Assembly (NCBI GenBank): GCA_900473795.1
Contig: UCMT01000057.1
Coordinates: 1 to 64,000 of the forward strand
Direction: 5' to 3'
Length of the DNA: 64,000 nucleotides
From: Hyphomicrobiales bacterium
Lineage (GTDB): Bacteria > Pseudomonadota > Alphaproteobacteria > Rhizobiales > Rhizobiaceae
Shown: positions 1 through 64,000 of the stretch, piece by piece
Layout: each line of letters begins with the position of its first letter
Position numbering within the stretch: position 1 is the stretch's first letter
The notes under the pieces: generated by a model
What the model was told of the DNA's origin: nothing
Database searches by the model: none
What the model saw: only the letters and a program-made list of their open reading frames with translations
Made by a program: the position numbers and the translations under genes

Positions 1-288
1 TACATGTCAAAGTCGGATAAGATAGATTATGGAACATACTTGTATTGCGGTTTTCCTGAATGGCGATTTATTCCGTTGTTAAAAACTGCCATGCCGCTGC
101 AAAGACTTCGCGCTCGTCTATGCGTTGGCCACCCCCACAAGCAGCGGCTGGACATCATGGCACTGTCGACCACTCATCCTGGTTGGCAGCTTTGTCCTCT
201 ATGGTGCCTATTCGTCTTTTTTGTTGTATGTTGCTGGATGTCTCGCGGTGTCGATGTGACAACAGCTTAGCTGTCAATTGCCCCGAGC
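1..288. other. No gene recognised
   Basis: The stretch before the first tRNA shows no ORF with a recognisable protein, ribosome-binding site or codon bias. A short inverted repeat (ACAGCTTAGCTGT, around 261-273) lies just upstream of the tRNA. It may hold the tRNA promoter, but no clear -35/-10 pair was identified. Confidence 0.4.
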
Positions 289-363
289 GCGCCCATCGTC
301 TAGTGGTCAGGACGCCGCCCTCTCACGGCGGCAACACGGGTTCGAGTCCCGTTGGGCGTACCA
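289..363 (+). tRNA. tRNA-Glu (CTC)
   Basis: The sequence folds as a standard cloverleaf. The 7-bp acceptor stem begins GCGCCCA and pairs with TGGGCGT. The anticodon loop CTCTCAC carries CTC on a GC-rich stem, the T loop GTTCGAGTC is present, and CCA is encoded at 361-363. It reads GAG codons. It stands alone, about 170 bases upstream of purC. Confidence 0.95.
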
Positions 364-536
364 AAGGCAATGCTGTCACCAGCGAACGATCCAGGCACGC
401 GGTTGTCGAACGGCATTCTTTCGAAGCGCACCCGCATTGCATCTGGAGTACCGAATTGTTGCGGCCTCCGCTTGACCATCGCCGTCCTCAAGGCTTAAGC
501 GACACCAATCTCAACCGTCAGCGAAAGACCGACCCG

Positions 537-1490
537 ATGAGCGATTTGCGCATTCTTTCAGACGCTTTCATTCCCGAATTGCCGGGACGCTACAAGGGCA
601 AGGTTCGCGAGAACTACGATCTGCCGGATGGCCGCCGGATCATCATTGCGACAGATCGGCTGAGCGCGTTCGACGTGATCCTGACCGCGATCCCGTTCAA
701 GGGCCATGTACTGACGCAGACGGCGCGTTACTGGTTCGAGGAAACGGCCGATATCTGCCCGAACCACGTCATCGACTATCCGGATCCCAATGTCGTCGTC
801 GGCACGAGGCTCGATATCCTGCCGGTAGAAATTGTCGTGCGTGGTTATCTTGCCGGCACGACCAGCACGTCGATCCTGACCAAATACCGCAATGGCGAAC
901 GCGAGATGTACGGCATGCGGCTGCCGGACGGCCTGAAGGACAACGAGAAGCTGCCGCAGCCGATCATCACGCCGACCAGCAAGGCCTTCGACGGCGGCCA
1001 TGACGAGCCGTTGTCTGCCGCTGACATCCTGTCGCAGAAACTGCTGACGCCGGAACAATGGGAAACCGTATCACGCTACGCGCTGGCGCTGTTTCAGCGC
1101 GGCCAGGAGCGCGCTGCCGAACGTGGCCTCATTCTCGTCGATACCAAATATGAATTCGGCACCGACAAGGACGGCCGTATCGTTCTTGCCGACGAGATCC
1201 ACACGCCCGACAGCAGCCGTTACTGGATTGCCGAGAGCTACGCGGAAAGCTTTGCCTCCGGCGCGCGGCCGAAGAGCTTCGACAAGGATTTCGTGCGTGC
1301 CTGGGTGACCGAACGGTGCGATCCCTACAAGGACCCGATCCCGGAAATTCCGGCCGATCTCGTCGAACAGACCTCGAAAGTCTATATCGAGGCTTACGAG
1401 ACAATCACCGGCCAGCGTTTCGTGGCGGATCTTTCCGGTACCACCGTTCTCGATCGTATCCGGCGCAACCTGCAGCCTTATTTCAGCTGA
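537..1490 (+). CDS. purC: Phosphoribosylaminoimidazole-succinocarboxamide synthase
   Basis: SAICAR synthetase joins CAIR and aspartate using ATP in purine biosynthesis, in the cytoplasm. The 317-residue protein shows the family opening [13 protein letters not shown] (ATP-binding strand), then TDRLSAFD, the VRGYLAGT segment and DTKYEFG. It is the longer form of about 300 residues, unlike the roughly 250-residue PurC usually found in purCSQL operons; rhizobia often carry both, so this may be a second copy. The frame is open further upstream through the tRNA, but homology starts at the ATG before SDLRI, so that start is used. The 3' end overlaps the convergent MBL hydrolase gene by 8 bases. Confidence 0.93.
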
Positions 1491-2319
1491 TCGACCCGAC
1501 CTCGCCGGTCACGTCGAATTCGAGCCGCATCCCGTCATAGGCCGGCTCGACATGATCCGGCGTCTCGCGCATCAGCGTCTCGTAGTCGAGCGGCGTATGC
1601 ATGTGGGTCAGCACGGCCTGTTTCGGGGCGAAGCGTTCGATCCAGCCGAGCGACTGTTCGACCGACAGATGGCTTGGGTGGAACTTGTATTGCAAGGTGT
1701 CGATCACCAGCGCATCGAGCCCCGACAGCTTGTCGATCGTGTCCTGCGGGAACCCGCTGACATCGCTGCAATAGGCAAAATCGCCGATGCGAAAACCGAG
1801 GGAGACGATGCTGCCGTGGTGCTGCAGCAGCGGTTGAAAGACGATGGCACCGCCTGCGCCGGGGATCGTGATTTCCGGCAGCGACGGATCGATGATCTTC
1901 GCCTCGACGATCGGTGGATAGCTGCTGCCGGGCGGCGTTTCCAGGCAGTAGCGAAAGGCTTCGCGAATGCGGTCCAGCGTTGCCGCATCGCTCCAGATCG
2001 GCATGCGTTTGCTGGTGTGCTGGACGTAGCCGCGCAGGTCGTCGATACCGTGGATATGGTCGGCATGCGCATGGCTGTAGAATACCGCATCCACATTCTC
2101 GACCTTTGCCGCGATCATATGTGCGCGGAAATCCGGTCCTGTATCGATGACAACAGTCGTCGTTCCGCCGTCTAGACCAATCTGCTCCACAAGCAAGGAT
2201 GCACGCGTGCGGCGGTTTTTGGGATTGGTCGGGTCGCAGGCACCCCAGTCGCCATTGATGCGCGGTACGCCCGGAGACGAGCCGCAGCCGAGAATGGTGA
2301 AGACCCGCCTCGCCGCCAC
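1483..2319 (-). CDS. MBL-fold metallo-hydrolase, PhnP-like
   Basis: This 278-residue metallo-beta-lactamase-fold protein has the metal motif HAHADH at about residues 83-88 and an early [10 protein letters not shown] segment. It resembles the PhnP / RNase Z-like phosphodiesterase branch, so it probably hydrolyses a phosphodiester or related small molecule in the cytoplasm; the substrate is unknown. The chosen start is GTG, one base after the tatD stop codon. The frame is open upstream, but that part lies inside tatD and looks like shadow. It is the last gene of the metG-tatD-MBL run, and this adjacency is common in Rhizobiaceae. Confidence 0.85.
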
Positions 2320-2320
2320 G

Positions 2321-3100
2321 TCAGAGCCTCGGCATCTTCGAGAAAACGCGGAAGGCGTTTTCGGTGGTGATCGTCGCGATCTCTTCCGTCGAAACCCCGA
2401 TCGTCTCGGCCAGGACCTGCGCCGTATGGGCGACATAGGCGGGTTCGTTGCGTTTTCCCCGGAATGGCTTCGGCGCCAGATAGGGTGCGTCGGTTTCGAC
2501 GATCATCCGGTCGTGCGGCACCGTCTTGGCGATCTCGCGCAGTTCCTCCGACTTTGGAAAGGTCAGGATACCGGAGAAGGAAACATAGCCGCCGAGCTCG
2601 ACGCCGACACGTGCCAGCTCCGGACCGGAAGAGAAGCAGTGCAAAAGGAAAGGGAAGGACCCCTTCCCTGTTTCCTCGGTCAGGATCGCTGCCATGTCCT
2701 CGTCCGCCGAGCGGCTATGGATCACCAGCGGCAGACCGGTTTCCCGCGCGGCGGCGATATGGCGGCGCAGGCCGATCGCCTGCGCATCCCGCGGCGCATT
2801 GTCGTAGAAATAATCGAGCCCGGCCTCGCCGATCGCCACGACCTTGGGATGCGCCGAAAGCCGCACCAGGTCGGCCGTCTCGATATCCAGTTCCTCGTCG
2901 GCGTTGTGCGGATGCGTGCCGACCGAGCAGAACACGTTGGCATAGCTTTCCGCGATGCCAAGGATCGTCTCGAACTTCTTCACACGCGTCGAAATGGTGA
3001 TCATCTGGCCGACACCGGCCGCGCGGGCGCGCTCGATGATCGCGTCGCGCTCGGCCTCGAAATCCGGAAAATCCAGATGGCAATGGGTATCGATCAGCAT
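2321..3100 (-). CDS. tatD: TatD family metal-dependent hydrolase (DNase)
   Basis: This is a 259-residue TIM-barrel hydrolase of the amidohydrolase-like TatD family, which acts as a 3'-5' exonuclease or DNase in characterised members. The first metal ligands are the HCH of DTHCHLDF at residues 6-8. GEAGLDYFY, HSRSADED and ETDAPYLAP follow in family order. The start is the ATG before LIDTHCH; the longer upstream frame overlaps the end of metG. It follows metG by 10 bases and precedes the MBL gene by 1 base, so the three are probably co-transcribed and translationally coupled. Confidence 0.93.
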   Translation of the reverse strand: MLIDTHCHLDFPDFEAERDAIIERARAAGVGQMITISTRVKKFETILGIAESYANVFCSVGTHPHNADEELDIETADLVRLSAHPKVVAIGEAGLDYFYDNAPRDAQAIGLRRHIAAARETGLPLVIHSRSADEDMAAILTEETGKGSFPFLLHCFSSGPELARVGVELGGYVSFSGILTFPKSEELREIAKTVPHDRMIVETDAPYLAPKPFRGKRNEPAYVAHTAQVLAETIGVSTEEIATITTENAFRVFSKMPRL

Positions 3101-3110
3101 TCGCGCGTCC

Positions 3111-4661
3111 TTACGCTTCCGGCGCGACGTAGCGCGGGAACACCGGCTTCGGCGCCTCCAGAGCCGTTCCTGCGACCAGACGCCCCGCTTCGCCAAGAGA
3201 CGCGAAATCGCGCTTGTCGGCCGCAACGGCAACGAGGTCGAGCAGCTTTCCGGCCGATTCCGGCATGAACGGCTGCAGCAGGATGGCAATCTGGCGCACG
3301 ACGTCGGCCGTGACGTAAAGCACGGTCGCCATGCGGGCCGGATCGGTTTTCTTCAACGCCCACGGTTCCTGGCCGGCGAAATAGCGGTCGGCCTCGGAAA
3401 CCACCGCAATGATGGAGGTCAGCGCCCGATGGATCATCAACGTGTTCATGTCGTCGCGCGTCGAGGCATGCAGCGCGTCCGCCGATGCCAGCATCGCCTT
3501 GTCCTCTTCGGTCAGCGCTCCGCATTCGGGAATCTGCCCGTCGCAATTCTTGACGATCATCGACAGCGAACGGCTGGCGAGGTTACCGATGCCGTTGGCG
3601 AGGTCGGAATTGATCCGGGTCGCGATCCCCTCCTCGCTGTAGCTGCCGTCCTGGCCGAAGGAGACTTCGCGCAGGAAGAAATAGCGGATCTGGTCGAGGC
3701 CGAAATGCTCGACCAGATTGAAGGGGTCGACGACATTTCCGAGCGACTTCGACATCTTCTCGCCCTTGTTGAGCAGGAAGCCATGCGCAAAGACCTTCTT
3801 CGGCAAAGGCAGGCCGGCCGACATCAGGAAGGCGGGCCAGTAGACCGCGTGAAAGCGAATGATGTCCTTGCCGATCATGTGGATATTCGCCGGCCAGTAT
3901 TTCGCCCGCGGCCCCTCCGGATCGGTGAGATAGCCGGTCGCAGTGATGTAGTTGGTCAGCGCGTCGACCCAGACATACATGACATGAGAGGGATCGTTCG
4001 GAACCGGAATACCCCAGTCGAACGTCGTGCGCGACATGGAGAGGTCCTTGAGGCCTGATTTCACGAACGAAATCACCTCGTTGCGGCGCTCGGCGGGGCC
4101 GATGAAGTCCGGGTTTTCTTCATAGTGTTTGAGTAGCCTGTCCTGATAGGCGGAAAGCTTGAAGAAGTAGCTCGCCTCCTCCACCCATTCGACCGGCGTC
4201 CCTTGCGGTCCGTAGCGGACGCCGTCGGCGCGCAGTTCTGTCTCGCCTTCCTGGTAGTAGGCCTCGTCGCGCACCGAATACCAGCCGGAATAGCTGTCCT
4301 TGTAAAGGTCGCCCGCCTCGCCCATGCGGATCCAGATATTCTTCACGGCTTCGTGGTGGCGCTTCTCGGTCGTGCGAATGAAATCATCATTCGAGGCATT
4401 GAGGAGAACGGCCATTTTCTGGAACTCGGCCGAGTTGCGGTCGGCCAGTTCCTGGGCCGAAATGCCTTCCTTGCGGGCCGTCTGCTGCATCTTCTGGCCG
4501 TGTTCGTCCGTCCCCGTCAGGAAGAAAACGTCGCGCCCGTCCAGCCGCTGGTAGCGGGCCATCGCATCCGTCGCAATCAACTCATAGGCGTGGCCGATAT
4601 GCGGCTTGCCATTCGGGTAGGAAATCGCGGTGGTGATGTAAAACGGGGACGTGTCGGTCAT
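3111..4661 (-). CDS. metG: Methionyl-tRNA synthetase
   Basis: This class I aminoacyl-tRNA synthetase charges tRNA-Met. HIGH is at residues 21-24, KMSKS at 302-306 and the TGTDEHG segment at 50-56. At 516 residues it is the short MetG form: it has no C-terminal EMAP/Trbp111-like tRNA-binding domain, and the zinc-knuckle cysteines of the E. coli type are not seen. It is the first gene of the metG-tatD-MBL run and follows tmk and holB on the same strand, separated from them by the opposite-strand MazG-like gene. Confidence 0.96.
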
Positions 4662-4863
4662 GATCGGGTTTCGGCCTGTGTCTGATCTTTTGGTGTCTGG
4701 CTATTAGCGCATCCCATGGCCGGATGAAACAGTGCGCCCTCAGAAAAGCTGTCCGCGCCTGTCCGCACGCAGCAATTCTCGGATGTCGCTTCCAAACGCG
4801 CGTGCATCTTGACAAGCCGCATTCGCAACTGAACATTCAGTGAACGAAATGGAGATTCCTTTC

Positions 4864-5181
4864 ATGTTGAAACAGCTCGGCGCGGCATTTTCCCTTGCCT
4901 CGGCAGCCTACGCCGACATGCACCAGATCGAGCGGGACCGGGACTGGTTCGTCCTCAAGATGCATGAGGAGCTTGGTGAACTCACCCAGATCTGGAACAG
5001 GCTGGCCGGCCGTGGACGTTTGAAGGGGCAATCGGCAGAGGATCTGCAACGCGCTCTTTCCGACGAAACGGCCGATCTTCTTGGCCATATCCTGCTCTTT
5101 GCCGAACAGAACCATATCGATCTTGCCGCCGCGATCGAACGCAAGTGGAAGTTCAGGCCGCCGGAAGGGACTCAGTCTTGA
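4864..5181 (+). CDS. MazG-like nucleotide pyrophosphohydrolase
   Basis: A 105-residue all-alpha NTP-PPase-type protein. It shows the MazG/HisE-like metal-binding pattern EELGEL followed by DETADLLGHILLF. Such proteins hydrolyse nucleoside triphosphates to monophosphates, often as house-cleaning enzymes; the substrate here is unknown. Two earlier in-frame ATGs exist (4840, 4849), but 4864 is preceded by GGAG at good spacing. It is the only plus-strand gene in this block, and its end overlaps the convergent end of holB by 29 bases. Confidence 0.75.
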   Translation: MLKQLGAAFSLASAAYADMHQIERDRDWFVLKMHEELGELTQIWNRLAGRGRLKGQSAEDLQRALSDETADLLGHILLFAEQNHIDLAAAIERKWKFRPPEGTQS

Positions 5182-6196
5182 TGTCGTCAAGGATCGAAAG
5201 CACGGTCTGCTTGCGATCGAGATTATAGGCCTGCGCCAGGGACAGCCGCTCGGCGATGGTCGCCGACAGCCGCGCGAAGCGTTCCGCCCGGGCGATGTCG
5301 CCGGCAACAGCCGCCTGTCGCGCCGCCCGCATGATATGCTCGCTGACCAGCGCCGAAAAGAAATCGAAAATGGTCTCGTTGTCCTTGGCCGACAGAACAT
5401 CGGCGAGCTTGTGCATGTCTCTGCGGATCGCCGGACCCTGCCCCGCGAGGATCGCCTCAAAGGCGGTCATGATATCGAGACCGCCATAATTGATCAGCTT
5501 CAACGCTTCCGACACGCTGCCGTCTGCCGCCGCGAGCACCTTTTGCGCGTCCGGACCGGAGAGGTCAATGCCGAGATGGGTCAGCGCGTCGCGCAAGGCG
5601 TCTGGTGCGAGCGGCTTCAGCTGCAGCGGCAGGCAGCGCGAACGGATCGTCGGCAGCAGTTTGCCGGGCGCATGGGTCAGCACCAGGAACAGCGAGCGCT
5701 TCGGCGGCTCCTCGAGAATTTTCAGGATTGCGTTGGCGGCATTGCGGTTGAGATCGTCGGCCGGATCGACGACGACGATGCGCCAGTTGCCCGTCCCGGA
5801 CGTCTGTGAGAAGAACTTGCCGGCCCGGCGCACCTCGTCGACGGTGATGGCGCTCTTGACCTTGCCGGTCTTGTCGTCGACCGGCCGCGTCAGATGCAAA
5901 AGGTTGTGCGACGCCCCTGAAGCGATCTGCCGGCTGACGATGGCGGTGGGATCGGGATCGGTGAGCTCCGCCGGCGCCAGCGACGGCTCTGGATGTGTCA
6001 GCACATGGTTGGCGAAGCGGAAGGCAAGCGTTGCCTTGCCGATGCCCGCCGGCCCTTCGATGAGGATGGCATGGTGCCCCTTCCCCGACCGGTAGCTTTG
6101 CGCCAGAAAATGCTCCGCTTCGGCATGACCGAAGAGCTTGGTATTTTCGGCTGGCGGAACAGCACCATCCAGGACGTCAAATCGATCGCTGCTCAT
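5153..6196 (-). CDS. holB: DNA polymerase III subunit delta'
   Basis: This is the clamp-loader delta' subunit (347 residues), which helps open and load the beta clamp. A Walker A-like segment GPAGIGKA is at residues 48-55, followed by WRIVVVDPADDLNRNAANAILKILEEPP and the SRC (sensor 1 region) motif RSRCLPL, all typical of alphaproteobacterial HolB. It overlaps tmk upstream by 4 bases, the usual tmk-holB arrangement. The 3' end overlaps the convergent MazG-like gene. Confidence 0.94.
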   Translation of the reverse strand: MSSDRFDVLDGAVPPAENTKLFGHAEAEHFLAQSYRSGKGHHAILIEGPAGIGKATLAFRFANHVLTHPEPSLAPAELTDPDPTAIVSRQIASGASHNLLHLTRPVDDKTGKVKSAITVDEVRRAGKFFSQTSGTGNWRIVVVDPADDLNRNAANAILKILEEPPKRSLFLVLTHAPGKLLPTIRSRCLPLQLKPLAPDALRDALTHLGIDLSGPDAQKVLAAADGSVSEALKLINYGGLDIMTAFEAILAGQGPAIRRDMHKLADVLSAKDNETIFDFFSALVSEHIMRAARQAAVAGDIARAERFARLSATIAERLSLAQAYNLDRKQTVLSILDDIKTESLPAA

Positions 6197-6891
6197 TGCG
6201 CCGCTTCCGTTTCCGGTCCATCGCCACCCGTGGACAGCAGCGGCTCGACAATCGCAAGCACCGCGGCGGCAATGTCGCTGGCGCTCGCTGCCGCATCGAC
6301 AACATGGCAGCGCCGCGGATAGGCTCTGGCGATATCAAGGAAAGCCTCGCGACGCTTTTCGTGCGTTTCGAGTTCTTCTTTCTCGAACCGGTCGAGTTCG
6401 ACCTCCTCGCCGGCCGGCGCTTCCATCATAGCCGCGCGGCGGCGCACGCGCTCGAGGCCGACGGCAGCGGGAAGATCGAAGATGATGGTGCAATTCGGGG
6501 TCACGCCATTGACCGCGACCCGCTCCAGGGCCTCGATGAAGGACGGCTCCAGGTTGCCGGTCACGCCCTGATAGACGCGCGAGGAGTCCATGAACCGGTC
6601 GCACAGGACGATCGTGCCGTTCAGAAGCGCCGGCCGAATGACCTCCTCGACATGATCGCTGCGCGCGGCCGCAAAAAGAATCGCTTCCATGCGCACGCCA
6701 AACTCCTGCGCCGCGCCGGAAAGAAGCACATGCCGCACGGCCTCCGCGCCGGGAGAGCCGCCCGGCTCGCGCGTGGCCAGAACCGTGCAGCCGCGGTCAC
6801 GCAGGGAATCGGCAAGCAGGCGAATCTGGGTGGATTTTCCGGCCCCCTCGCCGCCCTCGAATGTAACGAACAGGCCTTTTCCGACTGACAC
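6193..6891 (-). CDS. tmk: Thymidylate kinase
   Basis: dTMP kinase phosphorylates dTMP to dTDP. The P-loop GGEGAGKST is at residues 13-21, REPGG follows, then the DRFMDSS segment and FDLPAAVGLERVRRR. Its 232 residues are slightly longer than E. coli Tmk (213), with an extended C-terminus. It overlaps holB by 4 bases and lies about 140 bases downstream of the carboxypeptidase gene on the same strand. Confidence 0.95.
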   Translation of the reverse strand: MSVGKGLFVTFEGGEGAGKSTQIRLLADSLRDRGCTVLATREPGGSPGAEAVRHVLLSGAAQEFGVRMEAILFAAARSDHVEEVIRPALLNGTIVLCDRFMDSSRVYQGVTGNLEPSFIEALERVAVNGVTPNCTIIFDLPAAVGLERVRRRAAMMEAPAGEEVELDRFEKEELETHEKRREAFLDIARAYPRRCHVVDAAASASDIAAAVLAIVEPLLSTGGDGPETEAAQ

Positions 6892-7034
6892 TCTTGATTC
6901 CCGTATGACCGCCGTCGCCCGCCATGGGACGGGCGCGTTTGTATTCTGGCTGCCCCGAGCGGTGCAGCGCTTGCAACTCGAATTCTGTTTAGCGGATTGT
7001 CCCGGACGGCGAAACCTTCGATGCCGTCATTTCC

Positions 7035-8189
7035 TCATAACCAGAAAAACAGCAGTTCCTGCAGCGCGTCGGCCGCCCGGCTGCTCAGCGAGCCCTCCCC
7101 CACGGCTGCTGCAGTTTCGACCGGAACCTCGCGCAGCAGCCGCGTGCCATTCCAGATCTTCAGCGTACCTGCGTGCCGACCGGTTTCCAGCGGGACGTTC
7201 AGAGGCCAGCGATAGATCACCTTGGCCGACAGGCGTTCGGGATTGTTGACGGGGACGAGCACATCGACGGGATCGCGCGTCACCAAAGTCACGTGCGATT
7301 GCGCTCCACCGTAGACCGCGGCTTCGCCGACGGCCTCGCCGGCCTCGAACAACCTCTTCCGTTCAAAGGCGGTCATCGACCAGTCGAGCACACGGCGCGT
7401 CTCCTCGATCCGCTCCTTGTCGCTTGCCAGCCCGCCGATCGCGAGAAAGACGCGCCGGCCGTTACGCTGCATCGTCGCGACCATCGAATAGCCGAAACCC
7501 TCGGCAAATCCGGTCACGAAACCATCGACGCCGATATTGGCTGCGACGAGCGGATTGCGGTTGCGCTGGAGAATCTTGTTCCACTCGAATTCCGCCTGGG
7601 AAAAATAGTGGAAAAATTCCGGGTAACGGGTGTGGATGTGCCGGGCGAGCAGCGCCATGTCGCGCATCGTGACCGTATTCTGCGGATCAGGAAGCCCGGT
7701 CGCATTGTGGAAGACTGAGGCGGTCAGTCCGAGCTCGCGGGCTTGCTCCGTCATGCGCTTGGCGAAAGCGTCCTCGCTGCCGGTCATCCCTTCTGCCAGG
7801 ATGATGCAGGCGTCGTTGGCGAACTGCACGGTCACGCCCTGGAGGAGATCGGCAACGCGGATGCGCGACTTCAAGGCGGCAAACATCGTCGAGGTGCCGG
7901 ATGGCGCGCCACCGGTCCGCCAGGCATGCTCCGAGACCGGAAATTCGGTATCGAGCGTCAGCTCGTTTTTGCGGACTGCGTCGAAGACGATCTCGGCGGT
8001 CATCAGCTTGGCCAGCGATGCCGGCGGCACCGGGGCGTTTTCATCCTTGGCAAAGAGGACCGTGCCGGTTTCGGCATCGATCAGATAGGCCTGCTTGGCC
8101 TTGGTTTCAAAGGCCTCAGCCTGCGCAGTCAAGGGCGCGCAGATGAACAACGCAACGAAAATGAAGACCGAGAACAGCCGTGCGCGCAT
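7035..8189 (-). CDS. D-alanyl-D-alanine carboxypeptidase family protein (S11), altered motifs
   Basis: A periplasmic penicillin-binding protein of the DacA/DacF type, which normally trims the terminal D-Ala of peptidoglycan stem peptides. The start at 8189 has GGAG 6 bases upstream and gives a signal peptide (residues 1-24, ending AQA). The SxxK motif SLAK is intact at 58-61. The second motif, normally SxN, reads FAN at 123-125 (codons 7823-7815). The third, normally KTG, reads VTG at 225-227 (codons 7517-7509). Family membership is clear, but catalysis may be reduced or lost. It lies between rlpA and tmk, so a cell-envelope role fits. Length 384 residues is normal. Confidence 0.88.
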   Translation of the reverse strand: MRARLFSVFIFVALFICAPLTAQAEAFETKAKQAYLIDAETGTVLFAKDENAPVPPASLAKLMTAEIVFDAVRKNELTLDTEFPVSEHAWRTGGAPSGTSTMFAALKSRIRVADLLQGVTVQFANDACIILAEGMTGSEDAFAKRMTEQARELGLTASVFHNATGLPDPQNTVTMRDMALLARHIHTRYPEFFHYFSQAEFEWNKILQRNRNPLVAANIGVDGFVTGFAEGFGYSMVATMQRNGRRVFLAIGGLASDKERIEETRRVLDWSMTAFERKRLFEAGEAVGEAAVYGGAQSHVTLVTRDPVDVLVPVNNPERLSAKVIYRWPLNVPLETGRHAGTLKIWNGTRLLREVPVETAAAVGEGSLSSRAADALQELLFFWL

Positions 8190-8319
8190 TCCAAACTCCG
8201 GTTCCTCTCCGGCCATAGCAGCCGGCTCACCGGGGATCAATCGGCGCGCCTCGGATTGGAGGATGATGCCGAAAAGTGTAAGCGGTTTTCGGACGACATC
8301 ATGCTTTACTTCTTTGATT

Positions 8320-8372
8320 CTAGAGCGGATTCAGATTTTAGGTCGATTCGACCTAAAATCATCCGGCTCTAG
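8320..8372. repeat. Intergenic palindrome, rhizobial dispersed-repeat type, probable terminator
   Basis: A nearly perfect 27-base palindrome (8334-8360, GATTTTAGGTCGA arms around one base) sits inside an outer inverted repeat, CTAGAGC / GCTCTAG (8320-8326, 8366-8372). The TAG stop codon of rlpA lies in the right outer arm. From memory, such AT-rich nested palindromes are frequent between genes in Rhizobiaceae. Here it could end rlpA transcription or stabilise its mRNA. Confidence 0.7.
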
Positions 8373-9400
8373 TGCAGGACGCTCTGGCGTTTTGCATATT
8401 CGACGATGGAATTTGGTGTCAGCGGGTTCTGGTCGACCAGAATGGCATCGAAAGCCGTTTCGGAGGTGCTGACCCGCGCTTCGACATAGGCCGCCGCATA
8501 GGCCATGTTGCCGTCGGGCAGCGGAATGTATTCCGGCCGTTCGGTCGGGATCGGCCCGATTTCCGGCAGCATGACGAAGGCGTCGAGCGCCGGCGACGCG
8601 GCAATCGGCGTTGCGGTTTCGGCAAGCGCCGTCACCGGCACGCCCATTTCCATGTTGGATTTCGAAGGCATGGTCAGCGTGCCGAGGCTGCCAGCCTGTT
8701 TGCGCAGCGGCTCGTTCGACGCAACCATCACCCCGGTTGCGATCTGTCCTTCGGGGAAGGCGTTCGGCGTCCGGTCGCCCTTCTTGATATAGGACGCCAT
8801 CAGATAGGGCATGTCGTTGCCCTCGAGCGGCGCCTTGCCGATATACTGGACGCGCACCTTGGCGCTGCCCTTGCGCTTCATGTCGAGGAAATCGGCGGTC
8901 TTGGACGAAACGTCGATGATGCGGCCCATTTCATAGGGGCCGCGATCGTTGACGCGCACCACCACCGAAGAACCGTTCTCGAGATTGGTGACGCGAGCAT
9001 AGCTCGGCAGCGGGAACGTCGGGTGGGCGGCCGACAGGTGATATTTGTCGTAGACTTCGCCATTCGCCGTCAGGCGGCCGTGAAACGCCGAACCGTACCA
9101 GGAGGACATGCCGGTCTTGTTGTAGCCGAAATCCTCCTTCGGCTGGTACCATTTGCCCTTGACCTGGTAGGGTTTGCCGACCTGGTAACGGCCGCCACCC
9201 TTGGGGATGTTGCGACCATCGGCAACCCGCGGGCTCGCCTTCACGCCATAGACCGACTCGGCAAAATATTCCTTGCTGCGCGGCTTGTCCCTTTTGACGC
9301 TTCCCGTCGATCCGCACGCCGTCAGGGCGGCGCAAACCATCGGGATGGCGGCAAAGCGTAATCCCTTGAAGAGAAGAGCCGCAGTCTGATTGGATGTCAT
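8369..9400 (-). CDS. rlpA: Septal ring lytic transglycosylase RlpA family lipoprotein
   Basis: RlpA-type double-psi beta-barrel protein, expected to cleave denuded glycan strands at the septum. The start at 9400 gives a signal ending in the lipobox LTAC with lipidated Cys29, so it is probably an outer-membrane lipoprotein. The conserved core GMSSWYGSAFHGRLTANGE, then YARVTNLENG, VVVRVNDRGPY and RIIDVS, is present in order. After the barrel comes a low-complexity region; no SPOR domain is seen. At 343 residues its size suits the family. It precedes the carboxypeptidase gene on the same strand, separated by the nested palindrome. Confidence 0.9.
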   Translation of the reverse strand: MTSNQTAALLFKGLRFAAIPMVCAALTACGSTGSVKRDKPRSKEYFAESVYGVKASPRVADGRNIPKGGGRYQVGKPYQVKGKWYQPKEDFGYNKTGMSSWYGSAFHGRLTANGEVYDKYHLSAAHPTFPLPSYARVTNLENGSSVVVRVNDRGPYEMGRIIDVSSKTADFLDMKRKGSAKVRVQYIGKAPLEGNDMPYLMASYIKKGDRTPNAFPEGQIATGVMVASNEPLRKQAGSLGTLTMPSKSNMEMGVPVTALAETATPIAASPALDAFVMLPEIGPIPTERPEYIPLPDGNMAYAAAYVEARVSTSETAFDAILVDQNPLTPNSIVEYAKRQSVLH

Positions 9401-9803
9401 GTGTCCCACAATCGCAATTCGTAAAAGCCGACCTCGGTACCCTCTCGCGCATGCCCCCACGCGAAAGAACCGGCGTCACGAAACGTAACAGTCGATTAAT
9501 CATGACAACAACGTGGCGAAATTGCGAATGGTTAACCGTGCCAGAATGGAACAATTGAAATTATGGTTTATGAATGGTTAATATTTCCTGCTGGGACCAG
9601 CAGAGAAAATCCATCTATACGATGCCGTTCTTGATTGAAAAACAGCCGTTTGAGCCAAAAGCGCGTTTTCAACACACATATTCGACAATGGTACACTGGA
9701 CGCCGACGATCGCTCCATTGGCGTCGCGGATAAAGGCGGTAATATTTGCGGATTCGGGGGTGCAGACCTTTCGCTCACCCGTTTTGGGATTGGAAGCGCG
9801 CGG
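9401..9803. other. rlpA upstream region, no gene seen
   Basis: About 400 bases between rlpA and the next candidate gene. The part near rlpA is AT-rich (around 9490-9600, with GGTTAA and AATTATGG stretches) and probably holds the rlpA promoter. ORFs here lack a ribosome-binding site and recognisable sequence. Confidence 0.4.
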
Positions 9804-10082
9804 TCACAGATCGCTTAGCTTTTCTTTCAGTAACTCGGTGGCCCGGCGTATCCCTCGCGCACGAGCGGACTCATCCCTCCCCGGCTCCACTTTCACGATT
9901 TCCGGCACTCGCATGCAACGCAACTGCTCGCCGCCGGGGCATCCTAAGACGCGAGTGAGCGCTTCGGATATTGGACGGATCGGCATCATCTCAGTCACTA
10001 TTCGTACGTCATGCTCGCGATGCAAGCCAACGGCCGCAGAACAAGTTGACGCCGCGATCAAAGCTGCTAAAAAGCCAGCCAT
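9804..10082 (-). CDS. Small hypothetical, possibly secreted
   Basis: A 92-residue ORF beginning MAGFLAALIAASTCSAAVG, which resembles a short signal peptide, followed by a charged, helical C-terminus (RARGIRRATELLKEKL). No family was recognised. There is no good Shine-Dalgarno before the chosen ATG, and the frame is open further upstream to 10160, so both start and reality are uncertain. It lies between rlpA and a tRNA gene. Confidence 0.3.
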   Translation of the reverse strand: MAGFLAALIAASTCSAAVGLHREHDVRIVTEMMPIRPISEALTRVLGCPGGEQLRCMRVPEIVKVEPGRDESARARGIRRATELLKEKLSDL

Positions 10083-10166
10083 CGAATGATTGGGTAGAAA
10101 AGTGGTTGCAAGGACCGTTTTCCCGCTCTCCGCAATATGCGGAAAGAAAAGCCTTTTCAATTAGAT

Positions 10167-10256
10167 GGAAGAGTGTCCGAGTGGTTTAAGGAACCGGTCT
10201 TGAAAACCGGCGTGCGGGAAACCGTACCGTGGGTTCGAATCCCACCTCTTCCGCCA
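10167..10256 (+). tRNA. tRNA-Ser (TGA)
   Basis: A 90-base class II tRNA. The acceptor stem GGAAGAG pairs with CTCTTCC, the anticodon loop CTTGAAA sits on stem CCGGT/ACCGG with anticodon TGA, a long variable arm follows, then the T loop GTTCGAAT and encoded CCA at 10254-10256. Confidence 0.95.
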
Positions 10257-10275
10257 GTTCTCCGAAAAACTCTGC

Positions 10276-10425
10276 TCAGCCGGCGACGTTGTCGATGGTT
10301 GTGATGACCGTTGTCAGGGCCGGTGCGCTGGCTTGCGTCCAAAGCTGGTATCCCACCACGCTCGCCAAGATGGTGGACCATATAACGAAATCTCCGATGC
10401 GAAACAGCGGTTCTTTCTTCTTCAT
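10276..10425 (-). CDS. Small single-span membrane protein
   Basis: A 49-residue ORF starting MKKKEPLFRIGD, with GAGGA 8 bases before the ATG. One hydrophobic segment (about residues 13-29) follows a basic N-terminus, so an N-in membrane anchor is likely. The open frame extends further upstream but without a sensible start. Function unknown; it lies directly after tRNA-Ser on the opposite strand. Confidence 0.5.
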   Translation of the reverse strand: MKKKEPLFRIGDFVIWSTILASVVGYQLWTQASAPALTTVITTIDNVAG

Positions 10426-10760
10426 TGCAGTCATCCTCATGTCGGATAGGATTTCCTGAAGACAACATCGCGCCGATTGTTCAACTTCGGAAGACGGTGT
10501 TCGGTGAACACTGTATTTCACATCGAGCAATGGCACTGTTACTGCGGGAACAACTGCGGCGATGAGCCAACCCGAAACGGAACCCCGAAGCGGCATTTTC
10601 CGACCGGAAGCACGCGATAACGATTCACTCGATCGCCAAATTGTGTTAGGTTCCGCGTGGAGGCAAACCACACCGGTTGTTGCGAGCCGGTTCTGTTTGT
10701 CTTTCGGATCCCAGTTCTATCTTTGGATTGGGATTTGCCCCCGGGGTGAAGGAGAATGCC

Positions 10761-10979
10761 ATGCATTACAGCGTGCAGTTTTTCACCTGGACGCCGAAAC
10801 AGGGCGTCCATCAAGTTGGCTCGACGATCGAGATCGACGCCGTCAATCCAAAACTGGCGGCCGTCTCGCTGTTGGGCCTGAGGCTGGATGAGACCGGTGC
10901 GGCCAAGAGATTGGCAGCCCGCGTCTGGAATGCGCCGGACGACAGCAAGGCCGATTGCGAGTGTTTCTACTATCATTGA
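10761..10979 (+). CDS. Small hypothetical protein (72 aa)
   Basis: A 72-residue soluble ORF starting MHYSVQFFTW, with a strong AAGGAG at 10749-10754 before the ATG. It is rich in short beta-like stretches (VGSTIEIDAVN) and ends with a CECFYYH tail. No family was recognised. The clear ribosome-binding site and normal codon use argue that it is real. It is monocistronic in an otherwise sparse region between two tRNA genes. Confidence 0.6.
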   Translation: MHYSVQFFTWTPKQGVHQVGSTIEIDAVNPKLAAVSLLGLRLDETGAAKRLAARVWNAPDDSKADCECFYYH

Positions 10980-11280
10980 CCGCCGGCCCCTTGCCGCGGT
11001 GCTAAAGGCGTGTTCGCTTCGTCGCCGCGAATGCGGCTTATCGCGCCCGATTGCATCGTCACCAGCAACGGCGTTGCTTTATGGCGCGCATAGAGAACGT
11101 CGTTTCGCTAAGGTCGGAATGCATCTTTTCGATGCGGGTGGGGCGCGTCGCCGGTTGACGGCGGCTGGGCGCAACCATTACGCCAGTACGCGTGTCGCGT
11201 GCCAGATCAAGGTGACCTCAAACGAGGTTGCCGACATGGTTGAAGCGGCAGCCCTATCCAATTGCTATTGTGGAAAATTT
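10980..11280. other. No gene recognised
   Basis: The 300 bases between the small hypothetical gene and tRNA-Cys show overlapping ORFs in several frames, none with a ribosome-binding site or recognisable protein. Nothing else was seen. Confidence 0.4.
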
Positions 11281-11354
11281 TGGAGGCCTCGCCCGGAATT
11301 GAACCGGGGTACAAGGATTTGCAGTCCTCTGCGTCACCACTCCGCCACGAGGCC
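11281..11354 (-). tRNA. tRNA-Cys (GCA)
   Basis: Read on the minus strand, acceptor stem GGCCTCG pairs with CGAGGCC, anticodon loop CTGCAAA carries GCA, the T loop GTTCAATTC is present and CCA is encoded at 11283-11281. It stands alone. Confidence 0.95.
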
Positions 11355-11590
11355 TCGTAACGATCATCACTTAATCGTGACGGGCGTTTAGACCGATTTC
11401 CGATCCAGTGCAAGACGCCTTGACCAAATTCCAGTTATTTCTCATGGGAGAAGCCAGTCTCCCGGTCACAACCGCTTCCCTTGGTCGGGAAATCCCAGCA
11501 TCGCTCGCGGTATCAAGTCGCAGGCGCTCACTGGCGGGTCACCCCGTCAATTTTCGAAGAAGATAGGCGTTCGGCCAGATAAACTTCGAG

Positions 11591-12304
11591 TTAGTGGTAC
11601 CGTCGGATCAGACCCACCAGCTTGCCTTGGATCTTCACACGATCAGGGCCGAAAATCCGGGTTTCGTAGGCGGGATTGGCTGCCTCGAGCGCAATCGATG
11701 CACCCTTGCGGCGAAACCGTTTCAGCGTCGCCTCCTCATCATCGACCAGCGCGACGACGATCTCCCCCGGGCTGGCGCTGTTGGTATTGCGGATGATGAC
11801 GGTGTCGCCGTCGAGAATGCCTGCCTCGATCATCGAATCGCCACGGACTTCCAGCGCATAATGTTCACCGCTGCCGACCATCTCGAGCGGCACGGAAATA
11901 TCGTGCGTATTGTTCTGGATCGCCGAGATCGGCACACCGGCTGCAATTCGCCCCATGACGGGGATGGAGACGGAGTTGTTCTCGTTGCTGGCCGTGACGG
12001 GCTTGGCGGCCGGCGGCGGGGTGGCGTCGCGGCTGCCCTGGATGACGCTCGGCGAAAAGCCGCGCTTGGGCTGGAGGCTCGCGGAATAGGCTTCCGGCAG
12101 CTTGATGACCTCAAGCGCGCGTGCCCGGTTGGGTAGACGCCGAATGAAGCCGCGTTCCTCGAGCGCCGTGATCAGCCGGTGAATACCGGATTTCGAGGCG
12201 AGGTCCAGCGCATCCTTCATCTCGTCGAAGGATGGCGGCACGCCCGATTCCTTCATTCTTTCGTGAATGAACAGAAGCAGTTCCTGTTGCTTGCGGGTCA
12301 GCAT
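11591..12304 (-). CDS. lexA: LexA repressor
   Basis: SOS-response repressor and self-cleaving protease. The N-terminal winged helix (residues 1-65) includes [21 protein letters not shown]. The cleavage site Ala122-Gly123 lies in GRIAAGVPI. Catalytic Ser157 is in RGDSM and Lys195 in ATLKRF. The long linker (about 70-112) is typical of alphaproteobacterial LexA, and 237 residues is the usual size. A GTTC-N7-GTTC box about 50 bases upstream fits autoregulation. The gene is monocistronic, divergent from a small membrane-protein gene. Confidence 0.97.
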
Positions 12305-12352
12305 GAAAGATCACTCCGGAATCGAGAAACAAATCAAGAACGAACACTATAT

Positions 12353-12367
12353 GTTCCACATGTGTTC
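12353..12367. promoter_or_regulatory. SOS box (LexA operator)
   Basis: GTTC-CACATGT-GTTC matches the alphaproteobacterial LexA site GTTC-N7-GTTC exactly and lies 49-63 bases before the lexA start. A GAAC pair at 12338-12345 lies next to it. Autorepression of lexA is the expected role. Confidence 0.85.
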
Positions 12368-12554
12368 CGCAAGTCCCTAAAATTCGTGGATAGAAGGGCG
12401 CATCTATCGACCGGTGGCGGTTGGAAAACCGGCCTTCATCCCCCACCAACCCGCGTCTGCCGGGGTCGCTTGGGAACATTTGCACCTGTGCGGCCGTTTT
12501 CCGCTGGTGTTGAAACATTGCGGCGGCTCGGATGTCGTTGCGAGGAGGCAGGAA

Positions 12555-12893
12555 ATGGCAGTCGATGAACGCGGTAACAAGGTTTCGGTCGAAGACACGA
12601 ACCGGACTGTGGAGATCAGCGGCGTCGCGGCGCGCCAGGGGCTGCTCAGACGGCCGTTTCTGATGGTTCTCATCGGCGGCCTGGTGCTGGCGGTGGTAGC
12701 CTGGGCGGGCGCTGCGATGTTTGGCGAAAGCACCGACAATGATGGGGCCACGCAGGTCGAGGAGACTGCGCCGGCCAAGGACAGCGTCCCGGCCGACCAG
12801 GGCACCGTCGGCAATGCGCCTTCGACGGGCGAGCAGATGCAGCCGGTCCCGGTCGACAAGGATCCGACCCCGCAGACCGGTTCCGGCGGCTAG
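12555..12893 (+). CDS. Hypothetical single-span membrane protein
   Basis: A 112-residue protein: soluble N-terminus of about 35 residues, one transmembrane helix (PFLMVLIGGLVLAVVAWAGA, about 38-57), then an acidic, proline-rich extracytoplasmic tail. The ATG at 12555 is preceded by GAGGAGGCAGGAA; the longer upstream frame lacks this. The function is unknown. It is divergent from lexA, but the SOS box lies about 190 bases away, so SOS control is not evident. Confidence 0.6.
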   Translation: MAVDERGNKVSVEDTNRTVEISGVAARQGLLRRPFLMVLIGGLVLAVVAWAGAAMFGESTDNDGATQVEETAPAKDSVPADQGTVGNAPSTGEQMQPVPVDKDPTPQTGSGG

Positions 12894-12982
12894 GCCGTAG
12901 CGCCGGGCAATGAACTCATCCGCTCCATCATGGAACAAAGGTCCCCCAGTCCCGGCGGTTCCTTTGCCGGGTGACGGCTGAC

Positions 12983-13258
12983 TTAGGACGTCTCCCGCCT
13001 GCGCGCCCACCAGACCGACAGTCTGCGGCGCTGACGCCGGACGAAGGCAAGGTCATGCGACAGCACGAGCAGACCGAGCGGCACCATCCAGAAGCCCAGA
13101 ACCGGCAGGAAGCCGAGAATACCGCCAAAGATCAGCACGGCACCAAGGGCAATGCGCCATGCCCGCGATTGCGGCAGCGGCAGCCGCCATGAGCCGAGAA
13201 TGAGTTCGTGCGTGCTCGCATCGATACCGAATTTTTTCGTTTTCTGCGGTTCTGCCAT
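12983..13258 (-). CDS. Small two-span membrane protein
   Basis: A 91-residue protein with a charged N-terminus, two closely spaced hydrophobic segments (about 34-50 and 52-70, around GGILGFLPVLGFWMVPLGLL) and an arginine-rich C-terminus (RRQRRR). It resembles small PGPGW-type membrane proteins, but the assignment is tentative. The start at 13258 is preferred to the longer frame because the upstream part is low-complexity. It is convergent with the preceding small membrane-protein gene. Confidence 0.6.
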   Translation of the reverse strand: MAEPQKTKKFGIDASTHELILGSWRLPLPQSRAWRIALGAVLIFGGILGFLPVLGFWMVPLGLLVLSHDLAFVRRQRRRLSVWWARRRETS

Positions 13259-13450
13259 GGTCACCTGTCGAACTCTCGGGCGAAAGCCCGCTAGAGTGGG
13301 AAATTGCGGTCGTCCCCGCCCAGGCGAGCACTCTCCTCCATATGGGAGTTCTCCACAGTCAGACAAGATTGTGCACTTTTTTTGAAAAACCGCTTGGCAA
13401 ATCGGAAAAGCATTTGTATTAGCAGCCTCACTTCTGCAGCGCGCAGATGA

Positions 13451-13525
13451 TCCCTGGTAGCTCAGCGGTAGAGCATTCGACTGTTAATCGACAGGTCGCC
13501 GGTTCGAATCCGGCCCGGGGAGCCA
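13451..13525 (+). tRNA. tRNA-Asn (GTT)
   Basis: Acceptor stem TCCCTGG pairs with CCGGGGA (one G-T pair). The D arm AGCTCAGCGGTAGAGC, anticodon loop CTGTTAA (GTT), T loop GTTCGAATC and encoded CCA at 13523-13525 are present. A rho-independent terminator follows. Confidence 0.96.
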
Positions 13526-13530
13526 GTTTC

Positions 13531-13562
13531 AAGGGCTGCGTCCAACGGCGCAGCCCTTTTTC
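13531..13562 (+). terminator. Rho-independent terminator of tRNA-Asn
   Basis: Stem AAGGGCTGCG / CGCAGCCCTT with an 8-base loop, followed by a run of T. It begins 6 bases after the tRNA CCA end. Confidence 0.85.
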
Positions 13563-13751
13563 GTTGCCTGACCGACGGCGGGCGAGCGCTCCGCCTGCCC
13601 CTTGCGCCCGCACCTTAATCGCAACTGCTTTGTCGTTTATACTGCCCGGTACAGGTTTGCGCCTATTGCAAGCAGCATGGCCGCCATGCCGGCTGGCGAG
13701 ATTTGCGCAAGGAGAGGCTCGAAGCGCCGGCTCTCGCTTCACGGGTGCACC

Positions 13752-14582
13752 ATGACAGGCGAAAAAGTGTCGCTCACCGAGGAGAAGGAAACCCTCCTCA
13801 TCACGCTTTCTGCGAAGGCGGGGGAAAGCCGCCTGCCGGATTCGCTCCTCAAGGATCGTTTCGCCGCCGAGGCTGTCAGCCGGATCGACTACGACTTTTC
13901 GAGGCTGAACGTCGATCGTGACATGATGATCGGCGTGGCGATGCGCGCCCATATGCTCGATGGCTGGACGCGTGACTTCATCACCCGCCATCCCGACGCG
14001 AGCGTGCTGCACCTCGGCTGCGGGCTGGACAGTCGTGTCTTCCGCATCGATCCGCCGCCGACGATCCGCTGGTTCGAGGTGGACTATCCCGAGGTTATCG
14101 CGTTGCGCCGCAAGCTCTATCCCGAGCGAGAATCCTGCAGCCTCATCGGCTCGTCCGTCATCGATCCGCATTGGGTTGCAGATGTGCCGACCGACCGTCC
14201 GACGATCATCGTCGCCGAGGGGCTTTTTCCCTACTTGCCGGAGGATGAGGTCCCGAAATTGCTGCGGCGGCTTACGGCGCACCTTGCGCGCGGCGAGCTG
14301 GTCTTTGATGGTTACAGCCGGCTCGGACTGGCGCTCATCAGCTGGCAGCCTTCGGTGCGCGCGACCGGAGCCAGGCTGCGTTGGGCGATGGACGATCCGC
14401 GCGAACTCGAAAAGCAGGTCCCCCGGCTGAAATTGCAGACGGAGCTGCTGGCCTACGATCCGGGCGGCTACGATTCGAAACAGATCGAAAGGCTGTCCTG
14501 GGCGGCGCAGTTGACGATTGGCGTCTTTGCTGCACTTCCGGCGCTTGGGAGAATCGGCCGGCTGTTGCGCTTTCGGTTTTGA
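13752..14582 (+). CDS. Class I SAM-dependent methyltransferase, LCMT family
   Basis: A 276-residue protein of the leucine carboxyl methyltransferase / PpmK-like family. The SAM-binding motif LHLGCGLDSR appears near residue 92, followed by WFEVDYPEV (acidic residue for SAM ribose) and VAEGLFPYLPEDEV. Bacterial members methylate carboxyl groups of small molecules or proteins, with mostly unknown substrates. The ATG at 13752 gives the family start; the longer frame runs back into the tRNA terminator region. It lies about 100 bases before a LysE-type exporter gene on the same strand. Confidence 0.8.
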   Translation: MTGEKVSLTEEKETLLITLSAKAGESRLPDSLLKDRFAAEAVSRIDYDFSRLNVDRDMMIGVAMRAHMLDGWTRDFITRHPDASVLHLGCGLDSRVFRIDPPPTIRWFEVDYPEVIALRRKLYPERESCSLIGSSVIDPHWVADVPTDRPTIIVAEGLFPYLPEDEVPKLLRRLTAHLARGELVFDGYSRLGLALISWQPSVRATGARLRWAMDDPRELEKQVPRLKLQTELLAYDPGGYDSKQIERLSWAAQLTIGVFAALPALGRIGRLLRFRF

Positions 14583-14687
14583 AATCACCATGTTGCGCGC
14601 GATGCCGCCCAGGCTTTGGCATCGATCGGCGCGACAGTCCGTCATTTCCAGTGTAAAGGGGCCTCGCCTGCCGAACCGGAGCCGACA

Positions 14688-15320
14688 ATGCCATCGACCG
14701 AACTGCTGATCGCCTTTCTCGCCACCACGGCTGTCTTTGCCTATATCCCGGGTCCTGCCATGCTTTATGCGGCTGCCCAGACGATCGCCCGCGGCCGGTG
14801 GTCGGGGCTTATGGCCGCATTGGGCATTCATCTTGGTGGATACGCTCATGTTTTTGCGGCTGCCGCCGGCCTGTCGATCCTGTTCCACGCCGTGCCGGTG
14901 CTGTACATGGCCGTGAAATTGGCCGGGGCGGCGTATCTTGTCTGGCTCGGCATTGCGCTGTTTCGTGCGCGGGCCGATGGGGATGCCGCCCTGCCCGGCA
15001 TCGAGCCGAAGTCCGGCCGGCGGGCTTTTTTTGAAAGCGTCACCGTCGAGGTTCTCAATCCCAAGACGGCGATCTTCTTCGTGGCCTTCCTGCCGCAATT
15101 TGTCGATGTTTCCGCCGTGTTCCCCGTCTGGCTGCAGCTTGCCATTCTCGGGACGATCGTCAATCTCATGTTTTCTTCGGCCGATATTGTCTGTGTGTTT
15201 CTGGCCGGCGCGGTGATCGGCCGGCTGCGTCGATCCACCCACGCGCGGCGCCTGATGCAGCGCGCCGGTGGCGCAATGCTGATCGGATTGGGCGCCCATC
15301 TTGCCTTTCAGAAGAGCTGA
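14688..15320 (+). CDS. LysE family amino-acid exporter
   Basis: A 210-residue membrane protein with about six hydrophobic segments. The family signature near the N-terminus is YIPGPAMLYAAAQTIARGR, and the central VEVLNPKTAIFFVAFLPQFV is typical of the RhtB/LysE group. It likely exports an amino acid or related metabolite; the substrate cannot be predicted. It lies downstream of the methyltransferase gene and may be co-transcribed. The ATG at 14688 fits the family start. Confidence 0.88.
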   Translation: MPSTELLIAFLATTAVFAYIPGPAMLYAAAQTIARGRWSGLMAALGIHLGGYAHVFAAAAGLSILFHAVPVLYMAVKLAGAAYLVWLGIALFRARADGDAALPGIEPKSGRRAFFESVTVEVLNPKTAIFFVAFLPQFVDVSAVFPVWLQLAILGTIVNLMFSSADIVCVFLAGAVIGRLRRSTHARRLMQRAGGAMLIGLGAHLAFQKS

Positions 15321-15603
15321 GTGCCCCGTTGAGGTTCCGGAGCCTCGTTTTGAAAATGGCAGAATCAGCCGATTGAACGGTCCCGGTGACGGGAAGTTGA
15401 GACGAACCGTCTCTGGAAACGGAGGGCTGCGTGCTTTTGGCGTTATCCGTTCTGGCAAAGAGGTTGAACGCGAGCAACTGCGGCGCTCAAAGCGATGCGC
15501 ATTGCGCCTTTCGAGGTAGCGCGCGAGCCACTCCTTTCGGCAATCTTGACGGCCGGGTGCATTCTGCCAATCTACAGCTATGGGGAGTGGGGGAAGAAGT
15601 CCG

Positions 15604-15885
15604 ATGACAACAATTGTCAGGACGGAAAAACGCAGGCGTGGAATATTCGGAATTCTTGTGTGGTGGACGTTCTTGACCTTCAATGCCTTGATGGGCCTGT
15701 CGCTTTTCTACGCGATCATGTTCACATCGGTGAAAGTCGGCGAAGGCGTGCATGCTGAAATGCAGACCGGCACAGCAACCGGCGAAACAATCACGGCAGG
15801 TGTCTTGCTGTGGGTGTGGCTTGTCGGCTCGGTGATGCTCGGCTTGATCGTTGCCCTGACCCGGAGAAAGATGGGTTCCCGTTGA
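15604..15885 (+). CDS. Small two-span membrane protein
   Basis: A 93-residue protein with a basic N-terminus (RTEKRRRG), two transmembrane helices (about 13-35 and 62-82) and a short basic tail. The start at 15604 follows GGGAAGAAG. No function is assigned; similar short integral membrane proteins are common in rhizobia. Standing alone after a 280-base gap, it probably has its own promoter. Confidence 0.6.
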   Translation: MTTIVRTEKRRRGIFGILVWWTFLTFNALMGLSLFYAIMFTSVKVGEGVHAEMQTGTATGETITAGVLLWVWLVGSVMLGLIVALTRRKMGSR

Positions 15886-16114
15886 CACGGTGATCGATCG
15901 AGCGCTCGTCAAACGGTTAAAGGACGGCCGTCCCGGCTGCGCTCGGCTTGAGCATGCAGCCCGCGGTCGGGCAACCGCGGCGGCGAAGCTCGGCCGATGG
16001 TCCCTTGGAGCGGCCGCAGGCGCAGGCCGAATTTTCTCATGAAATCAACGTTGGCGGCCCGGTGAAAATGAGGTTACTTTATGGCGAGAGCAATGATTGT
16101 CGAGGATCTGTCGT

Positions 16115-17368
16115 ATGGATGCAGCAGACACCGGTTATTGCGAGCCGAAGGATGGCGAGCGTCTTTCCGCTGAAAATCTATCGCGGATCATCAAGGATCT
16201 GCCCGCCAAGGCGCAGATGGTGCTGCGCGGCCTCGTTCACATGCAGGCCGGCTGCCTGAAACTGACATTGCCGGATAGCCGCAAGGTCGTCGTCAAGGGC
16301 AAGGTTCAGGGGCCTGTCGCTTCGGTTACCCTTCACAACTGGAACATGCCGCAAAGGGCCCTCAGCGGCGGCACCATCGCCGTTGCCGAAAGCTATATGG
16401 ACGGTGACTGGGACAGCCCGGATGTCGGCGCCTTCCTCGAACTCTTCCTCGTCAACACCGATGTCGGCCGCAATTTTTCCAACGGCGCCCGCGGCGTGCT
16501 GCGGCTGGTCGAAAAATTTCGCCACTGGATGAACGCCAATACGAAGACGGGCTCGAAGCGGAACATTTCCGCCCACTACGACCTCGGCAACGCCTTCTAC
16601 AAGGAGTGGCTGGACCCGACCATGACCTATTCCTCGGCGCTCTATTCGACCGGGGCGAATGATCTGCAGTCGGCGCAGCGCGCCAAATACCGAGCGCTTG
16701 CCGATGCTGCCGGCATCAAGGCCGGTCATCACGTCCTTGAGATCGGCTGCGGCTGGGGCGGCTTTGCCGAATATGCGGCGGGCGAGATCGGCTGCAAGGT
16801 AACCGGTCTTACCATCAGCCGCGAGCAACTCGCCTTTGCCAACGAGCGCATGAGGAATGCCGGACTGTCGGATAAGGTCGAGATCAAGTTCCAGGATTAT
16901 CGCGACGAGACGGGGCTTTACGACCGGATCGTCTCGATCGAGATGTTCGAGGCCGTCGGCGAAAAATATTGGCCGGCCTATTTCTCGCAGCTGCAGCGCT
17001 GCCTGAAGCCGGGTGGCAAGGCCGGTCTGCAGATCATCACCATCAAGCCGGAGGCCTACCGCGAGTATCGCGCCAATCCGGACTTTATCCAGAAATATGT
17101 CTTCCCCGGCGGCATGCTGCCGACGCGTGAGCATCTGATCGATCTCGGCCGCAAGGTCGGCTTGAAGATGAGCGGCGATTTCGGCTTCGGCCTCGACTAT
17201 GCCCGCACGCTCGCCGAATGGCGCCAGCGCTTCTGGAGTGTCTGGGACAAGGTCGAGCCTCTCGGCTTCGATGCCCGCTTCAAGCGTCTGTGGGAATTCT
17301 ATCTGTTCTATTGCGAGGCCGGTTTCCGGGCAAAGAACATCGACGTCCGACAGATCGTCTATGAATGA
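16115..17368 (+). CDS. Cyclopropane-fatty-acyl-phospholipid synthase family methyltransferase
   Basis: This 417-residue enzyme of the CFA synthase family transfers a methylene group from SAM to unsaturated acyl chains of membrane phospholipids. The SAM motif LEIGCGWGGFAEY, the ISAHYDLGNAFYKEWLDPTMTYSSALY substrate region, SIEMFEAVGEKYWPAYF and FIQKYVFPGGMLPT are all present in family order. The start at 16115 has GAGGA 8 bases upstream. Rhizobia often carry more than one cfa-like gene, so no numbered symbol is given. Downstream lies an SMR pair. Confidence 0.92.
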   Translation: MDAADTGYCEPKDGERLSAENLSRIIKDLPAKAQMVLRGLVHMQAGCLKLTLPDSRKVVVKGKVQGPVASVTLHNWNMPQRALSGGTIAVAESYMDGDWDSPDVGAFLELFLVNTDVGRNFSNGARGVLRLVEKFRHWMNANTKTGSKRNISAHYDLGNAFYKEWLDPTMTYSSALYSTGANDLQSAQRAKYRALADAAGIKAGHHVLEIGCGWGGFAEYAAGEIGCKVTGLTISREQLAFANERMRNAGLSDKVEIKFQDYRDETGLYDRIVSIEMFEAVGEKYWPAYFSQLQRCLKPGGKAGLQIITIKPEAYREYRANPDFIQKYVFPGGMLPTREHLIDLGRKVGLKMSGDFGFGLDYARTLAEWRQRFWSVWDKVEPLGFDARFKRLWEFYLFYCEAGFRAKNIDVRQIVYE

Positions 17369-17518
17369 GCGTATCGCCGGCGGTGCTCAAATCTGTCTCC
17401 GCCGATGGATGCTTCTACCTTCTGTCCAGCAACAAAGCCGTCGCCATGGCTTTACCGCCGCTGTCGGGACGCTTATGCAGGCAGCATCTTTTCAATCGAC
17501 CGTTCCAAAGGGGATGAC

Positions 17519-17881
17519 GTGCGTCTTGCATGGGTTTTTCTGGCGCTCGCCATTGCCACCGAAGTTATCGGCCTGACGGTGATGAAGGCGGCATCGTCCA
17601 GCGGCGGCGCCTGGGGCTATGCCGTGATGTATGCCTCCATCGCCCTCTCCTATGTCTTCCTCGCCAAGGCGGTGAAGACGATTTCGGTCGGCGTCGCCTA
17701 TGCAATCTGGGAAGGTTCGGGCATTGCGCTGATCACATTGGTTTCCGTTTTCGTCTTCAATCACGTGCTGAGCAACCAGGAGATGGTCGGCCTGCTGATG
17801 GCGGTCGGTGGCATCGTTCTCGTCAATGCCGGCGAAGTCCACGACGAAGAAGACATGGAAGTGGCCGATGACCGCGTCTAA
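17519..17881 (+). CDS. SMR family transporter subunit (MdtJ-like)
   Basis: A 120-residue protein with four transmembrane helices of the small multidrug resistance family. The essential membrane glutamate lies in ATEVIGLTVMKAA of helix 1. The start is a GTG at 17519 with AAGGGG upstream; the upstream frame shows no SMR sequence. It overlaps a second SMR gene by 14 bases, so the two probably form a heterodimer like MdtJI (polyamine export). The C-terminus has an acidic tail (HDEEDMEVADD) longer than usual. Confidence 0.88.
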   Translation: MRLAWVFLALAIATEVIGLTVMKAASSSGGAWGYAVMYASIALSYVFLAKAVKTISVGVAYAIWEGSGIALITLVSVFVFNHVLSNQEMVGLLMAVGGIVLVNAGEVHDEEDMEVADDRV

Positions 17882-18194
17882 CGTCTATTTCCTTTTCGCG
17901 GTGCTGGCGGGTGTGCTGGATGTCGCAGCCAATCTGGCGTCCACCAAGTCCAACGGGTTTGCGCGCCGCGGCTGGGGCGTTTTGTCGATCCTGCTCGTGC
18001 TTGCCGCCTTTGCGCTGCTGGTGGAAGCGGTCAAGGGCATGGAACTGGCGATCGCCTATGCCATCCTCGGCGCAACCGGGATTTTCGGCACGGCCATTTC
18101 CGGCCGCCTCCTGTTCGGCCAGAAGCTGAAGCCGATCGGTTGGGTCGGGCTTGTCCTCGTCTTCGGCGCGGTTGTCGTCCTTCATACGGCCTGA
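17868..18194 (+). CDS. SMR family transporter subunit (MdtI-like)
   Basis: A 108-residue four-helix SMR protein, partner of the preceding gene. At the position of the proton- and substrate-binding glutamate of helix 1 the sequence reads LDVAAN, so Asp replaces Glu. The rest, including AYAILGATGIFGTAISGRLLFGQKL, follows the family. The ATG lies within the end of the first gene (14-base overlap), indicating translational coupling. The end overlaps the convergent SDR gene by 13 bases. The asymmetric pair points to an obligate heteromer. Confidence 0.86.
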   Translation: MTASNVYFLFAVLAGVLDVAANLASTKSNGFARRGWGVLSILLVLAAFALLVEAVKGMELAIAYAILGATGIFGTAISGRLLFGQKLKPIGWVGLVLVFGAVVVLHTA

Positions 18195-19024
18195 GGGTCG
18201 CGTGCCATCGCTTTTGCGGCGGGACGCTGCGTCACAAGTGGCCGGTCTTTCCATCCGGTCAGCCTGTTGAGCAGCCAGAAATAGGCTCCATAAGGCAGGA
18301 ACTTGAGCAGCTTCGCCATATAGGTGAAGCGCTTCGGAAAGGTGATTTCGAAGCCGCCCGATCTCAGGCCTGAGACGATGCGGTCAGCCGCTTCTTCGGC
18401 ACTGATCAAGGCCGGCATCGAAAATGTATTCTTTGCCGTCTCCGCGGTCGCGACAAACCCCGGATTGATGATCTGCAGGCGGATGCCGGCCTTGTCCAGG
18501 TCGAATTTCAGGCTCTCGGCCATGTTGATCAGGGCGGCTTTCGTCGCGCCATAGGCGGCGCCGGTCGGCAGGCCGCCGTAACCCGCAACCGCCGAGACGA
18601 TGGCGATCTGCCCGTACCCCCTCGCCTGCATGTGGCGCACGGCGGGTAAGAGGCAATTGACGGTGCCGTGCAGGTTGACCGCGAAGGTCTTCTCGAAATC
18701 CTCGCGATGCATGTCTTCCCCATGGACGGGGATAGAAACGCCGGCATTGAGCACCGTCAGCGCCATGGCGCCATGTTCATATTCGATGGCCGCGAGAACG
18801 CGCTCCATGTCGCGGGGATCGGTGACATCGCCGTCGAGCACGATGATCTTTCCGGGACCTGGCGCTTCGCGCTGAAGCTGCACCAGCTTTTCGTGGTCTC
18901 GGGCAGTCACGGCCACGTCGAAGCCGTCTCTTGTCAGGCGCAGTGCCAATGCGCGGCCAATACCCGAACTTGCCCCCGTGACCCAAGCCAAACCCTGCTC
19001 GGGATGTGCTACAAAATCGGTCAT
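18182..19024 (-). CDS. Short-chain dehydrogenase/reductase
   Basis: A 280-residue classical SDR. The cofactor motif TGASSGIG is near residue 17, NAG comes after strand 4, Ser of VSAVAGYGG and the YxxxK motif YGATK are the catalytic pair, and PGFV follows. The C-terminal KRFTYMAKLLKFLPYGAYFWLLNRLTG may bind membranes. It likely oxidises or reduces a lipid-like or carbonyl substrate with NAD(P). The start at 19024 follows AAAGGA; the earlier ATG lacks one. It is convergent with the SMR pair. Confidence 0.88.
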   Translation of the reverse strand: MTDFVAHPEQGLAWVTGASSGIGRALALRLTRDGFDVAVTARDHEKLVQLQREAPGPGKIIVLDGDVTDPRDMERVLAAIEYEHGAMALTVLNAGVSIPVHGEDMHREDFEKTFAVNLHGTVNCLLPAVRHMQARGYGQIAIVSAVAGYGGLPTGAAYGATKAALINMAESLKFDLDKAGIRLQIINPGFVATAETAKNTFSMPALISAEEAADRIVSGLRSGGFEITFPKRFTYMAKLLKFLPYGAYFWLLNRLTGWKDRPLVTQRPAAKAMARDPQAV

Positions 19025-19438
19025 GGGCGTTCCTTTCGCGGTCCACGCCAATCGGAAGCGCGGAGATCACAAAACAATACGTTTTGAAATGGAGTTTGTT
19101 CCCGCATTCGGGCCATTCGACGGCAGGCAGCCGATTCGCTCGATCCGGCGGTCAGATCCATGCGGCGGGTGAAATACCAGGGCAGCCTCTAAGACTGCTG
19201 CGCCAGACCCAGCGTCAAAGGTTCTGCGGCGGCGGGGCAATTTTTGCCCGCGACGGCATCCAGATGAAACACTTTTTCTTGCTTCACCCTGCACTCCAGC
19301 CCAAAAGACGCTAGGATTCCGGCATGTTGGATCGAGAACGCCGAAAACGGCTGATGCGGTTTGCCCATGTCCTGCTAAGATCATCACCTGCTCAGGCTGC
19401 CGCCTGACACAACAGCTCCGCAGCCAAGAGGTTCGCTC
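19025..19438. other. Divergent intergenic region between SDR gene and cysK
   Basis: About 410 bases without a convincing gene. A hairpin GGGCAA-TTT-TTGCCC lies at 19235-19249. The stretch should hold the promoters of both flanking genes. ORFs crossing it are antisense shadows of cysK. Confidence 0.4.
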
Positions 19439-20479
19439 ATGTCCGTTCTGCCCTCCGTTCTCGACGCCATCGGCAATACGCCGCTGATCCGCCTTAAGGG
19501 CGCGTCCGAGGCAACCGGCTGCACCATCCTCGGCAAGGCTGAATTTCTCAATCCCGGCCAGTCGGTGAAAGACCGGGCGGCGCTGTCGATCATCCGCCAG
19601 GCGGAAAAGTCGGGCCAACTCAAGCCGGGTGGCGTCATCGTCGAAGGCACGGCCGGCAATACCGGTATCGGCCTTGCGGTGGTCGCGCAGGCGCTCGGTT
19701 ATCGCACCGTCATCGTCATTCCGGAAACGCAGAGCGAGGAGAAGAAGGACGCACTCAGGCTTCTGGGCGCCGAGCTCGTCGAGGTCCCGGCCGTTCCCTA
19801 CAAGAACCCCAACAACTATGTGAAGCTGTCCGGCCGCCTCGCCGCCGAACTGGCAAAGACCGAGCCGAACGGCGCGATCTGGGCCAACCAGTTCGACAAT
19901 GTCGCCAATCGCGACGCGCATGTGGAAACGACTGCACCGGAAATCTGGCGCGACACCGACGGCAAGGTCGACGGCTTCATCTGCGCGGTCGGTTCCGGCG
20001 GCACGCTCGCGGGCGTTGCGCTCGGCCTGAAGTCGAAGAACCCGGACATCAAGATCGGTATCGCCGATCCGGAGGGTGCCGCGCTCTACAACTACTACGC
20101 CCATGGTGAGCTGAAATCCTCGGGCGGTTCGATCACCGAGGGCATCGGCCAGGGCCGCATCACCGCCAACCTCGAAGGGTTCACGCCGGATTTCGCCTAT
20201 CAGATCCCGGACAGCGAAGCCATTCCGCTCGTGTTCGATCTGATTGAAAAGGAAGGCATCTGCGTTGGCGGCTCCACCGGCATCAACATTGCCGGCGCCA
20301 TCCGCCTGGCAAAAGACCTAGGCCCCGGACATACCATCGTGACGATCCTCTGCGACTATGGTAACCGCTATCAGTCGAAACTGTTCAACCCGACGTTTCT
20401 GACGTCCAAGGGCCTTCCCGTTCCGGCCTGGCTGACCAGGAATTCCGGAATAACGGTGCCATACGAACCCGCCGGATAA
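19439..20479 (+). CDS. cysK: Cysteine synthase A family
   Basis: A PLP-dependent O-acetylserine sulfhydrylase of 346 residues. The PLP lysine is Lys44 in NPGQSVKDRAA, followed by GTAGNTGIGLA and the GSGGTLAG phosphate loop. It has a longer C-terminus than E. coli CysK (323 residues), as in a common rhizobial paralogue. It makes cysteine from O-acetylserine and sulfide. It begins a run with alaX-like, sseA and GNAT genes spaced by 5-16 bases, suggesting a cysteine/sulfur-handling operon. Confidence 0.92.
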   Translation: MSVLPSVLDAIGNTPLIRLKGASEATGCTILGKAEFLNPGQSVKDRAALSIIRQAEKSGQLKPGGVIVEGTAGNTGIGLAVVAQALGYRTVIVIPETQSEEKKDALRLLGAELVEVPAVPYKNPNNYVKLSGRLAAELAKTEPNGAIWANQFDNVANRDAHVETTAPEIWRDTDGKVDGFICAVGSGGTLAGVALGLKSKNPDIKIGIADPEGAALYNYYAHGELKSSGGSITEGIGQGRITANLEGFTPDFAYQIPDSEAIPLVFDLIEKEGICVGGSTGINIAGAIRLAKDLGPGHTIVTILCDYGNRYQSKLFNPTFLTSKGLPVPAWLTRNSGITVPYEPAG

Positions 20480-20486
20480 GCATCTC

Positions 20487-21230
20487 ATGACCACGACTGC
20501 CCTCTTTCGCGACGATTTCTACCTTTCGACGACAGAGGCAATCGTTACGCGAATAAGGGAAGACGGCGGCATCGAGCTCGATCAGACCTGTTTTTACGCG
20601 ACGTCGGGCGGCCAGCCCGGCGACAACGGTTTTTTCGAGCGCGCCGACGGCGGCCGGATCGAAATCGCCGCGACGCGCAACGGCGACACCAAGGACATCA
20701 TCATCCACGTTCCCGCTGCCGATCAGCCGGTTCCGCTGGTCGGCGAAAAGCTGGTTCTGCACATCGACTGGCCGCGCCGCTACAGGCTGATGCGCATGCA
20801 TACGGCCTGCCATCTTCTTTCCGTCGTCTGCCAGTTCCCGATCACCGGCGCTGCCGTCGGCGAGGAGGAAAGCCGCGTCGATTTCGACATGAGCGAAACC
20901 ATCGACAAGGATGAGGTTACGTCGGCACTGATGAAGCTCGTCAACGAAAACCACCCGGTCTATCTGCAGTGGATCACCGACGCGGACCTTGCCGCCAATC
21001 CCGACATCGTCAAATCGAAGAACGTCCGCCCGCCGATGGGCCTCGGCCGCGTCAGCCTCGTCTGCATTGGCGAGAATTCCGCGGTGGACAGCCAGCCCTG
21101 TGGTGGCACGCACGTGTCCGAAACCCAGGAAGTCGGCTCCATCTTCATCGCCAAGATCGAGAAGAAGGGTAAGGAAAACCGCCGCTTCCGCATCCGGTTC
21201 GGCACGCCGGAAACCGCTTCCGCCCTTTGA
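20487..21230 (+). CDS. Alanyl-tRNA editing protein (AlaX-type)
   Basis: A free-standing editing domain related to the C-terminal part of AlaRS, which deacylates mischarged tRNA-Ala (usually Ser-tRNA-Ala). The 247-residue protein has zinc ligands HTACH at residues 105-109 and CGGTH at 205-209. It starts 7 bases after the cysK stop. Placement after cysteine synthase is notable because some trans-editing proteins clear Ser- or Cys-charged tRNAs, but no specificity can be read from the sequence. Confidence 0.88.
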   Translation: MTTTALFRDDFYLSTTEAIVTRIREDGGIELDQTCFYATSGGQPGDNGFFERADGGRIEIAATRNGDTKDIIIHVPAADQPVPLVGEKLVLHIDWPRRYRLMRMHTACHLLSVVCQFPITGAAVGEEESRVDFDMSETIDKDEVTSALMKLVNENHPVYLQWITDADLAANPDIVKSKNVRPPMGLGRVSLVCIGENSAVDSQPCGGTHVSETQEVGSIFIAKIEKKGKENRRFRIRFGTPETASAL

Positions 21231-21245
21231 TCGGAGAAAAATGCA

Positions 21246-22100
21246 ATGACCGAACAGAAAAGTGCCTTTGTCGTATCCGCCGACTGGCTGGAGCAGCGGC
21301 TGAACGATCCGACCGTCAAGATCCTCGATGCCTCCTGGTATCTGCCGGCACAGAAGCGTGATCCAAGGGCGGAATATGCCGCCGGGCATATTCCGGGCGC
21401 CGTGTTCTATGATCAGGATGTGATCGCCGATCTGACGAGCGGCCTGCCGCACACCATCCCCTCGCCCGCCGCCTTCGCCGATGCCGTCGGCAAGCTCGGC
21501 ATCAGCGAGGCCGACACGATCGTCGTCTATGACGGTCCGGGTATCTTCACGGCGCCGCGCGTCTGGTGGCTGCTGCGCACGATGGGGGCCAGATCGGTCT
21601 TTGTGCTGGATGGCGGCATGGACGGCTGGAAGGCGGAAGGCCGGCCGGTGACGGCGGACGTCCCGGCGCCCGTCGCGGTCCAGTTCCATCCCCGGTTCAA
21701 CGCCGGGGCCGTCACCTCTTTCGCCGAAATGATCGACATCGTCGCCACCGACAATCGCCAGATCGCCGATGCGCGCGGTGCTGCCCGCTTTACCGGCGAT
21801 GAAGCCGAGCCAAGGCCCGGCATGCGCTCCGGCCATATGCCGGGCGCCAGGAGCCTCCCCTCCGCCGTCTTTTCCACCGGCGGCAAGCTCAAATCGCTGG
21901 GCGCGCTGCGGGAAACCATCGAATCCGCCGGCATCGATCTTGAAAAACCTGTGGTGACCACTTGCGGTTCGGGCATCACCGCGGCGATCATCATGCTCGC
22001 GCTGCAATCATTGGGCCATACGGACAATAAGCTTTATGATGGCTCCTGGTCCGAATGGGGCAGCCGCGCGGATACGCCGGTGGTGACGGGAAAAGAGTGA
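21246..22100 (+). CDS. sseA: 3-mercaptopyruvate sulfurtransferase
   Basis: A two-domain rhodanese-fold enzyme (284 residues) that moves sulfur from 3-mercaptopyruvate to thiophilic acceptors. The active-site loop CGSGITA begins at Cys240 and matches the mercaptopyruvate type rather than thiosulfate rhodanese (CRKGVT). The N-terminal domain is inactive, with YDGPGIF at the equivalent loop. It is the third gene of the cysK run, which supports a role in cysteine catabolism. Confidence 0.9.
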   Translation: MTEQKSAFVVSADWLEQRLNDPTVKILDASWYLPAQKRDPRAEYAAGHIPGAVFYDQDVIADLTSGLPHTIPSPAAFADAVGKLGISEADTIVVYDGPGIFTAPRVWWLLRTMGARSVFVLDGGMDGWKAEGRPVTADVPAPVAVQFHPRFNAGAVTSFAEMIDIVATDNRQIADARGAARFTGDEAEPRPGMRSGHMPGARSLPSAVFSTGGKLKSLGALRETIESAGIDLEKPVVTTCGSGITAAIIMLALQSLGHTDNKLYDGSWSEWGSRADTPVVTGKE

Positions 22101-22105
22101 TCGCA

Positions 22106-22672
22106 ATGATCGAGGAACAAGCTAGAGAGCCGCTCGCGGTGCGCGTCACCGAGTTGGAAATGACGGCAGCGCCGAAGCAGAGCCTGCCCGTACCGGTCAA
22201 CATCCAGACCGCGATCATGCGCGTGCCGGAAATCCCCTTGCCGTTCTACCGCTTTCTCTATCTGCAGGTCGGCCGGCGCTGGAGCTGGGTCGATCGGCTG
22301 CGGCTGAGCGATGCGGAACTGACTGCCGTTCTGCACGACAAGCGCAATTCCGTGACTGTCTTATACGTCAACGGCGCGCCGGCCGGATTTTTCGAATTGC
22401 TGCAGGTCGACGAGGACAATGTCGAGCTCTCGCATTTCGGCATGTTCGAACGCGCGCTCGGCCTCGGGCTCGGAAAGTGGTTCCTGCTGCAGACGCTTTA
22501 TGCCGCCTGGAATTCCAATCCGAAGGTCGTCCGCGTCTCGACCAACACGCTCGACCATCCTCGCGCGCTGCAACTCTACCAGCGCTTCGGCTTCTCGCCG
22601 GTTTCGACCCATGACGCCACGGTGCAGCCGCTGAGCGACGAGGAATTGCTGGCGCTCGCGCGCAACTTCTGA
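22106..22672 (+). CDS. GNAT family N-acetyltransferase
   Basis: A 188-residue acyltransferase-like protein. The GNAT acetyl-CoA motif is seen as FERALGLGLGKWFLLQTLY, followed by VSTNTLDHPRALQLYQRFGF, the usual motif B. The substrate is unknown. The ATG at 22106 lies 5 bases after the sseA stop, so it is probably co-transcribed with the cysK-alaX-sseA run. Confidence 0.85.
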   Translation: MIEEQAREPLAVRVTELEMTAAPKQSLPVPVNIQTAIMRVPEIPLPFYRFLYLQVGRRWSWVDRLRLSDAELTAVLHDKRNSVTVLYVNGAPAGFFELLQVDEDNVELSHFGMFERALGLGLGKWFLLQTLYAAWNSNPKVVRVSTNTLDHPRALQLYQRFGFSPVSTHDATVQPLSDEELLALARNF

Positions 22673-22753
22673 CCAAGCGCATGCGGCAAGAATCGGGTGT
22701 CGCACGGCTTCGGCGCATGGCATGTCTTCCTCGACCGAACTGGAGGAAATCCC

Positions 22754-23224
22754 ATGACCCTGCGCTACAAGCCGATGCCGAGCGATCTTGCCGCACGCTA
22801 CCGTCGCCGCGAACCGGATGCCTATGGCCTTGCGCCCGAGCTGCATGTTTCCGATGGCGATGGCATGCCCTGCCGCCATTGCCTTGCCAACATCGCGGCT
22901 GGTGATGCCTATCTCATCCTCGCCTACCGGCCCTTCCCGGCGCTGCAACCCTATGCGGAAACCGGCCCGATCTTCCTGCATGCGGAAGAATGCGAAGCCT
23001 ATGCGGGCGGCGAGGCCGTTCCGCCGATCCTGACGACCAGCAAGGATTATCTGCTGCGCGGTTATGGTGCCGACGACCGCATCGTCTACGGCAGCGGCGC
23101 AGTGACGCCGGTCGATGAACTCGCTGCTCGCGCTACCGAACTGCTCGAGCGTCCGGAAATCGCCTATGTGCATGTCCGCTCTGCCCGCAACAATTGTTAT
23201 CAGTGCCGCATCGAGCGCGCATGA
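22754..23224 (+). CDS. DUF1203 domain protein
   Basis: A 156-residue protein matching the DUF1203 pattern: CRHCLANI, then LILAYRPF, FLHAEECEAY and a C-terminal SARNNCYQCR with paired cysteines. The role is unknown; the CxxC-like pairs suggest metal binding or a structural zinc. A strong GGAGG precedes the ATG. It follows the GNAT gene by 80 bases on the same strand. Confidence 0.85.
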   Translation: MTLRYKPMPSDLAARYRRREPDAYGLAPELHVSDGDGMPCRHCLANIAAGDAYLILAYRPFPALQPYAETGPIFLHAEECEAYAGGEAVPPILTTSKDYLLRGYGADDRIVYGSGAVTPVDELAARATELLERPEIAYVHVRSARNNCYQCRIERA

Positions 23225-23227
23225 AAA

Positions 23228-23250
23228 CGGGGCCGGAATCGCCGGCCCCG
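23228..23250 (-). terminator. Terminator of ald
   Basis: A 9-bp perfect stem (CGGGGCCGG / CCGGCCCCG) with a 5-base loop. On the minus strand it is followed by TTTT, 28 bases beyond the ald stop codon. It could also act on the convergent DUF1203 transcript, though no T run follows on the plus strand. Confidence 0.8.
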
Positions 23251-23277
23251 CTACGGTCGGTGTCGCTTTGATGGCGA

Positions 23278-24396
<1,119 letters not shown>

Positions 24397-24501
24397 TTCG
24401 CGTTCCTCTCGTTTTCGGCCTTGGCCGTTGCAGATTTCTAATCTGCGTAGAGAAACAGAAAGCCGGTCGCATGTCCTTGCAAAGATGCCCGTCTTTCCCG
24501 T

Positions 24502-24516
24502 AATATTTCGAATATT
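24502..24516. promoter_or_regulatory. AT-rich palindrome, candidate Lrp-type operator
   Basis: AATATT-TCG-AATATT is a perfect inverted repeat in the ald / Lrp-regulator intergenic region, 40 bases before the regulator start and about 105 before ald. AT-rich palindromes of this spacing are typical sites for Lrp/AsnC proteins. Binding is inferred. Confidence 0.5.
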
Positions 24517-24555
24517 CTTGCGTATAGATGTCAAAATTCGAAGGAAATTCGACAA

Positions 24556-25014
24556 ATGGCGATAGATGCAATTGATGCTGCGATCCTGCGGATTCTCCAG
24601 CAGAACGGCCGGATCGCCAATGCGGAACTTGCCGAGAAAGTGGGGCTATCCGCTTCCGCCTGTTCGCGCCGTGTCGATATCCTGGAAAAGACCGGCGTCA
24701 TCAGCGGCTATCACGCGCGCCTGTCGCACAAGGCGCTCGACTACCGCATCATGGTCATCGTCCACATCTCGCTGTCGGGCCAGTTCGCCAAGACGCTGAC
24801 GGAATTCGAGGCGGCGGTGAAGCTCTGCCCGAACGTGCTGGTCTGCTATCTGATGTCGGGGGAGTACGACTATATCCTGCGCGTCGCCGCCAAAGATCTG
24901 GAAGACTACGAGCGCATCCACAGGGACTGGCTCTCCGCCTTGCCGCATGTCGTCAAGATCAATTCCAGCTTCTCGCTGCGCGAGATCATCGACCGGCCGA
25001 ATGTCGGCGTCTGA
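24556..25014 (+). CDS. Lrp/AsnC family transcriptional regulator
   Basis: A 152-residue regulator with an N-terminal helix-turn-helix (IDAAILRILQQNGRIANAELAEKVGLSASACSRRVDILEKTGVI) and a C-terminal ligand-binding RAM/ACT-like domain containing CYLMSGEYDYILRV. AAGGAA precedes the ATG. The divergent position next to ald and the palindrome between them suggest it is the alanine-responsive activator of ald (AldR/AldB-like), which is inference from context. Confidence 0.92.
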   Translation: MAIDAIDAAILRILQQNGRIANAELAEKVGLSASACSRRVDILEKTGVISGYHARLSHKALDYRIMVIVHISLSGQFAKTLTEFEAAVKLCPNVLVCYLMSGEYDYILRVAAKDLEDYERIHRDWLSALPHVVKINSSFSLREIIDRPNVGV

Positions 25015-25035
25015 GCGCGGTTCTCGAGGCTGTGG

Positions 25036-26280
25036 TCAGGCGTTTCCGACCACGCAATTTCGCCCTCTGCTCTTCGCCTCGTAGAGCCGCGCATCGGCCT
25101 TCGACAAAAGGTCCCGTGCCGCGGAACCGTCGACAGGCGTCGAGGCGATGCCGATGCTCACCGTCACGGCGGCGCGATCCGCGGTCGCCACATCCGCCGC
25201 GACGCGCTCGCGCAGGTCCTCGGCGCGCAATAGCGCCCCTGCATGATCAAGGCCGTCGCACAGCACCACGAACTCCTCGCCGCCGTAGCGAAAGAAATAA
25301 TCGCTTTGGCGCAGACCCGATTGGATCGCGGCAGCAATCGCCTTCAGCACCTTGTCGCCTTCGAGATGGCCGAACCGGTCGTTGACGCTCTTGAAATGAT
25401 CGGCATCGATCATGATGAGGCTGACGACACCGCCCGAGGCCGCCGCATTTCGGATCAATCTCGGCGCTTCGAACTCGAACCGGCTGCGGTCGAGCACGCC
25501 GGTCAGCATGTCGCGGCCGGATTTCGACAAGAGGTCTTCGTAGCGCTCGCGGAATGTCAGCGTGTTGAAGATATCGCCGATCGGCTGCCGCGACACGAAC
25601 GGCCTGGAATGGCTGGAAAAATGCATATAGCCGCCAAGCATCGTGGCGTAGAAGACGGCAGCCCCCATCTTCGCGAACCAGCCACCCCAGAACACCTCGG
25701 CCGGCGCGCCGTTCAGCGCATGCAGCGCGATGTAGAACCCGGCCTGGTCGAGGGTCAGCACGACAATCCCGCAGAGGAGGAAGCGCAGGGTGAGAAAACC
25801 GCGCACCCAGCGTCCGAGGCGTTCGTAGAGCAGAATGATCAGCAGCGAGTCGAGGTAAAGCAGCAGCGTTCCCCACAGCATCAGCCAGCCCATCTCGTCG
25901 ATGAAGGCGAGATCGGCCGTCCGGTTCGGCACGACCGATACCGTCTGGTGCATTTGAAGGAGGAGGCTCAGTGCGACCGTCAGGAAGTTGCCCGCCAGCA
26001 GGCCATAGATCGGCTGGCGCACCGTTGCCGCATCCTCCTTCACGTAAAGCAGCAGGATCATCATCAGCTTGCCGGAGAAAAGCACCGCCGAGCCCGGTGA
26101 AATCACGCCGAAGGGCAATTGCACGTAGAAGACGGCCGCGAGATAGGTCTCGATGAAATGCAGAACGCCGAGGGCCGCAATGAAGACGCCGATACCGAGC
26201 AGATGGCGCAGATGCAGCAGCGTGACCATGACCGCGACGTAGACAAGACCTTCGCAGAGAAAAAGAAAGACATTGGTCAT
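25036..26280 (-). CDS. Membrane diguanylate cyclase (GGDEF)
   Basis: A 414-residue protein with about seven hydrophobic segments in residues 1-220, then a GGDEF domain (about 250-414). The active site reads GGEEF at 333-337 and the inhibitory RxxD site is intact (RQSD, 324-327), so it should make c-di-GMP and be feedback-inhibited. The membrane part does not match a named sensor I can identify with certainty. No EAL domain is present. It is monocistronic. Confidence 0.92.
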   Translation of the reverse strand: MTNVFLFLCEGLVYVAVMVTLLHLRHLLGIGVFIAALGVLHFIETYLAAVFYVQLPFGVISPGSAVLFSGKLMMILLLYVKEDAATVRQPIYGLLAGNFLTVALSLLLQMHQTVSVVPNRTADLAFIDEMGWLMLWGTLLLYLDSLLIILLYERLGRWVRGFLTLRFLLCGIVVLTLDQAGFYIALHALNGAPAEVFWGGWFAKMGAAVFYATMLGGYMHFSSHSRPFVSRQPIGDIFNTLTFRERYEDLLSKSGRDMLTGVLDRSRFEFEAPRLIRNAAASGGVVSLIMIDADHFKSVNDRFGHLEGDKVLKAIAAAIQSGLRQSDYFFRYGGEEFVVLCDGLDHAGALLRAEDLRERVAADVATADRAAVTVSIGIASTPVDGSAARDLLSKADARLYEAKSRGRNCVVGNA

Positions 26281-26441
26281 CGACAGCAGGCGCCCGGATT
26301 TGATTCCGTAAACTGTATAAATCGTAAATTTAAAGAAACGTTTACCAAACCCGCCAAGGTCGCGATGCGGAACCAGGACTTACCAGGTTTGACCAGGGAG
26401 AGGTTTATGCGGATCGACTGTCTGGTGGAGAGCCCGGCCCC

Positions 26442-26753
26442 TTAGACCTGCCGTGAAGCGACGTCGTCGGCGAAAAGCGAAGGGCCATGCTGGTCAATGA
26501 TCTGATGCGCCTTGCGCAAGGTCGCATCGATCATATCCTGTTCCGAGCTGAACAGATCGGCCCGGATGAAGGTTCGCACGCGGATGACGCCATCGACGTC
26601 CTTCTCGATGGAGCCGGCGAGCCTGAATTGCGCGCCTTCCTTCTGTGGCGTCGCCCGGATCAGGCAGTCGCCATAGGTTTCCGTCTTTGCGGAGGATTGA
26701 GCGGACTCCGCTTTGGAGCCGCCACCGAACAATTTTGACAAGAACGAAGCCAT
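26442..26753 (-). CDS. HlyU family protein
   Basis: A 103-residue protein resembling the HlyU family: MASFLSKLFGG start, then TYGDCLIRATPQKEGAQFRLAGSIEKDV and HQIIDQHG. Vibrio HlyU is a transcriptional regulator of hemolysin, but this alphaproteobacterial family has no clear DNA-binding motif and its role is unknown. It is monocistronic. Confidence 0.75.
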   Translation of the reverse strand: MASFLSKLFGGGSKAESAQSSAKTETYGDCLIRATPQKEGAQFRLAGSIEKDVDGVIRVRTFIRADLFSSEQDMIDATLRKAHQIIDQHGPSLFADDVASRQV

Positions 26754-26861
26754 GCGGAAGACTTATCATGGCAAACAGACCTGTCAAAGGCTAAGTTCGA
26801 AGCGGGCGGCGGTGCCGTCGCCGCAGGGAGCACGTGGGATGGCAACGGCTTTGCCCGCATC

Positions 26862-27749
26862 ATGACGAAACCTTTTGCTGTTGCCCCGATCGACTATATC
26901 GATGTGCGGCTCGCCGCCGCCGAATCGGCGTTTCCCGACATCCGGCCCGGCCTTGCCAAGGAAATCGTCTGGGCCGACCCTGCCGGCAAGAGCCGCACAG
27001 CTCTCGCCGTCGCCTATATCCATGGCTTTTCAGCCTCGAAGGGCGAGGTCCGCCCCCTGCCCGATCTCGTGGCGAAAGCGCTTGGCGCCAATCTGTTCTA
27101 CACCCGTCTTGCCGGACACGGTCGCAGCGGCGATGCGATAGCCGAGGCCTCCGTCGATGCGTGGAAAAAGGACATGGCGGAAGCGCTCGAGATCGCCTCG
27201 CAAATCGGCGAAAGAACGCTGATCATCGCGACCTCCACCGGCGCCTCGCTCGCCACCTGGGCGCTATCCCAACCCGGATTGTCCGCCTCTGTTGCCGGCG
27301 CCGTTTTTCTCGCGCCGAATTTCAGGATCAGGGGGCGCGGCGCCGGCCTGCTGACGGCGCCGTTGGCAGCGGCGAGCGCACGCCTTCTCCTTGGGCCGCG
27401 GCGCGGCTTTGTCCCGTCGAATGCGCTTCATGCCGCCTACTGGACGAACGACTACCCGGTTGCCGCGCTTTTGCCGATGGCCGCACTTGTCCGCCAGGTT
27501 CGCGCCCTACCCTTCGAAAGGATCGCGACGCCGGTTCTCTTCATCCATTCGCCAAAAGATCAGGTCGTCGACGCCGACCAGACGGCGGGCATTGTCAAGC
27601 GCTGGGGCGGCCCGGCAACGCTGCTCGATCCCGGCGACATCGGCGATCCCTTTGGTCACGTCATCGCCGGCGACGCCCTGTCGCCGAAGACGACCGCAGC
27701 GATCGCCGCCAACATCGTAAAATGGTTTAGCGCTTTCGCCCAACCATAG
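26862..27749 (+). CDS. Alpha/beta hydrolase
   Basis: A 295-residue alpha/beta-hydrolase-fold protein. The oxyanion region is YIHGFSASKGE. The nucleophile elbow reads ATSTGAS, with Ser in place of the usual GxSxG first glycine context (A-T-S-T-G). PVLFIHSPKDQVVD and FGHVIAG supply the acid and histidine. The substrate is unknown, perhaps an ester or acylglycerol. The gene is convergent with ilvA. Confidence 0.85.
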   Translation: MTKPFAVAPIDYIDVRLAAAESAFPDIRPGLAKEIVWADPAGKSRTALAVAYIHGFSASKGEVRPLPDLVAKALGANLFYTRLAGHGRSGDAIAEASVDAWKKDMAEALEIASQIGERTLIIATSTGASLATWALSQPGLSASVAGAVFLAPNFRIRGRGAGLLTAPLAAASARLLLGPRRGFVPSNALHAAYWTNDYPVAALLPMAALVRQVRALPFERIATPVLFIHSPKDQVVDADQTAGIVKRWGGPATLLDPGDIGDPFGHVIAGDALSPKTTAAIAANIVKWFSAFAQP

Positions 27750-27776
27750 AAAATAACTGCATAAAATGCGAAGCGG

Positions 27777-29060
27777 CTAAATCACCAGATTGGCCAGGAT
27801 CTCGTTGTCGGTGATATCCTGATAGCGCAGCCCGGCGGCGTCGAAAGCGGCTTTCAGTCGGGGAAAGTTCTCCGGATGCTTGGTTTCGATGCCGATCAGG
27901 ATCGAGCCGAAGTTGCGTGCCGATTTCTTCAGATATTCGAAGCGGGCGATGTCGTCCTCGTCGCCGAGCAGGCCGAGAAAATCCTTGAGCGCGCCGGGAC
28001 GCTGCGCCATGCGGACGATGAAGTATTTCTTCAGGCCCGTATGCCGCATCGCGCGTTCCTTGACATCCGGCAGGCGCTCGAAATCGAAGTTTCCGCCGGA
28101 GACCACGGCAATGACGGTCTTGCCCTCCAGCCTGTCGCGTCCCAGCGCCTCCAGCGCCGTGATCGACAGCGCGCCGGCCGGTTCCAGCACGACGCCCTCG
28201 ACATTGAGCATATCGGTCATCGTCACGCAGATGGCGTTTTCCGCCAGCAACAGCACCTGGTCGAGGGAAAAACCCTTCAATGCCGCGAAATTGAGATCGC
28301 CGATCCGCCCGACCGCCGCACCATCGACGAAATTGTCGACTTGGTCGAGCGTCGCCACGGCCCCCGTCTCCAGGCTGCGGCGCAGGCTCGGGGCTCCCTC
28401 GGGCTCGCAGAAGACAAAGGATTCGGGGGAAACCACGTCCTTGAGGTAGCCGGTCATCCCGGCCGAAAGGCCACCACCACCAACCGGCATGATCACCAGA
28501 TCGGCCACGGTGCCCTCCGGCAATTGCTCGAGGATTTCGGCCGCGACCGTCGCCTGCCCTTCGATGATGTCGGCATGGTCGAAGGGCGGCACCATGACGC
28601 CGTCGATCTTTTCCACATGATCGCGCGCCGCCTGGTAGCACTGGTCGAAGAAATCGCCGACGAGCCGGATGCTGATGAACTCGCCGCCGAAGATCATCGT
28701 CTTGTCGATCTTCTGCTGTGGTGTCGTCACCGGCATGAACACGACGCCCGGCACGCCGAAATGCCGGCAGACAAAGGCGAATCCCTGGGCGTGGTTGCCC
28801 GCGGAGGCGCAGACGAAGGTCTTGCCCGTACCGCCGACCTCGATCACCTTGCGGAAGAAGTTGAAAGCGCCGCGGATCTTGTAGGAGCGAACCGGCGAAA
28901 GATCCTCGCGTTTCAGGTAGATCGCAGCACCATAGCGGGCGCTCAAGTGCTCGTTGAGCTGCAGCGGGGTTGCCGGGAACAGAGTACGCAGTGCCTCGAC
29001 GGCGTGATCAACGTCCTGCTTCATGGAAATGCGGTCTTTCGCTCGGGTTCGTGTCGCCAT
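27777..29060 (-). CDS. ilvA: Threonine ammonia-lyase (threonine dehydratase)
   Basis: PLP-dependent conversion of threonine to 2-oxobutanoate, the first step to isoleucine. The PLP lysine is in SYKIRGAF (residue 61 from the first ATG). ASAGNHAQGFA, VGGGGLSAG and a C-terminal ACT-like regulatory region (KKYFIVRMAQRPGALKDFL) follow. At 427 residues it is the one-regulatory-domain type. A second in-frame ATG (29024, before KQDVDHA) is an equally possible start. Transcribed opposite to the secreted-protein gene upstream. Confidence 0.92.
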   Translation of the reverse strand: MATRTRAKDRISMKQDVDHAVEALRTLFPATPLQLNEHLSARYGAAIYLKREDLSPVRSYKIRGAFNFFRKVIEVGGTGKTFVCASAGNHAQGFAFVCRHFGVPGVVFMPVTTPQQKIDKTMIFGGEFISIRLVGDFFDQCYQAARDHVEKIDGVMVPPFDHADIIEGQATVAAEILEQLPEGTVADLVIMPVGGGGLSAGMTGYLKDVVSPESFVFCEPEGAPSLRRSLETGAVATLDQVDNFVDGAAVGRIGDLNFAALKGFSLDQVLLLAENAICVTMTDMLNVEGVVLEPAGALSITALEALGRDRLEGKTVIAVVSGGNFDFERLPDVKERAMRHTGLKKYFIVRMAQRPGALKDFLGLLGDEDDIARFEYLKKSARNFGSILIGIETKHPENFPRLKAAFDAAGLRYQDITDNEILANLVI

Positions 29061-29207
29061 GCCTATGCCACAACGCAGGGCGCGAAACCACAGCTATTCG
29101 CACTAAGTATACCATCATAATCATGTTTAAAGGCCGGATGCCCCTCGCCTTGACACCAGCCTGCAAATCCCGAAAATTCGTGGCGGACGCAGATCGTGGG
29201 GGAGACA

Positions 29208-29819
29208 ATGCGCACCGACAAAAGAAGAGTGGCTCCGATGGTCGCGGTCCGTGCGGGTCTGATGCTGGCGCTGTTGGCCGGACCTGCAGCGGCAGGTCAG
29301 CTTGCGGACGCCGCCACCAAAGCCGAGGCCTTGGCGGCATCCGGCGATGCGATCGGGGCTCACGATGTGATGCGCACCGCCATCAGCGATTTCTCCGCGA
29401 CGCTTCCCTTTTCCATCGGCAAGGCGGTGTTCGTCGCGGCTGACCCTGCGGGATACGCCATGTACGAGCCGAAGCCGGATCCGCAGTTCAAACCTGGCGA
29501 AGCGCTCGTTTCCTATGTCGAGCCCATCGGTCTGAGCTGGAAACCGGCAGGCGAGGCTGGCAAGCTCCAGTCGCATTTCACCGTGGATCTGGACATTCTG
29601 AGCGCCTCCGGCGAAGTTCTCGCCAGCCAGAAGGCCTTTGGCAATTTCACTTTCACCGGCTTTTTCCGCAACCAGGAAATCTATGCGACACTGACCACCG
29701 ACGTTAGCGGCGCCGCCGCTGGCGATTACATCCTTCGGTTCCATTTCAACGATCTGAACAGCGGCAAGACTGCCAGCATCGACCAGAAATTCACGATCGC
29801 AGCGCCTCAGACACCGTAA
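29208..29819 (+). CDS. Hypothetical periplasmic protein
   Basis: A 203-residue protein with a signal peptide (about residues 1-29, ending PAAAG) and a predicted beta-rich mature part (FTVDLDILSASGEVLASQKAFGNFTFTGF, YILRFHFNDLNSGKTASI). No family was recognised. The ATG at 29208 follows GGGGGAG; a GTG four codons earlier is less likely. It is convergent with the CinA-like gene, 12 bases apart. Confidence 0.7.
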   Translation: MRTDKRRVAPMVAVRAGLMLALLAGPAAAGQLADAATKAEALAASGDAIGAHDVMRTAISDFSATLPFSIGKAVFVAADPAGYAMYEPKPDPQFKPGEALVSYVEPIGLSWKPAGEAGKLQSHFTVDLDILSASGEVLASQKAFGNFTFTGFFRNQEIYATLTTDVSGAAAGDYILRFHFNDLNSGKTASIDQKFTIAAPQTP

Positions 29820-29831
29820 GAAATCAACGTG

Positions 29832-30587
29832 TTACGCGCCTTTCTTCGCGGCCGCGATCTTTTCGATCATCGCCCGGACATCCGCCTCTGCCGCATCGAG
29901 CAGCGCCTCGTCGCGCGCGCGGATGACGAGGTCGGTCGAAAACGACTTGCCGTCGAACTTCGGATAGGAGCCGATGCTCGTCATCGGATGAGCCTTCTGC
30001 ACCTCGCCCAGCGGGCCGCCGATATCCCCCTCGCCAAAGGGTGAAAGCACTGAACGCGACTTGACCTTGGTGCCGGCCTCGAGTTGCGGCAAAAGCGCGT
30101 CCAGCATGGCCTGGAAGACCTGCGGTACGCCGGCCATGACATAAACATTGCCGATGATGAAGCCCGGCGCCGTCGAAACCGCATTGGGGATATGCCGGGC
30201 GCCGTTCGGCATGCGCGCCATGCGCCGCCGCGCCTCGGTGAACTCCATGCCGCGCCGCTCATACATCGCGCCGAGCAGGCGCATTGCCTCCGGATCATGA
30301 ACGCATTCCACACCGAACGCCCGCGAAACCGCGTCTGCGGTGATGTCGTCATGGGTCGGGCCGATGCCGCCGGAGGTAAAGACATGGTCGTATTGCCCCC
30401 GCAGGCCGTTCAGGGCTGCGACGATCGCCGGCTCGTCGTCGGAGACGATACGCACTTCCTTGAGATCGATTCCGGCAATGGTCAGCATATCGGCAAGATG
30501 GCCGATATTCTTGTCCTTGGTCCTGCCCGACAGCAATTCGTCGCCAATGGCGAGCATGGCGGCAGTGACGATTTTTTCGCTGGTCAT
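29832..30587 (-). CDS. CinA-like competence/damage-inducible MoCF-domain protein
   Basis: A 251-residue protein of the MoaB/Mog (MoCF) fold, matching the N-terminal domain of CinA: AMLAIGDELLSGRTKDKN, FTSGGIGPTHDDIT and VYVMAGVPQVFQAM. It lacks the C-terminal nicotinamide-nucleotide amidase domain of full CinA, as is common in alphaproteobacteria, where the amidase is encoded elsewhere. Related domains act as ADP-ribose or FAD pyrophosphatases. The start is the ATG at 30587 with AGGA upstream; the frame extends to a TTG. Confidence 0.88.
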   Translation of the reverse strand: MTSEKIVTAAMLAIGDELLSGRTKDKNIGHLADMLTIAGIDLKEVRIVSDDEPAIVAALNGLRGQYDHVFTSGGIGPTHDDITADAVSRAFGVECVHDPEAMRLLGAMYERRGMEFTEARRRMARMPNGARHIPNAVSTAPGFIIGNVYVMAGVPQVFQAMLDALLPQLEAGTKVKSRSVLSPFGEGDIGGPLGEVQKAHPMTSIGSYPKFDGKSFSTDLVIRARDEALLDAAEADVRAMIEKIAAAKKGA

Positions 30588-31014
30588 CGGCAAGTCCTGT
30601 TCGGATCGTTCAATCGAAAGTCGCGACGGTCACCCTTTGGGCTCCGGCGGCAACCTGCAAACTGATAAATCCGATGCCCAGCGGCAATCAAGCGGAATTG
30701 CCGGGTCAACGGAAAAGAGCCGGGGCCGTGATCAAGCCTTCCGACGGCACGGCAGCCGGGCAGACGTCAAGGCTGCCCTTGCAGGACCATCCGATTTTCA
30801 TGGCGACGATCAACCATTGCCGGTTCTCAGCCCGCCCAGTCGCGAAACTACCAAACGACGCGACTTTCGTGCTACCTTGGGCTGCCCGGACGCAAATGGA
30901 AAAAACCTGCGACCCGCATTTCGGCTATTGGAACAGCGCCTGCATGGGCTGTTCCGTCCGGTCATGCCGACGCCGCCAAGGCAATCGAATGCGGCGCGCT
31001 CCAGGGAGTAAGAC
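30588..31014. other. No gene recognised
   Basis: About 430 bases between the CinA-like gene and the next small gene. Several ORFs cross it, but none has a ribosome-binding site or familiar sequence. It should hold the promoters of the two divergent flanking genes. Confidence 0.4.
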
Positions 31015-31257
31015 ATGGCCAGAGTGGTATATGCGATCGTTGAGCATGATGGCGGATGGGCCTACAAGCTTGCCGACGTCTTTTCCGAGACCTTTCCAAC
31101 CCGCGAAATGGCTTTGACGGCGGCAAAGGCCGTCGCCGCCGAACAGCAGGTCGGCGGCGACGACGAGGAAATCAGCTTTCAGGATCCAAGTGGCCTCTGG
31201 CATTTCGAACACGCCGATGGCGGCGACCGTCCCGAAGCGATCGTCGAGGACAAATAG
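31015..31257 (+). CDS. DUF2188-like small protein
   Basis: An 80-residue protein starting MARVVYAIVEHDGGWAYKLADVFSETFPTREMALTAAKAVAAEQ, the pattern of DUF2188-like domains (short beta strands, then a helix), with an acidic tail. GGGAG precedes the ATG and a terminator hairpin follows. Function unknown; such proteins are often induced under stress. Confidence 0.75.
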   Translation: MARVVYAIVEHDGGWAYKLADVFSETFPTREMALTAAKAVAAEQQVGGDDEEISFQDPSGLWHFEHADGGDRPEAIVEDK

Positions 31258-31318
31258 CCCCGCTCAACGGGTGACAACAAGCTGGACATCCAGAGGCAAG
31301 CCGGAAGTTAAGGGCAGA

Positions 31319-31352
31319 GCCCCTCTCCGGTCTCGAAGAGGGGCGAATTTTT
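31319..31352 (+). terminator. Rho-independent terminator
   Basis: GCCCCTCT / AGAGGGGC stem with a 10-base loop followed by GAATTTTTT, 61 bases downstream of the DUF2188-like gene. Confidence 0.8.
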
Positions 31353-31536
31353 TGGTGCTAAAAATGCCGAGTTTCCCTCCCTCGGCAGAGTGATTAAAGC
31401 CGCAAAGGCCTGCCGCAGCAACTGAAACCACTTGTTAACCTTCACGCGTAGGGTTAACCGCTGCTGGTTGCCGGCAGCGGAAAATCTCGGCACGGCCTGC
31501 TCCGCATGAGACGCCGAAAACGGGGCCGTAAGCGGT

Positions 31537-31797
31537 TCATGTGGCAATTGCCCCGTCCAGCAATCCGGCCTGACGGAACCACCGGTCGACGCTTGCTTGC
31601 ACAGCCGCCTTGGCCTCATCCAGAGTGTCGGCGGATTGGAAATCATAACGCGTCGTGCCGTTGCAGCCTGAAACCATCCATTTCCAGGTTCGCTGACCGT
31701 CATGCTGCAATACGTAGGCCAGCTGATGCTGCCCGAGCATGCCGGCATAGGAGCGATTTCGGATCGGCTTCCATGTCAGTGGGATTTCCTGCAACAC
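31537..31797 (-). CDS. Small hypothetical protein (86 aa)
   Basis: An 86-residue ORF starting with GTG (MLQEIPLTWKPIRNRSYAG), with GGAGG 11 bases upstream. It is soluble, tryptophan-containing, and predicted beta-strand then helix (DTLDEAKAAVQASVDRWF), like small DUF-type domains that bind nothing known. Another start cannot be excluded. It lies alone between a terminator and a tRNA gene. Confidence 0.5.
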   Translation of the reverse strand: MLQEIPLTWKPIRNRSYAGMLGQHQLAYVLQHDGQRTWKWMVSGCNGTTRYDFQSADTLDEAKAAVQASVDRWFRQAGLLDGAIAT

Positions 31798-32065
31798 CGC
31801 GACCGTGCCTCCGTGTTTCCTGGTAAATCCGAAATATAGGCCGCCCGTGGCATGGGCATAACCCTGTCGTTTGAGGGGTTTTTCGATTCCGGCATAGCTA
31901 ATTGGTCGAACACACCTTTATCGCCATGCAAGCGGTTGTGTAGTATAGGCGGAGCTTGGACGGACGCCGGCTCCGGCGACCGCCTGGCCCCGCGAGTATC
32001 CGCCCCGCGCAATCCGCAAAACATTCGCTTGACGAAATCAGCCAAGTGTCTGAAAGGAAAAACAC

Positions 32066-32150
32066 GCGGACGTGGCGAAACTGGTAGACGCAAGGGACTT
32101 AAAATCCCTCGGAGCAATCCGTACGGGTTCGACCCCCGTCGTCCGCACCA
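32066..32150 (+). tRNA. tRNA-Leu (TAA)
   Basis: An 85-base class II tRNA. Acceptor stem GCGGACG pairs with CGTCCGC, anticodon loop ACTTAAAA carries TAA, a variable arm is present, the T loop is GTTCGACCC and CCA is encoded at 32148-32150. gpt follows after about 40 bases. Confidence 0.95.
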
Positions 32151-32192
32151 CTTCCCGAGCATAAGATGCCGCCATCAACCGGAGCTTCGCAA

Positions 32193-32690
32193 ATGTCACT
32201 TCCCGATAAAGCATTTCCCGTCTCCTGGGATCAGTTTCACCGCGATGCGCGTGCGCTCGCCTGGCGCCTTGCCGGCATTGGCGGCGAATGGAAGGCGATC
32301 GTCTGCATCACCCGTGGCGGGCTCGTGCCGGCGGCCATCGTCTGCCGCGAATTGAACATCCGCCTGATCGAAACCGTGTGTGTTGCTTCCTATCACGAGT
32401 ACGACGCACAGGGTGAGATGTATGTGCTGAAGGGTATTTCGGAGGAATTGAAGGCCGATGGCGGGCAAGGCGTTCTGATCATCGACGACCTCACCGACAC
32501 CGGCAAGACAGCCGCCGTGGTGCGGGCGATGCTGCCGAAGGCGCATTTCGCCGCCGTCTACGCCAAGCCGAAGGGCCGGCCACAGGTCGATACCTTCGTC
32601 ACCGAAGTCAGCCAGGACACCTGGATCTATTTCCCCTGGGACATGGGTTTCACCTATCAGGAGCCGATTGCCAAAGGCTCCCGCGGCTGA
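32193..32690 (+). CDS. gpt: Xanthine phosphoribosyltransferase
   Basis: Purine salvage enzyme that joins xanthine or guanine with PRPP. The 165-residue protein carries the PRPP motif [14 protein letters not shown] and the family start [25 protein letters not shown], and [12 protein letters not shown]. An ATG nine codons earlier exists, but 32193 has GGAG at good spacing and gives the usual length. A short GC hairpin follows the gene. Confidence 0.92.
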
Positions 32691-32719
32691 GCCAAACGCA
32701 CGTTTCGGGCCTCGGTACG

Positions 32720-32748
32720 CCGCGCTTACAGGAGCGCGGGGCTTGTTT
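32720..32748 (+). terminator. Probable terminator of gpt
   Basis: CCGCGCT / AGCGCGG stem, 6-base loop, followed by GGCTTGTTTATT. The T tract is interrupted, so termination strength is uncertain. Confidence 0.55.
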
Positions 32749-32902
32749 ATTCATGAGCGATATCGAATGTTAGCTATTTTTTGAGTGGTTTGAGCGCATA
32801 GATTGAACCATCCGGCGCCGCGATCCGCTGCGGTGGTGGGAATCCGAAGCGCAGGCCGGCAGGTGCGCGGGATACGGATTCTTTGAGGGAGGACGAACCA
32901 TC

Positions 32903-33487
32903 ATGCGCATGGCGCTCGTTTTGGTCGCGGTTGGCACAGGCCTCTGGTCGTTGCCGATCACGGGCTCCGTGGCCGGCGACGTTCACGTCGAACCGGTCAC
33001 CGCCTATGTCGAGGCCAATGTCCGGCCGTGGATAGAGGCTCCCGCCATCGTCGAAGCGCTGAAGGATCTCAATGAACGCCATGCTCATCTGGCGCAGGCC
33101 GATATCGATCGCATGGATGCCGAGTGGCGTAGCCAACGGTCGAGCGAAAGGCACCCGTTGATCGATTCGGTGATGGACACGGCCCTGTCGAAATTCCTCA
33201 AGGCCAAGCAGGCAGCCTCCGGCGGAGCCATCACCGAAATCTTCGTCATCGACGCCAAGGGCCTCAGCATCGGCGTGAGCGAGCTCAGTTCCGACTATTG
33301 GCAAGGCGACGAGCCGAAATGGCAAAAGACCTACCCTGCCGGCACCGGCACGCTTTTCGTCGATCGGGCGGAGAAGGATGAATCGACGCAAACACTGCAA
33401 TCGCAGGCCAGCCTGACGGTGTCCGATCCGCAGACACACAAGCCGATCGGCACGATCACCGTCGGCGTCAATCTGGACGCCCTGTGA
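32903..33487 (+). CDS. Secreted sensor-domain-like protein
   Basis: A 194-residue protein with an N-terminal signal peptide (about residues 1-25) and a single Cache/PAS-like periplasmic domain: EIFVIDAKGLSIGVSELSSDYWQGDEPKWQKTY, then TVSDPQTHKPIGTITVGVNL. These resemble the ligand domain of chemoreceptors and histidine kinases, but here no membrane helix or output domain follows. A GAGGGAGGA lies upstream. It may be a soluble binding protein. It precedes nrdJ by about 670 bases. Confidence 0.75.
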   Translation: MRMALVLVAVGTGLWSLPITGSVAGDVHVEPVTAYVEANVRPWIEAPAIVEALKDLNERHAHLAQADIDRMDAEWRSQRSSERHPLIDSVMDTALSKFLKAKQAASGGAITEIFVIDAKGLSIGVSELSSDYWQGDEPKWQKTYPAGTGTLFVDRAEKDESTQTLQSQASLTVSDPQTHKPIGTITVGVNLDAL

Positions 33488-33736
33488 CGGGCCAAAGGCC
33501 TTGTCGAAGCATGGTTTTGGGAGCGGGCTTTCAAGCGCCAGCCGCGTGCCCGAATCAGTTTTTCCCCAGCGCCATAAGACGGCCCGTTTGGCTATGGCGG
33601 ATGATCACTATGGTCAATTCTTACCCGCAAAATTTTCGGAAATCCGCTTGCCTCTAGAGGAACCGTGGCAGCCAGGCCGACGAAGCGCCTGATTTTGCTG
33701 GGTTTGGTTTCTGTCCCCGTTTTCCACAGGGGGTGC

Positions 33737-33752
33737 ACACAACATCTGGTGT
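33737..33752. promoter_or_regulatory. Possible isolated NrdR-box-like site
   Basis: ACACAACATCTGGTGT has matching ACAC/GTGT ends and the 16-base length of an NrdR box, but no partner 15 or 31 bases away was seen. It could be chance. Confidence 0.3.
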
Positions 33753-33980
33753 TCATAAATACGCCGCAAACCAGCCCTTGACGGAATCGGGTCTGATGCC
33801 GTTAATGGATCTCACGTTGCGGCGTCAGCGGGACCGGACACATTACGAGGCCGGTTCATTTCAGAAAAAATCGTTTTGGTTCAGGCAGTCCGGTGAAAGA
33901 TCGCCGGCCGCGACGGTTATTTTTTGTGATTGCCCCTGATGCCAAACACGTCACAAAAAGCTGGCGTAAAGAAGTTGTTA

Positions 33981-34027
33981 ATACTATATTTAGTGTTTGC
34001 AGCCAAAATCAGCACAAGATACAGGAT
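33981..34027. promoter_or_regulatory. Tandem NrdR boxes upstream of nrdJ
   Basis: Site 1 (33981-33996) is ATACTATATTTAGTGT and matches the NrdR consensus ACACTATATATAGTGT at 14 of 16 positions. Site 2 (34012-34027) is weaker (about 11 of 15 consensus positions). Their starts are 31 bases apart, which is one of the spacings expected for NrdR tandem boxes. NrdR represses ribonucleotide reductase genes according to ATP/dATP status. The sites end about 130 bases before the nrdJ ATG. Confidence 0.7.
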
Positions 34028-34159
34028 AACCCGAAACGGGTTTCCCACATGGATGCGGAAACAAAGGCTGGCTGCGCAATCACCCGTGCGGCCGGGCGGG
34101 GACATTTCGTCCGAGCGCTTCGGCGGTTCGGGCATGCGGCAAACAAAGGACAAGGGACA

Positions 34160-37100
34160 ATGCAGATCGAACGTCGTTTCACCAAGGCAGGCCAGTCGGC
34201 CTATGCCGAGATTGAATTCCGCAAGGCCGTCAGCGAGATCAAGAATCCCGACGGCTCGATCGTCTTTCGTTTGGCGGACATTGACGTGCCCGCGCAGTTC
34301 AGCCAGGTCGCGGCCGACATTCTGGCGCAAAAATATTTCCGCAAGGCGGGCGTTCCGAAGCACCTGAGACGAGTCGAGGAAAATTCCGTTCCCTCCTGGC
34401 TGTGGCGCTCCGAAGCCGACGTGGCCGCGATGAAGGATCTGCCGAAGGAAGAGCAGTACGGCTCCGAAACCGATGCCCGCCAGGTTTTCGATCGCCTGGC
34501 CGGCACCTGGACCTATTGGGGCTGGAAGGGCGGCTATTTCGCCTCTGAAGACGACGCGCTCGCCTTCCGCGACGAACTCGCCTACATGCTCGCCACCCAG
34601 CGCGTCGCCCCGAACTCGCCGCAATGGTTCAACACCGGCCTGCACTGGGCCTACGGCATCGACGGCCCCGGCCAGGGCCATTTCTACGTCGACCCCTTCA
34701 CCGGCAAGCTGGTCAAGTCGAAGTCGGCTTATGAGCATCCGCAGCCGCATGCCTGCTTCATCCAGTCGGTCGGCGACGACCTCGTCAACGAAGGCGGCAT
34801 CATGGACCTGTGGGTGCGCGAGGCGCGCCTGTTCAAATACGGCTCCGGCACCGGCTCCAACTTCTCCTATCTGCGCGGCGAAGGCGAAAAGCTGTCGGGC
34901 GGCGGCAAGTCGTCGGGCCTGATGTCGTTCCTGAAGATCGGCGACCGCGCCGCCGGCGCCATCAAGTCGGGCGGCACCACGCGCCGCGCCGCCAAGATGG
35001 TCGTCGTCGATATCGACCATCCGGATATCGAGGAATACATCAACTGGAAGGTCAAGGAAGAGCAGAAGGTCGCTGCCCTCGTCACCGGCTCGAAGATCGT
35101 CGCCAAGCACCTGAAGGCGATCATGAAGGCTTGCGTCAATTGCTCCGGTGACAACGACGCCTGCTTCGATCCCGCCGAGAACCCTGCCCTGAAGCGCGAA
35201 ATCAAGGCCGCCAAGAAGGATCAGGTCGCGGAAAACTACATCCAGCGCGTCATCCAGTTCGCCAAGCAGGGTTACAAGGACATCGAGTTCAAGACCTATG
35301 ACACCGACTGGGATTCGGAAGCCTACCTCACCGTCTCCGGCCAGAACTCCAACAACTCCGTCTCGCTCAAGGACGATTTCCTGCGCGCCGTCGAAAATGA
35401 CGGTGACTGGAACCTGACCGCCCGCAAGGACGGCAAGGTGATGAAGACGCTGAAGGCGCGCGATCTGTGGGAATCGATCTCCTACGCCGCCTGGGCGTCG
35501 GCCGATCCGGGCCTGCACTTCAACACGACGATGAACGACTGGCACACCTGCCCGGCCGCCGGCCCGATCCGCGCGTCCAATCCGTGCTCGGAATACATGT
35601 TCCTCGACGACACGGCCTGCAACCTTGCCTCGCTGAACTTGCTTCAGTTCAAGGATGCCGCCACCAAGAACATCAACATCGCCGACTACGAGCATGCCGT
35701 GCGCCTGTGGACGCTGGTGCTTGAAATCTCGGTGATGATGGCGCAGTTCCCGTCGCGGGAAATCGCCGAGCTCTCCTATGAATACCGCACGCTCGGCCTC
35801 GGCTATGCCAATATCGGCGGCCTCTTGATGTCCTCCGGCATTCCCTATGATTCGAAGGAAGGCCGCGCCATTGCCGGCGCGCTGACCGCCATCATGACCG
35901 GCGTCTCCTATGCGACCTCGGCGGAAATCTCCGCCAAGCTCGGCCCCTTCCCGGGCTTCAAGCCGAACCGCGACAACATGCTGCGCGTCATGCGCAACCA
36001 TCGCCGCGCCGCCTTCGGCGAAACCCAGGGCTATGAGAAGCTCTCGGTCGAGCCGGTTGCCCTCATCCATGGCGATTGCCCGGATGCCGACCTGATCGCC
36101 CATGCCAAGGCGGCGTGGGACAAGGCCGTAGCACTCGGCGAACAGCACGGCTACCGCAATGCCCAGGTCTCCGTCATCGCGCCGACCGGCACGATCGGCC
36201 TCGTCATGGATTGCGACACGACCGGCATCGAGCCCGATTTCGCGCTGGTCAAGTTCAAGAAGCTCGCCGGCGGCGGCTACTTCAAGATCATCAACCGTGC
36301 GGTTCCCGAAGCCTTGCGCACGCTCGGCTATTCGGAAAGCCAGATCGCCGAGATCGAGGCCTATGCCGTCGGCCACGGCAACATCAACCAGGCGCCCGGC
36401 ATCAACCCCGGCTCGCTGCGCGCCAAGGGTTTTTCGGACGACAAGATCGAGGCGATCAACGCCGCCACCAAGGCCGCCTTCGACATCAAGTTCGTCTTCA
36501 ACCAGTGGACGCTCGGCGCCGACTTCCTCAAGGGCACGCTGAAGGTTTCCGACGAGCAGCTCGCCGACATGAGCTTCAACCTGCTCGAGCACATCGGTTT
36601 CACGAAGAAGGACATCGAGGCCGCCAACATCCATGTCTGCGGTGCGATGACGCTCGAAGGCGCGCCGTTCCTCAGGAACGAGCATCTGCCGGTCTTCGAT
36701 TGCGCCAACCCCTGCGGCAAGATCGGCAAGCGTTACCTTTCGGTCGAAAGCCACATCCGCATGATGGCGGCCGCCCAGCCGTTCATCTCGGGCGCGATCT
36801 CCAAGACGATCAACATGCCGAACGAGGCGACCGTCGAGGATTGCAAGGCCGCCTACATGCTCTCCTGGAAGCTGGCGCTGAAGGCGAACGCCCTTTACCG
36901 CGATGGCTCAAAACTCTCCCAGCCGCTCAACGCCTCGCTGATTGAGGACGAGGACGACGAGGATGCGATGGAGGACTTTATCCAAGCTCCTGCCGCCGCC
37001 CAGGCAGTCACGGTCACGGAAAAGATCATAGAGCGTGTGATCGAGCGGGTCACCCGCGAGCGTGAAAAGCTGCCGAACCGCCGCCAGGGCTATACTCAGA

Positions 37101-37960
37101 AGGCGATCGTCGGTGGTCACAAGGTCTATCTGCGCACCGGCGAATTCGGCGACGGCCGCCTCGGCGAGATCTTCATCGACATGCACAAGGAAGGCGCTGC
37201 CTTCCGCGCGATGATGAACAACTTCGCCATCGCCATCTCGCTCGGTCTGCAATACGGCGTGCCGCTGGAGGAATATGTGGAGGCCTTCACCTTCACCAAG
37301 TTCGAGCCGGCCGGCATGGTGCAGGGCAATGACGCGATCAAGAACGCCACGTCGATCCTCGACTACGTGTTCCGCGAACTCGCCGTATCCTACCTGAACC
37401 GCCACGACCTCGCCCATGTCGATACGTCCGACTTCTCCAACACGGCGCTCGGCAAGGGCATCCAGGAAGGCAAGACCAACCTGATCTCGACCGGCTGGAC
37501 CCGCGGCCACAAGCCGACCCTCGTCCAGGGCGGTGGGATCGACCGCACCGCCGGCGAGCCGAAGGGGGCTGCGACCGCTGCACCTGCCAAAGCCTCCGGC
37601 GGCGCCAACGTCACCGCCTTTGCCGGCTCCGCCGCCCGCAAGCTCGAGCCGGTCGCCGCCGTCTCGACCTCCGAAATCGTCGCCTTCAAGCGCGACTACG
37701 AGGAACGCGCCGTCGAACTGGCCGAGGAGATCGCCGAAGAGGCCGAACCCGACGTGACCGCCCTCTTCTCCGACAAGGCCGCCGCCGAGGCCGCCGCTGC
37801 CAAGTCGGACGCCAAGAAGCTGGAGGCAGAACGCCGCATCCGCTCGATCGCTCAAGGGTATACGGGCAACATGTGCTCCGAGTGCCAGAACTTCACGATG
37901 GTGCGCAACGGGACCTGCGAGAAGTGCGATACGTGCGGAAGTACCAGTGGGTGCAGCTGA
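34160..37960 (+). CDS. nrdJ: Adenosylcobalamin-dependent ribonucleotide reductase (class II)
   Basis: Vitamin B12-dependent class II reductase that makes deoxyribonucleotides with or without oxygen. The 1266-residue protein is of the large alphaproteobacterial type. It shows [15 protein letters not shown], the radical-site region [21 protein letters not shown], and a C-terminal cysteine cluster ([22 protein letters not shown]), the redox-active zinc-ribbon-like tail. The ATG at 34160 follows GGGACA; upstream frame has no homology. Tandem NrdR-box-like sites upstream suggest NrdR control. The only reductase gene in the window; an unusual triplet-repeat hairpin follows. Confidence 0.95.
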
Positions 37961-37962
37961 GG

Positions 37963-38025
37963 CCTTGGTGCAGCAGCAGCAGCAGCAGCAGCTACTACTA
38001 CTACTGTTCTACGCACCAAGGTTTT
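37963..38025 (+). terminator. nrdJ terminator-like hairpin with trinucleotide-repeat loop
   Basis: A 9-bp stem CCTTGGTGC (37963-37971) / GCACCAAGG (38013-38021) starts two bases after the nrdJ stop and is followed by TTTTG. The 41-base loop consists of about seven GCA repeats, then GCT and four ACT repeats. The repeats can change length by slippage. Termination is inferred. Confidence 0.65.
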
Positions 38026-38275
38026 GCCTATGAGCACTAGGTTTTGCCAAAACAACAATCGAAGGTAGTTGAATGGGTCCGTAACAAATGTCACGGGGCC
38101 AAGGGTTAGGATCCATCCTGCTCCATAAGAAATGTCACGGCAGCAAAAGCGCCGTGAGAAACGCCCAAAAAAGACAGCTCCGGACGCCTTCGAGCGTCCG
38201 GAAAATGCCTCAAGGAACAAACAGTGAAACAATCGCAATAGTAGCCGTTAGCAGTGCATCGCTATCATTCAGCAT

Positions 38276-38903
38276 TCAGGTGCGCCCGGCGGGCGATATA
38301 GAAGGAAGTTCCGAAGCCGCCCAGGCACAAGCGCAGGTCGAGTTGGACAAGACACTCGTCAGGGCGGGCGTCGCCGGCTCGGTCCAGCAGTTTACGCTGC
38401 AGCCCGGCGGTATCGTCAAATCGATGGTGCGGCCCGCCGGTATTCTCGTGCCGACGGGGGGCAGGTCGAGGGGGCCTCATCGCGGGTTTCGGGCAGATCG
38501 AGGCACAAGTGATGAAACCGGGAATGATCGCCGAGGCGACCTGCGTCGGCAAGCCCTTCACCATCATTCCGACCGATGGTCGTCACCGTCGTTCAGGATG
38601 TCATCGCCGCCGGGCAATTGCGGCCGACGGATCAGCTTGTCGATGTCCAGCAAATGGGCCGGGAACGCTGACCGTCTTTCTGGAGCCGCTCTATGCTGGA
38701 GGGCTCGACGGCGTCCCACCGGGGCCAGTTGCATTGCGAACGCCTACACCAACAATCACGATGCACTCGCGGACCCTGATATCGGCACGACTAGGTGGTT
38801 GTATCTGCATATGGTAGATGCTGTCGCCATAGTGCACGCAGGCATAATACGGATGCAAGCATTGCTACTTCCAGTTCAGACGCTCGTCTTCTCCGGTCAT
38901 TGA
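38276..38903 (+). pseudogene. HlyD-family secretion protein, degraded C-terminal remnant
   Basis: Fragments of a periplasmic adaptor (HlyD family) lie in all three frames in correct order: VELDKTLVRAGVAGSVQQFTLQPG and MVRPAGILVP; then FGQIEAQVMKPGMIAEATCVGKPFTI; then VVTVVQDVIAAGQLRPTDQLVDVQQMG; then TLTVFLEPLYAGGLDGVPPG; then ANAYTNNHDALADPDIG to the end QALLLPVQTLVFSGH. At least four frameshifts and the loss of the N-terminal membrane part make it non-functional. It lies just downstream of nrdJ at the edge of the accessory region. Confidence 0.75.
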
Positions 38904-38987
38904 CGCTCAACCGAAGGTCAATGACCGCATTGGGTCGAAAGCGGTATCCCGACTCGGCACCAATGGGCGCGGTGAAAGCGGTCGGCT

Positions 38988-39164
38988 TCACTGGAGCCGC
39001 GTCGAAGGTGCATCCGGCTCGTTGAAGTAGCGCCAAATTATCGACACGAGCATCTCCTGCTCTTTCGGCGTCGGCACGCGTTCGAAGCAGCGGAGGAATG
39101 CGTCAACCGTGTTCTGGCAGGTAGCTGCGATGTCGGCTCGGGTGAACTTGGTGGCCATGGTCAT
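38988..39164 (-). CDS. Small hypothetical protein (58 aa), possibly phage-related
   Basis: A 58-residue ORF starting MTMATKFTRADIAATCQNTVDAFLRC, containing PTPKEQEMLVSIIWRYFNEPD. Its ATG overlaps the TGA of the upstream ORF (ATGA), a translational-coupling arrangement. The predicted all-helical sequence was not matched to a family. The pair may descend from a mobile element, which is speculative. It lies between two pseudogenes, so it may itself be a relic. Confidence 0.4.
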   Translation of the reverse strand: MTMATKFTRADIAATCQNTVDAFLRCFERVPTPKEQEMLVSIIWRYFNEPDAPSTRLQ

Positions 39165-39339
39165 ACCCGTTGCCTTGAGGGCGCCGCGATCCGGACGACA
39201 GGCTTGCTCGCTTTGGTGACGCCTGCCTGAGCCTCCTCCAGCGCGACGATGCGCGCCTCAAGCGGCGCCATCTGCTGACGAAGGTAATGCTTAACGATGC
39301 TGACGATCTCCGCACCGAATTCCTTGCCGTTAAAGCCAT
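39161..39339 (-). pseudogene. Small ORF with frameshifted start, possibly phage-related
   Basis: AGGAGG (39347-39352) precedes an ATG at 39339, but that frame gives arginine-rich nonsense. One frame over, the sequence reads FNGKEFGAEIVSIVKHYLRQ, then APLEARIVALEEAQAGV, a plausible helical protein that ends in the ATGA coupled to the next ORF. One lost base after the start would explain it. Similar 'DGKEFG..VKDY....LAPLEARIAALE' openings occur in phage-associated small proteins, as I recall. Confidence 0.45.
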
Positions 39340-39519
39340 CGCATGGCCTCCTAGTTTAGCTCGAAGCCAGCGAGCCCCATTCGACGCCGGTCATGACGGC
39401 CATTGCGTCCGGGGGATACTTGGATTCCGAAAGGGACCGGATATCGACCGGGAGAACACAGGAAAACTGGCCTAGGCGTCGCGACACCGCAACGGTTCTC
39501 GCCCGCGATTGAAAGTAAT

Positions 39520-39947
39520 TCATTCCAGATAGTCACACTCGTGCAGGTCCATGATGACGTCCTGCGCAAACCTGATCATTGCTCCGCATAGGAGTAGTGT
39601 CGCACCGATGAAAAGAAGGCCGGATCCATAAGAATAGCGAAGTGCGAAGAACCCGGTTGCGAAGACAATTCCGAGCAACAGCCCTGCGCATAGCCCGCTG
39701 CCCAGCGATAGTAGAATGCCGCTTCTGAGTAGCCTCGCGCGGGTCTTGAGGCGCGGAACATCGTCTCTCATGTGTGCTTTGTCAGAGCTTTGCGGGATTG
39801 AGTTCAAAAGTCTGATTCTGGCAACCACGGTGCTCAGTCTTGCCGTCAGCAACGAAATAAAGCCCGCAACCGCCCCAAGGAAAAAGCCGGAGCGGCGGCA
39901 CGCGAAAACATATCTGTCATTTCAGCAACTGTCGGCACAAAGCTCAT
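39520..39947 (-). pseudogene. DUF2721 membrane protein, single-base frameshift
   Basis: The start MSFVPTVAEMTDMFSRAAAPAF has GGGAGG 7 bases upstream. Translation shifts at a run of five A (39881-39885, T on the coding strand). Adding one base gives PAFFLGAVAGFISLLTARLSTVVARIRLLN, joining perfectly to the frame that ends IMDLHECDYLE. The restored protein is 142 residues with three membrane helices, the usual DUF2721 length. Either a real loss-of-function mutation, a sequencing error in the homopolymer, or slippage-dependent expression. Confidence 0.8.
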
Positions 39948-40328
39948 CGTTGAGCCTCCCTGATCAATAGCGCGGTCGCGGAAGCTTTCACCCTGCGCCC
40001 GAGTTCGTCCCCTTGTGCCTTGGGCCGAAAAGTACTGTCTCGCGAAACCAATCTCTGTCCCATGAGGCTCAATATTGATTGGTTGACGCGAACCCGTACT
40101 TAGCCCGCCGTCCCTTGTTCGACCGTCGGCCAACATCGGTCCCCAAGTCAACTCTTGCCTCGTCGTCAATCGGCCGGCGTGACGGACTTCACGCTGTCCG
40201 CGGTATCCACCAGGCAATTGAACTTCCGGCCATTGGCGACGGTCGTCTCGCTCGGTTCAGTCGATTCCCAGCCCTGCTGGAGACGCCATGTAGCCATAAA
40301 CTTGACGTTTCAATCGCGATTTCCGGAC
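39948..40328. other. No gene recognised
   Basis: About 380 bases between the DUF2721 gene start and the end of the DUF900 gene. ORFs here are shadows without ribosome-binding sites. It probably holds the promoter of the DUF2721 gene. Confidence 0.4.
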
Positions 40329-41648
40329 TCAGGCATCTGGCCGTTTCTTGCACTCCGAAGCCGTGACCCTCTTGCACTTTGGTACGGTTTTCTGTCGGAC
40401 GCCGCTGGTCGGACCCAGCGCGTCGAGCTGGCTTCCGTAATTGTCACGGGTATCCGCATCGACCACGGCGACGGGAGCTGCCAGCAGCAGCCCGGCGGCG
40501 TTTCCGGCGGCGGCGGCCGTGCCCGTCGTGGCTGCGAGAATCTTGTCACCGAGACCCACATGGCTGTCGGTCAGCGTCTGCCCGTCGGAGATGCGCGCAC
40601 CGATGAGGCGGACGATCTCCGGCGATTCCGCGAACTTTCCATGATTGAGCCTGTCGCCCGCCTTCACCTTGGTGAGGTCGATGACAGTGATCTTGTTGTC
40701 GGCGAGTTCCTGCTTGTAGGGCTCCGTTTCGGGATCAATGGAACCGAGGCGCGCGACATCGCCCCAGACGCGGCGCGAGACGGCCAGCGCCTTGTCGTCG
40801 CGTGAGACGAACAAAGTGAACTTCGGATGGGGGGCGCCCATGTCGACGATCTGAGAGCGAAAGACGTCGACGTCAACATCGGGAGCCGCGAGCATCACGT
40901 TCTTGAACTTTACCGGAAGGCTGCCGTTGCGGATCGCCATCTGCCGCAGAGCCTCAAGTGTGAGCCAGTTGCCCATGGAGTGCGCAAGAATGGAGACTTC
41001 CTTCACTTCGCGGTCGTTCGCAAGGTACTGGAACATCGTCTCGAGCGCATTGCGCGTGTAGTTGGTGCTTTCGCGGTCATATCCGTATGCGAGCAGGCTT
41101 CCACGCGACGGCCAGGTGATGAGGATCGGCGCGCTTTTAACGCGGGAATCGTTGACGATCTGCGCGAAGCGATAGACGGAGTCCTCGAACTTCGTATTGA
41201 ATCCGTGGATGAACACGAGCACGCTGCCATCCGGGCTTTTCCGGACGGAGGCGCTCAGCCAGCTCTTAGCTGCGTCGACGCTGAGTTCGTCGGCCTTGAG
41301 CGTTGCAAAGTCGGTTGCCGGATTGGACGGCAGCTTCTTCGGCCAAGACACTTCGCCGACCTTGCGCTTCCCCTCCGGCGGAATCGAAACGGTGATCTCG
41401 GCGAAGGTCGGTTTGCGCGCCCGCTCGCCCGTGAACATCTGGCCAGGGACGGTCGACCGGGCGCGTGTCGTCGCGATCAGCATGTCGATCTTGTTCGATT
41501 GGGGAGCCGTGTCGGCCACGGGCGTCAGAACGTCCTTCGGATGACCGCCGCAGCCCGACGCGACGGCGAGCATGCTGCAGAGAAGCAACCGCTGGAACCG
41601 TGCGAGAGAAAGATGACTGTCATGCCCGTTGCTGCGATGTTCGTTCAT
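40329..41648 (-). CDS. DUF900-type alpha/beta hydrolase lipoprotein
   Basis: A 439-residue envelope hydrolase. A signal peptide ends with ASGC (lipidated Cys33), so it is a lipoprotein. The catalytic fold shows VLVFIHGFNTKFEDSVYR, nucleophile elbow AHSMGN and AAPDVDVDVF, the DUF900 pattern. A C-terminal extension of about 100 residues (AATTGTAAAAGNAAGLLLAA) is hydrophobic and low-complexity. GGGGA lies 9 bases before the ATG. An operator-like palindrome at 41773-41794 stands about 125 bases upstream, so it may belong to the regulon of the adjacent cluster. Confidence 0.85.
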   Translation of the reverse strand: MNEHRSNGHDSHLSLARFQRLLLCSMLAVASGCGGHPKDVLTPVADTAPQSNKIDMLIATTRARSTVPGQMFTGERARKPTFAEITVSIPPEGKRKVGEVSWPKKLPSNPATDFATLKADELSVDAAKSWLSASVRKSPDGSVLVFIHGFNTKFEDSVYRFAQIVNDSRVKSAPILITWPSRGSLLAYGYDRESTNYTRNALETMFQYLANDREVKEVSILAHSMGNWLTLEALRQMAIRNGSLPVKFKNVMLAAPDVDVDVFRSQIVDMGAPHPKFTLFVSRDDKALAVSRRVWGDVARLGSIDPETEPYKQELADNKITVIDLTKVKAGDRLNHGKFAESPEIVRLIGARISDGQTLTDSHVGLGDKILAATTGTAAAAGNAAGLLLAAPVAVVDADTRDNYGSQLDALGPTSGVRQKTVPKCKRVTASECKKRPDA

Positions 41649-41772
41649 CAGTTCTGGTCCCCTAGCTTCCGGACGAGCGTCTCCCTAGGTATTCCGCTCG
41701 GTTCTTCACGCGAACCTCCCATAGTCAGCGTAAGACTGGGTGCACTATGCAGATGCGATCTAAAAGCGGGGA

Positions 41773-41794
41773 GTATGTTACTGTAACCTACATG
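41773..41794. promoter_or_regulatory. Operator-like palindrome, site 1
   Basis: Core GTTACTGTAAC (41777-41787, perfect palindrome around T), flanked by GTAT and CTACATG. The reverse strand reads CATGTAGGTTACAGTAAC-ATAC, the same as sites 2-4. It lies 125 bases before the DUF900 gene and 300 before the DUF3604 gene. Confidence 0.7.
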
Positions 41795-41979
41795 CCTTTC
41801 GGCTCGCAGCTACCCCACCAGCATCCACGATATCCTGTCAGATTCCAGGCAAAACGTCCAAAACAGAGCGTGCCGGGCCATGCGAGGTGCAATGGTCGAA
41901 AATAGCCGCGTCAAATGAATTTCACTCGTCAGCGAGACTCCGGAGCGGGCGCGCGTCCTCGTATGGGGCCGAATGCGGG

Positions 41980-41999
41980 ATGTAGGTTACAGTTACACC
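41980..41999. promoter_or_regulatory. Operator-like palindrome, site 2
   Basis: ATGTAGGTTACAGTTACACC shares ATGTAGGTTACAGT with the reverse of site 1; the right half is GTTAC instead of GTAAC. It lies about 100 bases before the DUF3604 gene, a suitable place for a promoter-linked operator. The rest of 41649-42097 holds no gene. Confidence 0.65.
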
Positions 42000-42097
42000 C
42001 TTTCCGATTTTCCGGGCAGTGCTAACCTCCTTCAATCTGTCGACGCTGGCCGACTTGCGCAGCAGGGGAAGCAACCGATCATCAGGGAGTGACGCTC

Positions 42098-44071
42098 ATG
42101 CAGGAAGTGACTATCTGGCGTAAAAAACGGCCTCTGAGGAAACTCGCGATCGTGGCGTTGCTCGCGTCGGGAGTGTCCCACCAGACATGGGCGCAGGACG
42201 GCGTTCACACCGACATCGGCGACATCGACCAGACCACAGGCGAAAGCGTCTTTCCAAAGAAGCGACCCTATTCTCCCTGGGCGGGCCGAAACTTCCCGAT
42301 GCGGCCGCTGTTCGGCGACACGCATCTGCATACCGCCCTCTCCTTCGATGCGGGCGCTGCGGGTGCAAGGATCGGGCCGCGCGAAGCCTATCGATTTGCC
42401 AAGGGCGAGGAGATAACCGCCTCCAGTAAGCAGCCCGTCAAGCTCTCGCGCCCGTTGGATTTCCTCGTGGTGACCGACCATTCCGACAATCTCGGATTCT
42501 TCTCGGACTTCATCGCTGGCAAGCCGGAGATCCTGCAGAACGACATGGCCCGGAACTGGTACAACATGATCCAGGACGGCAAAGGGGCTGCGGCGGCCTA
42601 CGACATCGTCATGACGTTCTCTCAAGGCAAGTTTCCCGAGGACATCCTGTATGCGCCGGGTTCTCCCGCCTACCGCTCGACGTGGCAGAGCATCATCGAC
42701 GCGGCCGAGGAGGCCAACGAGCCGCGGCGTTTCACAGCCTTGATCGGCTATGAATGGACATCGCTTTCCAAGGGCAACAATCTGCACCGCAACGTGATCT
42801 TCAGGGACAACGGCGACAAGGCCGCGATGATCGAGCCGTACACAACGCAGCCTCCCCTTGGAAGCAACAACCCTCGGGACCTTTGGAAGTGGCTGGCGAA
42901 CTATGAGGACAAGACGGGCGGCCAGGCGTTGGCGATCGCCCACAACGGCAACCTTAGCAACGGGACGATGTTCCCCATCGTCGAATCGTTCACAGGGAAG
43001 CAGATCGATCGGGAGTACGCCGAGCAGCGTGCCCGATGGGAGGTGCTCTACGAAGCAACCCAGATGAAGGGAGACGGGGAGACGCATCCCCTGCTCTCGC
43101 CGAACGACGAGTTCGCTAGCTTCGAGCGCTGGGACAAGGGCAACCTTGATCTCAGCGAGAAGAAAACGCCGGAGATGCTTGAGTTCGAGTACGCCCGTTC
43201 GGCGCTGCAGAACGGCCTCAAGCTCGAAGACAAGCTTGGCGTCAATCCCTACAAGTTCGGGCTCGTTGGCAGCACCGATTCCCACACAGCACTTTCGACC
43301 GCCGATGACGACAACTTCTGGGGCAAGACGGGGGCCTCGGAACCGAGCGCACAACGGGCGGGGCATCCGTTCATGCAGAACAAGCAGCTTAGCCTCAGCA
43401 TCATGGGCTGGGAGCAGACGTCTTCAGGGTATGCCGCGGTCTGGGCGCAAGAGAACACGCGCGCGTCAATCTTCGACGCCATGAAGCGGCGTGAGACCTA
43501 TGCGACGACGGGACCACGCATGGCCGTCCGCTTCTTCGGGGGCTTCGACTTTGACGAAGCGGACGCCAAGGGCCGCAGCCCGGCGATCGCTGGCTACACC
43601 AAGGGCGTGCCGATGGGCGGGGATATCGGCCCGGCCGCCGATGGAAAGGTCCCGACATTCCTCGTAGCGGCCCTCAAGGATCCGATCGGCGCGAACCTCG
43701 ACCGTTACCAGATCGTGAAGGGTTGGCTGGACGCTCAGGGAGCGGTGCACGAAAAGGTCTATGATGTCGCCTGGTCCGGTGATCGCAAGCCGGGGTCGGA
43801 CGGCAAGGTTCCTGGTGTCGGAAACACCGTCGACGTCGCCAACGCCACGTTTACCAACACGATCGGCGCATCGGAACTGATCGCCTACTGGAAGGATCCG
43901 GAGTTCGATCCCGCCCAGAAGGCTTTTTACTACGGGCGCGTGATCGAGATCCCGACCCCGCGCTGGACGGCATATGACGCGAAGTACTTCGGGGTCACGA
44001 TGCCGCCGGAAGTGCGCATGGAGACCACGGAACGGGCTTACACATCACCGATCTGGTACAATCCCTCCTGA
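42098..44071 (+). CDS. DUF3604 (PHP-like) periplasmic protein
   Basis: A 657-residue secreted protein of the DUF3604 family. A signal peptide (to about residue 32, WAQ) is followed by PHP-like metal ligands: FGDTHLHTALSFDAG (His76, His78), VVTDHSDNLGF, IAHNGN and VGSTDSHTAL. These suggest a metal-dependent hydrolase in the periplasm, perhaps a phosphoesterase; family substrates are undefined. The ATG at 42098 has GGGAG upstream; a GTG three codons earlier is possible. Followed by prolyl isomerase and HupE/UreJ genes, a grouping I recall from other Proteobacteria. Confidence 0.87.
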   Translation: MQEVTIWRKKRPLRKLAIVALLASGVSHQTWAQDGVHTDIGDIDQTTGESVFPKKRPYSPWAGRNFPMRPLFGDTHLHTALSFDAGAAGARIGPREAYRFAKGEEITASSKQPVKLSRPLDFLVVTDHSDNLGFFSDFIAGKPEILQNDMARNWYNMIQDGKGAAAAYDIVMTFSQGKFPEDILYAPGSPAYRSTWQSIIDAAEEANEPRRFTALIGYEWTSLSKGNNLHRNVIFRDNGDKAAMIEPYTTQPPLGSNNPRDLWKWLANYEDKTGGQALAIAHNGNLSNGTMFPIVESFTGKQIDREYAEQRARWEVLYEATQMKGDGETHPLLSPNDEFASFERWDKGNLDLSEKKTPEMLEFEYARSALQNGLKLEDKLGVNPYKFGLVGSTDSHTALSTADDDNFWGKTGASEPSAQRAGHPFMQNKQLSLSIMGWEQTSSGYAAVWAQENTRASIFDAMKRRETYATTGPRMAVRFFGGFDFDEADAKGRSPAIAGYTKGVPMGGDIGPAADGKVPTFLVAALKDPIGANLDRYQIVKGWLDAQGAVHEKVYDVAWSGDRKPGSDGKVPGVGNTVDVANATFTNTIGASELIAYWKDPEFDPAQKAFYYGRVIEIPTPRWTAYDAKYFGVTMPPEVRMETTERAYTSPIWYNPS

Positions 44072-44139
44072 TCGCTGCGGCTTTTAGAAAAGGGTCGCGG
44101 CAGCAAGCCGTGGCCCGCCAAGACGGGAGGCATGGCACA

Positions 44140-45024
44140 ATGGTCGCCGGGAAAATTCTCAAGGAACCGCTTCTTCATTTCCTGATAGCAGGGGTCGCCA
44201 TATTCGCGGCCTATTCTGCCATGGACCAGTCGCCAACCTCTGAAGACAGACGCTCCATAGAGGTTGGAAACGGGCAGCTCGCGCAGTTGTTCGAGACCTT
44301 CTCCCGGACGTGGCAGCGCCCGCCGACGGAAGCCGAACTCAACGCTCTTATCGAAGGATATGTGAAGGAGGAGGTGTTCTTCCGGGAGGGCCAGGAGATG
44401 GGCCTGGACCAGGACGACGCCATCTTCCGCCGCCGCATGCAGCAGAAGCTCGAATTTCTGCTGGAGCCAAGTGCGGAAGAACTCACGCCGACCAGCGACG
44501 AGCTGGCTGCCTACTTCAAGGCGCACTCGGGCAGGTACGATCAGCCCGCGAAGCTCTCCTTCCATCAGATATTCTTCAACAGCCCGCGCCCTGGCGATGA
44601 TCGCGAACTGGCGGCCAGGACGGCGCTCGCCAGTTTTGCGGACCGCAATGATGATGATTGGACGGAAACGCTCGGCGACGCCACCACGCTGCCGTCCGGC
44701 ATGGATCTGACCGATACAAAGGAGATCACAGCGGTGTTCGGCCATGATTTCGTAGTCGGTGCCCTGTCCGCAACCGAGGGGGGATGGTCCGGCCCGTTCC
44801 GGTCAGCCTATGGGGTCCATCTGGTCTACATCGACCGGAAGATCGGCGCGAGCACTCCTGCCCTTCCCGATGTCCTGCAGAAAGTGCGATCCGACTGGGA
44901 GAGCGACCAGCGCAGGGAGATTGCCGAGAAGCGCTACGCCGACATGAAAAGCAAATACGACATCACGATATCAAGGCCAGCGGACGAGGCAGCGACCGTG
45001 ATCAACACCTCCGGTGTCAAATGA
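44140..45024 (+). CDS. Parvulin-type peptidyl-prolyl cis-trans isomerase
   Basis: A 294-residue protein with one N-terminal membrane helix (about 12-28) and a periplasmic part like SurA/PpiC-family foldases: long helical chaperone region (LIEGYVKEEVFFREGQEMGLDQDDAIFRRRMQQKLEFLLE) and a reduced parvulin domain (KLSFHQIFF, WSGPFRSAYGVHLVYI). It may help fold the exported proteins of this cluster. GGGAGG lies 9 bases upstream of the ATG. Its stop overlaps the next start (ATGA). Confidence 0.85.
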   Translation: MVAGKILKEPLLHFLIAGVAIFAAYSAMDQSPTSEDRRSIEVGNGQLAQLFETFSRTWQRPPTEAELNALIEGYVKEEVFFREGQEMGLDQDDAIFRRRMQQKLEFLLEPSAEELTPTSDELAAYFKAHSGRYDQPAKLSFHQIFFNSPRPGDDRELAARTALASFADRNDDDWTETLGDATTLPSGMDLTDTKEITAVFGHDFVVGALSATEGGWSGPFRSAYGVHLVYIDRKIGASTPALPDVLQKVRSDWESDQRREIAEKRYADMKSKYDITISRPADEAATVINTSGVK

Positions 45025-45998
45025 TCCGGCTCGTCCTCTTCGTTCTCGCTTGCCTCTTCGCGATCTCAGCGCAGGCACACGAACTGCGGCCAGCCTTCCT
45101 GCAGGTCGATGAAGTGGCTCCCGAGCAATATGCGGTCACATGGAAGGTGCCTGCGCGTGGCGAGCTCCGGATGGCGCTCTACGTCCACTTTCCGGCAGCG
45201 TGCAGGCAGGTGTCCGAACCTGTCGAAGGATACATCGATACGGCCCATGTCAGCCGATGGCGCGTAACCTGCGACGGAGGCCTAACGAACCAGACCGTCT
45301 CGATAGACGGACTGACGTCGACCTACACGGACGCGCTCGCGAGGATCGTCAGCCTCGACGGAACCATCCAGACGAGCCGTATCTCGCCCAAATCTCCGGA
45401 GATGATCGTGGCGGATCGGCCGACCGCGCTTGCGACGGCCGGCACCTATTTCTCGCTGGGTGTCGAGCACATCCTGCTCGGCTTCGATCATCTGCTGTTC
45501 GTCCTCGCACTGCTCCTGCTCATACGCGATCTGCGCTCGCTGCTTCTGACGATCACCGCGTTCACCGCCGCGCATTCCGTCACGCTCGCCTTTTCCGCAC
45601 TCGGGATCGCGGCAGCCCCACAGCCGCCGGTCGAGGCGCTCATTGCGCTCAGCATCATGTTCGTCGCCTCCGAGATCGTCCGGGGTAGCCAGGGCAATCT
45701 CTCCAGCCGCTATCCGTGGCTGGTCAGCTTCCTGTTCGGCCTTCTTCACGGCTTCGGTTTCGGTGGCGCCCTGCGCGAGATCGGGCTGCCGCAGAAGGAC
45801 GTGCCGCTGGCTCTGCTCACCTTCAATCTCGGCGTCGAGGTGGGTCAGCTCGTCTTCGTCGGCGTGACGTTGCTGGGCGTTGCTTGCATCAGGCTACGGC
45901 CGGACTTCAATGTCTCGCGCGCGCGGCTGTTGCTGGCGTACTTTGTCGGCACGGTTTCGGCGGTCTGGTTTGTCCAGCGCGTCGCAGGTTTCGCCTGA
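45021..45998 (+). CDS. HupE/UreJ family membrane protein
   Basis: A 325-residue protein: signal peptide (ending AQA), an extracytoplasmic N-terminal domain of about 140 residues, then about seven transmembrane helices. The family motif GVEHILLGFDHLLFVLALLLL is near residue 150, and FLFGLLHGFGFGGAL follows. HupE/UreJ proteins are nickel (or other metal) transporters; this long form with an extra domain may have another role. Translationally coupled to the isomerase gene (4-base overlap). Confidence 0.87.
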   Translation: MIRLVLFVLACLFAISAQAHELRPAFLQVDEVAPEQYAVTWKVPARGELRMALYVHFPAACRQVSEPVEGYIDTAHVSRWRVTCDGGLTNQTVSIDGLTSTYTDALARIVSLDGTIQTSRISPKSPEMIVADRPTALATAGTYFSLGVEHILLGFDHLLFVLALLLLIRDLRSLLLTITAFTAAHSVTLAFSALGIAAAPQPPVEALIALSIMFVASEIVRGSQGNLSSRYPWLVSFLFGLLHGFGFGGALREIGLPQKDVPLALLTFNLGVEVGQLVFVGVTLLGVACIRLRPDFNVSRARLLLAYFVGTVSAVWFVQRVAGFA

Positions 45999-46122
45999 TG
46001 GCGCGATGGCGCCGAGCTGGTTCTTTCGTGATTAGCCGAACATACATGTACTTTTGTCCGGACTTCACTATCATCGGCACGTATTACTTCCGGCAGTCCC
46101 CGAATCAAACAACGGAGTGCAC

Positions 46123-46911
46123 ATGCAATTCTTTGGCTACAAATGCAGATACGTTGGACTGGCATTGATCCTCGCCTCGGCCACGCCCGTGCTCGCCGCT
46201 GACGAAACTTCTGTCATCGGGGCGGCTCCCGTCGACAGCGGCTGGAAGTACCAGGTGGGGCTCGACGGATGGTTCACGGCCCTGGACGGCAGTATCGGGG
46301 TGCGCGGTCTTCCGGCAGCGGATGTGAATGTGTCGGCTCTCGATGCAATCGAGCACCTTGAGGGTGTGTTCGCGGGGTCCTTCCGGGCGTCGGGTGATAG
46401 CTGGCTGCTCTATTCCGATTTCATGTGGTCGAAGATTTCGGCCGATGCGGATGTCGGTCCCTTCGGCGGCAATGTGGGTTTCGAGCAGGAGCAGATCCTG
46501 TTCACCGGCCTCGTCGGCTACGAGCTTCCGGTGAATGTCGAGAACATGGAGCTCTACGCTACAGGCGGCTTGCGCTATCAAAAATACAAAGTCGACATAT
46601 CCATCGACCCCGTCTTCTTTCCGGGGACCGACCGCAGCGGATCGCAAAGCTGGGTCGATCCGATCGTGGGCATGGCGCTACACTACGACATCAACGACCG
46701 ATGGTTCGTCGACGTGATGGCAGATGTCGGCGGCTTCGGCATCGCTTCGGACATCACCCTGCAGGGAACGGCGACGGTGGGCTACAACTGGACCGACACG
46801 ATCTCGTCGTCCTTCGGCTACCGGGCGCTCTACACCGACCATCAGGACGGCGGCTTCCGGTATGACGCCACTCAGCATGGCCTGTTCACCCGGTTGTCGT
46901 TCAACTTCTAG
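46123..46911 (+). CDS. Outer-membrane beta-barrel-like protein
   Basis: A 262-residue protein with a signal peptide (ending LAA, about residue 26), alternating beta-strand pattern (YQVGLDGWFTALDG, FRASGDSWLLYSDFMWS, ATVGYNWTDTISSSFGYRALY) and a C-terminal aromatic RLSFNF, the usual barrel ending. The ATG at 46123 has GGAG upstream. Likely a porin-like or surface protein; ligand unknown. Last of the DUF3604-isomerase-HupE group, with 4-base tail overlap on the convergent CobW gene. Confidence 0.75.
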   Translation: MQFFGYKCRYVGLALILASATPVLAADETSVIGAAPVDSGWKYQVGLDGWFTALDGSIGVRGLPAADVNVSALDAIEHLEGVFAGSFRASGDSWLLYSDFMWSKISADADVGPFGGNVGFEQEQILFTGLVGYELPVNVENMELYATGGLRYQKYKVDISIDPVFFPGTDRSGSQSWVDPIVGMALHYDINDRWFVDVMADVGGFGIASDITLQGTATVGYNWTDTISSSFGYRALYTDHQDGGFRYDATQHGLFTRLSFNF

Positions 46912-47990
46912 GACAGAGCAGCCATAGGTTCCAAGGCCGTGGGCTGCGCGTGCACCTGCGGCGGCTCCGCACGGCATCGGTCGAACACTTGGCGCAGCTC
47001 CACTGCATCCTTTCCATCATGCGCTCCGATGGCGATGATACGGGTTCGCGGTTCCCGGCCGTTCCATTCGTCCGCGACTGCAACATCCACCCGCTTGCCG
47101 ACAACTTGAAGGATGACCCGGCGGCCCGGTTCTTCGGCGACATGAACGACGCCTTTGCATCGATAGACGCTGGCGGGCAGCTTTCGTGCCGCCTCCCGCA
47201 AGGCTTCCAGAGAAAGAGGTATCGCCGTCTCGTAGCTGCACGTGCTGAAGCGCTTTGCGTGGTTCTCTCTGCGATAATGAAGGCGATGCCCACAATTTTG
47301 AACGCTGCAGTGCGGAGAATGATCGAAGTCCTCGACCGGAGGAGCGGCGCCGAGCTGCATGGTATCAAACCGACCTACCGACAGTAGGATCTCCAGGGGC
47401 AAATTCCCGTGGGACGCCTGAACGAGACGACAACGGTGGAAGCGTTCATCAAGCCATGCCTTGATCCGTTCAATCTCCTCCGTGGCGACAAGATCGACTT
47501 TGTTGAGAATGAGCATGTCTGCAAATGCCACTTGGCGAAGCTTCAATTCCATCAGTTCGGGTGCCGCGAATACCTGCTCCGCATCAATGACACACATGAT
47601 GCTGTCCAACCGGATGCGATCGCGCATGTTCTCGTCCATAAAGGTGAGTGCGATCCCGGACGGGTCGGCCACTCCGCTGGCCTCGAGCAGTATGTATTCG
47701 GGCTGTTCGGCACGCGTCATCACCTGCATCACCGCGGCGACGAGATCGTCGCGAATATTGCAGCAGACGCAGCCATTGGCGAGATTGATGACATCCCCCT
47801 CGCTTTCGACGCCGACGACAAGCTCGGCATCGATGTTGATCGAACCGAAGTCATTCACCAGCACCGCGACCCGAAGGCCGTGATCGCCCGTAAGAATGCG
47901 GTTCAAAAGCGTGGTTTTGCCTGCCCCGAGAAATCCGGTCAGGACTGTAAGGGGGATGGCTTCCATGCCGGACTGGTCGGTGTACGTCAT
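46908..47990 (-). CDS. CobW/COG0523 GTPase metallochaperone
   Basis: A 360-residue G3E-family GTPase. P-loop GFLGAGKTTLLN (residues 19-30), metal motif CVCC within NGCVCCNIRDDL (74-77), NKVD specificity motif, and C-terminal CobW domain with a His-rich middle (HSPHCSVQNCGHRLHYRRENHAKR). Such proteins deliver zinc or another metal to target enzymes. The start at 47990 follows GGAAGGAA. It sits 52 bases after the MBL hydrolase gene, its possible client together with the DUF3604 protein. Confidence 0.9.
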   Translation of the reverse strand: MTYTDQSGMEAIPLTVLTGFLGAGKTTLLNRILTGDHGLRVAVLVNDFGSINIDAELVVGVESEGDVINLANGCVCCNIRDDLVAAVMQVMTRAEQPEYILLEASGVADPSGIALTFMDENMRDRIRLDSIMCVIDAEQVFAAPELMELKLRQVAFADMLILNKVDLVATEEIERIKAWLDERFHRCRLVQASHGNLPLEILLSVGRFDTMQLGAAPPVEDFDHSPHCSVQNCGHRLHYRRENHAKRFSTCSYETAIPLSLEALREAARKLPASVYRCKGVVHVAEEPGRRVILQVVGKRVDVAVADEWNGREPRTRIIAIGAHDGKDAVELRQVFDRCRAEPPQVHAQPTALEPMAALS

Positions 47991-48042
47991 CTCGATTTCC
48001 TTCCGGAGTTTCGCCGCCGAGGTTGTGTTGCGATTACCGGCC

Positions 48043-49527
48043 CTATTTCGCCGCCTCGATGGCATCGATGATTGCCTGAACCTCCGCAGCCTTGGTGGAT
48101 AGCTTCGCCTGTGCCATTTTTGCCTTCTTAAGAACTATTTCGCGGACATCGATCGTGAAGTCTTGCGGGAAATTCGGCTCCGGCTCGCGATAGACGTCGG
48201 ACGGATAGTATTTCTTCGGGTCGATCTCCCGATCGCGGACGGCCTGCTCCTGAACGTCGGCGACCCTATGCCGCGGATTTGGAAATTTGACCTCCAGATT
48301 CCTCGGGCTCAGGTCAAACAGGCCGATGGCTTCTTTCGGGCTCGGGCGAGCCATGTTGCCCGCTTCGGGGAGCGCAGCCTTGCGCGTCCAGACGGCGTCC
48401 TTGGTGACGTTGACGACCACGACGTCGGGCGCGCCGAACTGGAACAATCCGCTATAGTGGACGCGGATCCCGGCCGTGATCTCCGGGATCAATTCCTCGT
48501 CGTAGCTGACATGCGTGACCATCGCCAGGCGTGGCTGGATCTTGTCGAACATGTAGCCGACCGCGTAATGCGGGCTGTGTGCCTGATCGATCGTGTTTTG
48601 GGCCATGATCGGTGGCATGCCGAACTTCAACGCCTGGAGGTTCGCCACGTCTGGCTGCACCTCGGTCACGAAGACATCCACACCCTTGGCCAGTTCCAGA
48701 GACAGTTCGTCCGGCCGCCCGTCGCCGGTCCAGACGAACGACAGCCCGTTCCAGTCGAGCCTGTAGGCCGAGGCACCGTCCTTCGTGTGCGCGCGCCGCC
48801 AATGGCGAATAACGACGCCGTCCTTGTCGTAGCAGATGCCATTGTCGTCGCGGAAGTCGAACTCGTTGACCTCGATCTCGTAGCCGTCGCCGATCGGGAG
48901 GGCGTTGAAAGAATCCGTGTGCCAATGGGTCATCATCTTCATGCCTTCGATCATGTGCTTGATGCCGTCCTGGGGCGACCGGCCCGATGGCCCGTGGACG
49001 CGCAGCGGCTTCCAACGCCCCATCCAGGGGGCAAAGGCGTAGAGATACGGAAGATCCGCGTAGTGATCGACATGGAGATGAGTGAAGAAGATATCGTTGA
49101 CCGTCTGCAACGGCACGGCCATCGCGATGATGTTGCGCATGCAGCCGGAGCCGAAATCAAAGAAGAACCGGTTGCCGTTCCCAAGTTCGACCATGATGCA
49201 GGTGCCGGCCTGCGCCTTCGTGACCGGAATCGGCGTACTGCCGATGAAGGATATCCGCATCTCGTCGGGGCCGATCGGTTCCTGACCTGGGTAGTAGATG
49301 TTGTTGCTGACGAGATAGGGTGTCGGTCGGTAGTAGGGCGGTAGCGTGATCCCGCCGCTCGGTACGCCGCCGTAAGGGTTCTTCACCGTTGCAGTCGCAG
49401 TTTCTTCTTGCGCCTGCGCCGATGCCACTGCGGTCGTCGACAGAGCTGCAGCTCCGGCCAGCCCCGCTGTCTTGAGGGCATCACGGCGGGTCATGCGCCG
49501 CTGACCAGCGTCTGTTTCATCTGTCAT
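48043..49527 (-). CDS. Tat-exported MBL-fold metallo-hydrolase (GntH-like)
   Basis: A 494-residue secreted metallo-beta-lactamase-fold protein. The N-terminus has a twin-arginine signal (TRRDALKTAGLAGAAAL, residues 13-29). Metal motif HLHVDH is at 150-155 and a second histidine region at VTHVSYDEEL. It resembles proteins often named after GntH of guanitoxin biosynthesis, but no guanitoxin genes are present, so that name does not tell the function. It probably folds with its metal in the cytoplasm before Tat export, consistent with the adjacent CobW chaperone. GGAG precedes the ATG. Confidence 0.87.
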   Translation of the reverse strand: MTDETDAGQRRMTRRDALKTAGLAGAAALSTTAVASAQAQEETATATVKNPYGGVPSGGITLPPYYRPTPYLVSNNIYYPGQEPIGPDEMRISFIGSTPIPVTKAQAGTCIMVELGNGNRFFFDFGSGCMRNIIAMAVPLQTVNDIFFTHLHVDHYADLPYLYAFAPWMGRWKPLRVHGPSGRSPQDGIKHMIEGMKMMTHWHTDSFNALPIGDGYEIEVNEFDFRDDNGICYDKDGVVIRHWRRAHTKDGASAYRLDWNGLSFVWTGDGRPDELSLELAKGVDVFVTEVQPDVANLQALKFGMPPIMAQNTIDQAHSPHYAVGYMFDKIQPRLAMVTHVSYDEELIPEITAGIRVHYSGLFQFGAPDVVVVNVTKDAVWTRKAALPEAGNMARPSPKEAIGLFDLSPRNLEVKFPNPRHRVADVQEQAVRDREIDPKKYYPSDVYREPEPNFPQDFTIDVREIVLKKAKMAQAKLSTKAAEVQAIIDAIEAAK

Positions 49528-49706
49528 GACGTGTTCTCCTCTATCTGATCATCCGAACTCAACGGCGTGACGGAATGGTGGCAGGCGGGTGGCCAGGAAG
49601 CGCCACGTCAAGCGGGCATCAGCATCCGTTCGAAACTGCTCTTCCAAGGGAAGCTCGTTTGTCGATGACGGCCGCCGGGATCTCGCTCGACGGCGGTTGA
49701 CTCAGG

Positions 49707-49943
49707 TCAGCAGTTGTAGACGCCGTTCGCGCACCGTACGGCGACCCGGCCGACGGTCCGCCGTGTCGTGCGGCGCGCAACGCCTGCGACGCTGACAGGC
49801 GTAAGCGGACGGCCGACGCGGGCCTCGGCACTCGAGACGAAGCCGGACACGCCGGGGAACGAGACCCGTTCGCCCGCTTCAAGGCTAAACAGGCCGACGA
49901 CCACGGCCAGCAATGCTATCTTCAGTTTCCGGGACGGGTTCAT
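49707..49943 (-). CDS. Small secreted basic protein
   Basis: A 78-residue protein with a membrane/signal segment (KIALLAVVVGLFSL) and a mature basic part GRPLTPVSVAGVARRTTRRTVGRVAVRC. The VSVAGVARRTTRRT stretch recurs in small secreted proteins of alphaproteobacteria, as I recall, often near DUF2092 or DUF1254 genes. Its ATG overlaps the stop of the upstream DUF2092 gene by 4 bases. Function unknown. Confidence 0.75.
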   Translation of the reverse strand: MNPSRKLKIALLAVVVGLFSLEAGERVSFPGVSGFVSSAEARVGRPLTPVSVAGVARRTTRRTVGRVAVRCANGVYNC

Positions 49944-50743
49944 TTGGCTTCTCCCATGGCAAAGTGGTCTGGCAGATCGTCGATATCGGGTAGTGCTTCC
50001 GGACCGACCTGTTTGGCGTCACTCGTGTTTTTGAACCCGTAGTCGGCCGCCACGACGTCGATGCCCGTCTTCCAGTCCGTTATTCGGATGTCGTACTGCG
50101 GCCCTTGTTCGATCTTGGTCGAGGTGATGGCGTATCTGCAGGGATAGGGGCGCTCGCCTTGCGCGATCCAGATCTGCCAGTCGACTTCGGCGGTGCGGAA
50201 CGCCAGATGATCGCATTCGACGCCGCCGATCACGCCGCTGCCGAGGTCCTTGACGTCGGTCACGTCGGGCATCAGTTCGTCATAGACGTTCGGAAGAAGG
50301 AGGTCGGCGGCGGGAAGCGGACGACCAAACTTGTCGCGCAACACCTCGATCAGGTTCTCGACGGTGCCCGGAACCTCGGCTTGGGTGTAGAGGTTGGCGT
50401 TCTTTCCGAGCAGGGTCACGGTCTTGCCATCGAAACTCATCTCGACGTCGGCGAAGCCGCCAGTCCGAGTCGCCCTGATCTTGTCCGGCCGTCCGAGGTC
50501 GACCCTGCCGGAGCTTGCCAGAAGCAGCTTCTGGTTATCCTTGGTGACGACCTCCAGATCGGAGTCATAAGCGAACGAAATCGCCTTCTGCTCACCGAGG
50601 TAGTTCGACATCCTCTTGAGGAGATCCTTCGCTTCGGCTTCGCCCGCATGCACCACGGTCGAAGACATGAAGACGGCGAGTGCCGTCCACAGAAGTCCGG
50701 TTCTTGCCGCACGCATGGTATTTCGCGTTGTCGTGCTCGTCAT
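49940..50743 (-). CDS. DUF2092 periplasmic protein
   Basis: A 267-residue exported protein (signal to about residue 33, VHA) of the DUF2092 family, LolA-like in fold: KDLLKRMSNYLGEQKAISFAYDSDLEVV, then GRVDLGRPDKIRATRTGGFADVEMSFDGKTVTL. It may bind a lipid or hydrophobic molecule in the periplasm. Coupled to the small basic protein downstream. A half-operator (50811-50823) lies about 70 bases before its start. Confidence 0.85.
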   Translation of the reverse strand: MTSTTTRNTMRAARTGLLWTALAVFMSSTVVHAGEAEAKDLLKRMSNYLGEQKAISFAYDSDLEVVTKDNQKLLLASSGRVDLGRPDKIRATRTGGFADVEMSFDGKTVTLLGKNANLYTQAEVPGTVENLIEVLRDKFGRPLPAADLLLPNVYDELMPDVTDVKDLGSGVIGGVECDHLAFRTAEVDWQIWIAQGERPYPCRYAITSTKIEQGPQYDIRITDWKTGIDVVAADYGFKNTSDAKQVGPEALPDIDDLPDHFAMGEAK

Positions 50744-50810
50744 GTGCGTTTCCTCCTCCGCCCGGTTATCGGACGGCGAAGGGATGCTACGCCTGCTTTA
50801 CCGCGAGCGC

Positions 50811-50837
50811 GTGTAACATACGGTATCATCGATGTAG
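50811..50837. promoter_or_regulatory. Operator-like half-site, site 5
   Basis: GTGTAACATACGG contains GTAACATACGG, identical to one arm of site 3, and an ATGTAG follows at 50832. The second palindrome arm is degenerate. It lies upstream of the DUF2092 gene, in the short gap after the regulator stop codon. Confidence 0.45.
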
Positions 50838-50845
50838 CTTCTGGC

Positions 50846-52663
50846 TTAGGGGGCTTCAATTTCCGAGGCTTCGGACGATGCGCCAGGCACGGGTTCCGCG
50901 GTCGCCGGAACTGGCATCCCGGCTTTGCGCATCGCGGCGAGGAAGCGCGCCTGGTCGTCGGGCTGCATGTTGCGCTGTTGCATTTCCTCGACGACGTTCG
51001 GCATGAACGCCGGCCGCATCCTGACGAAGAGTTCGCCCGCGCGCCGCGCGTCGGCTTCCATCCCCGCTTCCGCGAAAATCATCGCCGCGACCAGGTGAAA
51101 AATCGGAAACTTCTGCAGGTCCGCCTGCCTGATCTCCCTTACGGCTCGCTGATGGTCTCCGAGCATGGCGGACGCAAGCGCGCGCGATCCGCGGTAAAAA
51201 CCCCCGCCGCCGGGATTGAGCGCGATGGCATTGTCGAGAAGGCTCGCGCCCCGTTGCGATTGCCCCGCAAGATTGAGGAGCGCTCCGAACTCTCCCATGA
51301 GTTCCGTGTCGTTCGGATTGATCGCCAGTGCCCGCTCCCCGACACGGATCGCCTCCTCCGGCTGCCGGGTGAAGAACAACGCGTTCATCAGCGCCTGGAG
51401 CGCGCGCGTGTTTCCCGGCTCCACCTGTACCGCCTGCCGCGCCGTCTGGAGCGCCCGTTCCAACGGGTTGACGGCGGCCGCGACTGGATTGAACTGGAAC
51501 CGTCCCTCATCGAGGTAGACGATGGAAAGCATCGCCCATGCCGTTGCATAGGTCGGATAGCGCGCCACCGCGCTCTCGAGACAGTCACGAACAAGGGCGT
51601 GGCGTTCGGGGCTGAGCTCGGCGCGGTAGGCGTAGAAGTTCAGGGTGCATTCGTAGGCACCGAGGTCATCCGGTGGCGGGCGGGACGCATCCGCCTGGGC
51701 CACGATGCCGTACGGCTGCGCGACGGCGGTCGCGACCTGGCCTGCGACATCTGCCTGTATTGCGAACAAGTCGCGGGAGCCGAGTCTGTTGTCGTAATTT
51801 TGCGACCACAGGATTGCGCCATTATCCGTGTCGACAAGCCGGGCGGTCACGCGCATGTGGTCCCCCGAAACTCGAACGCCACCTGAGAGCAGATAGCGCG
51901 CGCCGACCTGGTCGCGGACCTGCCTGATGTGGGCATCGGGCGTCAGGCTGTTCGATGTCTCGCGGCCGAATACCCTTATCTCCTTGAAACGGGGCAATGT
52001 TGTCAGCAGCTCTTCGGTGAGGCCGAGCGTATAAAGCTTCGCCTGCGGCCCCTCGCCGAGATCGGCGAACGGTGCGATCACGATGGTCGGCACGTCGGGG
52101 CCGATTACAGTTGTTTCGGTCGCAGGAGCGACAGAGGGGAGCGTCGACACCCAATAGGCTCCACCAAACAAGATGAAGGCGGCGGCTGCGATGCCGGAGA
52201 TGGTTCGCCATGCCGGCAACCACCACTCCTGGTTCGGCGGGAGGTAGCGCATGGCCCAATGGGCAGGCTCGATCTGCTCACCGTCCAATTCGGGAGATGG
52301 AGGTGCGCTCCAGGTGAACACCGGCGCGTATCCGCCCTTGGGAATATCGATGCGGATCGGATCGGTCCGTCCGGCGGTGAGGTAGTAGCGTTCGAGCACG
52401 CGACGAAGACGACCTGCCTGTATCCGGACGACGGGGTCGTCCTGTGTAAAATTCACGTCACGCTTGAAGACTTCGAGAGCGATGGAATAGCCCTTGATCC
52501 GGTTCGCGTTGCCAGCCAGCGACTCCTCGACGATATAGCTAAGGAATGCGGCCCCGCGGCCGACGTTCGGAAACTCTGTGCTGGTGATGATGCGCTGGAG
52601 CTGGGCGCGAATCTCCTCCTCGCACGGCGGCTTGCGGACTTCGACGTCTGTTGATGTCAGCAC
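50846..52663 (-). CDS. Membrane-anchored wHTH-like regulator with TPR domain
   Basis: A 605-residue protein. Residues about 15-117 are a winged-helix-like region (AAFLSYIVEESLAG, VVRIQAGRLRRVLERYY, ending in the wing-like IDIPKGGYAPVF) often seen fused to TPR proteins in alphaproteobacteria. A single transmembrane helix is at about 153-173. A periplasmic domain follows (TIVIAPFADLG... GLTEELLTTLPRF... ARYLLSGGVRVSGDHMRVTARLVD), like the CadC/adenylate-cyclase-associated TolB/FlgO-type domain. The C-terminal half is TPR-like repeats. The start is GTG with GGAG upstream; site 3 lies 37 bases before it. Likely a one-component sensor-regulator of this cluster. Confidence 0.8.
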   Translation of the reverse strand: MLTSTDVEVRKPPCEEEIRAQLQRIITSTEFPNVGRGAAFLSYIVEESLAGNANRIKGYSIALEVFKRDVNFTQDDPVVRIQAGRLRRVLERYYLTAGRTDPIRIDIPKGGYAPVFTWSAPPSPELDGEQIEPAHWAMRYLPPNQEWWLPAWRTISGIAAAAFILFGGAYWVSTLPSVAPATETTVIGPDVPTIVIAPFADLGEGPQAKLYTLGLTEELLTTLPRFKEIRVFGRETSNSLTPDAHIRQVRDQVGARYLLSGGVRVSGDHMRVTARLVDTDNGAILWSQNYDNRLGSRDLFAIQADVAGQVATAVAQPYGIVAQADASRPPPDDLGAYECTLNFYAYRAELSPERHALVRDCLESAVARYPTYATAWAMLSIVYLDEGRFQFNPVAAAVNPLERALQTARQAVQVEPGNTRALQALMNALFFTRQPEEAIRVGERALAINPNDTELMGEFGALLNLAGQSQRGASLLDNAIALNPGGGGFYRGSRALASAMLGDHQRAVREIRQADLQKFPIFHLVAAMIFAEAGMEADARRAGELFVRMRPAFMPNVVEEMQQRNMQPDDQARFLAAMRKAGMPVPATAEPVPGASSEASEIEAP

Positions 52664-52699
52664 GGCCCGCTCCTCTCCCCAGAGCACCCGATAGCACCC

Positions 52700-52718
52700 G
52701 TATGTTACAGTAACATAC
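52700..52718. promoter_or_regulatory. Operator-like palindrome, site 3
   Basis: GTATGTTACAGTAACATAC is a perfect 19-base palindrome around A. It lies 37-55 bases before the regulator start and about 100 before the opposite small gene, fitting autoregulation of a divergent promoter. Confidence 0.75.
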
Positions 52719-52815
52719 TCCCTAAAGGCTCCCGCATCCACGATACTACATGGGCAGGCGCGCACGTTGCAGTAGTGGCTTAGCGGTAGTCCTTTAGAGG
52801 GAAGAAAACAAGCAG

Positions 52816-53079
52816 ATGGTTGACAACGGGACCGCTGTCAAAACCCGCTTTCCGAGCCGTGCCCAGGCGATCGACGCGCTTCTGGCCCGCGACGAAGGCT
52901 TCCGGGACATGTGTTCAGACTATACGACCGCGGAGGAAGAACTACGAAAATGGCGGTCGTCATCCGAACAGCACCGGGACGCCCGCATCACCGAGTACAG
53001 CGAACTCGTCGAGGAACTGGCGGCGGAGATCGATGCGACGCTCGACCGTGCAGCGGTCGTGCCCTTTCCAAAGCGGTGA
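52816..53079 (+). CDS. Small hypothetical protein (87 aa)
   Basis: An 87-residue soluble, acidic helical protein (RAQAIDALLARDEGFRDMCSDYTTAEEELRKW, ending AAVVPFPKR). Such short proteins occur in rhizobia next to sulfatase or TPR regulator genes, as I recall. The family has no known role. A GGGAAG lies a little far upstream of the ATG. It is divergent from the regulator with site 3 between them. Confidence 0.6.
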   Translation: MVDNGTAVKTRFPSRAQAIDALLARDEGFRDMCSDYTTAEEELRKWRSSSEQHRDARITEYSELVEELAAEIDATLDRAAVVPFPKR

Positions 53080-53089
53080 ATGTCGGGGC

Positions 53090-53106
53090 GTAGGTTACCG
53101 TAACAT
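53090..53106. promoter_or_regulatory. Operator-like palindrome, site 4
   Basis: GTAGGTTACCGTAACAT has core GTTACCGTAAC (53094-53104), a perfect palindrome around C, with the same GTAGG left flank as sites 1 and 2. It lies before the degraded membrane-protein genes at 53218-53580. Confidence 0.7.
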
Positions 53107-53217
53107 CCTGCGCCCGATGAGACATGTCGGACAAAACCGACCGCGTGAAACGGCGGTTGTGCAAGCTCGCCCGCCACCGCCGCCGATTCCTTCTCGACGC
53201 AGATCCCCTTCGTCACC

Positions 53218-53331
53218 ATGGCCATCGGCTACACGGTGTTGACAACGGCGCTGCTCTGGCGACAACGGCGGGCCACTGATACTTCTCCCCTGAACGCGGA
53301 TTGGAGGTGGATCGTTGGGATTGAGGAATAG
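53218..53331 (+). pseudogene. Fragment of a small membrane protein
   Basis: A short ORF (37 residues) starting MAIGYTVLTTALLW, one membrane helix. The same frame upstream (53150 on) reads SSPATAADSFSTQIPFVTMAIGY but lacks a start codon, so the N-terminus seems lost. The stop overlaps the next gene. The ATG at 53218 could still be used. Confidence 0.35.
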
Positions 53332-53789
53332 CGGAGCGGCGTACGGAATCCTGCTTGCCGGACAGACCGTCGCGGCGTCAACCTTGTTCTGGATCGTTTT
53401 CCCGCTGTTCCAGCAGATCATCACGCATCTCGGGGAGCAGCAGGAACTGAGCTACTCCCAGCAAGTCGCCACGATCTGCAGCGCCACGCTGCTTCACGTC
53501 TGCTATTGGACCCGGCTGAAGTGGGTGCCCGTCGTCGCGCCATTCCACAACGTATTCGTGGCGCATCTCTGTTCGTTTGTAAGCGGTGTGCCACTCAAAC
53601 TTGGACGAGATAAATCCGCTATAATTGCTGCAGGCACTGGATCGCCATGGCAACTTTGCGCCATGTGTGGACCCCTGTATCGATTGGCCGCGCTGGCTAA
53701 ACAGGAATTTCCGGTGACGCCACGAGATTGGCCACGACGGTTTGGGTGTGGTGCCCCCCGCGACAGACTCGGGCTAACAAGCCCCATGG

Positions 53790-53800
<11 letters not shown>
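53315..53800 (+). pseudogene. Truncated membrane-protein gene
   Basis: TTG start with GGAGGTGGATCG upstream. The first 88 residues (NSGAAYGILLAGQTVAASTLFWIVFPLFQQ, then PVVAPFHNVFVAHLCSFVS) look like an intact multi-span membrane protein. From about 53579 the sequence changes character (GVPLKLGRDKSAII...), with no hydrophobic pattern. The gene seems cut at 53579, where an IS66-like GTAAGCGG begins, and the remaining frame runs on by chance to 53800. Confidence 0.55.
53579..53625. mobile_element. Possible IS66-like terminal remnant
   Basis: GTAAGCGG at the point where the preceding gene is disrupted resembles IS66-family ends, which begin GTAA. No transposase fragment and no matching second end were found within the next 900 bases, so this is weak and may be chance. 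Confidence 0.25.
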
Positions 53801-54346
<546 letters not shown>

Positions 54347-54510
54347 CGCGTAATCGTGCCAAGATTAAGGTTGGATTGGAAGTTCCAGCGGTAGGGTCGA
54401 ACCGACATACCGGATGGGCATGACCTGACTGATCATATCCTCCCGGCAGGAGCAGTTCAACGTCCGCTTCGCGCCACAAATGCCCCTCCAGCTAAAGTTG
54501 ACTTCCACCG

Positions 54511-55485
54511 CTATCGGGCAATGCAACGGAACCCCAGATGACCAGTCGCCGTGTCGATCGGTTGCGGCATGCGGGCCGCAGGGCGATAGCGCCGGCAGTA
54601 ATTCGGCGCGCACAGATATGAGCCGCCCTTCATGACTTTGCGGGGAACCTTGATAGTGGGTTGGAGCGGATCGTAGCTCTCCTCCGGCTTCCCGCCTCTC
54701 GGATCATGGATCGTACAGCACGGGCTGTCGATCTTGGCATGTTCCTGATACCAGTCGGTCGTCCATTGCCAGACGTTGCCCGCCATGTCGTGAAGGCCGT
54801 AGCCGTTAGCAGGGAACGAGCCAACCGGGGCCGTCCCTTCGAAACCGTCCGCCCGCAGGTTCTGCCAGGGAAACTCGCCCTGCCAGGTGTTTGCCATGTG
54901 CCGTCCTGCGGGCATCCATTCGCTGCCCCAGACAAATTCGGCTCCGTCCAGACCCCCACGCGCCGCACGTTCCCATTCGGCTTCCGACGGGAGCTCCTTG
55001 CCCGCCCATCGTGCGAAGGCTTCGGCATCCCCGTAGCCAACGTGGACGACCGGATGATTGGCGAGCCCCTTGATCGAGCTCGACGGCCCGCGTGGATGTC
55101 GCCAATTTGCACCTTTCACATAAGTCCACCAATTGTAAACATTGCCAAGGGCGACGCGGTGTCTGGGCTTGCTGAAGACGACGGAGGCCGGCTCCAGCAT
55201 GTCTGGCAGGGCACCAGGATAATCCTCGGGGTTCACGGGACGCTCGGCAAGCGTGACATACCCGGTCGCTTCGACAAAGCGGGCAAACTCACGGTTCGTG
55301 ACCGTATGGACATCCATCCAGAAACCTTCCACCTCCACCTTGTGGGCGGGCGCTTCCTCCGGATAGTGGTGATCCGAGCCCATAAGAAATGCGCCGCCCG
55401 GAATCCAGACCATTTTTTCGAAGGGTGGATTTGCAGCTCCTTCTCCCCCTGCTTCGGAATGATTGCCTTCATAGCGGGCGGTCAT
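54511..55485 (-). CDS. Formylglycine-generating enzyme family protein
   Basis: FGE/SUMF1-type enzyme that oxidises the active-site cysteine of sulfatases to formylglycine. The 324-residue protein has PGGAFLMGS, ELPSEAEWERAARGG, GNVWQW and the C-terminal catalytic CAPNYC (Cys292, Cys297) in GGSYLCAPNYCRRYRPAARMP, the copper-binding pair of active FGE. GGAG precedes the ATG at 55485; another ATG is four codons earlier. It follows a Cys-type sulfatase gene, its probable substrate. No signal peptide is seen, so it acts in the cytoplasm before export. Confidence 0.93.
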   Translation of the reverse strand: MTARYEGNHSEAGGEGAANPPFEKMVWIPGGAFLMGSDHHYPEEAPAHKVEVEGFWMDVHTVTNREFARFVEATGYVTLAERPVNPEDYPGALPDMLEPASVVFSKPRHRVALGNVYNWWTYVKGANWRHPRGPSSSIKGLANHPVVHVGYGDAEAFARWAGKELPSEAEWERAARGGLDGAEFVWGSEWMPAGRHMANTWQGEFPWQNLRADGFEGTAPVGSFPANGYGLHDMAGNVWQWTTDWYQEHAKIDSPCCTIHDPRGGKPEESYDPLQPTIKVPRKVMKGGSYLCAPNYCRRYRPAARMPQPIDTATGHLGFRCIAR

Positions 55486-55555
55486 TGGCCACTCCATGGA
55501 TGGAACCTGCTCGGCAGCGGCGCGATGAAGACCGAGGCAAGCCGCTTCGCCCTTG

Positions 55556-55577
55556 GAGCCCCGCGCGCGCGGGGCTC
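55556..55577. repeat. Perfect GC palindrome between sulfatase and FGE genes
   Basis: A 22-base perfect palindrome (arms GAGCCCCGCGC) in the 113-base gap between the two co-directional genes. There is no T run after it, so it is more likely an mRNA-stability or attenuation hairpin that lowers FGE expression than a true terminator. Confidence 0.6.
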
Positions 55578-55598
55578 ATGCATAACTGGATGCAGATG

Positions 55599-57233
55599 TC
55601 AGTTCCTCCCGCCCTCCTGCAGTTTCGACAGCACCTCGTCGAGCGAGAAGCTGCCTGGCTTTTGCCGAGGCGGGAAATCAACGTAGGTCTGCAGGTGCCG
55701 GGCCACAAAGGCCTGCGCCGGCACAAGCGCAAAGGCATGCTCAACCCGCCATCTCGGGTAGTCGCCGGCGACATGCTGGGCGATCTCGAACGGGTCTGCG
55801 CGCAGGTCGATGAGCTTCGGAAAGCGCAGCGTTATCAACGGATCCTGCCACACGTCGAGCCCCTCGGCCCGCTGCTCCATGAACACAAGCTTCCAGCGAT
55901 CATAGCGCAATGCAGCAAGACTTCCATCGTCCGTCCAATAGAAGTATTCCTTACGCTCACTTGGCCCAGTACCGGCGAGAAGCTGGCGCTGGTTGTACCC
56001 GTCCAGATGCACCTTGAAGGTCTTGCCCGCGGCCTCGTAGCCGGTCAGGAGCTTTGCCTTTACATCCGGCTCGCCTGCGGCGGCCACGAATGTCGGGACC
56101 CAGTCTTCGTGGGAGACGATGTCGTTGATTTCCGTGCCGGGCTTGATGACGCCCGGCCAACGCATCACCCCCGGAACTCGATAGCCGCCTTCCCAGTTGG
56201 TATTCTTCTCGCCGTGAAACGGCGTCGTGCCGCCGTCTGGCCATGAGAAGAGCTCTGCACCGTTATCCGTGGTCCACAGCACGATGGTGTTGTCGGCAAT
56301 GCCGAGGTCGTCCAGTTGCTTGAGAAGCTGGCCGACCATGCCGTCGAACTCCGTCATGCCGTCGGCCAGCACGCCCAGACCGGTCTTGCCTTGCGACTCA
56401 GGCTTCAGATGCGTGTAAATGTGCATGCGCGTCGCATTGAACCAGCAGAAGAAAGGCTTCGCGGCTTGATGCTGTCGGCTGATGAAATCCTTTGCCGCTC
56501 CCAGGAATTCCTCGTCCACTGTTTCCATGCGCTTCTTGGTGAGCGGTCCGGTGTCCTCGATTTTCTGCTTGCCTACCCTGCCGAAGCGCGGATCCTCGGT
56601 CGGATCGTCTGTGTCGGTTGCGACGCATTTAAGCACGCCGCGCGGACCGAACGTCGCGCGGAACTGGGGATCCTTCGGATAGTCCGGGTTCTCCGGCTCC
56701 TCCTCGGCGTTGAGATGATACAGATTGCCGAAGAACTCATCGAAGCCGTGAACGGTCGGCAGGAATTCGTTGCGGTCGCCCAAATGGTTCTTGCCAAACT
56801 GGCCGGTCGCGTAGCCCTGCGGCTTGAGCAGTTCGGCGAGCGTTGGATCCTTGTCTGACAGGCCCTCCTTGGCGCCCGGTAAACCGACCTTAAGCAGACC
56901 GGTGCGGAAGCAACTTTGCCCGGTAATGAACGCGGCGCGCCCGGCGGTGCAGGATTGTTGAGCGTACAGGTCGGTGAAGATCGCGCCTTCGTCGGCAATG
57001 CGGTCAATGTTGGGTGTCTGATATCCCATCTGGCCGCGGTTGTAGGCGCTAGCGTTCCACCAGCCGATATCGTCACCAAAGATGACGAGGATGTTGGGTT
57101 TTGGGCTTGTAGCCTGGGCCATTGCGCTCTTGCCGGTTGCAACATTAACGACTGTGCCCATTGCGGACATCGCGATCAACGATCCGCCCGCGAATAGAAC
57201 GTCCCGCCGGCGTAGGTACGGATGACTTGTCAT
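55599..57233 (-). CDS. Cys-type arylsulfatase 1 (Tat-exported)
   Basis: A 544-residue sulfatase that hydrolyses sulfate esters. A twin-arginine signal (LRRRDVLFAGG, residues 7-17) marks Tat export. Metal ligands are in FGDD (53-55). The sulfatase signature CTAGR begins at Cys95, the residue to be converted to formylglycine by FGE. GKNHLGD, the DNGAE segment and HGEKNTNWEGG fit the alkaline-phosphatase fold. An operator-like site lies 70 bases upstream. Probably transcribed with the FGE gene. Paralogue of the second sulfatase at 60556. Confidence 0.94.
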   Translation of the reverse strand: MTSHPYLRRRDVLFAGGSLIAMSAMGTVVNVATGKSAMAQATSPKPNILVIFGDDIGWWNASAYNRGQMGYQTPNIDRIADEGAIFTDLYAQQSCTAGRAAFITGQSCFRTGLLKVGLPGAKEGLSDKDPTLAELLKPQGYATGQFGKNHLGDRNEFLPTVHGFDEFFGNLYHLNAEEEPENPDYPKDPQFRATFGPRGVLKCVATDTDDPTEDPRFGRVGKQKIEDTGPLTKKRMETVDEEFLGAAKDFISRQHQAAKPFFCWFNATRMHIYTHLKPESQGKTGLGVLADGMTEFDGMVGQLLKQLDDLGIADNTIVLWTTDNGAELFSWPDGGTTPFHGEKNTNWEGGYRVPGVMRWPGVIKPGTEINDIVSHEDWVPTFVAAAGEPDVKAKLLTGYEAAGKTFKVHLDGYNQRQLLAGTGPSERKEYFYWTDDGSLAALRYDRWKLVFMEQRAEGLDVWQDPLITLRFPKLIDLRADPFEIAQHVAGDYPRWRVEHAFALVPAQAFVARHLQTYVDFPPRQKPGSFSLDEVLSKLQEGGRN

Positions 57234-57608
57234 CGAATTCCCTCCCGTTTGTGGAACCAGAACCGACCGTATCTCCCCGAACTACAACGTACCCCCGTTT
57301 CGATATGTAGGCACGTAACATTAGGGTGTTCTTGCAAATGTTGTAATTTGGGGGGCCTCGACGTGCTGAGCTACGAGACACTACGGAAGTGACCTCCCAG
57401 AGGTGTGGCGGTCCGATATCAGGTTTGAGCGGCCTTCTCGCCATCCCGCAGGAGTAGTATGATGCTGCACTTTCTGGGAGAGGCTTAGGGCGGCAGAGCC
57501 GGGGCGCATCTACACGACCAGAGCGACCTTCAAAACCCGATACCAATGCGGCACCGACGGGAATGTGAAGCGCAAACTCTGTATCCATTACCGCAAAGGG
57601 GACGCAGA
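57234..57608. other. Divergent intergenic region, sulfatase 1 / DUF1254 genes
   Basis: About 375 bases holding the promoters of both flanking genes and operator-like site 6. ORFs here lack recognisable sequence or ribosome-binding sites. Confidence 0.5.
57303..57321. promoter_or_regulatory. Operator-like site 6 (variant)
   Basis: ATATGTAGGCACGTAACAT keeps the outer halves ATGTAGG and GTAACAT of the motif, but the centre is two bases shorter. It lies about 70 bases upstream of sulfatase 1. It is the least certain full-length site. Confidence 0.4.
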
Positions 57609-58934
57609 ATGATCGTATCCAGACTCGGACTTGTGGCGCTTGGCATGATTGGCATGGCGACGGCATCACTGGCGCAGCAGGTGCCCGTGCCCAAGCCCGA
57701 CAACCAGACCATTGAAGACGCCTACATCTATCTGCTCGGTCGCGCCCTGGTGATCCGACAGGAACATATGGATAGCGGCGCGCCCGGATTCGCCTACAAC
57801 ACGATCAAATACAATCCGATCGGCTCGGCCGACTGGGTGAATCCCAACCTCGACACCGCCTATATTGAAGCATGGTTCGCCGTGGACGACGATACGCCAG
57901 TAATCTTCGAAGTGCCGGAAATCAAGGACCGCTACTACACGGCACAGATACTCGATGAATGGGGCGAAGTGATCGCCAACATCAACGAGCGCATGTTTCC
58001 GTCCAAACCGTTCGGGAAATTCGCCCTCGTCAAGCCAGGGTCGATGCCTTCACTTCCCGCCGACGCTGGACGCATCGAGCTGCATTCGGCCAAGGCCAAA
58101 CTGCTCGGCCGCGTGGAGATCAAGGGCGACAAGGATGCAGCCTTGAAACTCCAGAAGGGGTTCAAGGCGACGGCGTCCGGCTCTCCCCAGATCAAAACGC
58201 CGCCTGCCATTCCGATGTTCGACAACAAGGATTTGATCGGCGTCGAGATTTTTGACAATGTCGATGCGACGCTGTCGAGCGCCCTTGATGTCGCACCCAA
58301 CGCCGCCGAGATGCAGCAGAAGGTTCGTGCTGTTGCAGCCTATGCAACGTCAACCGAGGAGGCGCGGGCCGCGGTCGATGCCCAGATCGACACGATCGTT
58401 CCAGAATTCGAAGAGTACGTCTTCACCAAGAGTGCGCCCTACCGCAATCATTGGGTTGGCGGCAGCCCGGTCGGCAACTACGGCGCAGACTATCGACTCC
58501 GTACCGTCGCCAACTACGTGGGCATCTGGGCCAACACGACAGATGAGGTGATCTATTTCGCGGCAACGCGCGATGCCGACGAACAGACATTGGATGGCTC
58601 GAACAGCTACGTCATGCATTTTGCCGCCGACAAACTGCCGGAGACGGTCGTCGACGCCTTCTGGTCCGTCATCCTAGTCGGCGTTCCCGAGTACCGCGTC
58701 GTTCCCAACCCGCTGAACAGGTTCAATCTCAACAATTTCTCGCCGCTTCAGAAGGAGGCGGACGGCTCGCTGAAACTGGCGATCGGACCGAAGCCCGTTG
58801 CCGGCGTGCCAGAACCGAATTGGCTCCCGTCGCCAGAGGGAAAGCCGTTCTCACTGACATTCCGAACCTATGTGCCGAAAGACGTCGTCAAGCGTGGCGA
58901 ATGGACTCCGCCTGCGCTGACGAAAGTCGATTAG
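57609..58934 (+). CDS. DUF1254/DUF1214 periplasmic protein 1
   Basis: A 441-residue exported protein (signal ending SLA, about residue 22). The N-terminal DUF1254 domain includes DAYIYLLGRALV, WVNPNLDTAYIEAWF and KDRYYTAQILDEWG; the C-terminal DUF1214 domain includes YVMHFAADKLPETVVDAFWSVILV and NWLPSPEGKPFSLTFRTYVPK. This family is common in bacteria with no agreed activity. The ATG at 57609 is preceded by GGGGACG. A second paralogue follows 24 bases later. Confidence 0.9.
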   Translation: MIVSRLGLVALGMIGMATASLAQQVPVPKPDNQTIEDAYIYLLGRALVIRQEHMDSGAPGFAYNTIKYNPIGSADWVNPNLDTAYIEAWFAVDDDTPVIFEVPEIKDRYYTAQILDEWGEVIANINERMFPSKPFGKFALVKPGSMPSLPADAGRIELHSAKAKLLGRVEIKGDKDAALKLQKGFKATASGSPQIKTPPAIPMFDNKDLIGVEIFDNVDATLSSALDVAPNAAEMQQKVRAVAAYATSTEEARAAVDAQIDTIVPEFEEYVFTKSAPYRNHWVGGSPVGNYGADYRLRTVANYVGIWANTTDEVIYFAATRDADEQTLDGSNSYVMHFAADKLPETVVDAFWSVILVGVPEYRVVPNPLNRFNLNNFSPLQKEADGSLKLAIGPKPVAGVPEPNWLPSPEGKPFSLTFRTYVPKDVVKRGEWTPPALTKVD

Positions 58935-58958
58935 GCAACCCAGCAAGCAGGAGGTCGG

Positions 58959-60437
58959 ATGAACACGCGTACTATTCGCAACGGCATGCTCCTTGCCAGC
59001 GTTGGCTTGGCCGCCCTCGGCGTGATGGAAGTCGCGGTAGCCGAAACGCTCTCCCCGTCTCCGAGCTGGACACGTGCGATGCCTTCGGCACCGGATCAAC
59101 ATGGCAGGGTCATGGAAGAATATGCGGGGCACGTTGCCCGTGATGCCTATTTCTGGGCTTGGCCGCTGGTCAACATGTACAATCGTCGGCTCGCCTTCGG
59201 AGACCTGAAAGATTTCGTCTTCGCAGGTCCTGTCCCCTCCGCACCACTTAACAGGCTTGCGATGCTTGCCGACTATATCACGCCGGACCAGCGGTCTGTT
59301 GCCTGCCCAAATCAGGACGTTGTCTATGGCGCGGACTTCCTGGGACTTGATGTTACCCCGGTGGTGGTCCAGGTGCCGGATTTCGCCGATCGCTTCTGGG
59401 TCTATCAGATCGTCGACGCCCGCACGGACAGCTTCGCGCAGATCGGCAAAATGTATGGCACCCAGCCCGGCTTCTACCTGCTGGTCGGTCCGAACTGGCA
59501 TGCCGATGTGCCAAAGGGTATCGCCCAGGTCTTTCAGGCAACGACCAACACGGCCTTTATCGGGCCGCGTGTTTTCATGGATGATACGCCTGAGGATCGG
59601 CAAGCTATCCAGACCGTCCTGCAGCAGATCATGGCCTATCCCCTGGCGGAATACGACGGATCGGTAAAGAGCAAGGACTGGGGCGCGCTGCCGGAGTCGG
59701 GCTCGCACGGGGCCGGCCAAGCCGAGACACAGTGGGTTTTTCCCGAGAAGTTCTTCGACCAGCTCCCAGAGGTCCTGCAGGATGTCCCGCCGCTTCCGGG
59801 CGAGGAGGCGCGCTACGCCCAGGTGCTTGCCGTGATCGACGCTGCGAAGGACGATCCAAGTCTCAAGGCGGCCATGACAAGAGCGGCGAAGGACGCCGAT
59901 GCGCAACTGGTGAAGCCGCTTTTCGAGTTCCGCAACTTCGGCCTGCAGCTTCCCGGAAACTGGAGCACGATCTCAAACGGCGCGGCCTTTGGTACCGACT
60001 ACCTCACGCGCACTGCCGTTGCAAAGTCCAACATCCTTGTCAACGCTCCCGTTCAAGCGAAGTATTTTTATCAGGACCTTGACGCCACGGGTGGCCGCCT
60101 CAATGGCGCGAACCGTTACACCGTGACGTTCGCGAAAGATCAGACACCACCGGTCAACGGCTTCTGGTCCCTGGCCCTATATAACGAGCACCATTTCTTC
60201 GCGCCCAACGACCTCAAGCGCTATTCGCTCGGCACGAAGAACAAGGCCCTCAAGCTCGACAGCGACGGCTCGTTGACAATCTACGTGCAGGCGGATCGAC
60301 CCGGCCCCGAGCAGGTGTCGAACTGGTTGCCCGCGCCGAAAGACGCCGTTTTTTCGCTGTTCATGCGGGCTTATTGGCCAAAGGCTGCAGCCCTTGACGG
60401 TTCCTGGACGCCACCTGCGGTGCGACGGATGAACTGA
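58959..60437 (+). CDS. DUF1254/DUF1214 periplasmic protein 2
   Basis: A 492-residue paralogue of the preceding protein, same two-domain order: signal (ending AVA), DUF1254 (YAGHVARDAYFWAWPLVNMYNRR, CPNQDVVYGADF, DRFWVYQIVDARTD) and C-terminal DUF1214 (TFAKDQTPPVNGFWSLALYNEHHFF, NWLPAPKDAVFSLFMRAYWPK). AGGAGG precedes the ATG. The tandem pair is probably one operon. A hairpin terminator follows, before the convergent second sulfatase. Confidence 0.92.
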   Translation: MNTRTIRNGMLLASVGLAALGVMEVAVAETLSPSPSWTRAMPSAPDQHGRVMEEYAGHVARDAYFWAWPLVNMYNRRLAFGDLKDFVFAGPVPSAPLNRLAMLADYITPDQRSVACPNQDVVYGADFLGLDVTPVVVQVPDFADRFWVYQIVDARTDSFAQIGKMYGTQPGFYLLVGPNWHADVPKGIAQVFQATTNTAFIGPRVFMDDTPEDRQAIQTVLQQIMAYPLAEYDGSVKSKDWGALPESGSHGAGQAETQWVFPEKFFDQLPEVLQDVPPLPGEEARYAQVLAVIDAAKDDPSLKAAMTRAAKDADAQLVKPLFEFRNFGLQLPGNWSTISNGAAFGTDYLTRTAVAKSNILVNAPVQAKYFYQDLDATGGRLNGANRYTVTFAKDQTPPVNGFWSLALYNEHHFFAPNDLKRYSLGTKNKALKLDSDGSLTIYVQADRPGPEQVSNWLPAPKDAVFSLFMRAYWPKAAALDGSWTPPAVRRMN

Positions 60438-60460
60438 CCATGGTGAGCATTGGAGAGGCT

Positions 60461-60495
60461 GGCTCTGAACGCAATACCGTGTCGCGTTCAGAGCC
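60461..60495. terminator. Bidirectional terminator between convergent genes
   Basis: A perfect 12-bp stem GGCTCTGAACGC / GCGTTCAGAGCC with an 11-base loop, then GTTTG. It lies between the DUF1254 operon end and the sulfatase 2 end, suitable for both. Confidence 0.7.
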
Positions 60496-60555
60496 GTTTG
60501 CCATTTCCGGCTTTAATTCGCCCGATAGCTAGGACAATGGAACACCAAGCCATGG

Positions 60556-62211
60556 CTATTGCTTGGCCCGTCGCAGGAAATCTTCGACGACATTGGACAT
60601 GTCGAAGGACGTCCCGCCCTGCACCGGCGGGTATTGGGCAAGCGTTTTCAGGTGCTCGCCGACTAGCTCCGTCATCGGCTGGAACAGCCACGACACCCTC
60701 TGCTCGAGATGGCCGAAGGAATCCTTGCTGTCGTAGCTTTCGAACGGATCGCTCCGGATGTTGAAGAAGATGGTCTGCGGCGTCACGACGTCGTAATAAT
60801 GCTCTCGTGTCTGGAAGTGAACTTTCCACGGCCCCATGCGGATGGCCATCAGCTTGCTTTCGAAGTAGTAGAGAAACTCTCGCCGATGGCTGTCAGGCAT
60901 CTTTCCCGTCCAGTAATCGAGGTTGTTGACGCCGTCGATGTACTGCTTCTTCTCCGCCATCACCTCAGCCGCGACATCGGCTATTCCGGCCGCCGCAGCC
61001 AAAGTCGTGAACATGTCCATGTGGGACTGGATGCCATTGAGAACCTGTCCAGGCTTAATCGTACCGGGCCAGCGCACCATCGAGATCACGCGCACGCCGC
61101 CCTCGTAGGTCGTCATCTTCTCGCCCCGGAAAGGCGTTGTCCCACCGTAGGGCCAGGAGGAATGCTCGGGACCGTTGTCGGTCGAGTACCAGACGATGGT
61201 ATTCTCTTCCAGGCCGGTCTCCTTGAGGAAATCGAGGACCAGGCCGATGTCGTGGTCGTGCTGGAGCATGCCGTCGCCGTGATAGTCCTCATCGTGGGTG
61301 TAATTGTCGGCGGCATAGCGCCACTTGTCGTTCAGCCGCGTATAGAGGTGCATGCGGCTGGTGTTCAGCCAGACGAAGAACGGCGCGTGTTCGTCCTTCG
61401 ACTTCTTCATGAACTCAACGGCCTTCGGGATCACCTCCGCTGCGTCGAAGTCCTTCATCCGTTCCGACGTCAGCGGTCCGGTATCCTCTATCCGTTGCTT
61501 GCCGACACGGCCGAAACGCTCATCTTCAGTCGGATCGTCCGTGTCAGTTGCGAACGCATGCAGCACGTTGCGCGTGCCATATTTTTTCGCGAAAGCCTCT
61601 GGGCCGCCCGGATAAGCTTTGGCGAATTCCTGGTAGTCGCGATATTCGGGCTGCTCCTGGGTGTTGAGGTGGTAAAGATTGCCGAAGAACTCGTCGAAGC
61701 CGTGGGCTGTCGGCAGATGCTCGTTGCGGTCGCCGAGATGATTCTTACCGAAGTGCCCTGTCCGGTAACCGACCTTCTTCAGCTCTTCGGCGAGGCAGGG
61801 AGAAGCGGCCTGCAAGCCAAGCTTGTCGCCGGGCACGCCAACGGTCACCATGCCGGAGCGGATCGGATACTGGCCGGTAATGAAGGACGCCCGTCCGGCA
61901 GTACAGGAGTTCTGTGCGTACTGGTCTGTGAACCTTATCCCTTCAAGGCCAATGCGGTCGATGTTGGGCGTGGTGTAGCCCATCGTCCCCATGCCGTAGG
62001 CGCTGACGTTCTGCCATCCGATGTCGTCCCCCCAGATGACGAGTATGTTCGGCGGCTTGCCAGTCGGCTGCGCGGTCGGTAGTGGCAGTTGCGCCTGTGC
62101 CGCTCGCATGCCGTCGGCAAGAGCAGCCGCCACAAGCACGGTGCTGCCTAGAAGCACGCCGCGACGCCTCACTCCAAACGACGTGTCGGATGTCTTCGGT
62201 CCCTCGCTCAT
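60556..62211 (-). CDS. Cys-type arylsulfatase 2 (Tat-exported)
   Basis: A 551-residue sulfatase, paralogous to the one at 55599 (shared GDDIGW, GYxTPNIDRI, [26 protein letters not shown]). It has a twin-arginine signal ([11 protein letters not shown], residues 14-24) and the CTAGR signature at Cys103. The insert [15 protein letters not shown]-type region is absent from sulfatase 1, so specificity may differ. The upstream region (62212-62390) lacks an operator-like site. It likely depends on the FGE at 54511. Confidence 0.93.
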
Positions 62212-62390
62212 CTGATCCTCCTCGGATTGGCGAATGAAACACCAGATTGTACAGACTGGTTCGTTGCGTTGCGAGCAAGGCTCGGTCTCGCCCGGATCGG
62301 GCAGAGGCCCATTGTAGTCCCAACTCTATTGTTTACTGGCATCTAAAAAGTTAGCCTAAGCTCCGGGAGTCGGTATGCAGGGGTATCGAG

Positions 62391-63389
62391 ATGCAAAGTC
62401 GCGCAACATGCGAAGGTATCGTCACCCGTCGCAGGCTTTGGATGGCAGCTCTGTTGGCCGCCGTGCTCGGTCCCGAGCTCGCGTACGCCGACGAAGGCGG
62501 CATCAGCGTCTGGCTGCCAGGCACATACGGAAGCTTTGCCGCGGTTCCCGGAGAGCCGGGCTGGTCGTTCGCCACACTCTATATTCATCCTTCGGTTGAG
62601 GCCGGCGCGGATGTCCGCTTTCCACGGGGCGGACAGGTTGATCTCGGCATCGATGGCCGCGGCAACCTTTTCGCTTTCGGGCCGAGCTACACGTTCGAGG
62701 AGCCGTTCCTGACCGGACAAGCAACCTTCAGCCTCCTGGCAATCGCTGGCCGCAACAGCGCATCGGTCGACGCCACCTTGACGGGTCCCGGTGGCGGAAT
62801 GGTTTCGGGAAGCCGCAGCGAGTCTCTGACCGCATTCGGCGACGTCATCCCGCAGCTCACCCTGAAATGGAATGACGGGGTCGACAACTACATGACCTAT
62901 GTGATGGGCCTCGTTCCGGTCGGTTCCTACGATCCTGACCGCCTTGCCAATCTCGGCCTTGGGCATGGTGGCATCGATGCCGGCGGCGGCTACACCTATC
63001 TCGATCCCTCCACCGGGCGCGAATTCTCGATCGCCGGGGGGCTGACCTACAACTTCGAGAACCCCGATACGGACTACCAGAACGGGATTGATGCGCATAT
63101 CGACTGGGCCGCTTCGCAGTTCATCGACGAGCATGCCCATATCGGCCTGGTCGGATATGCCTTCCAGCAATTGACCGGCGACAGCGGCGCCGGTGCTACG
63201 CTTGGCGACTTCAAATCCCGCGTCTTTGGCGTCGGCCCGCAGATCGGCTATAAGTTCGATGCAGGCGAAACGACTGCGGGTTATGTCAACCTCAAGGGCT
63301 ACTACGAGTTCGGAGCCAAGAACCGTGCCGAAGGCTGGAACGTCTGGCTGACGCTGGCTTTCTCGCCAGCGGCGAAGAAAAGCGAGTGA
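62391..63389 (+). CDS. MetA-pathway-type outer-membrane protein (SphA-like)
   Basis: A 332-residue exported beta-barrel protein of the Phenol_MetA_deg family. After a signal (ending AYA, about residue 33) it opens GGISVWLPGTYGSFAAVPGEPGWSFATLYIH, the family start, then alternating strands to a C-terminal aromatic-rich GWNVWLTLAFSP. Homologues lie by aromatic-degradation genes and may import hydrophobic substrates. The divergent position from sulfatase 2 suggests it lets the sulfated substrate into the periplasm. Start may be one of several ATGs. Confidence 0.83.
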   Translation: MQSRATCEGIVTRRRLWMAALLAAVLGPELAYADEGGISVWLPGTYGSFAAVPGEPGWSFATLYIHPSVEAGADVRFPRGGQVDLGIDGRGNLFAFGPSYTFEEPFLTGQATFSLLAIAGRNSASVDATLTGPGGGMVSGSRSESLTAFGDVIPQLTLKWNDGVDNYMTYVMGLVPVGSYDPDRLANLGLGHGGIDAGGGYTYLDPSTGREFSIAGGLTYNFENPDTDYQNGIDAHIDWAASQFIDEHAHIGLVGYAFQQLTGDSGAGATLGDFKSRVFGVGPQIGYKFDAGETTAGYVNLKGYYEFGAKNRAEGWNVWLTLAFSPAAKKSE

Positions 63390-63451
63390 CCGCTTGGGGC
63401 CATCAGCAGTCAGTGGTGGCGCTTCCTGATGATGAAGAAGATGAAAAAAGC

Positions 63452-63489
63452 ATAGTTGAGGCGGGCCATCAGCGGCCCGCCTCAACTAT
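63452..63489. terminator. Strong hairpin terminator
   Basis: A perfect 16-bp stem with a 6-base loop (63468-63473). On the minus strand it is followed by CTTTTTTC, on the plus strand by a short T tract. It ends transcription of the MetA-type gene, the DUF559 gene, or both. Confidence 0.8.
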
Positions 63490-63570
63490 TTCAGACGAGA
63501 TCGAAGCCCTTGTTGAGAAATTGCAAGGAGAGGGGGAAGGCATGGACGCACGAAGCCCATCCCCTCACCA

Positions 63571-63635
63571 ACAAAATCCAACACTTAGCTGAAGCTAAGC
63601 TGTTGATTTTGTATCCTCTCCCACAGGGGGAGAGG
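63571..63635. repeat. Imperfect palindrome and hairpin downstream of DUF559 gene
   Basis: 63571-63612 is an imperfect palindrome (ACAAAATCCAACACTTAGCT facing AGCTAAGCTGTTGATTTTGT). Next, 63615-63635 forms the hairpin CCTCTCCC / GGGAGAGG. Such elements look like dispersed intergenic repeats, and the hairpin could end the minus-strand gene. Confidence 0.5.
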
Positions 63636-63644
63636 TAAAGCCCC

Positions 63645-64000
63645 TCATTCGCCGGTATTCCTGAGTTCCGCAAGAATCGTCAAGCAAACGCCGTCGAGGT
63701 TCCTCACCACCTCCTCGTTCCAGAACCGCAGGATGCGAACCCCCTCGCCCTGAAAGAATGCGTCGCGCTTGAGATCGCGGGCGTTGTCCGCATGCTGGAA
63801 CCCGTCGACCTCGACGATCAGCTTTGCCTCGAAACAGACGAAATCGAGAATGGCGGCGTGCAGCGGCACCTGCCGGCGAAACTTGTGGCCTTCGAGCTGG
63901 CGGTTGCGCAGCGTCTGCCACAACAGGTTTTCCGCTCGCGTCGCGTCGTGGCGCATGTCGCGCGCTCGGCTGCGATTGATCGGTGGTGGCCTGTGACGGA
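63645..64000 (-). CDS. DUF559 endonuclease-like protein (start beyond window)
   Basis: A very-short-patch-repair-like nuclease fold of the DUF559 family: MRHDATRAENLLWQTLRNRQLEGHKFRRQVPLHAAILDFVCFEAKLIVEVDGFQHA, then FFQGEGVRILRFWNEEVVRNLDGV. The core reading AKLIVEVDG is the PD-(D/E)XK-type active site. An ATG lies at 63956, but the frame remains open to the window end with familiar-looking residues (RSRARD), so the true start is probably outside. Confidence 0.8.
   Translation of the reverse strand, partial: RHRPPPINRSRARDMRHDATRAENLLWQTLRNRQLEGHKFRRQVPLHAAILDFVCFEAKLIVEVDGFQHADNARDLKRDAFFQGEGVRILRFWNEEVVRNLDGVCLTILAELRNTGE

Follow-up and report, generated by a model that had tools for sequence, protein, structure and literature searches.

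A clustered palindrome in a rhizobial genome as the probable operator of a neighboring membrane-anchored regulator

The recurrence of one palindrome between the genes of a single cluster on contig UCMT01000057.1 of a Hyphomicrobiales bacterium (assembly GCA_900473795.1) raises the question of whether these repeats are operators and, if so, which protein reads them and with what effect on the adjacent genes. The analysed stretch, hereafter the window, comprises positions 1 to 64,000 of the contig. A first-pass annotation, made from the letters alone, had described the motif and proposed that it represents a specific operator rather than chance.

Direct reading of the sequence recovered all four main palindromes where they had been annotated, namely GTATGTTACTGTAACCTAC at 41773–41791, GTAGGTTACAGTTACACCC at 41982–42000, GTATGTTACAGTAACATAC at 52700–52718 and GTAGGTTACCGTAACATCC at 53090–53108. 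As had been reported, three of them carry a perfect GTTAC-N-GTAAC core and the site at 41982 has GTTAC as its right half. The 52700 site, a perfect 19-bp palindrome, lies between two divergent genes, here called REG (50846–52663, minus strand; 605 aa) and Sp (52816–53079, plus strand; an acidic small protein of 87 aa), and the 53090 site is located just beyond the stop codon of Sp. The 41773 site is found upstream of both a DUF900 alpha/beta hydrolase gene (40329–41648, minus strand; Pfam PF05990) and a DUF3604 gene (42089–44071, plus strand; Pfam PF12228), and the imperfect 41982 site is upstream of the latter. The intergenic location given for all four holds provided that REG starts at the GTG at 52663; the 52700 site would fall inside a mechanical open reading frame that begins at 52765. 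The GTG start fits the alignment of the orthologues and a purine-rich ribosome site.

A scan of the window for GTTAC-N-GTAAC with up to one mismatch returned exactly these four sites, so that the motif is indeed found nowhere else in the window. In dinucleotide shuffles of the window the mean was 0.31 matches, and four were reached in 0 of 100 shuffles. In the whole genome (6,385,884 bases in 101 contigs), three exact copies of the core are present, all in the window (41777, 52704, and 53094), against nine of its reversed control. The 19-bp consensus GTAKGTTAC-N-GTAACMTAC, hereafter type I, had five genome matches at up to three mismatches, four in the window and a fifth outside it with three mismatches; its reversed control likewise had five. 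Because the reversed control is equally frequent (5 vs 5), the striking feature of the motif is its clustering and not its genome-wide number. The genome scan which the first-pass annotation had called for thus placed nearly all copies in this cluster, the motif being infrequent in the genome as a whole. A looser repeat, GTA-N3-TAC-N-GTA-N3-TAC, has exactly two copies in the genome, both in the window, and none for the control.

The training set of a weight matrix comprised 46 distinct sites of orthologous loci, leaving out the window and the near-identical species L039. The four sites obtained the top scores of the window (36.9, 35.1, 29.2 for the 53090 site, and 22.4 for the 41982 site) against a best score of 12.6 in 100 random first-order Markov sequences of 64 kb, a comparison which is partly circular as the training sites were picked by their similarity to the consensus. 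On the shuffles, the genome scan, and the matrix scores, a chance origin of the cluster was rejected. The two weaker sites of the annotation fared differently. The one at 50811 scores 7.0, similar to a match at 24031 (6.9), but it corresponds to a degenerate everted element in promoter register (see below). The one at 57303 is outside the top 25 matrix scores and lacks a promoter register, and homologues of SulfA have a type I or type II site in 0/7 cases; it was not counted as an operator. A 15-bp GTAGGCACGTAACAT at 57307 is identical in L039.

A scan of public genomes with REG gave 52 named loci, 31 of which show 53–97% identity in the best segment and belong to Pararhizobium, Rhizobium, Phyllobacterium, Agrobacterium, and Methylocella. 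The nearest relative of REG is that of Pararhizobium sp. YC-54 (97%). A type I site (up to three mismatches) precedes the REG match by 52–228 bp in 24 of the 31 loci, and none is present at that position in L047, L056, L057, L061, L062, L063, and L065. The 31 loci and the window contain 77 type I sites, 75 of them outside called genes (in unannotated loci, these are our own calls and not public annotation). The 52700 site and its copy in L039 make up the remainder; in both, the gene caller placed the start of REG too far upstream. A relaxed type I pattern gave 72 matches in the 31 loci and none for the reversed control, counts which are not independent as orthologous promoters are related.

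In a broader search of 297 genomes of the family, the type I motif was found at up to two mismatches in 17 genomes and the reversed control in about 38. A gene with the REG domain or an Sp gene adjoins the site in seven of those 17, that is, in the genome of the window (G000) and, within the 3-kb loci scanned, in G001, G128, G194, G208, G226, and G234. At up to one mismatch, six genomes have the motif and six have REG at 53% identity or more, with four common to both (hypergeometric P = 7e-7, with thresholds chosen after seeing the data and no correction for phylogeny). Two genomes with REG, G057 and G023, lack a type I site in its vicinity, and two (G175 and G270) have the site but a REG of only 41–44% identity. 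Order-wide, the motif at up to one mismatch is present in 4/397 genomes and the control in three; a close REG occurs in three of those four, and the fourth, G638, is without REG in the 3 kb fetched.

A second arrangement of the same half-sites was detected upstream of the DUF900 hydrolase and DUF2092 genes and, once, of a metallo-hydrolase gene. In this type II element, GTAACAT-N5-ATGTTAC, the half-sites of type I are reversed (everted), with a similar 10-bp pitch and an equal distance to the -10 element. At up to two mismatches, the 31 loci and the window have 26 matches, with none for the reversed control and none in other clades; at three mismatches the matches are 36 against 3 for the control, and 7 against 3 in other clades. 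Half-sites in direct repeat are few, and most are inverted or everted. In Sinorhizobium meliloti (L111, L114, and L115), REG lacks a type I site, and a type II element with two mismatches lies just past its end. In our genome, the cluster has no strict type II site nearby; the window holds only the degenerate copy at 50813–50831 (minus strand; four mismatches), upstream of the DUF2092 gene (49940–50743, minus strand; Pfam PF09865), and this is the annotated 50811 site. Elsewhere in the same genome, two matches at up to two mismatches on other contigs, against three for the control, were discarded.

The putative targets fall into particular families. A gene was scored when the 400 bp upstream contained a type I site with a matrix score of 20 or more, or a type II site with no more than two mismatches, in 37 sequences comprising the 31 loci, the window, and five plasmid loci, with L114 left out. 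The rates that follow are biased upward for families absent from the window, chosen because a member adjoined a site; distant homologues were not filtered out, and the families without a site are not prechosen controls. Sp, the most constant putative target, had a type I site in 33/33 cases. A site precedes REG in 27/37 (type I missing in 10/37), the DUF900 hydrolase in 22/27 (type I or II), DUF3300 in 10/13, HlyD in 13/22, and DUF2092 in 7/13, all of type II. High proportions were also found for a GH-like enzyme (4/5), a 154-aa protein and a cysteine-rich protein (3/3 each), an 809-aa protein of sulfatase type and a 173-aa protein (2/3 each), and an exchanger (1/1). Lower ones were obtained for a 270-aa protein (1/3), the metallo-hydrolase and DUF1254 (1/4 each), and DUF3604, which is preceded by type I in 2/9 and is a putative target in the present genome. 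No site was found before HupE, g46054, or SulfA (0/7 each), CobW (0/4), the formylglycine-generating-type enzyme (FGE), or the peptidyl-prolyl isomerase (0/3 each).

In several relatives, the 173-aa gene or an HlyD gene has a site upstream, on the far side of Sp. In L110, a DUF3300–DUF2950 pair is preceded by a type I site. In the passages of PMC4653623 which treat them, these two families are described as co-localised, induced in both RNA-seq symbiosis studies considered and without a functional hint, and they are singled out as compelling candidates for plant interaction. Eight plasmid Sp loci had been held out: a site adjoins Sp in five of them (score above 12, hexamer at offset 24; see below), only three reach the score of 20 used above, and one, L119, shares its flank with the training locus L064. 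L121, L123, and L124 have no site next to Sp. Among further held-out loci, L110 fits the promoter register and L112 has the hexamer at offset 25.

The position of the elements relative to the promoters was examined by aligning the sequence downstream of them, with near-duplicates removed, and searching for the hexamer NAnnnT, which fixes the two positions most constrained in -10 elements. NAnnnT is located exactly 24 nt past the element in 18/19 Sp promoters, in 10/30 other type I targets and in 20/23 type II promoters (strand set by the downstream gene, L039 allowed at three mismatches), where about one would be expected at any offset in each set. If NAnnnT is the -10 element, then the palindrome spans about -54 to -36. 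The Sp promoters have a conserved TCCmCrAA at the -35 position and no -35 hexamer. In the window, the 52700 site has GATACT toward Sp at 52742–52747, the 41773 site has CATAGT toward the hydrolase at 41744–41749 (minus strand), and the 50813 element has TAGCAT toward DUF2092 (minus strand), all at offset 24. Toward DUF3604, the 41982 site has TAACCT at offset 23, one base short. No -10-like hexamer was found at offset 24 from the 53090 site on either strand, and this site has no evident target in the present genome. Toward REG, no -10 register was seen. The exact spacing to the -10 suits an activator centered near -45.

As for the protein that may read the sites, REG is the candidate offered by the cluster. 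It has an N-terminal domain of about 105 residues, a single hydrophobic helix, and then a FlgO-like and TPR-like part. Residues 15–118 (52310–52621, minus strand) are predicted to form a divergent winged-helix DNA-binding domain. The structure model of this domain (pLDDT 88.9) is nearest in fold to the winged helices of OmpR, PhoB, and CadC: the top 14 rows of a VIA-align search were all DNA-binding domains of the OmpR type, with Z below 8, and Foldseek alone gave no significant match. Sequence searches of the domain were empty in Pfam (no family for the window sequence at E up to 1), NCBIfam, PADLOC, and PDB. Pfam gave no significant match for 44 members carrying the domain, with four weak unrelated hits in one member each. 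Two alignments were made, one of 34 sequences (the window and 33 of the 52 loci, with L075 excluded for a stop codon) and one of 44. For other proteins of the family genomes, the match is confined to the C-terminal two thirds of REG. The N-terminal domain has only two matches in its own genome, and the locus of the second, distant one is without Sp; the 360 bp examined there contain no strong palindrome.

The helix at residues 155–173 (52145–52201, minus strand) is probably transmembrane. It is helical in the model, the top hydropathy windows start at residues 154–157, and hydropathy reaches 1.64 there against 1.37 at best elsewhere in the protein. The C-terminal part matches the periplasmic domain of CadC (3ly7, 3ly8, 3ly9, and 3lya) with E around 1e-5 over 307–333 columns, at an rmsd near 12 and ranked below generic TPR hits. 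On these models, REG is likely a member of the ToxR/CadC family. In several public plasmid records its orthologues are annotated as "adenylate cyclase", but no cyclase domain is present in REG among 12 Pfam families at E up to 1. No receiver domain was found either, and REG differs in this, and in its hydrophobic helix, from response regulators of the OmpR/PhoB type, whose half-sites are direct whereas those attributed to REG are mostly inverted or everted.

The closest known system is CadC of Escherichia coli, which is ToxR-like and shares with REG the predicted layout of a cytoplasmic winged helix, a low-confidence linker, a hydrophobic helix, and a CadC-like periplasmic part. In the part of PMC5430869 concerned with its DNA target, a quasi-palindromic site is proposed for CadC, with the DNA-binding domains modelled head-to-head, and the 17-mer given there, TAAACATTAAATGTTTA, resembles the arms of type II. 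The Cad1 site, as described in the same source (PMC5430869), is AT-rich and extends from -153 to -113, whereas the element attributed to REG is 19 bp long, specific, and promoter-adjacent with its center at about -45. The DNA-binding domain of REG, unlike that of CadC, is too diverged for the Pfam model, and the two systems also differ in their targets, in the partner gene Sp, and probably in their signal. By analogy, REG probably works like CadC, that is, as a tethered winged helix acting on a promoter via a head-to-head site.

Other clades of REG have different palindromes upstream. The motif CATGTAANTTACATG is exact in 2/297 genomes, and in both a REG homologue lies about 100 bp downstream of it. 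This check is only partly independent, since the loci in which the motif had been noticed included one of the two, G165 (L030). Clade-specific motifs were initially spotted by eye in upstream regions and counted later, so their counts are exploratory. For GCGTAANNTTACGC, with three matches against two for the control in the same loci, it is the position that speaks for the motif. In the more distant clades, a generic palindrome score lacked the power to establish palindromes. Two further patterns were observed: GCGTAA-NN-TTACGC about 140–160 bp before the REG match in L078, L081, and L082 (a Rhizobiales isolate, R. subbaraonis, and Kaistia), and GTAGGTTACAGTTATTTAC-like or GTAATTAACGGTAACCTAC sites 5–10 kb before REG in Mesorhizobium (L071, L074, L077, L084, and L086).

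Taken with their conservation in orthologues, their association with particular gene families and their fixed promoter register, the clustering of the sites upholds the annotated operator against chance. Judged from the sequence, the recurring palindrome very probably functions as a regulatory switch, and it is most likely bound by the neighboring membrane-anchored REG. The whole reading, in which the sites are operators of REG, an inner-membrane one-component regulator most likely activating its targets, appears to us quite probable. REG would be fixed in the inner membrane and its cytoplasmic winged helix would bind two 9-bp half-sites (GTAKGTTAC) 10 bp apart, placed head-to-head in type I or, more loosely, tail-to-tail in type II. 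At promoters with a -10 but without a -35 element, the bound protein would recruit RNA polymerase. Sensing may proceed via the periplasmic TPR-like part, and Sp may be the main output or a partner of REG. The candidate regulator, the everted element type, and the promoter geometry are new beyond the first-pass annotation. A repeat or iteron element was judged unlikely, as the elements lie upstream of genes in a fixed -10 register.

REG is probably an activator because the element covers -54 to -36 and the promoters keep a -10 and have no -35, and on this geometry activation rather than repression is most likely. REG may instead bind and repress by blocking the polymerase at the -35 region, since the element abuts the -35 position and, toward REG itself, stands 36 bp before the start codon, where it could act as a block. 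The exact register to the -10 and the conserved non-consensus TCCmCrAA at the -35 of the Sp promoters, as expected for activator-dependent promoters, make repression the less probable mode, unlikely but worth keeping in mind.

Two other proteins might occupy the sites in place of REG, and we regard both as improbable. Sp itself could be a DNA-binding autoregulator, or an obligate co-regulator, with REG among its targets. It is nearly always present (a homologue at E up to 1 in 50 of the 52 loci, weak at 0.059 in L078, and none in L065 and L089), every Sp gene of the main set has its type I site (33/33), and the site precedes Sp even where REG is kilobases away (L047, L056, L057, L062, and L063). 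Nevertheless, Sp is short and acidic (net charge -5) and has nothing significant in Pfam, PADLOC, or PDB searches, and the predicted DNA-binding fold belongs to REG. Moreover, REG of S. meliloti keeps a type II element alongside with no type I, and three of the eight held-out Sp loci have no adjoining site. A regulator whose gene lies elsewhere in the genome, such as one of the TetR or MarR kind, comes to mind in view of the compact symmetric palindrome, which is typical of soluble dimeric repressors and favored by TetR and MarR regulators. Such a protein, to which we assign the same low probability as to Sp, would leave aside that sites and REG tend to co-occur and adjoin each other and that the palindrome beside REG varies with the REG clade; no other regulator was recognised by Pfam among 20 neighboring proteins of the window.

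A search of the literature, judged by titles and the opening lines of abstracts, found nothing on this regulator or motif among the papers listed. A wider reading, to which we give as much credence as doubt, is that an undescribed alphaproteobacterial family of membrane regulators exists under the "adenylate cyclase" label, using half-sites of 10-bp pitch in either orientation with the -10 at 24 nt, with clade-own operators by the small partner gene and a rhizobial regulon that includes DUF3300–DUF2950. Genes that had none are now given a candidate regulator, operator, and regulon, and the "adenylate cyclase" annotation of several plasmid records may hide DNA-binding membrane receptors. Should a single protein accept both inverted and everted half-sites with the same promoter spacing, it would be useful for testing the flexibility with which pairs of tethered winged helices read DNA.

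The surroundings of REG and Sp also include genes for HupE, CobW, a metallo-hydrolase, a formylglycine-generating-type enzyme, sulfatases, and DUF1254 proteins. Beyond the 53090 site, at 53120–53800, the window has nothing but short frames and g53315, a membrane-protein frame of 161 aa; the HlyD and 173-aa genes, present on the far side of Sp in several relatives, were not detected there. The metallo-hydrolase at 48043–49527 scores 552 bits against a cut-off of 333 for GntH (NCBIfam NF041257) and adjoins a CobW-type GTPase, both being also present in L039, L066, and L112. At 33893–37960 lies a class II B12-dependent ribonucleotide reductase, with a 945-aa open frame on the opposite strand. The regions 54511–57233 and 60556–62211 include a formylglycine-generating-type enzyme gene, two sulfatase genes, and two DUF1254/DUF1214 genes; no operator was found in the window before the formylglycine-generating-type enzyme or the first sulfatase. 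In L060, two other sulfatase genes have an operator upstream.
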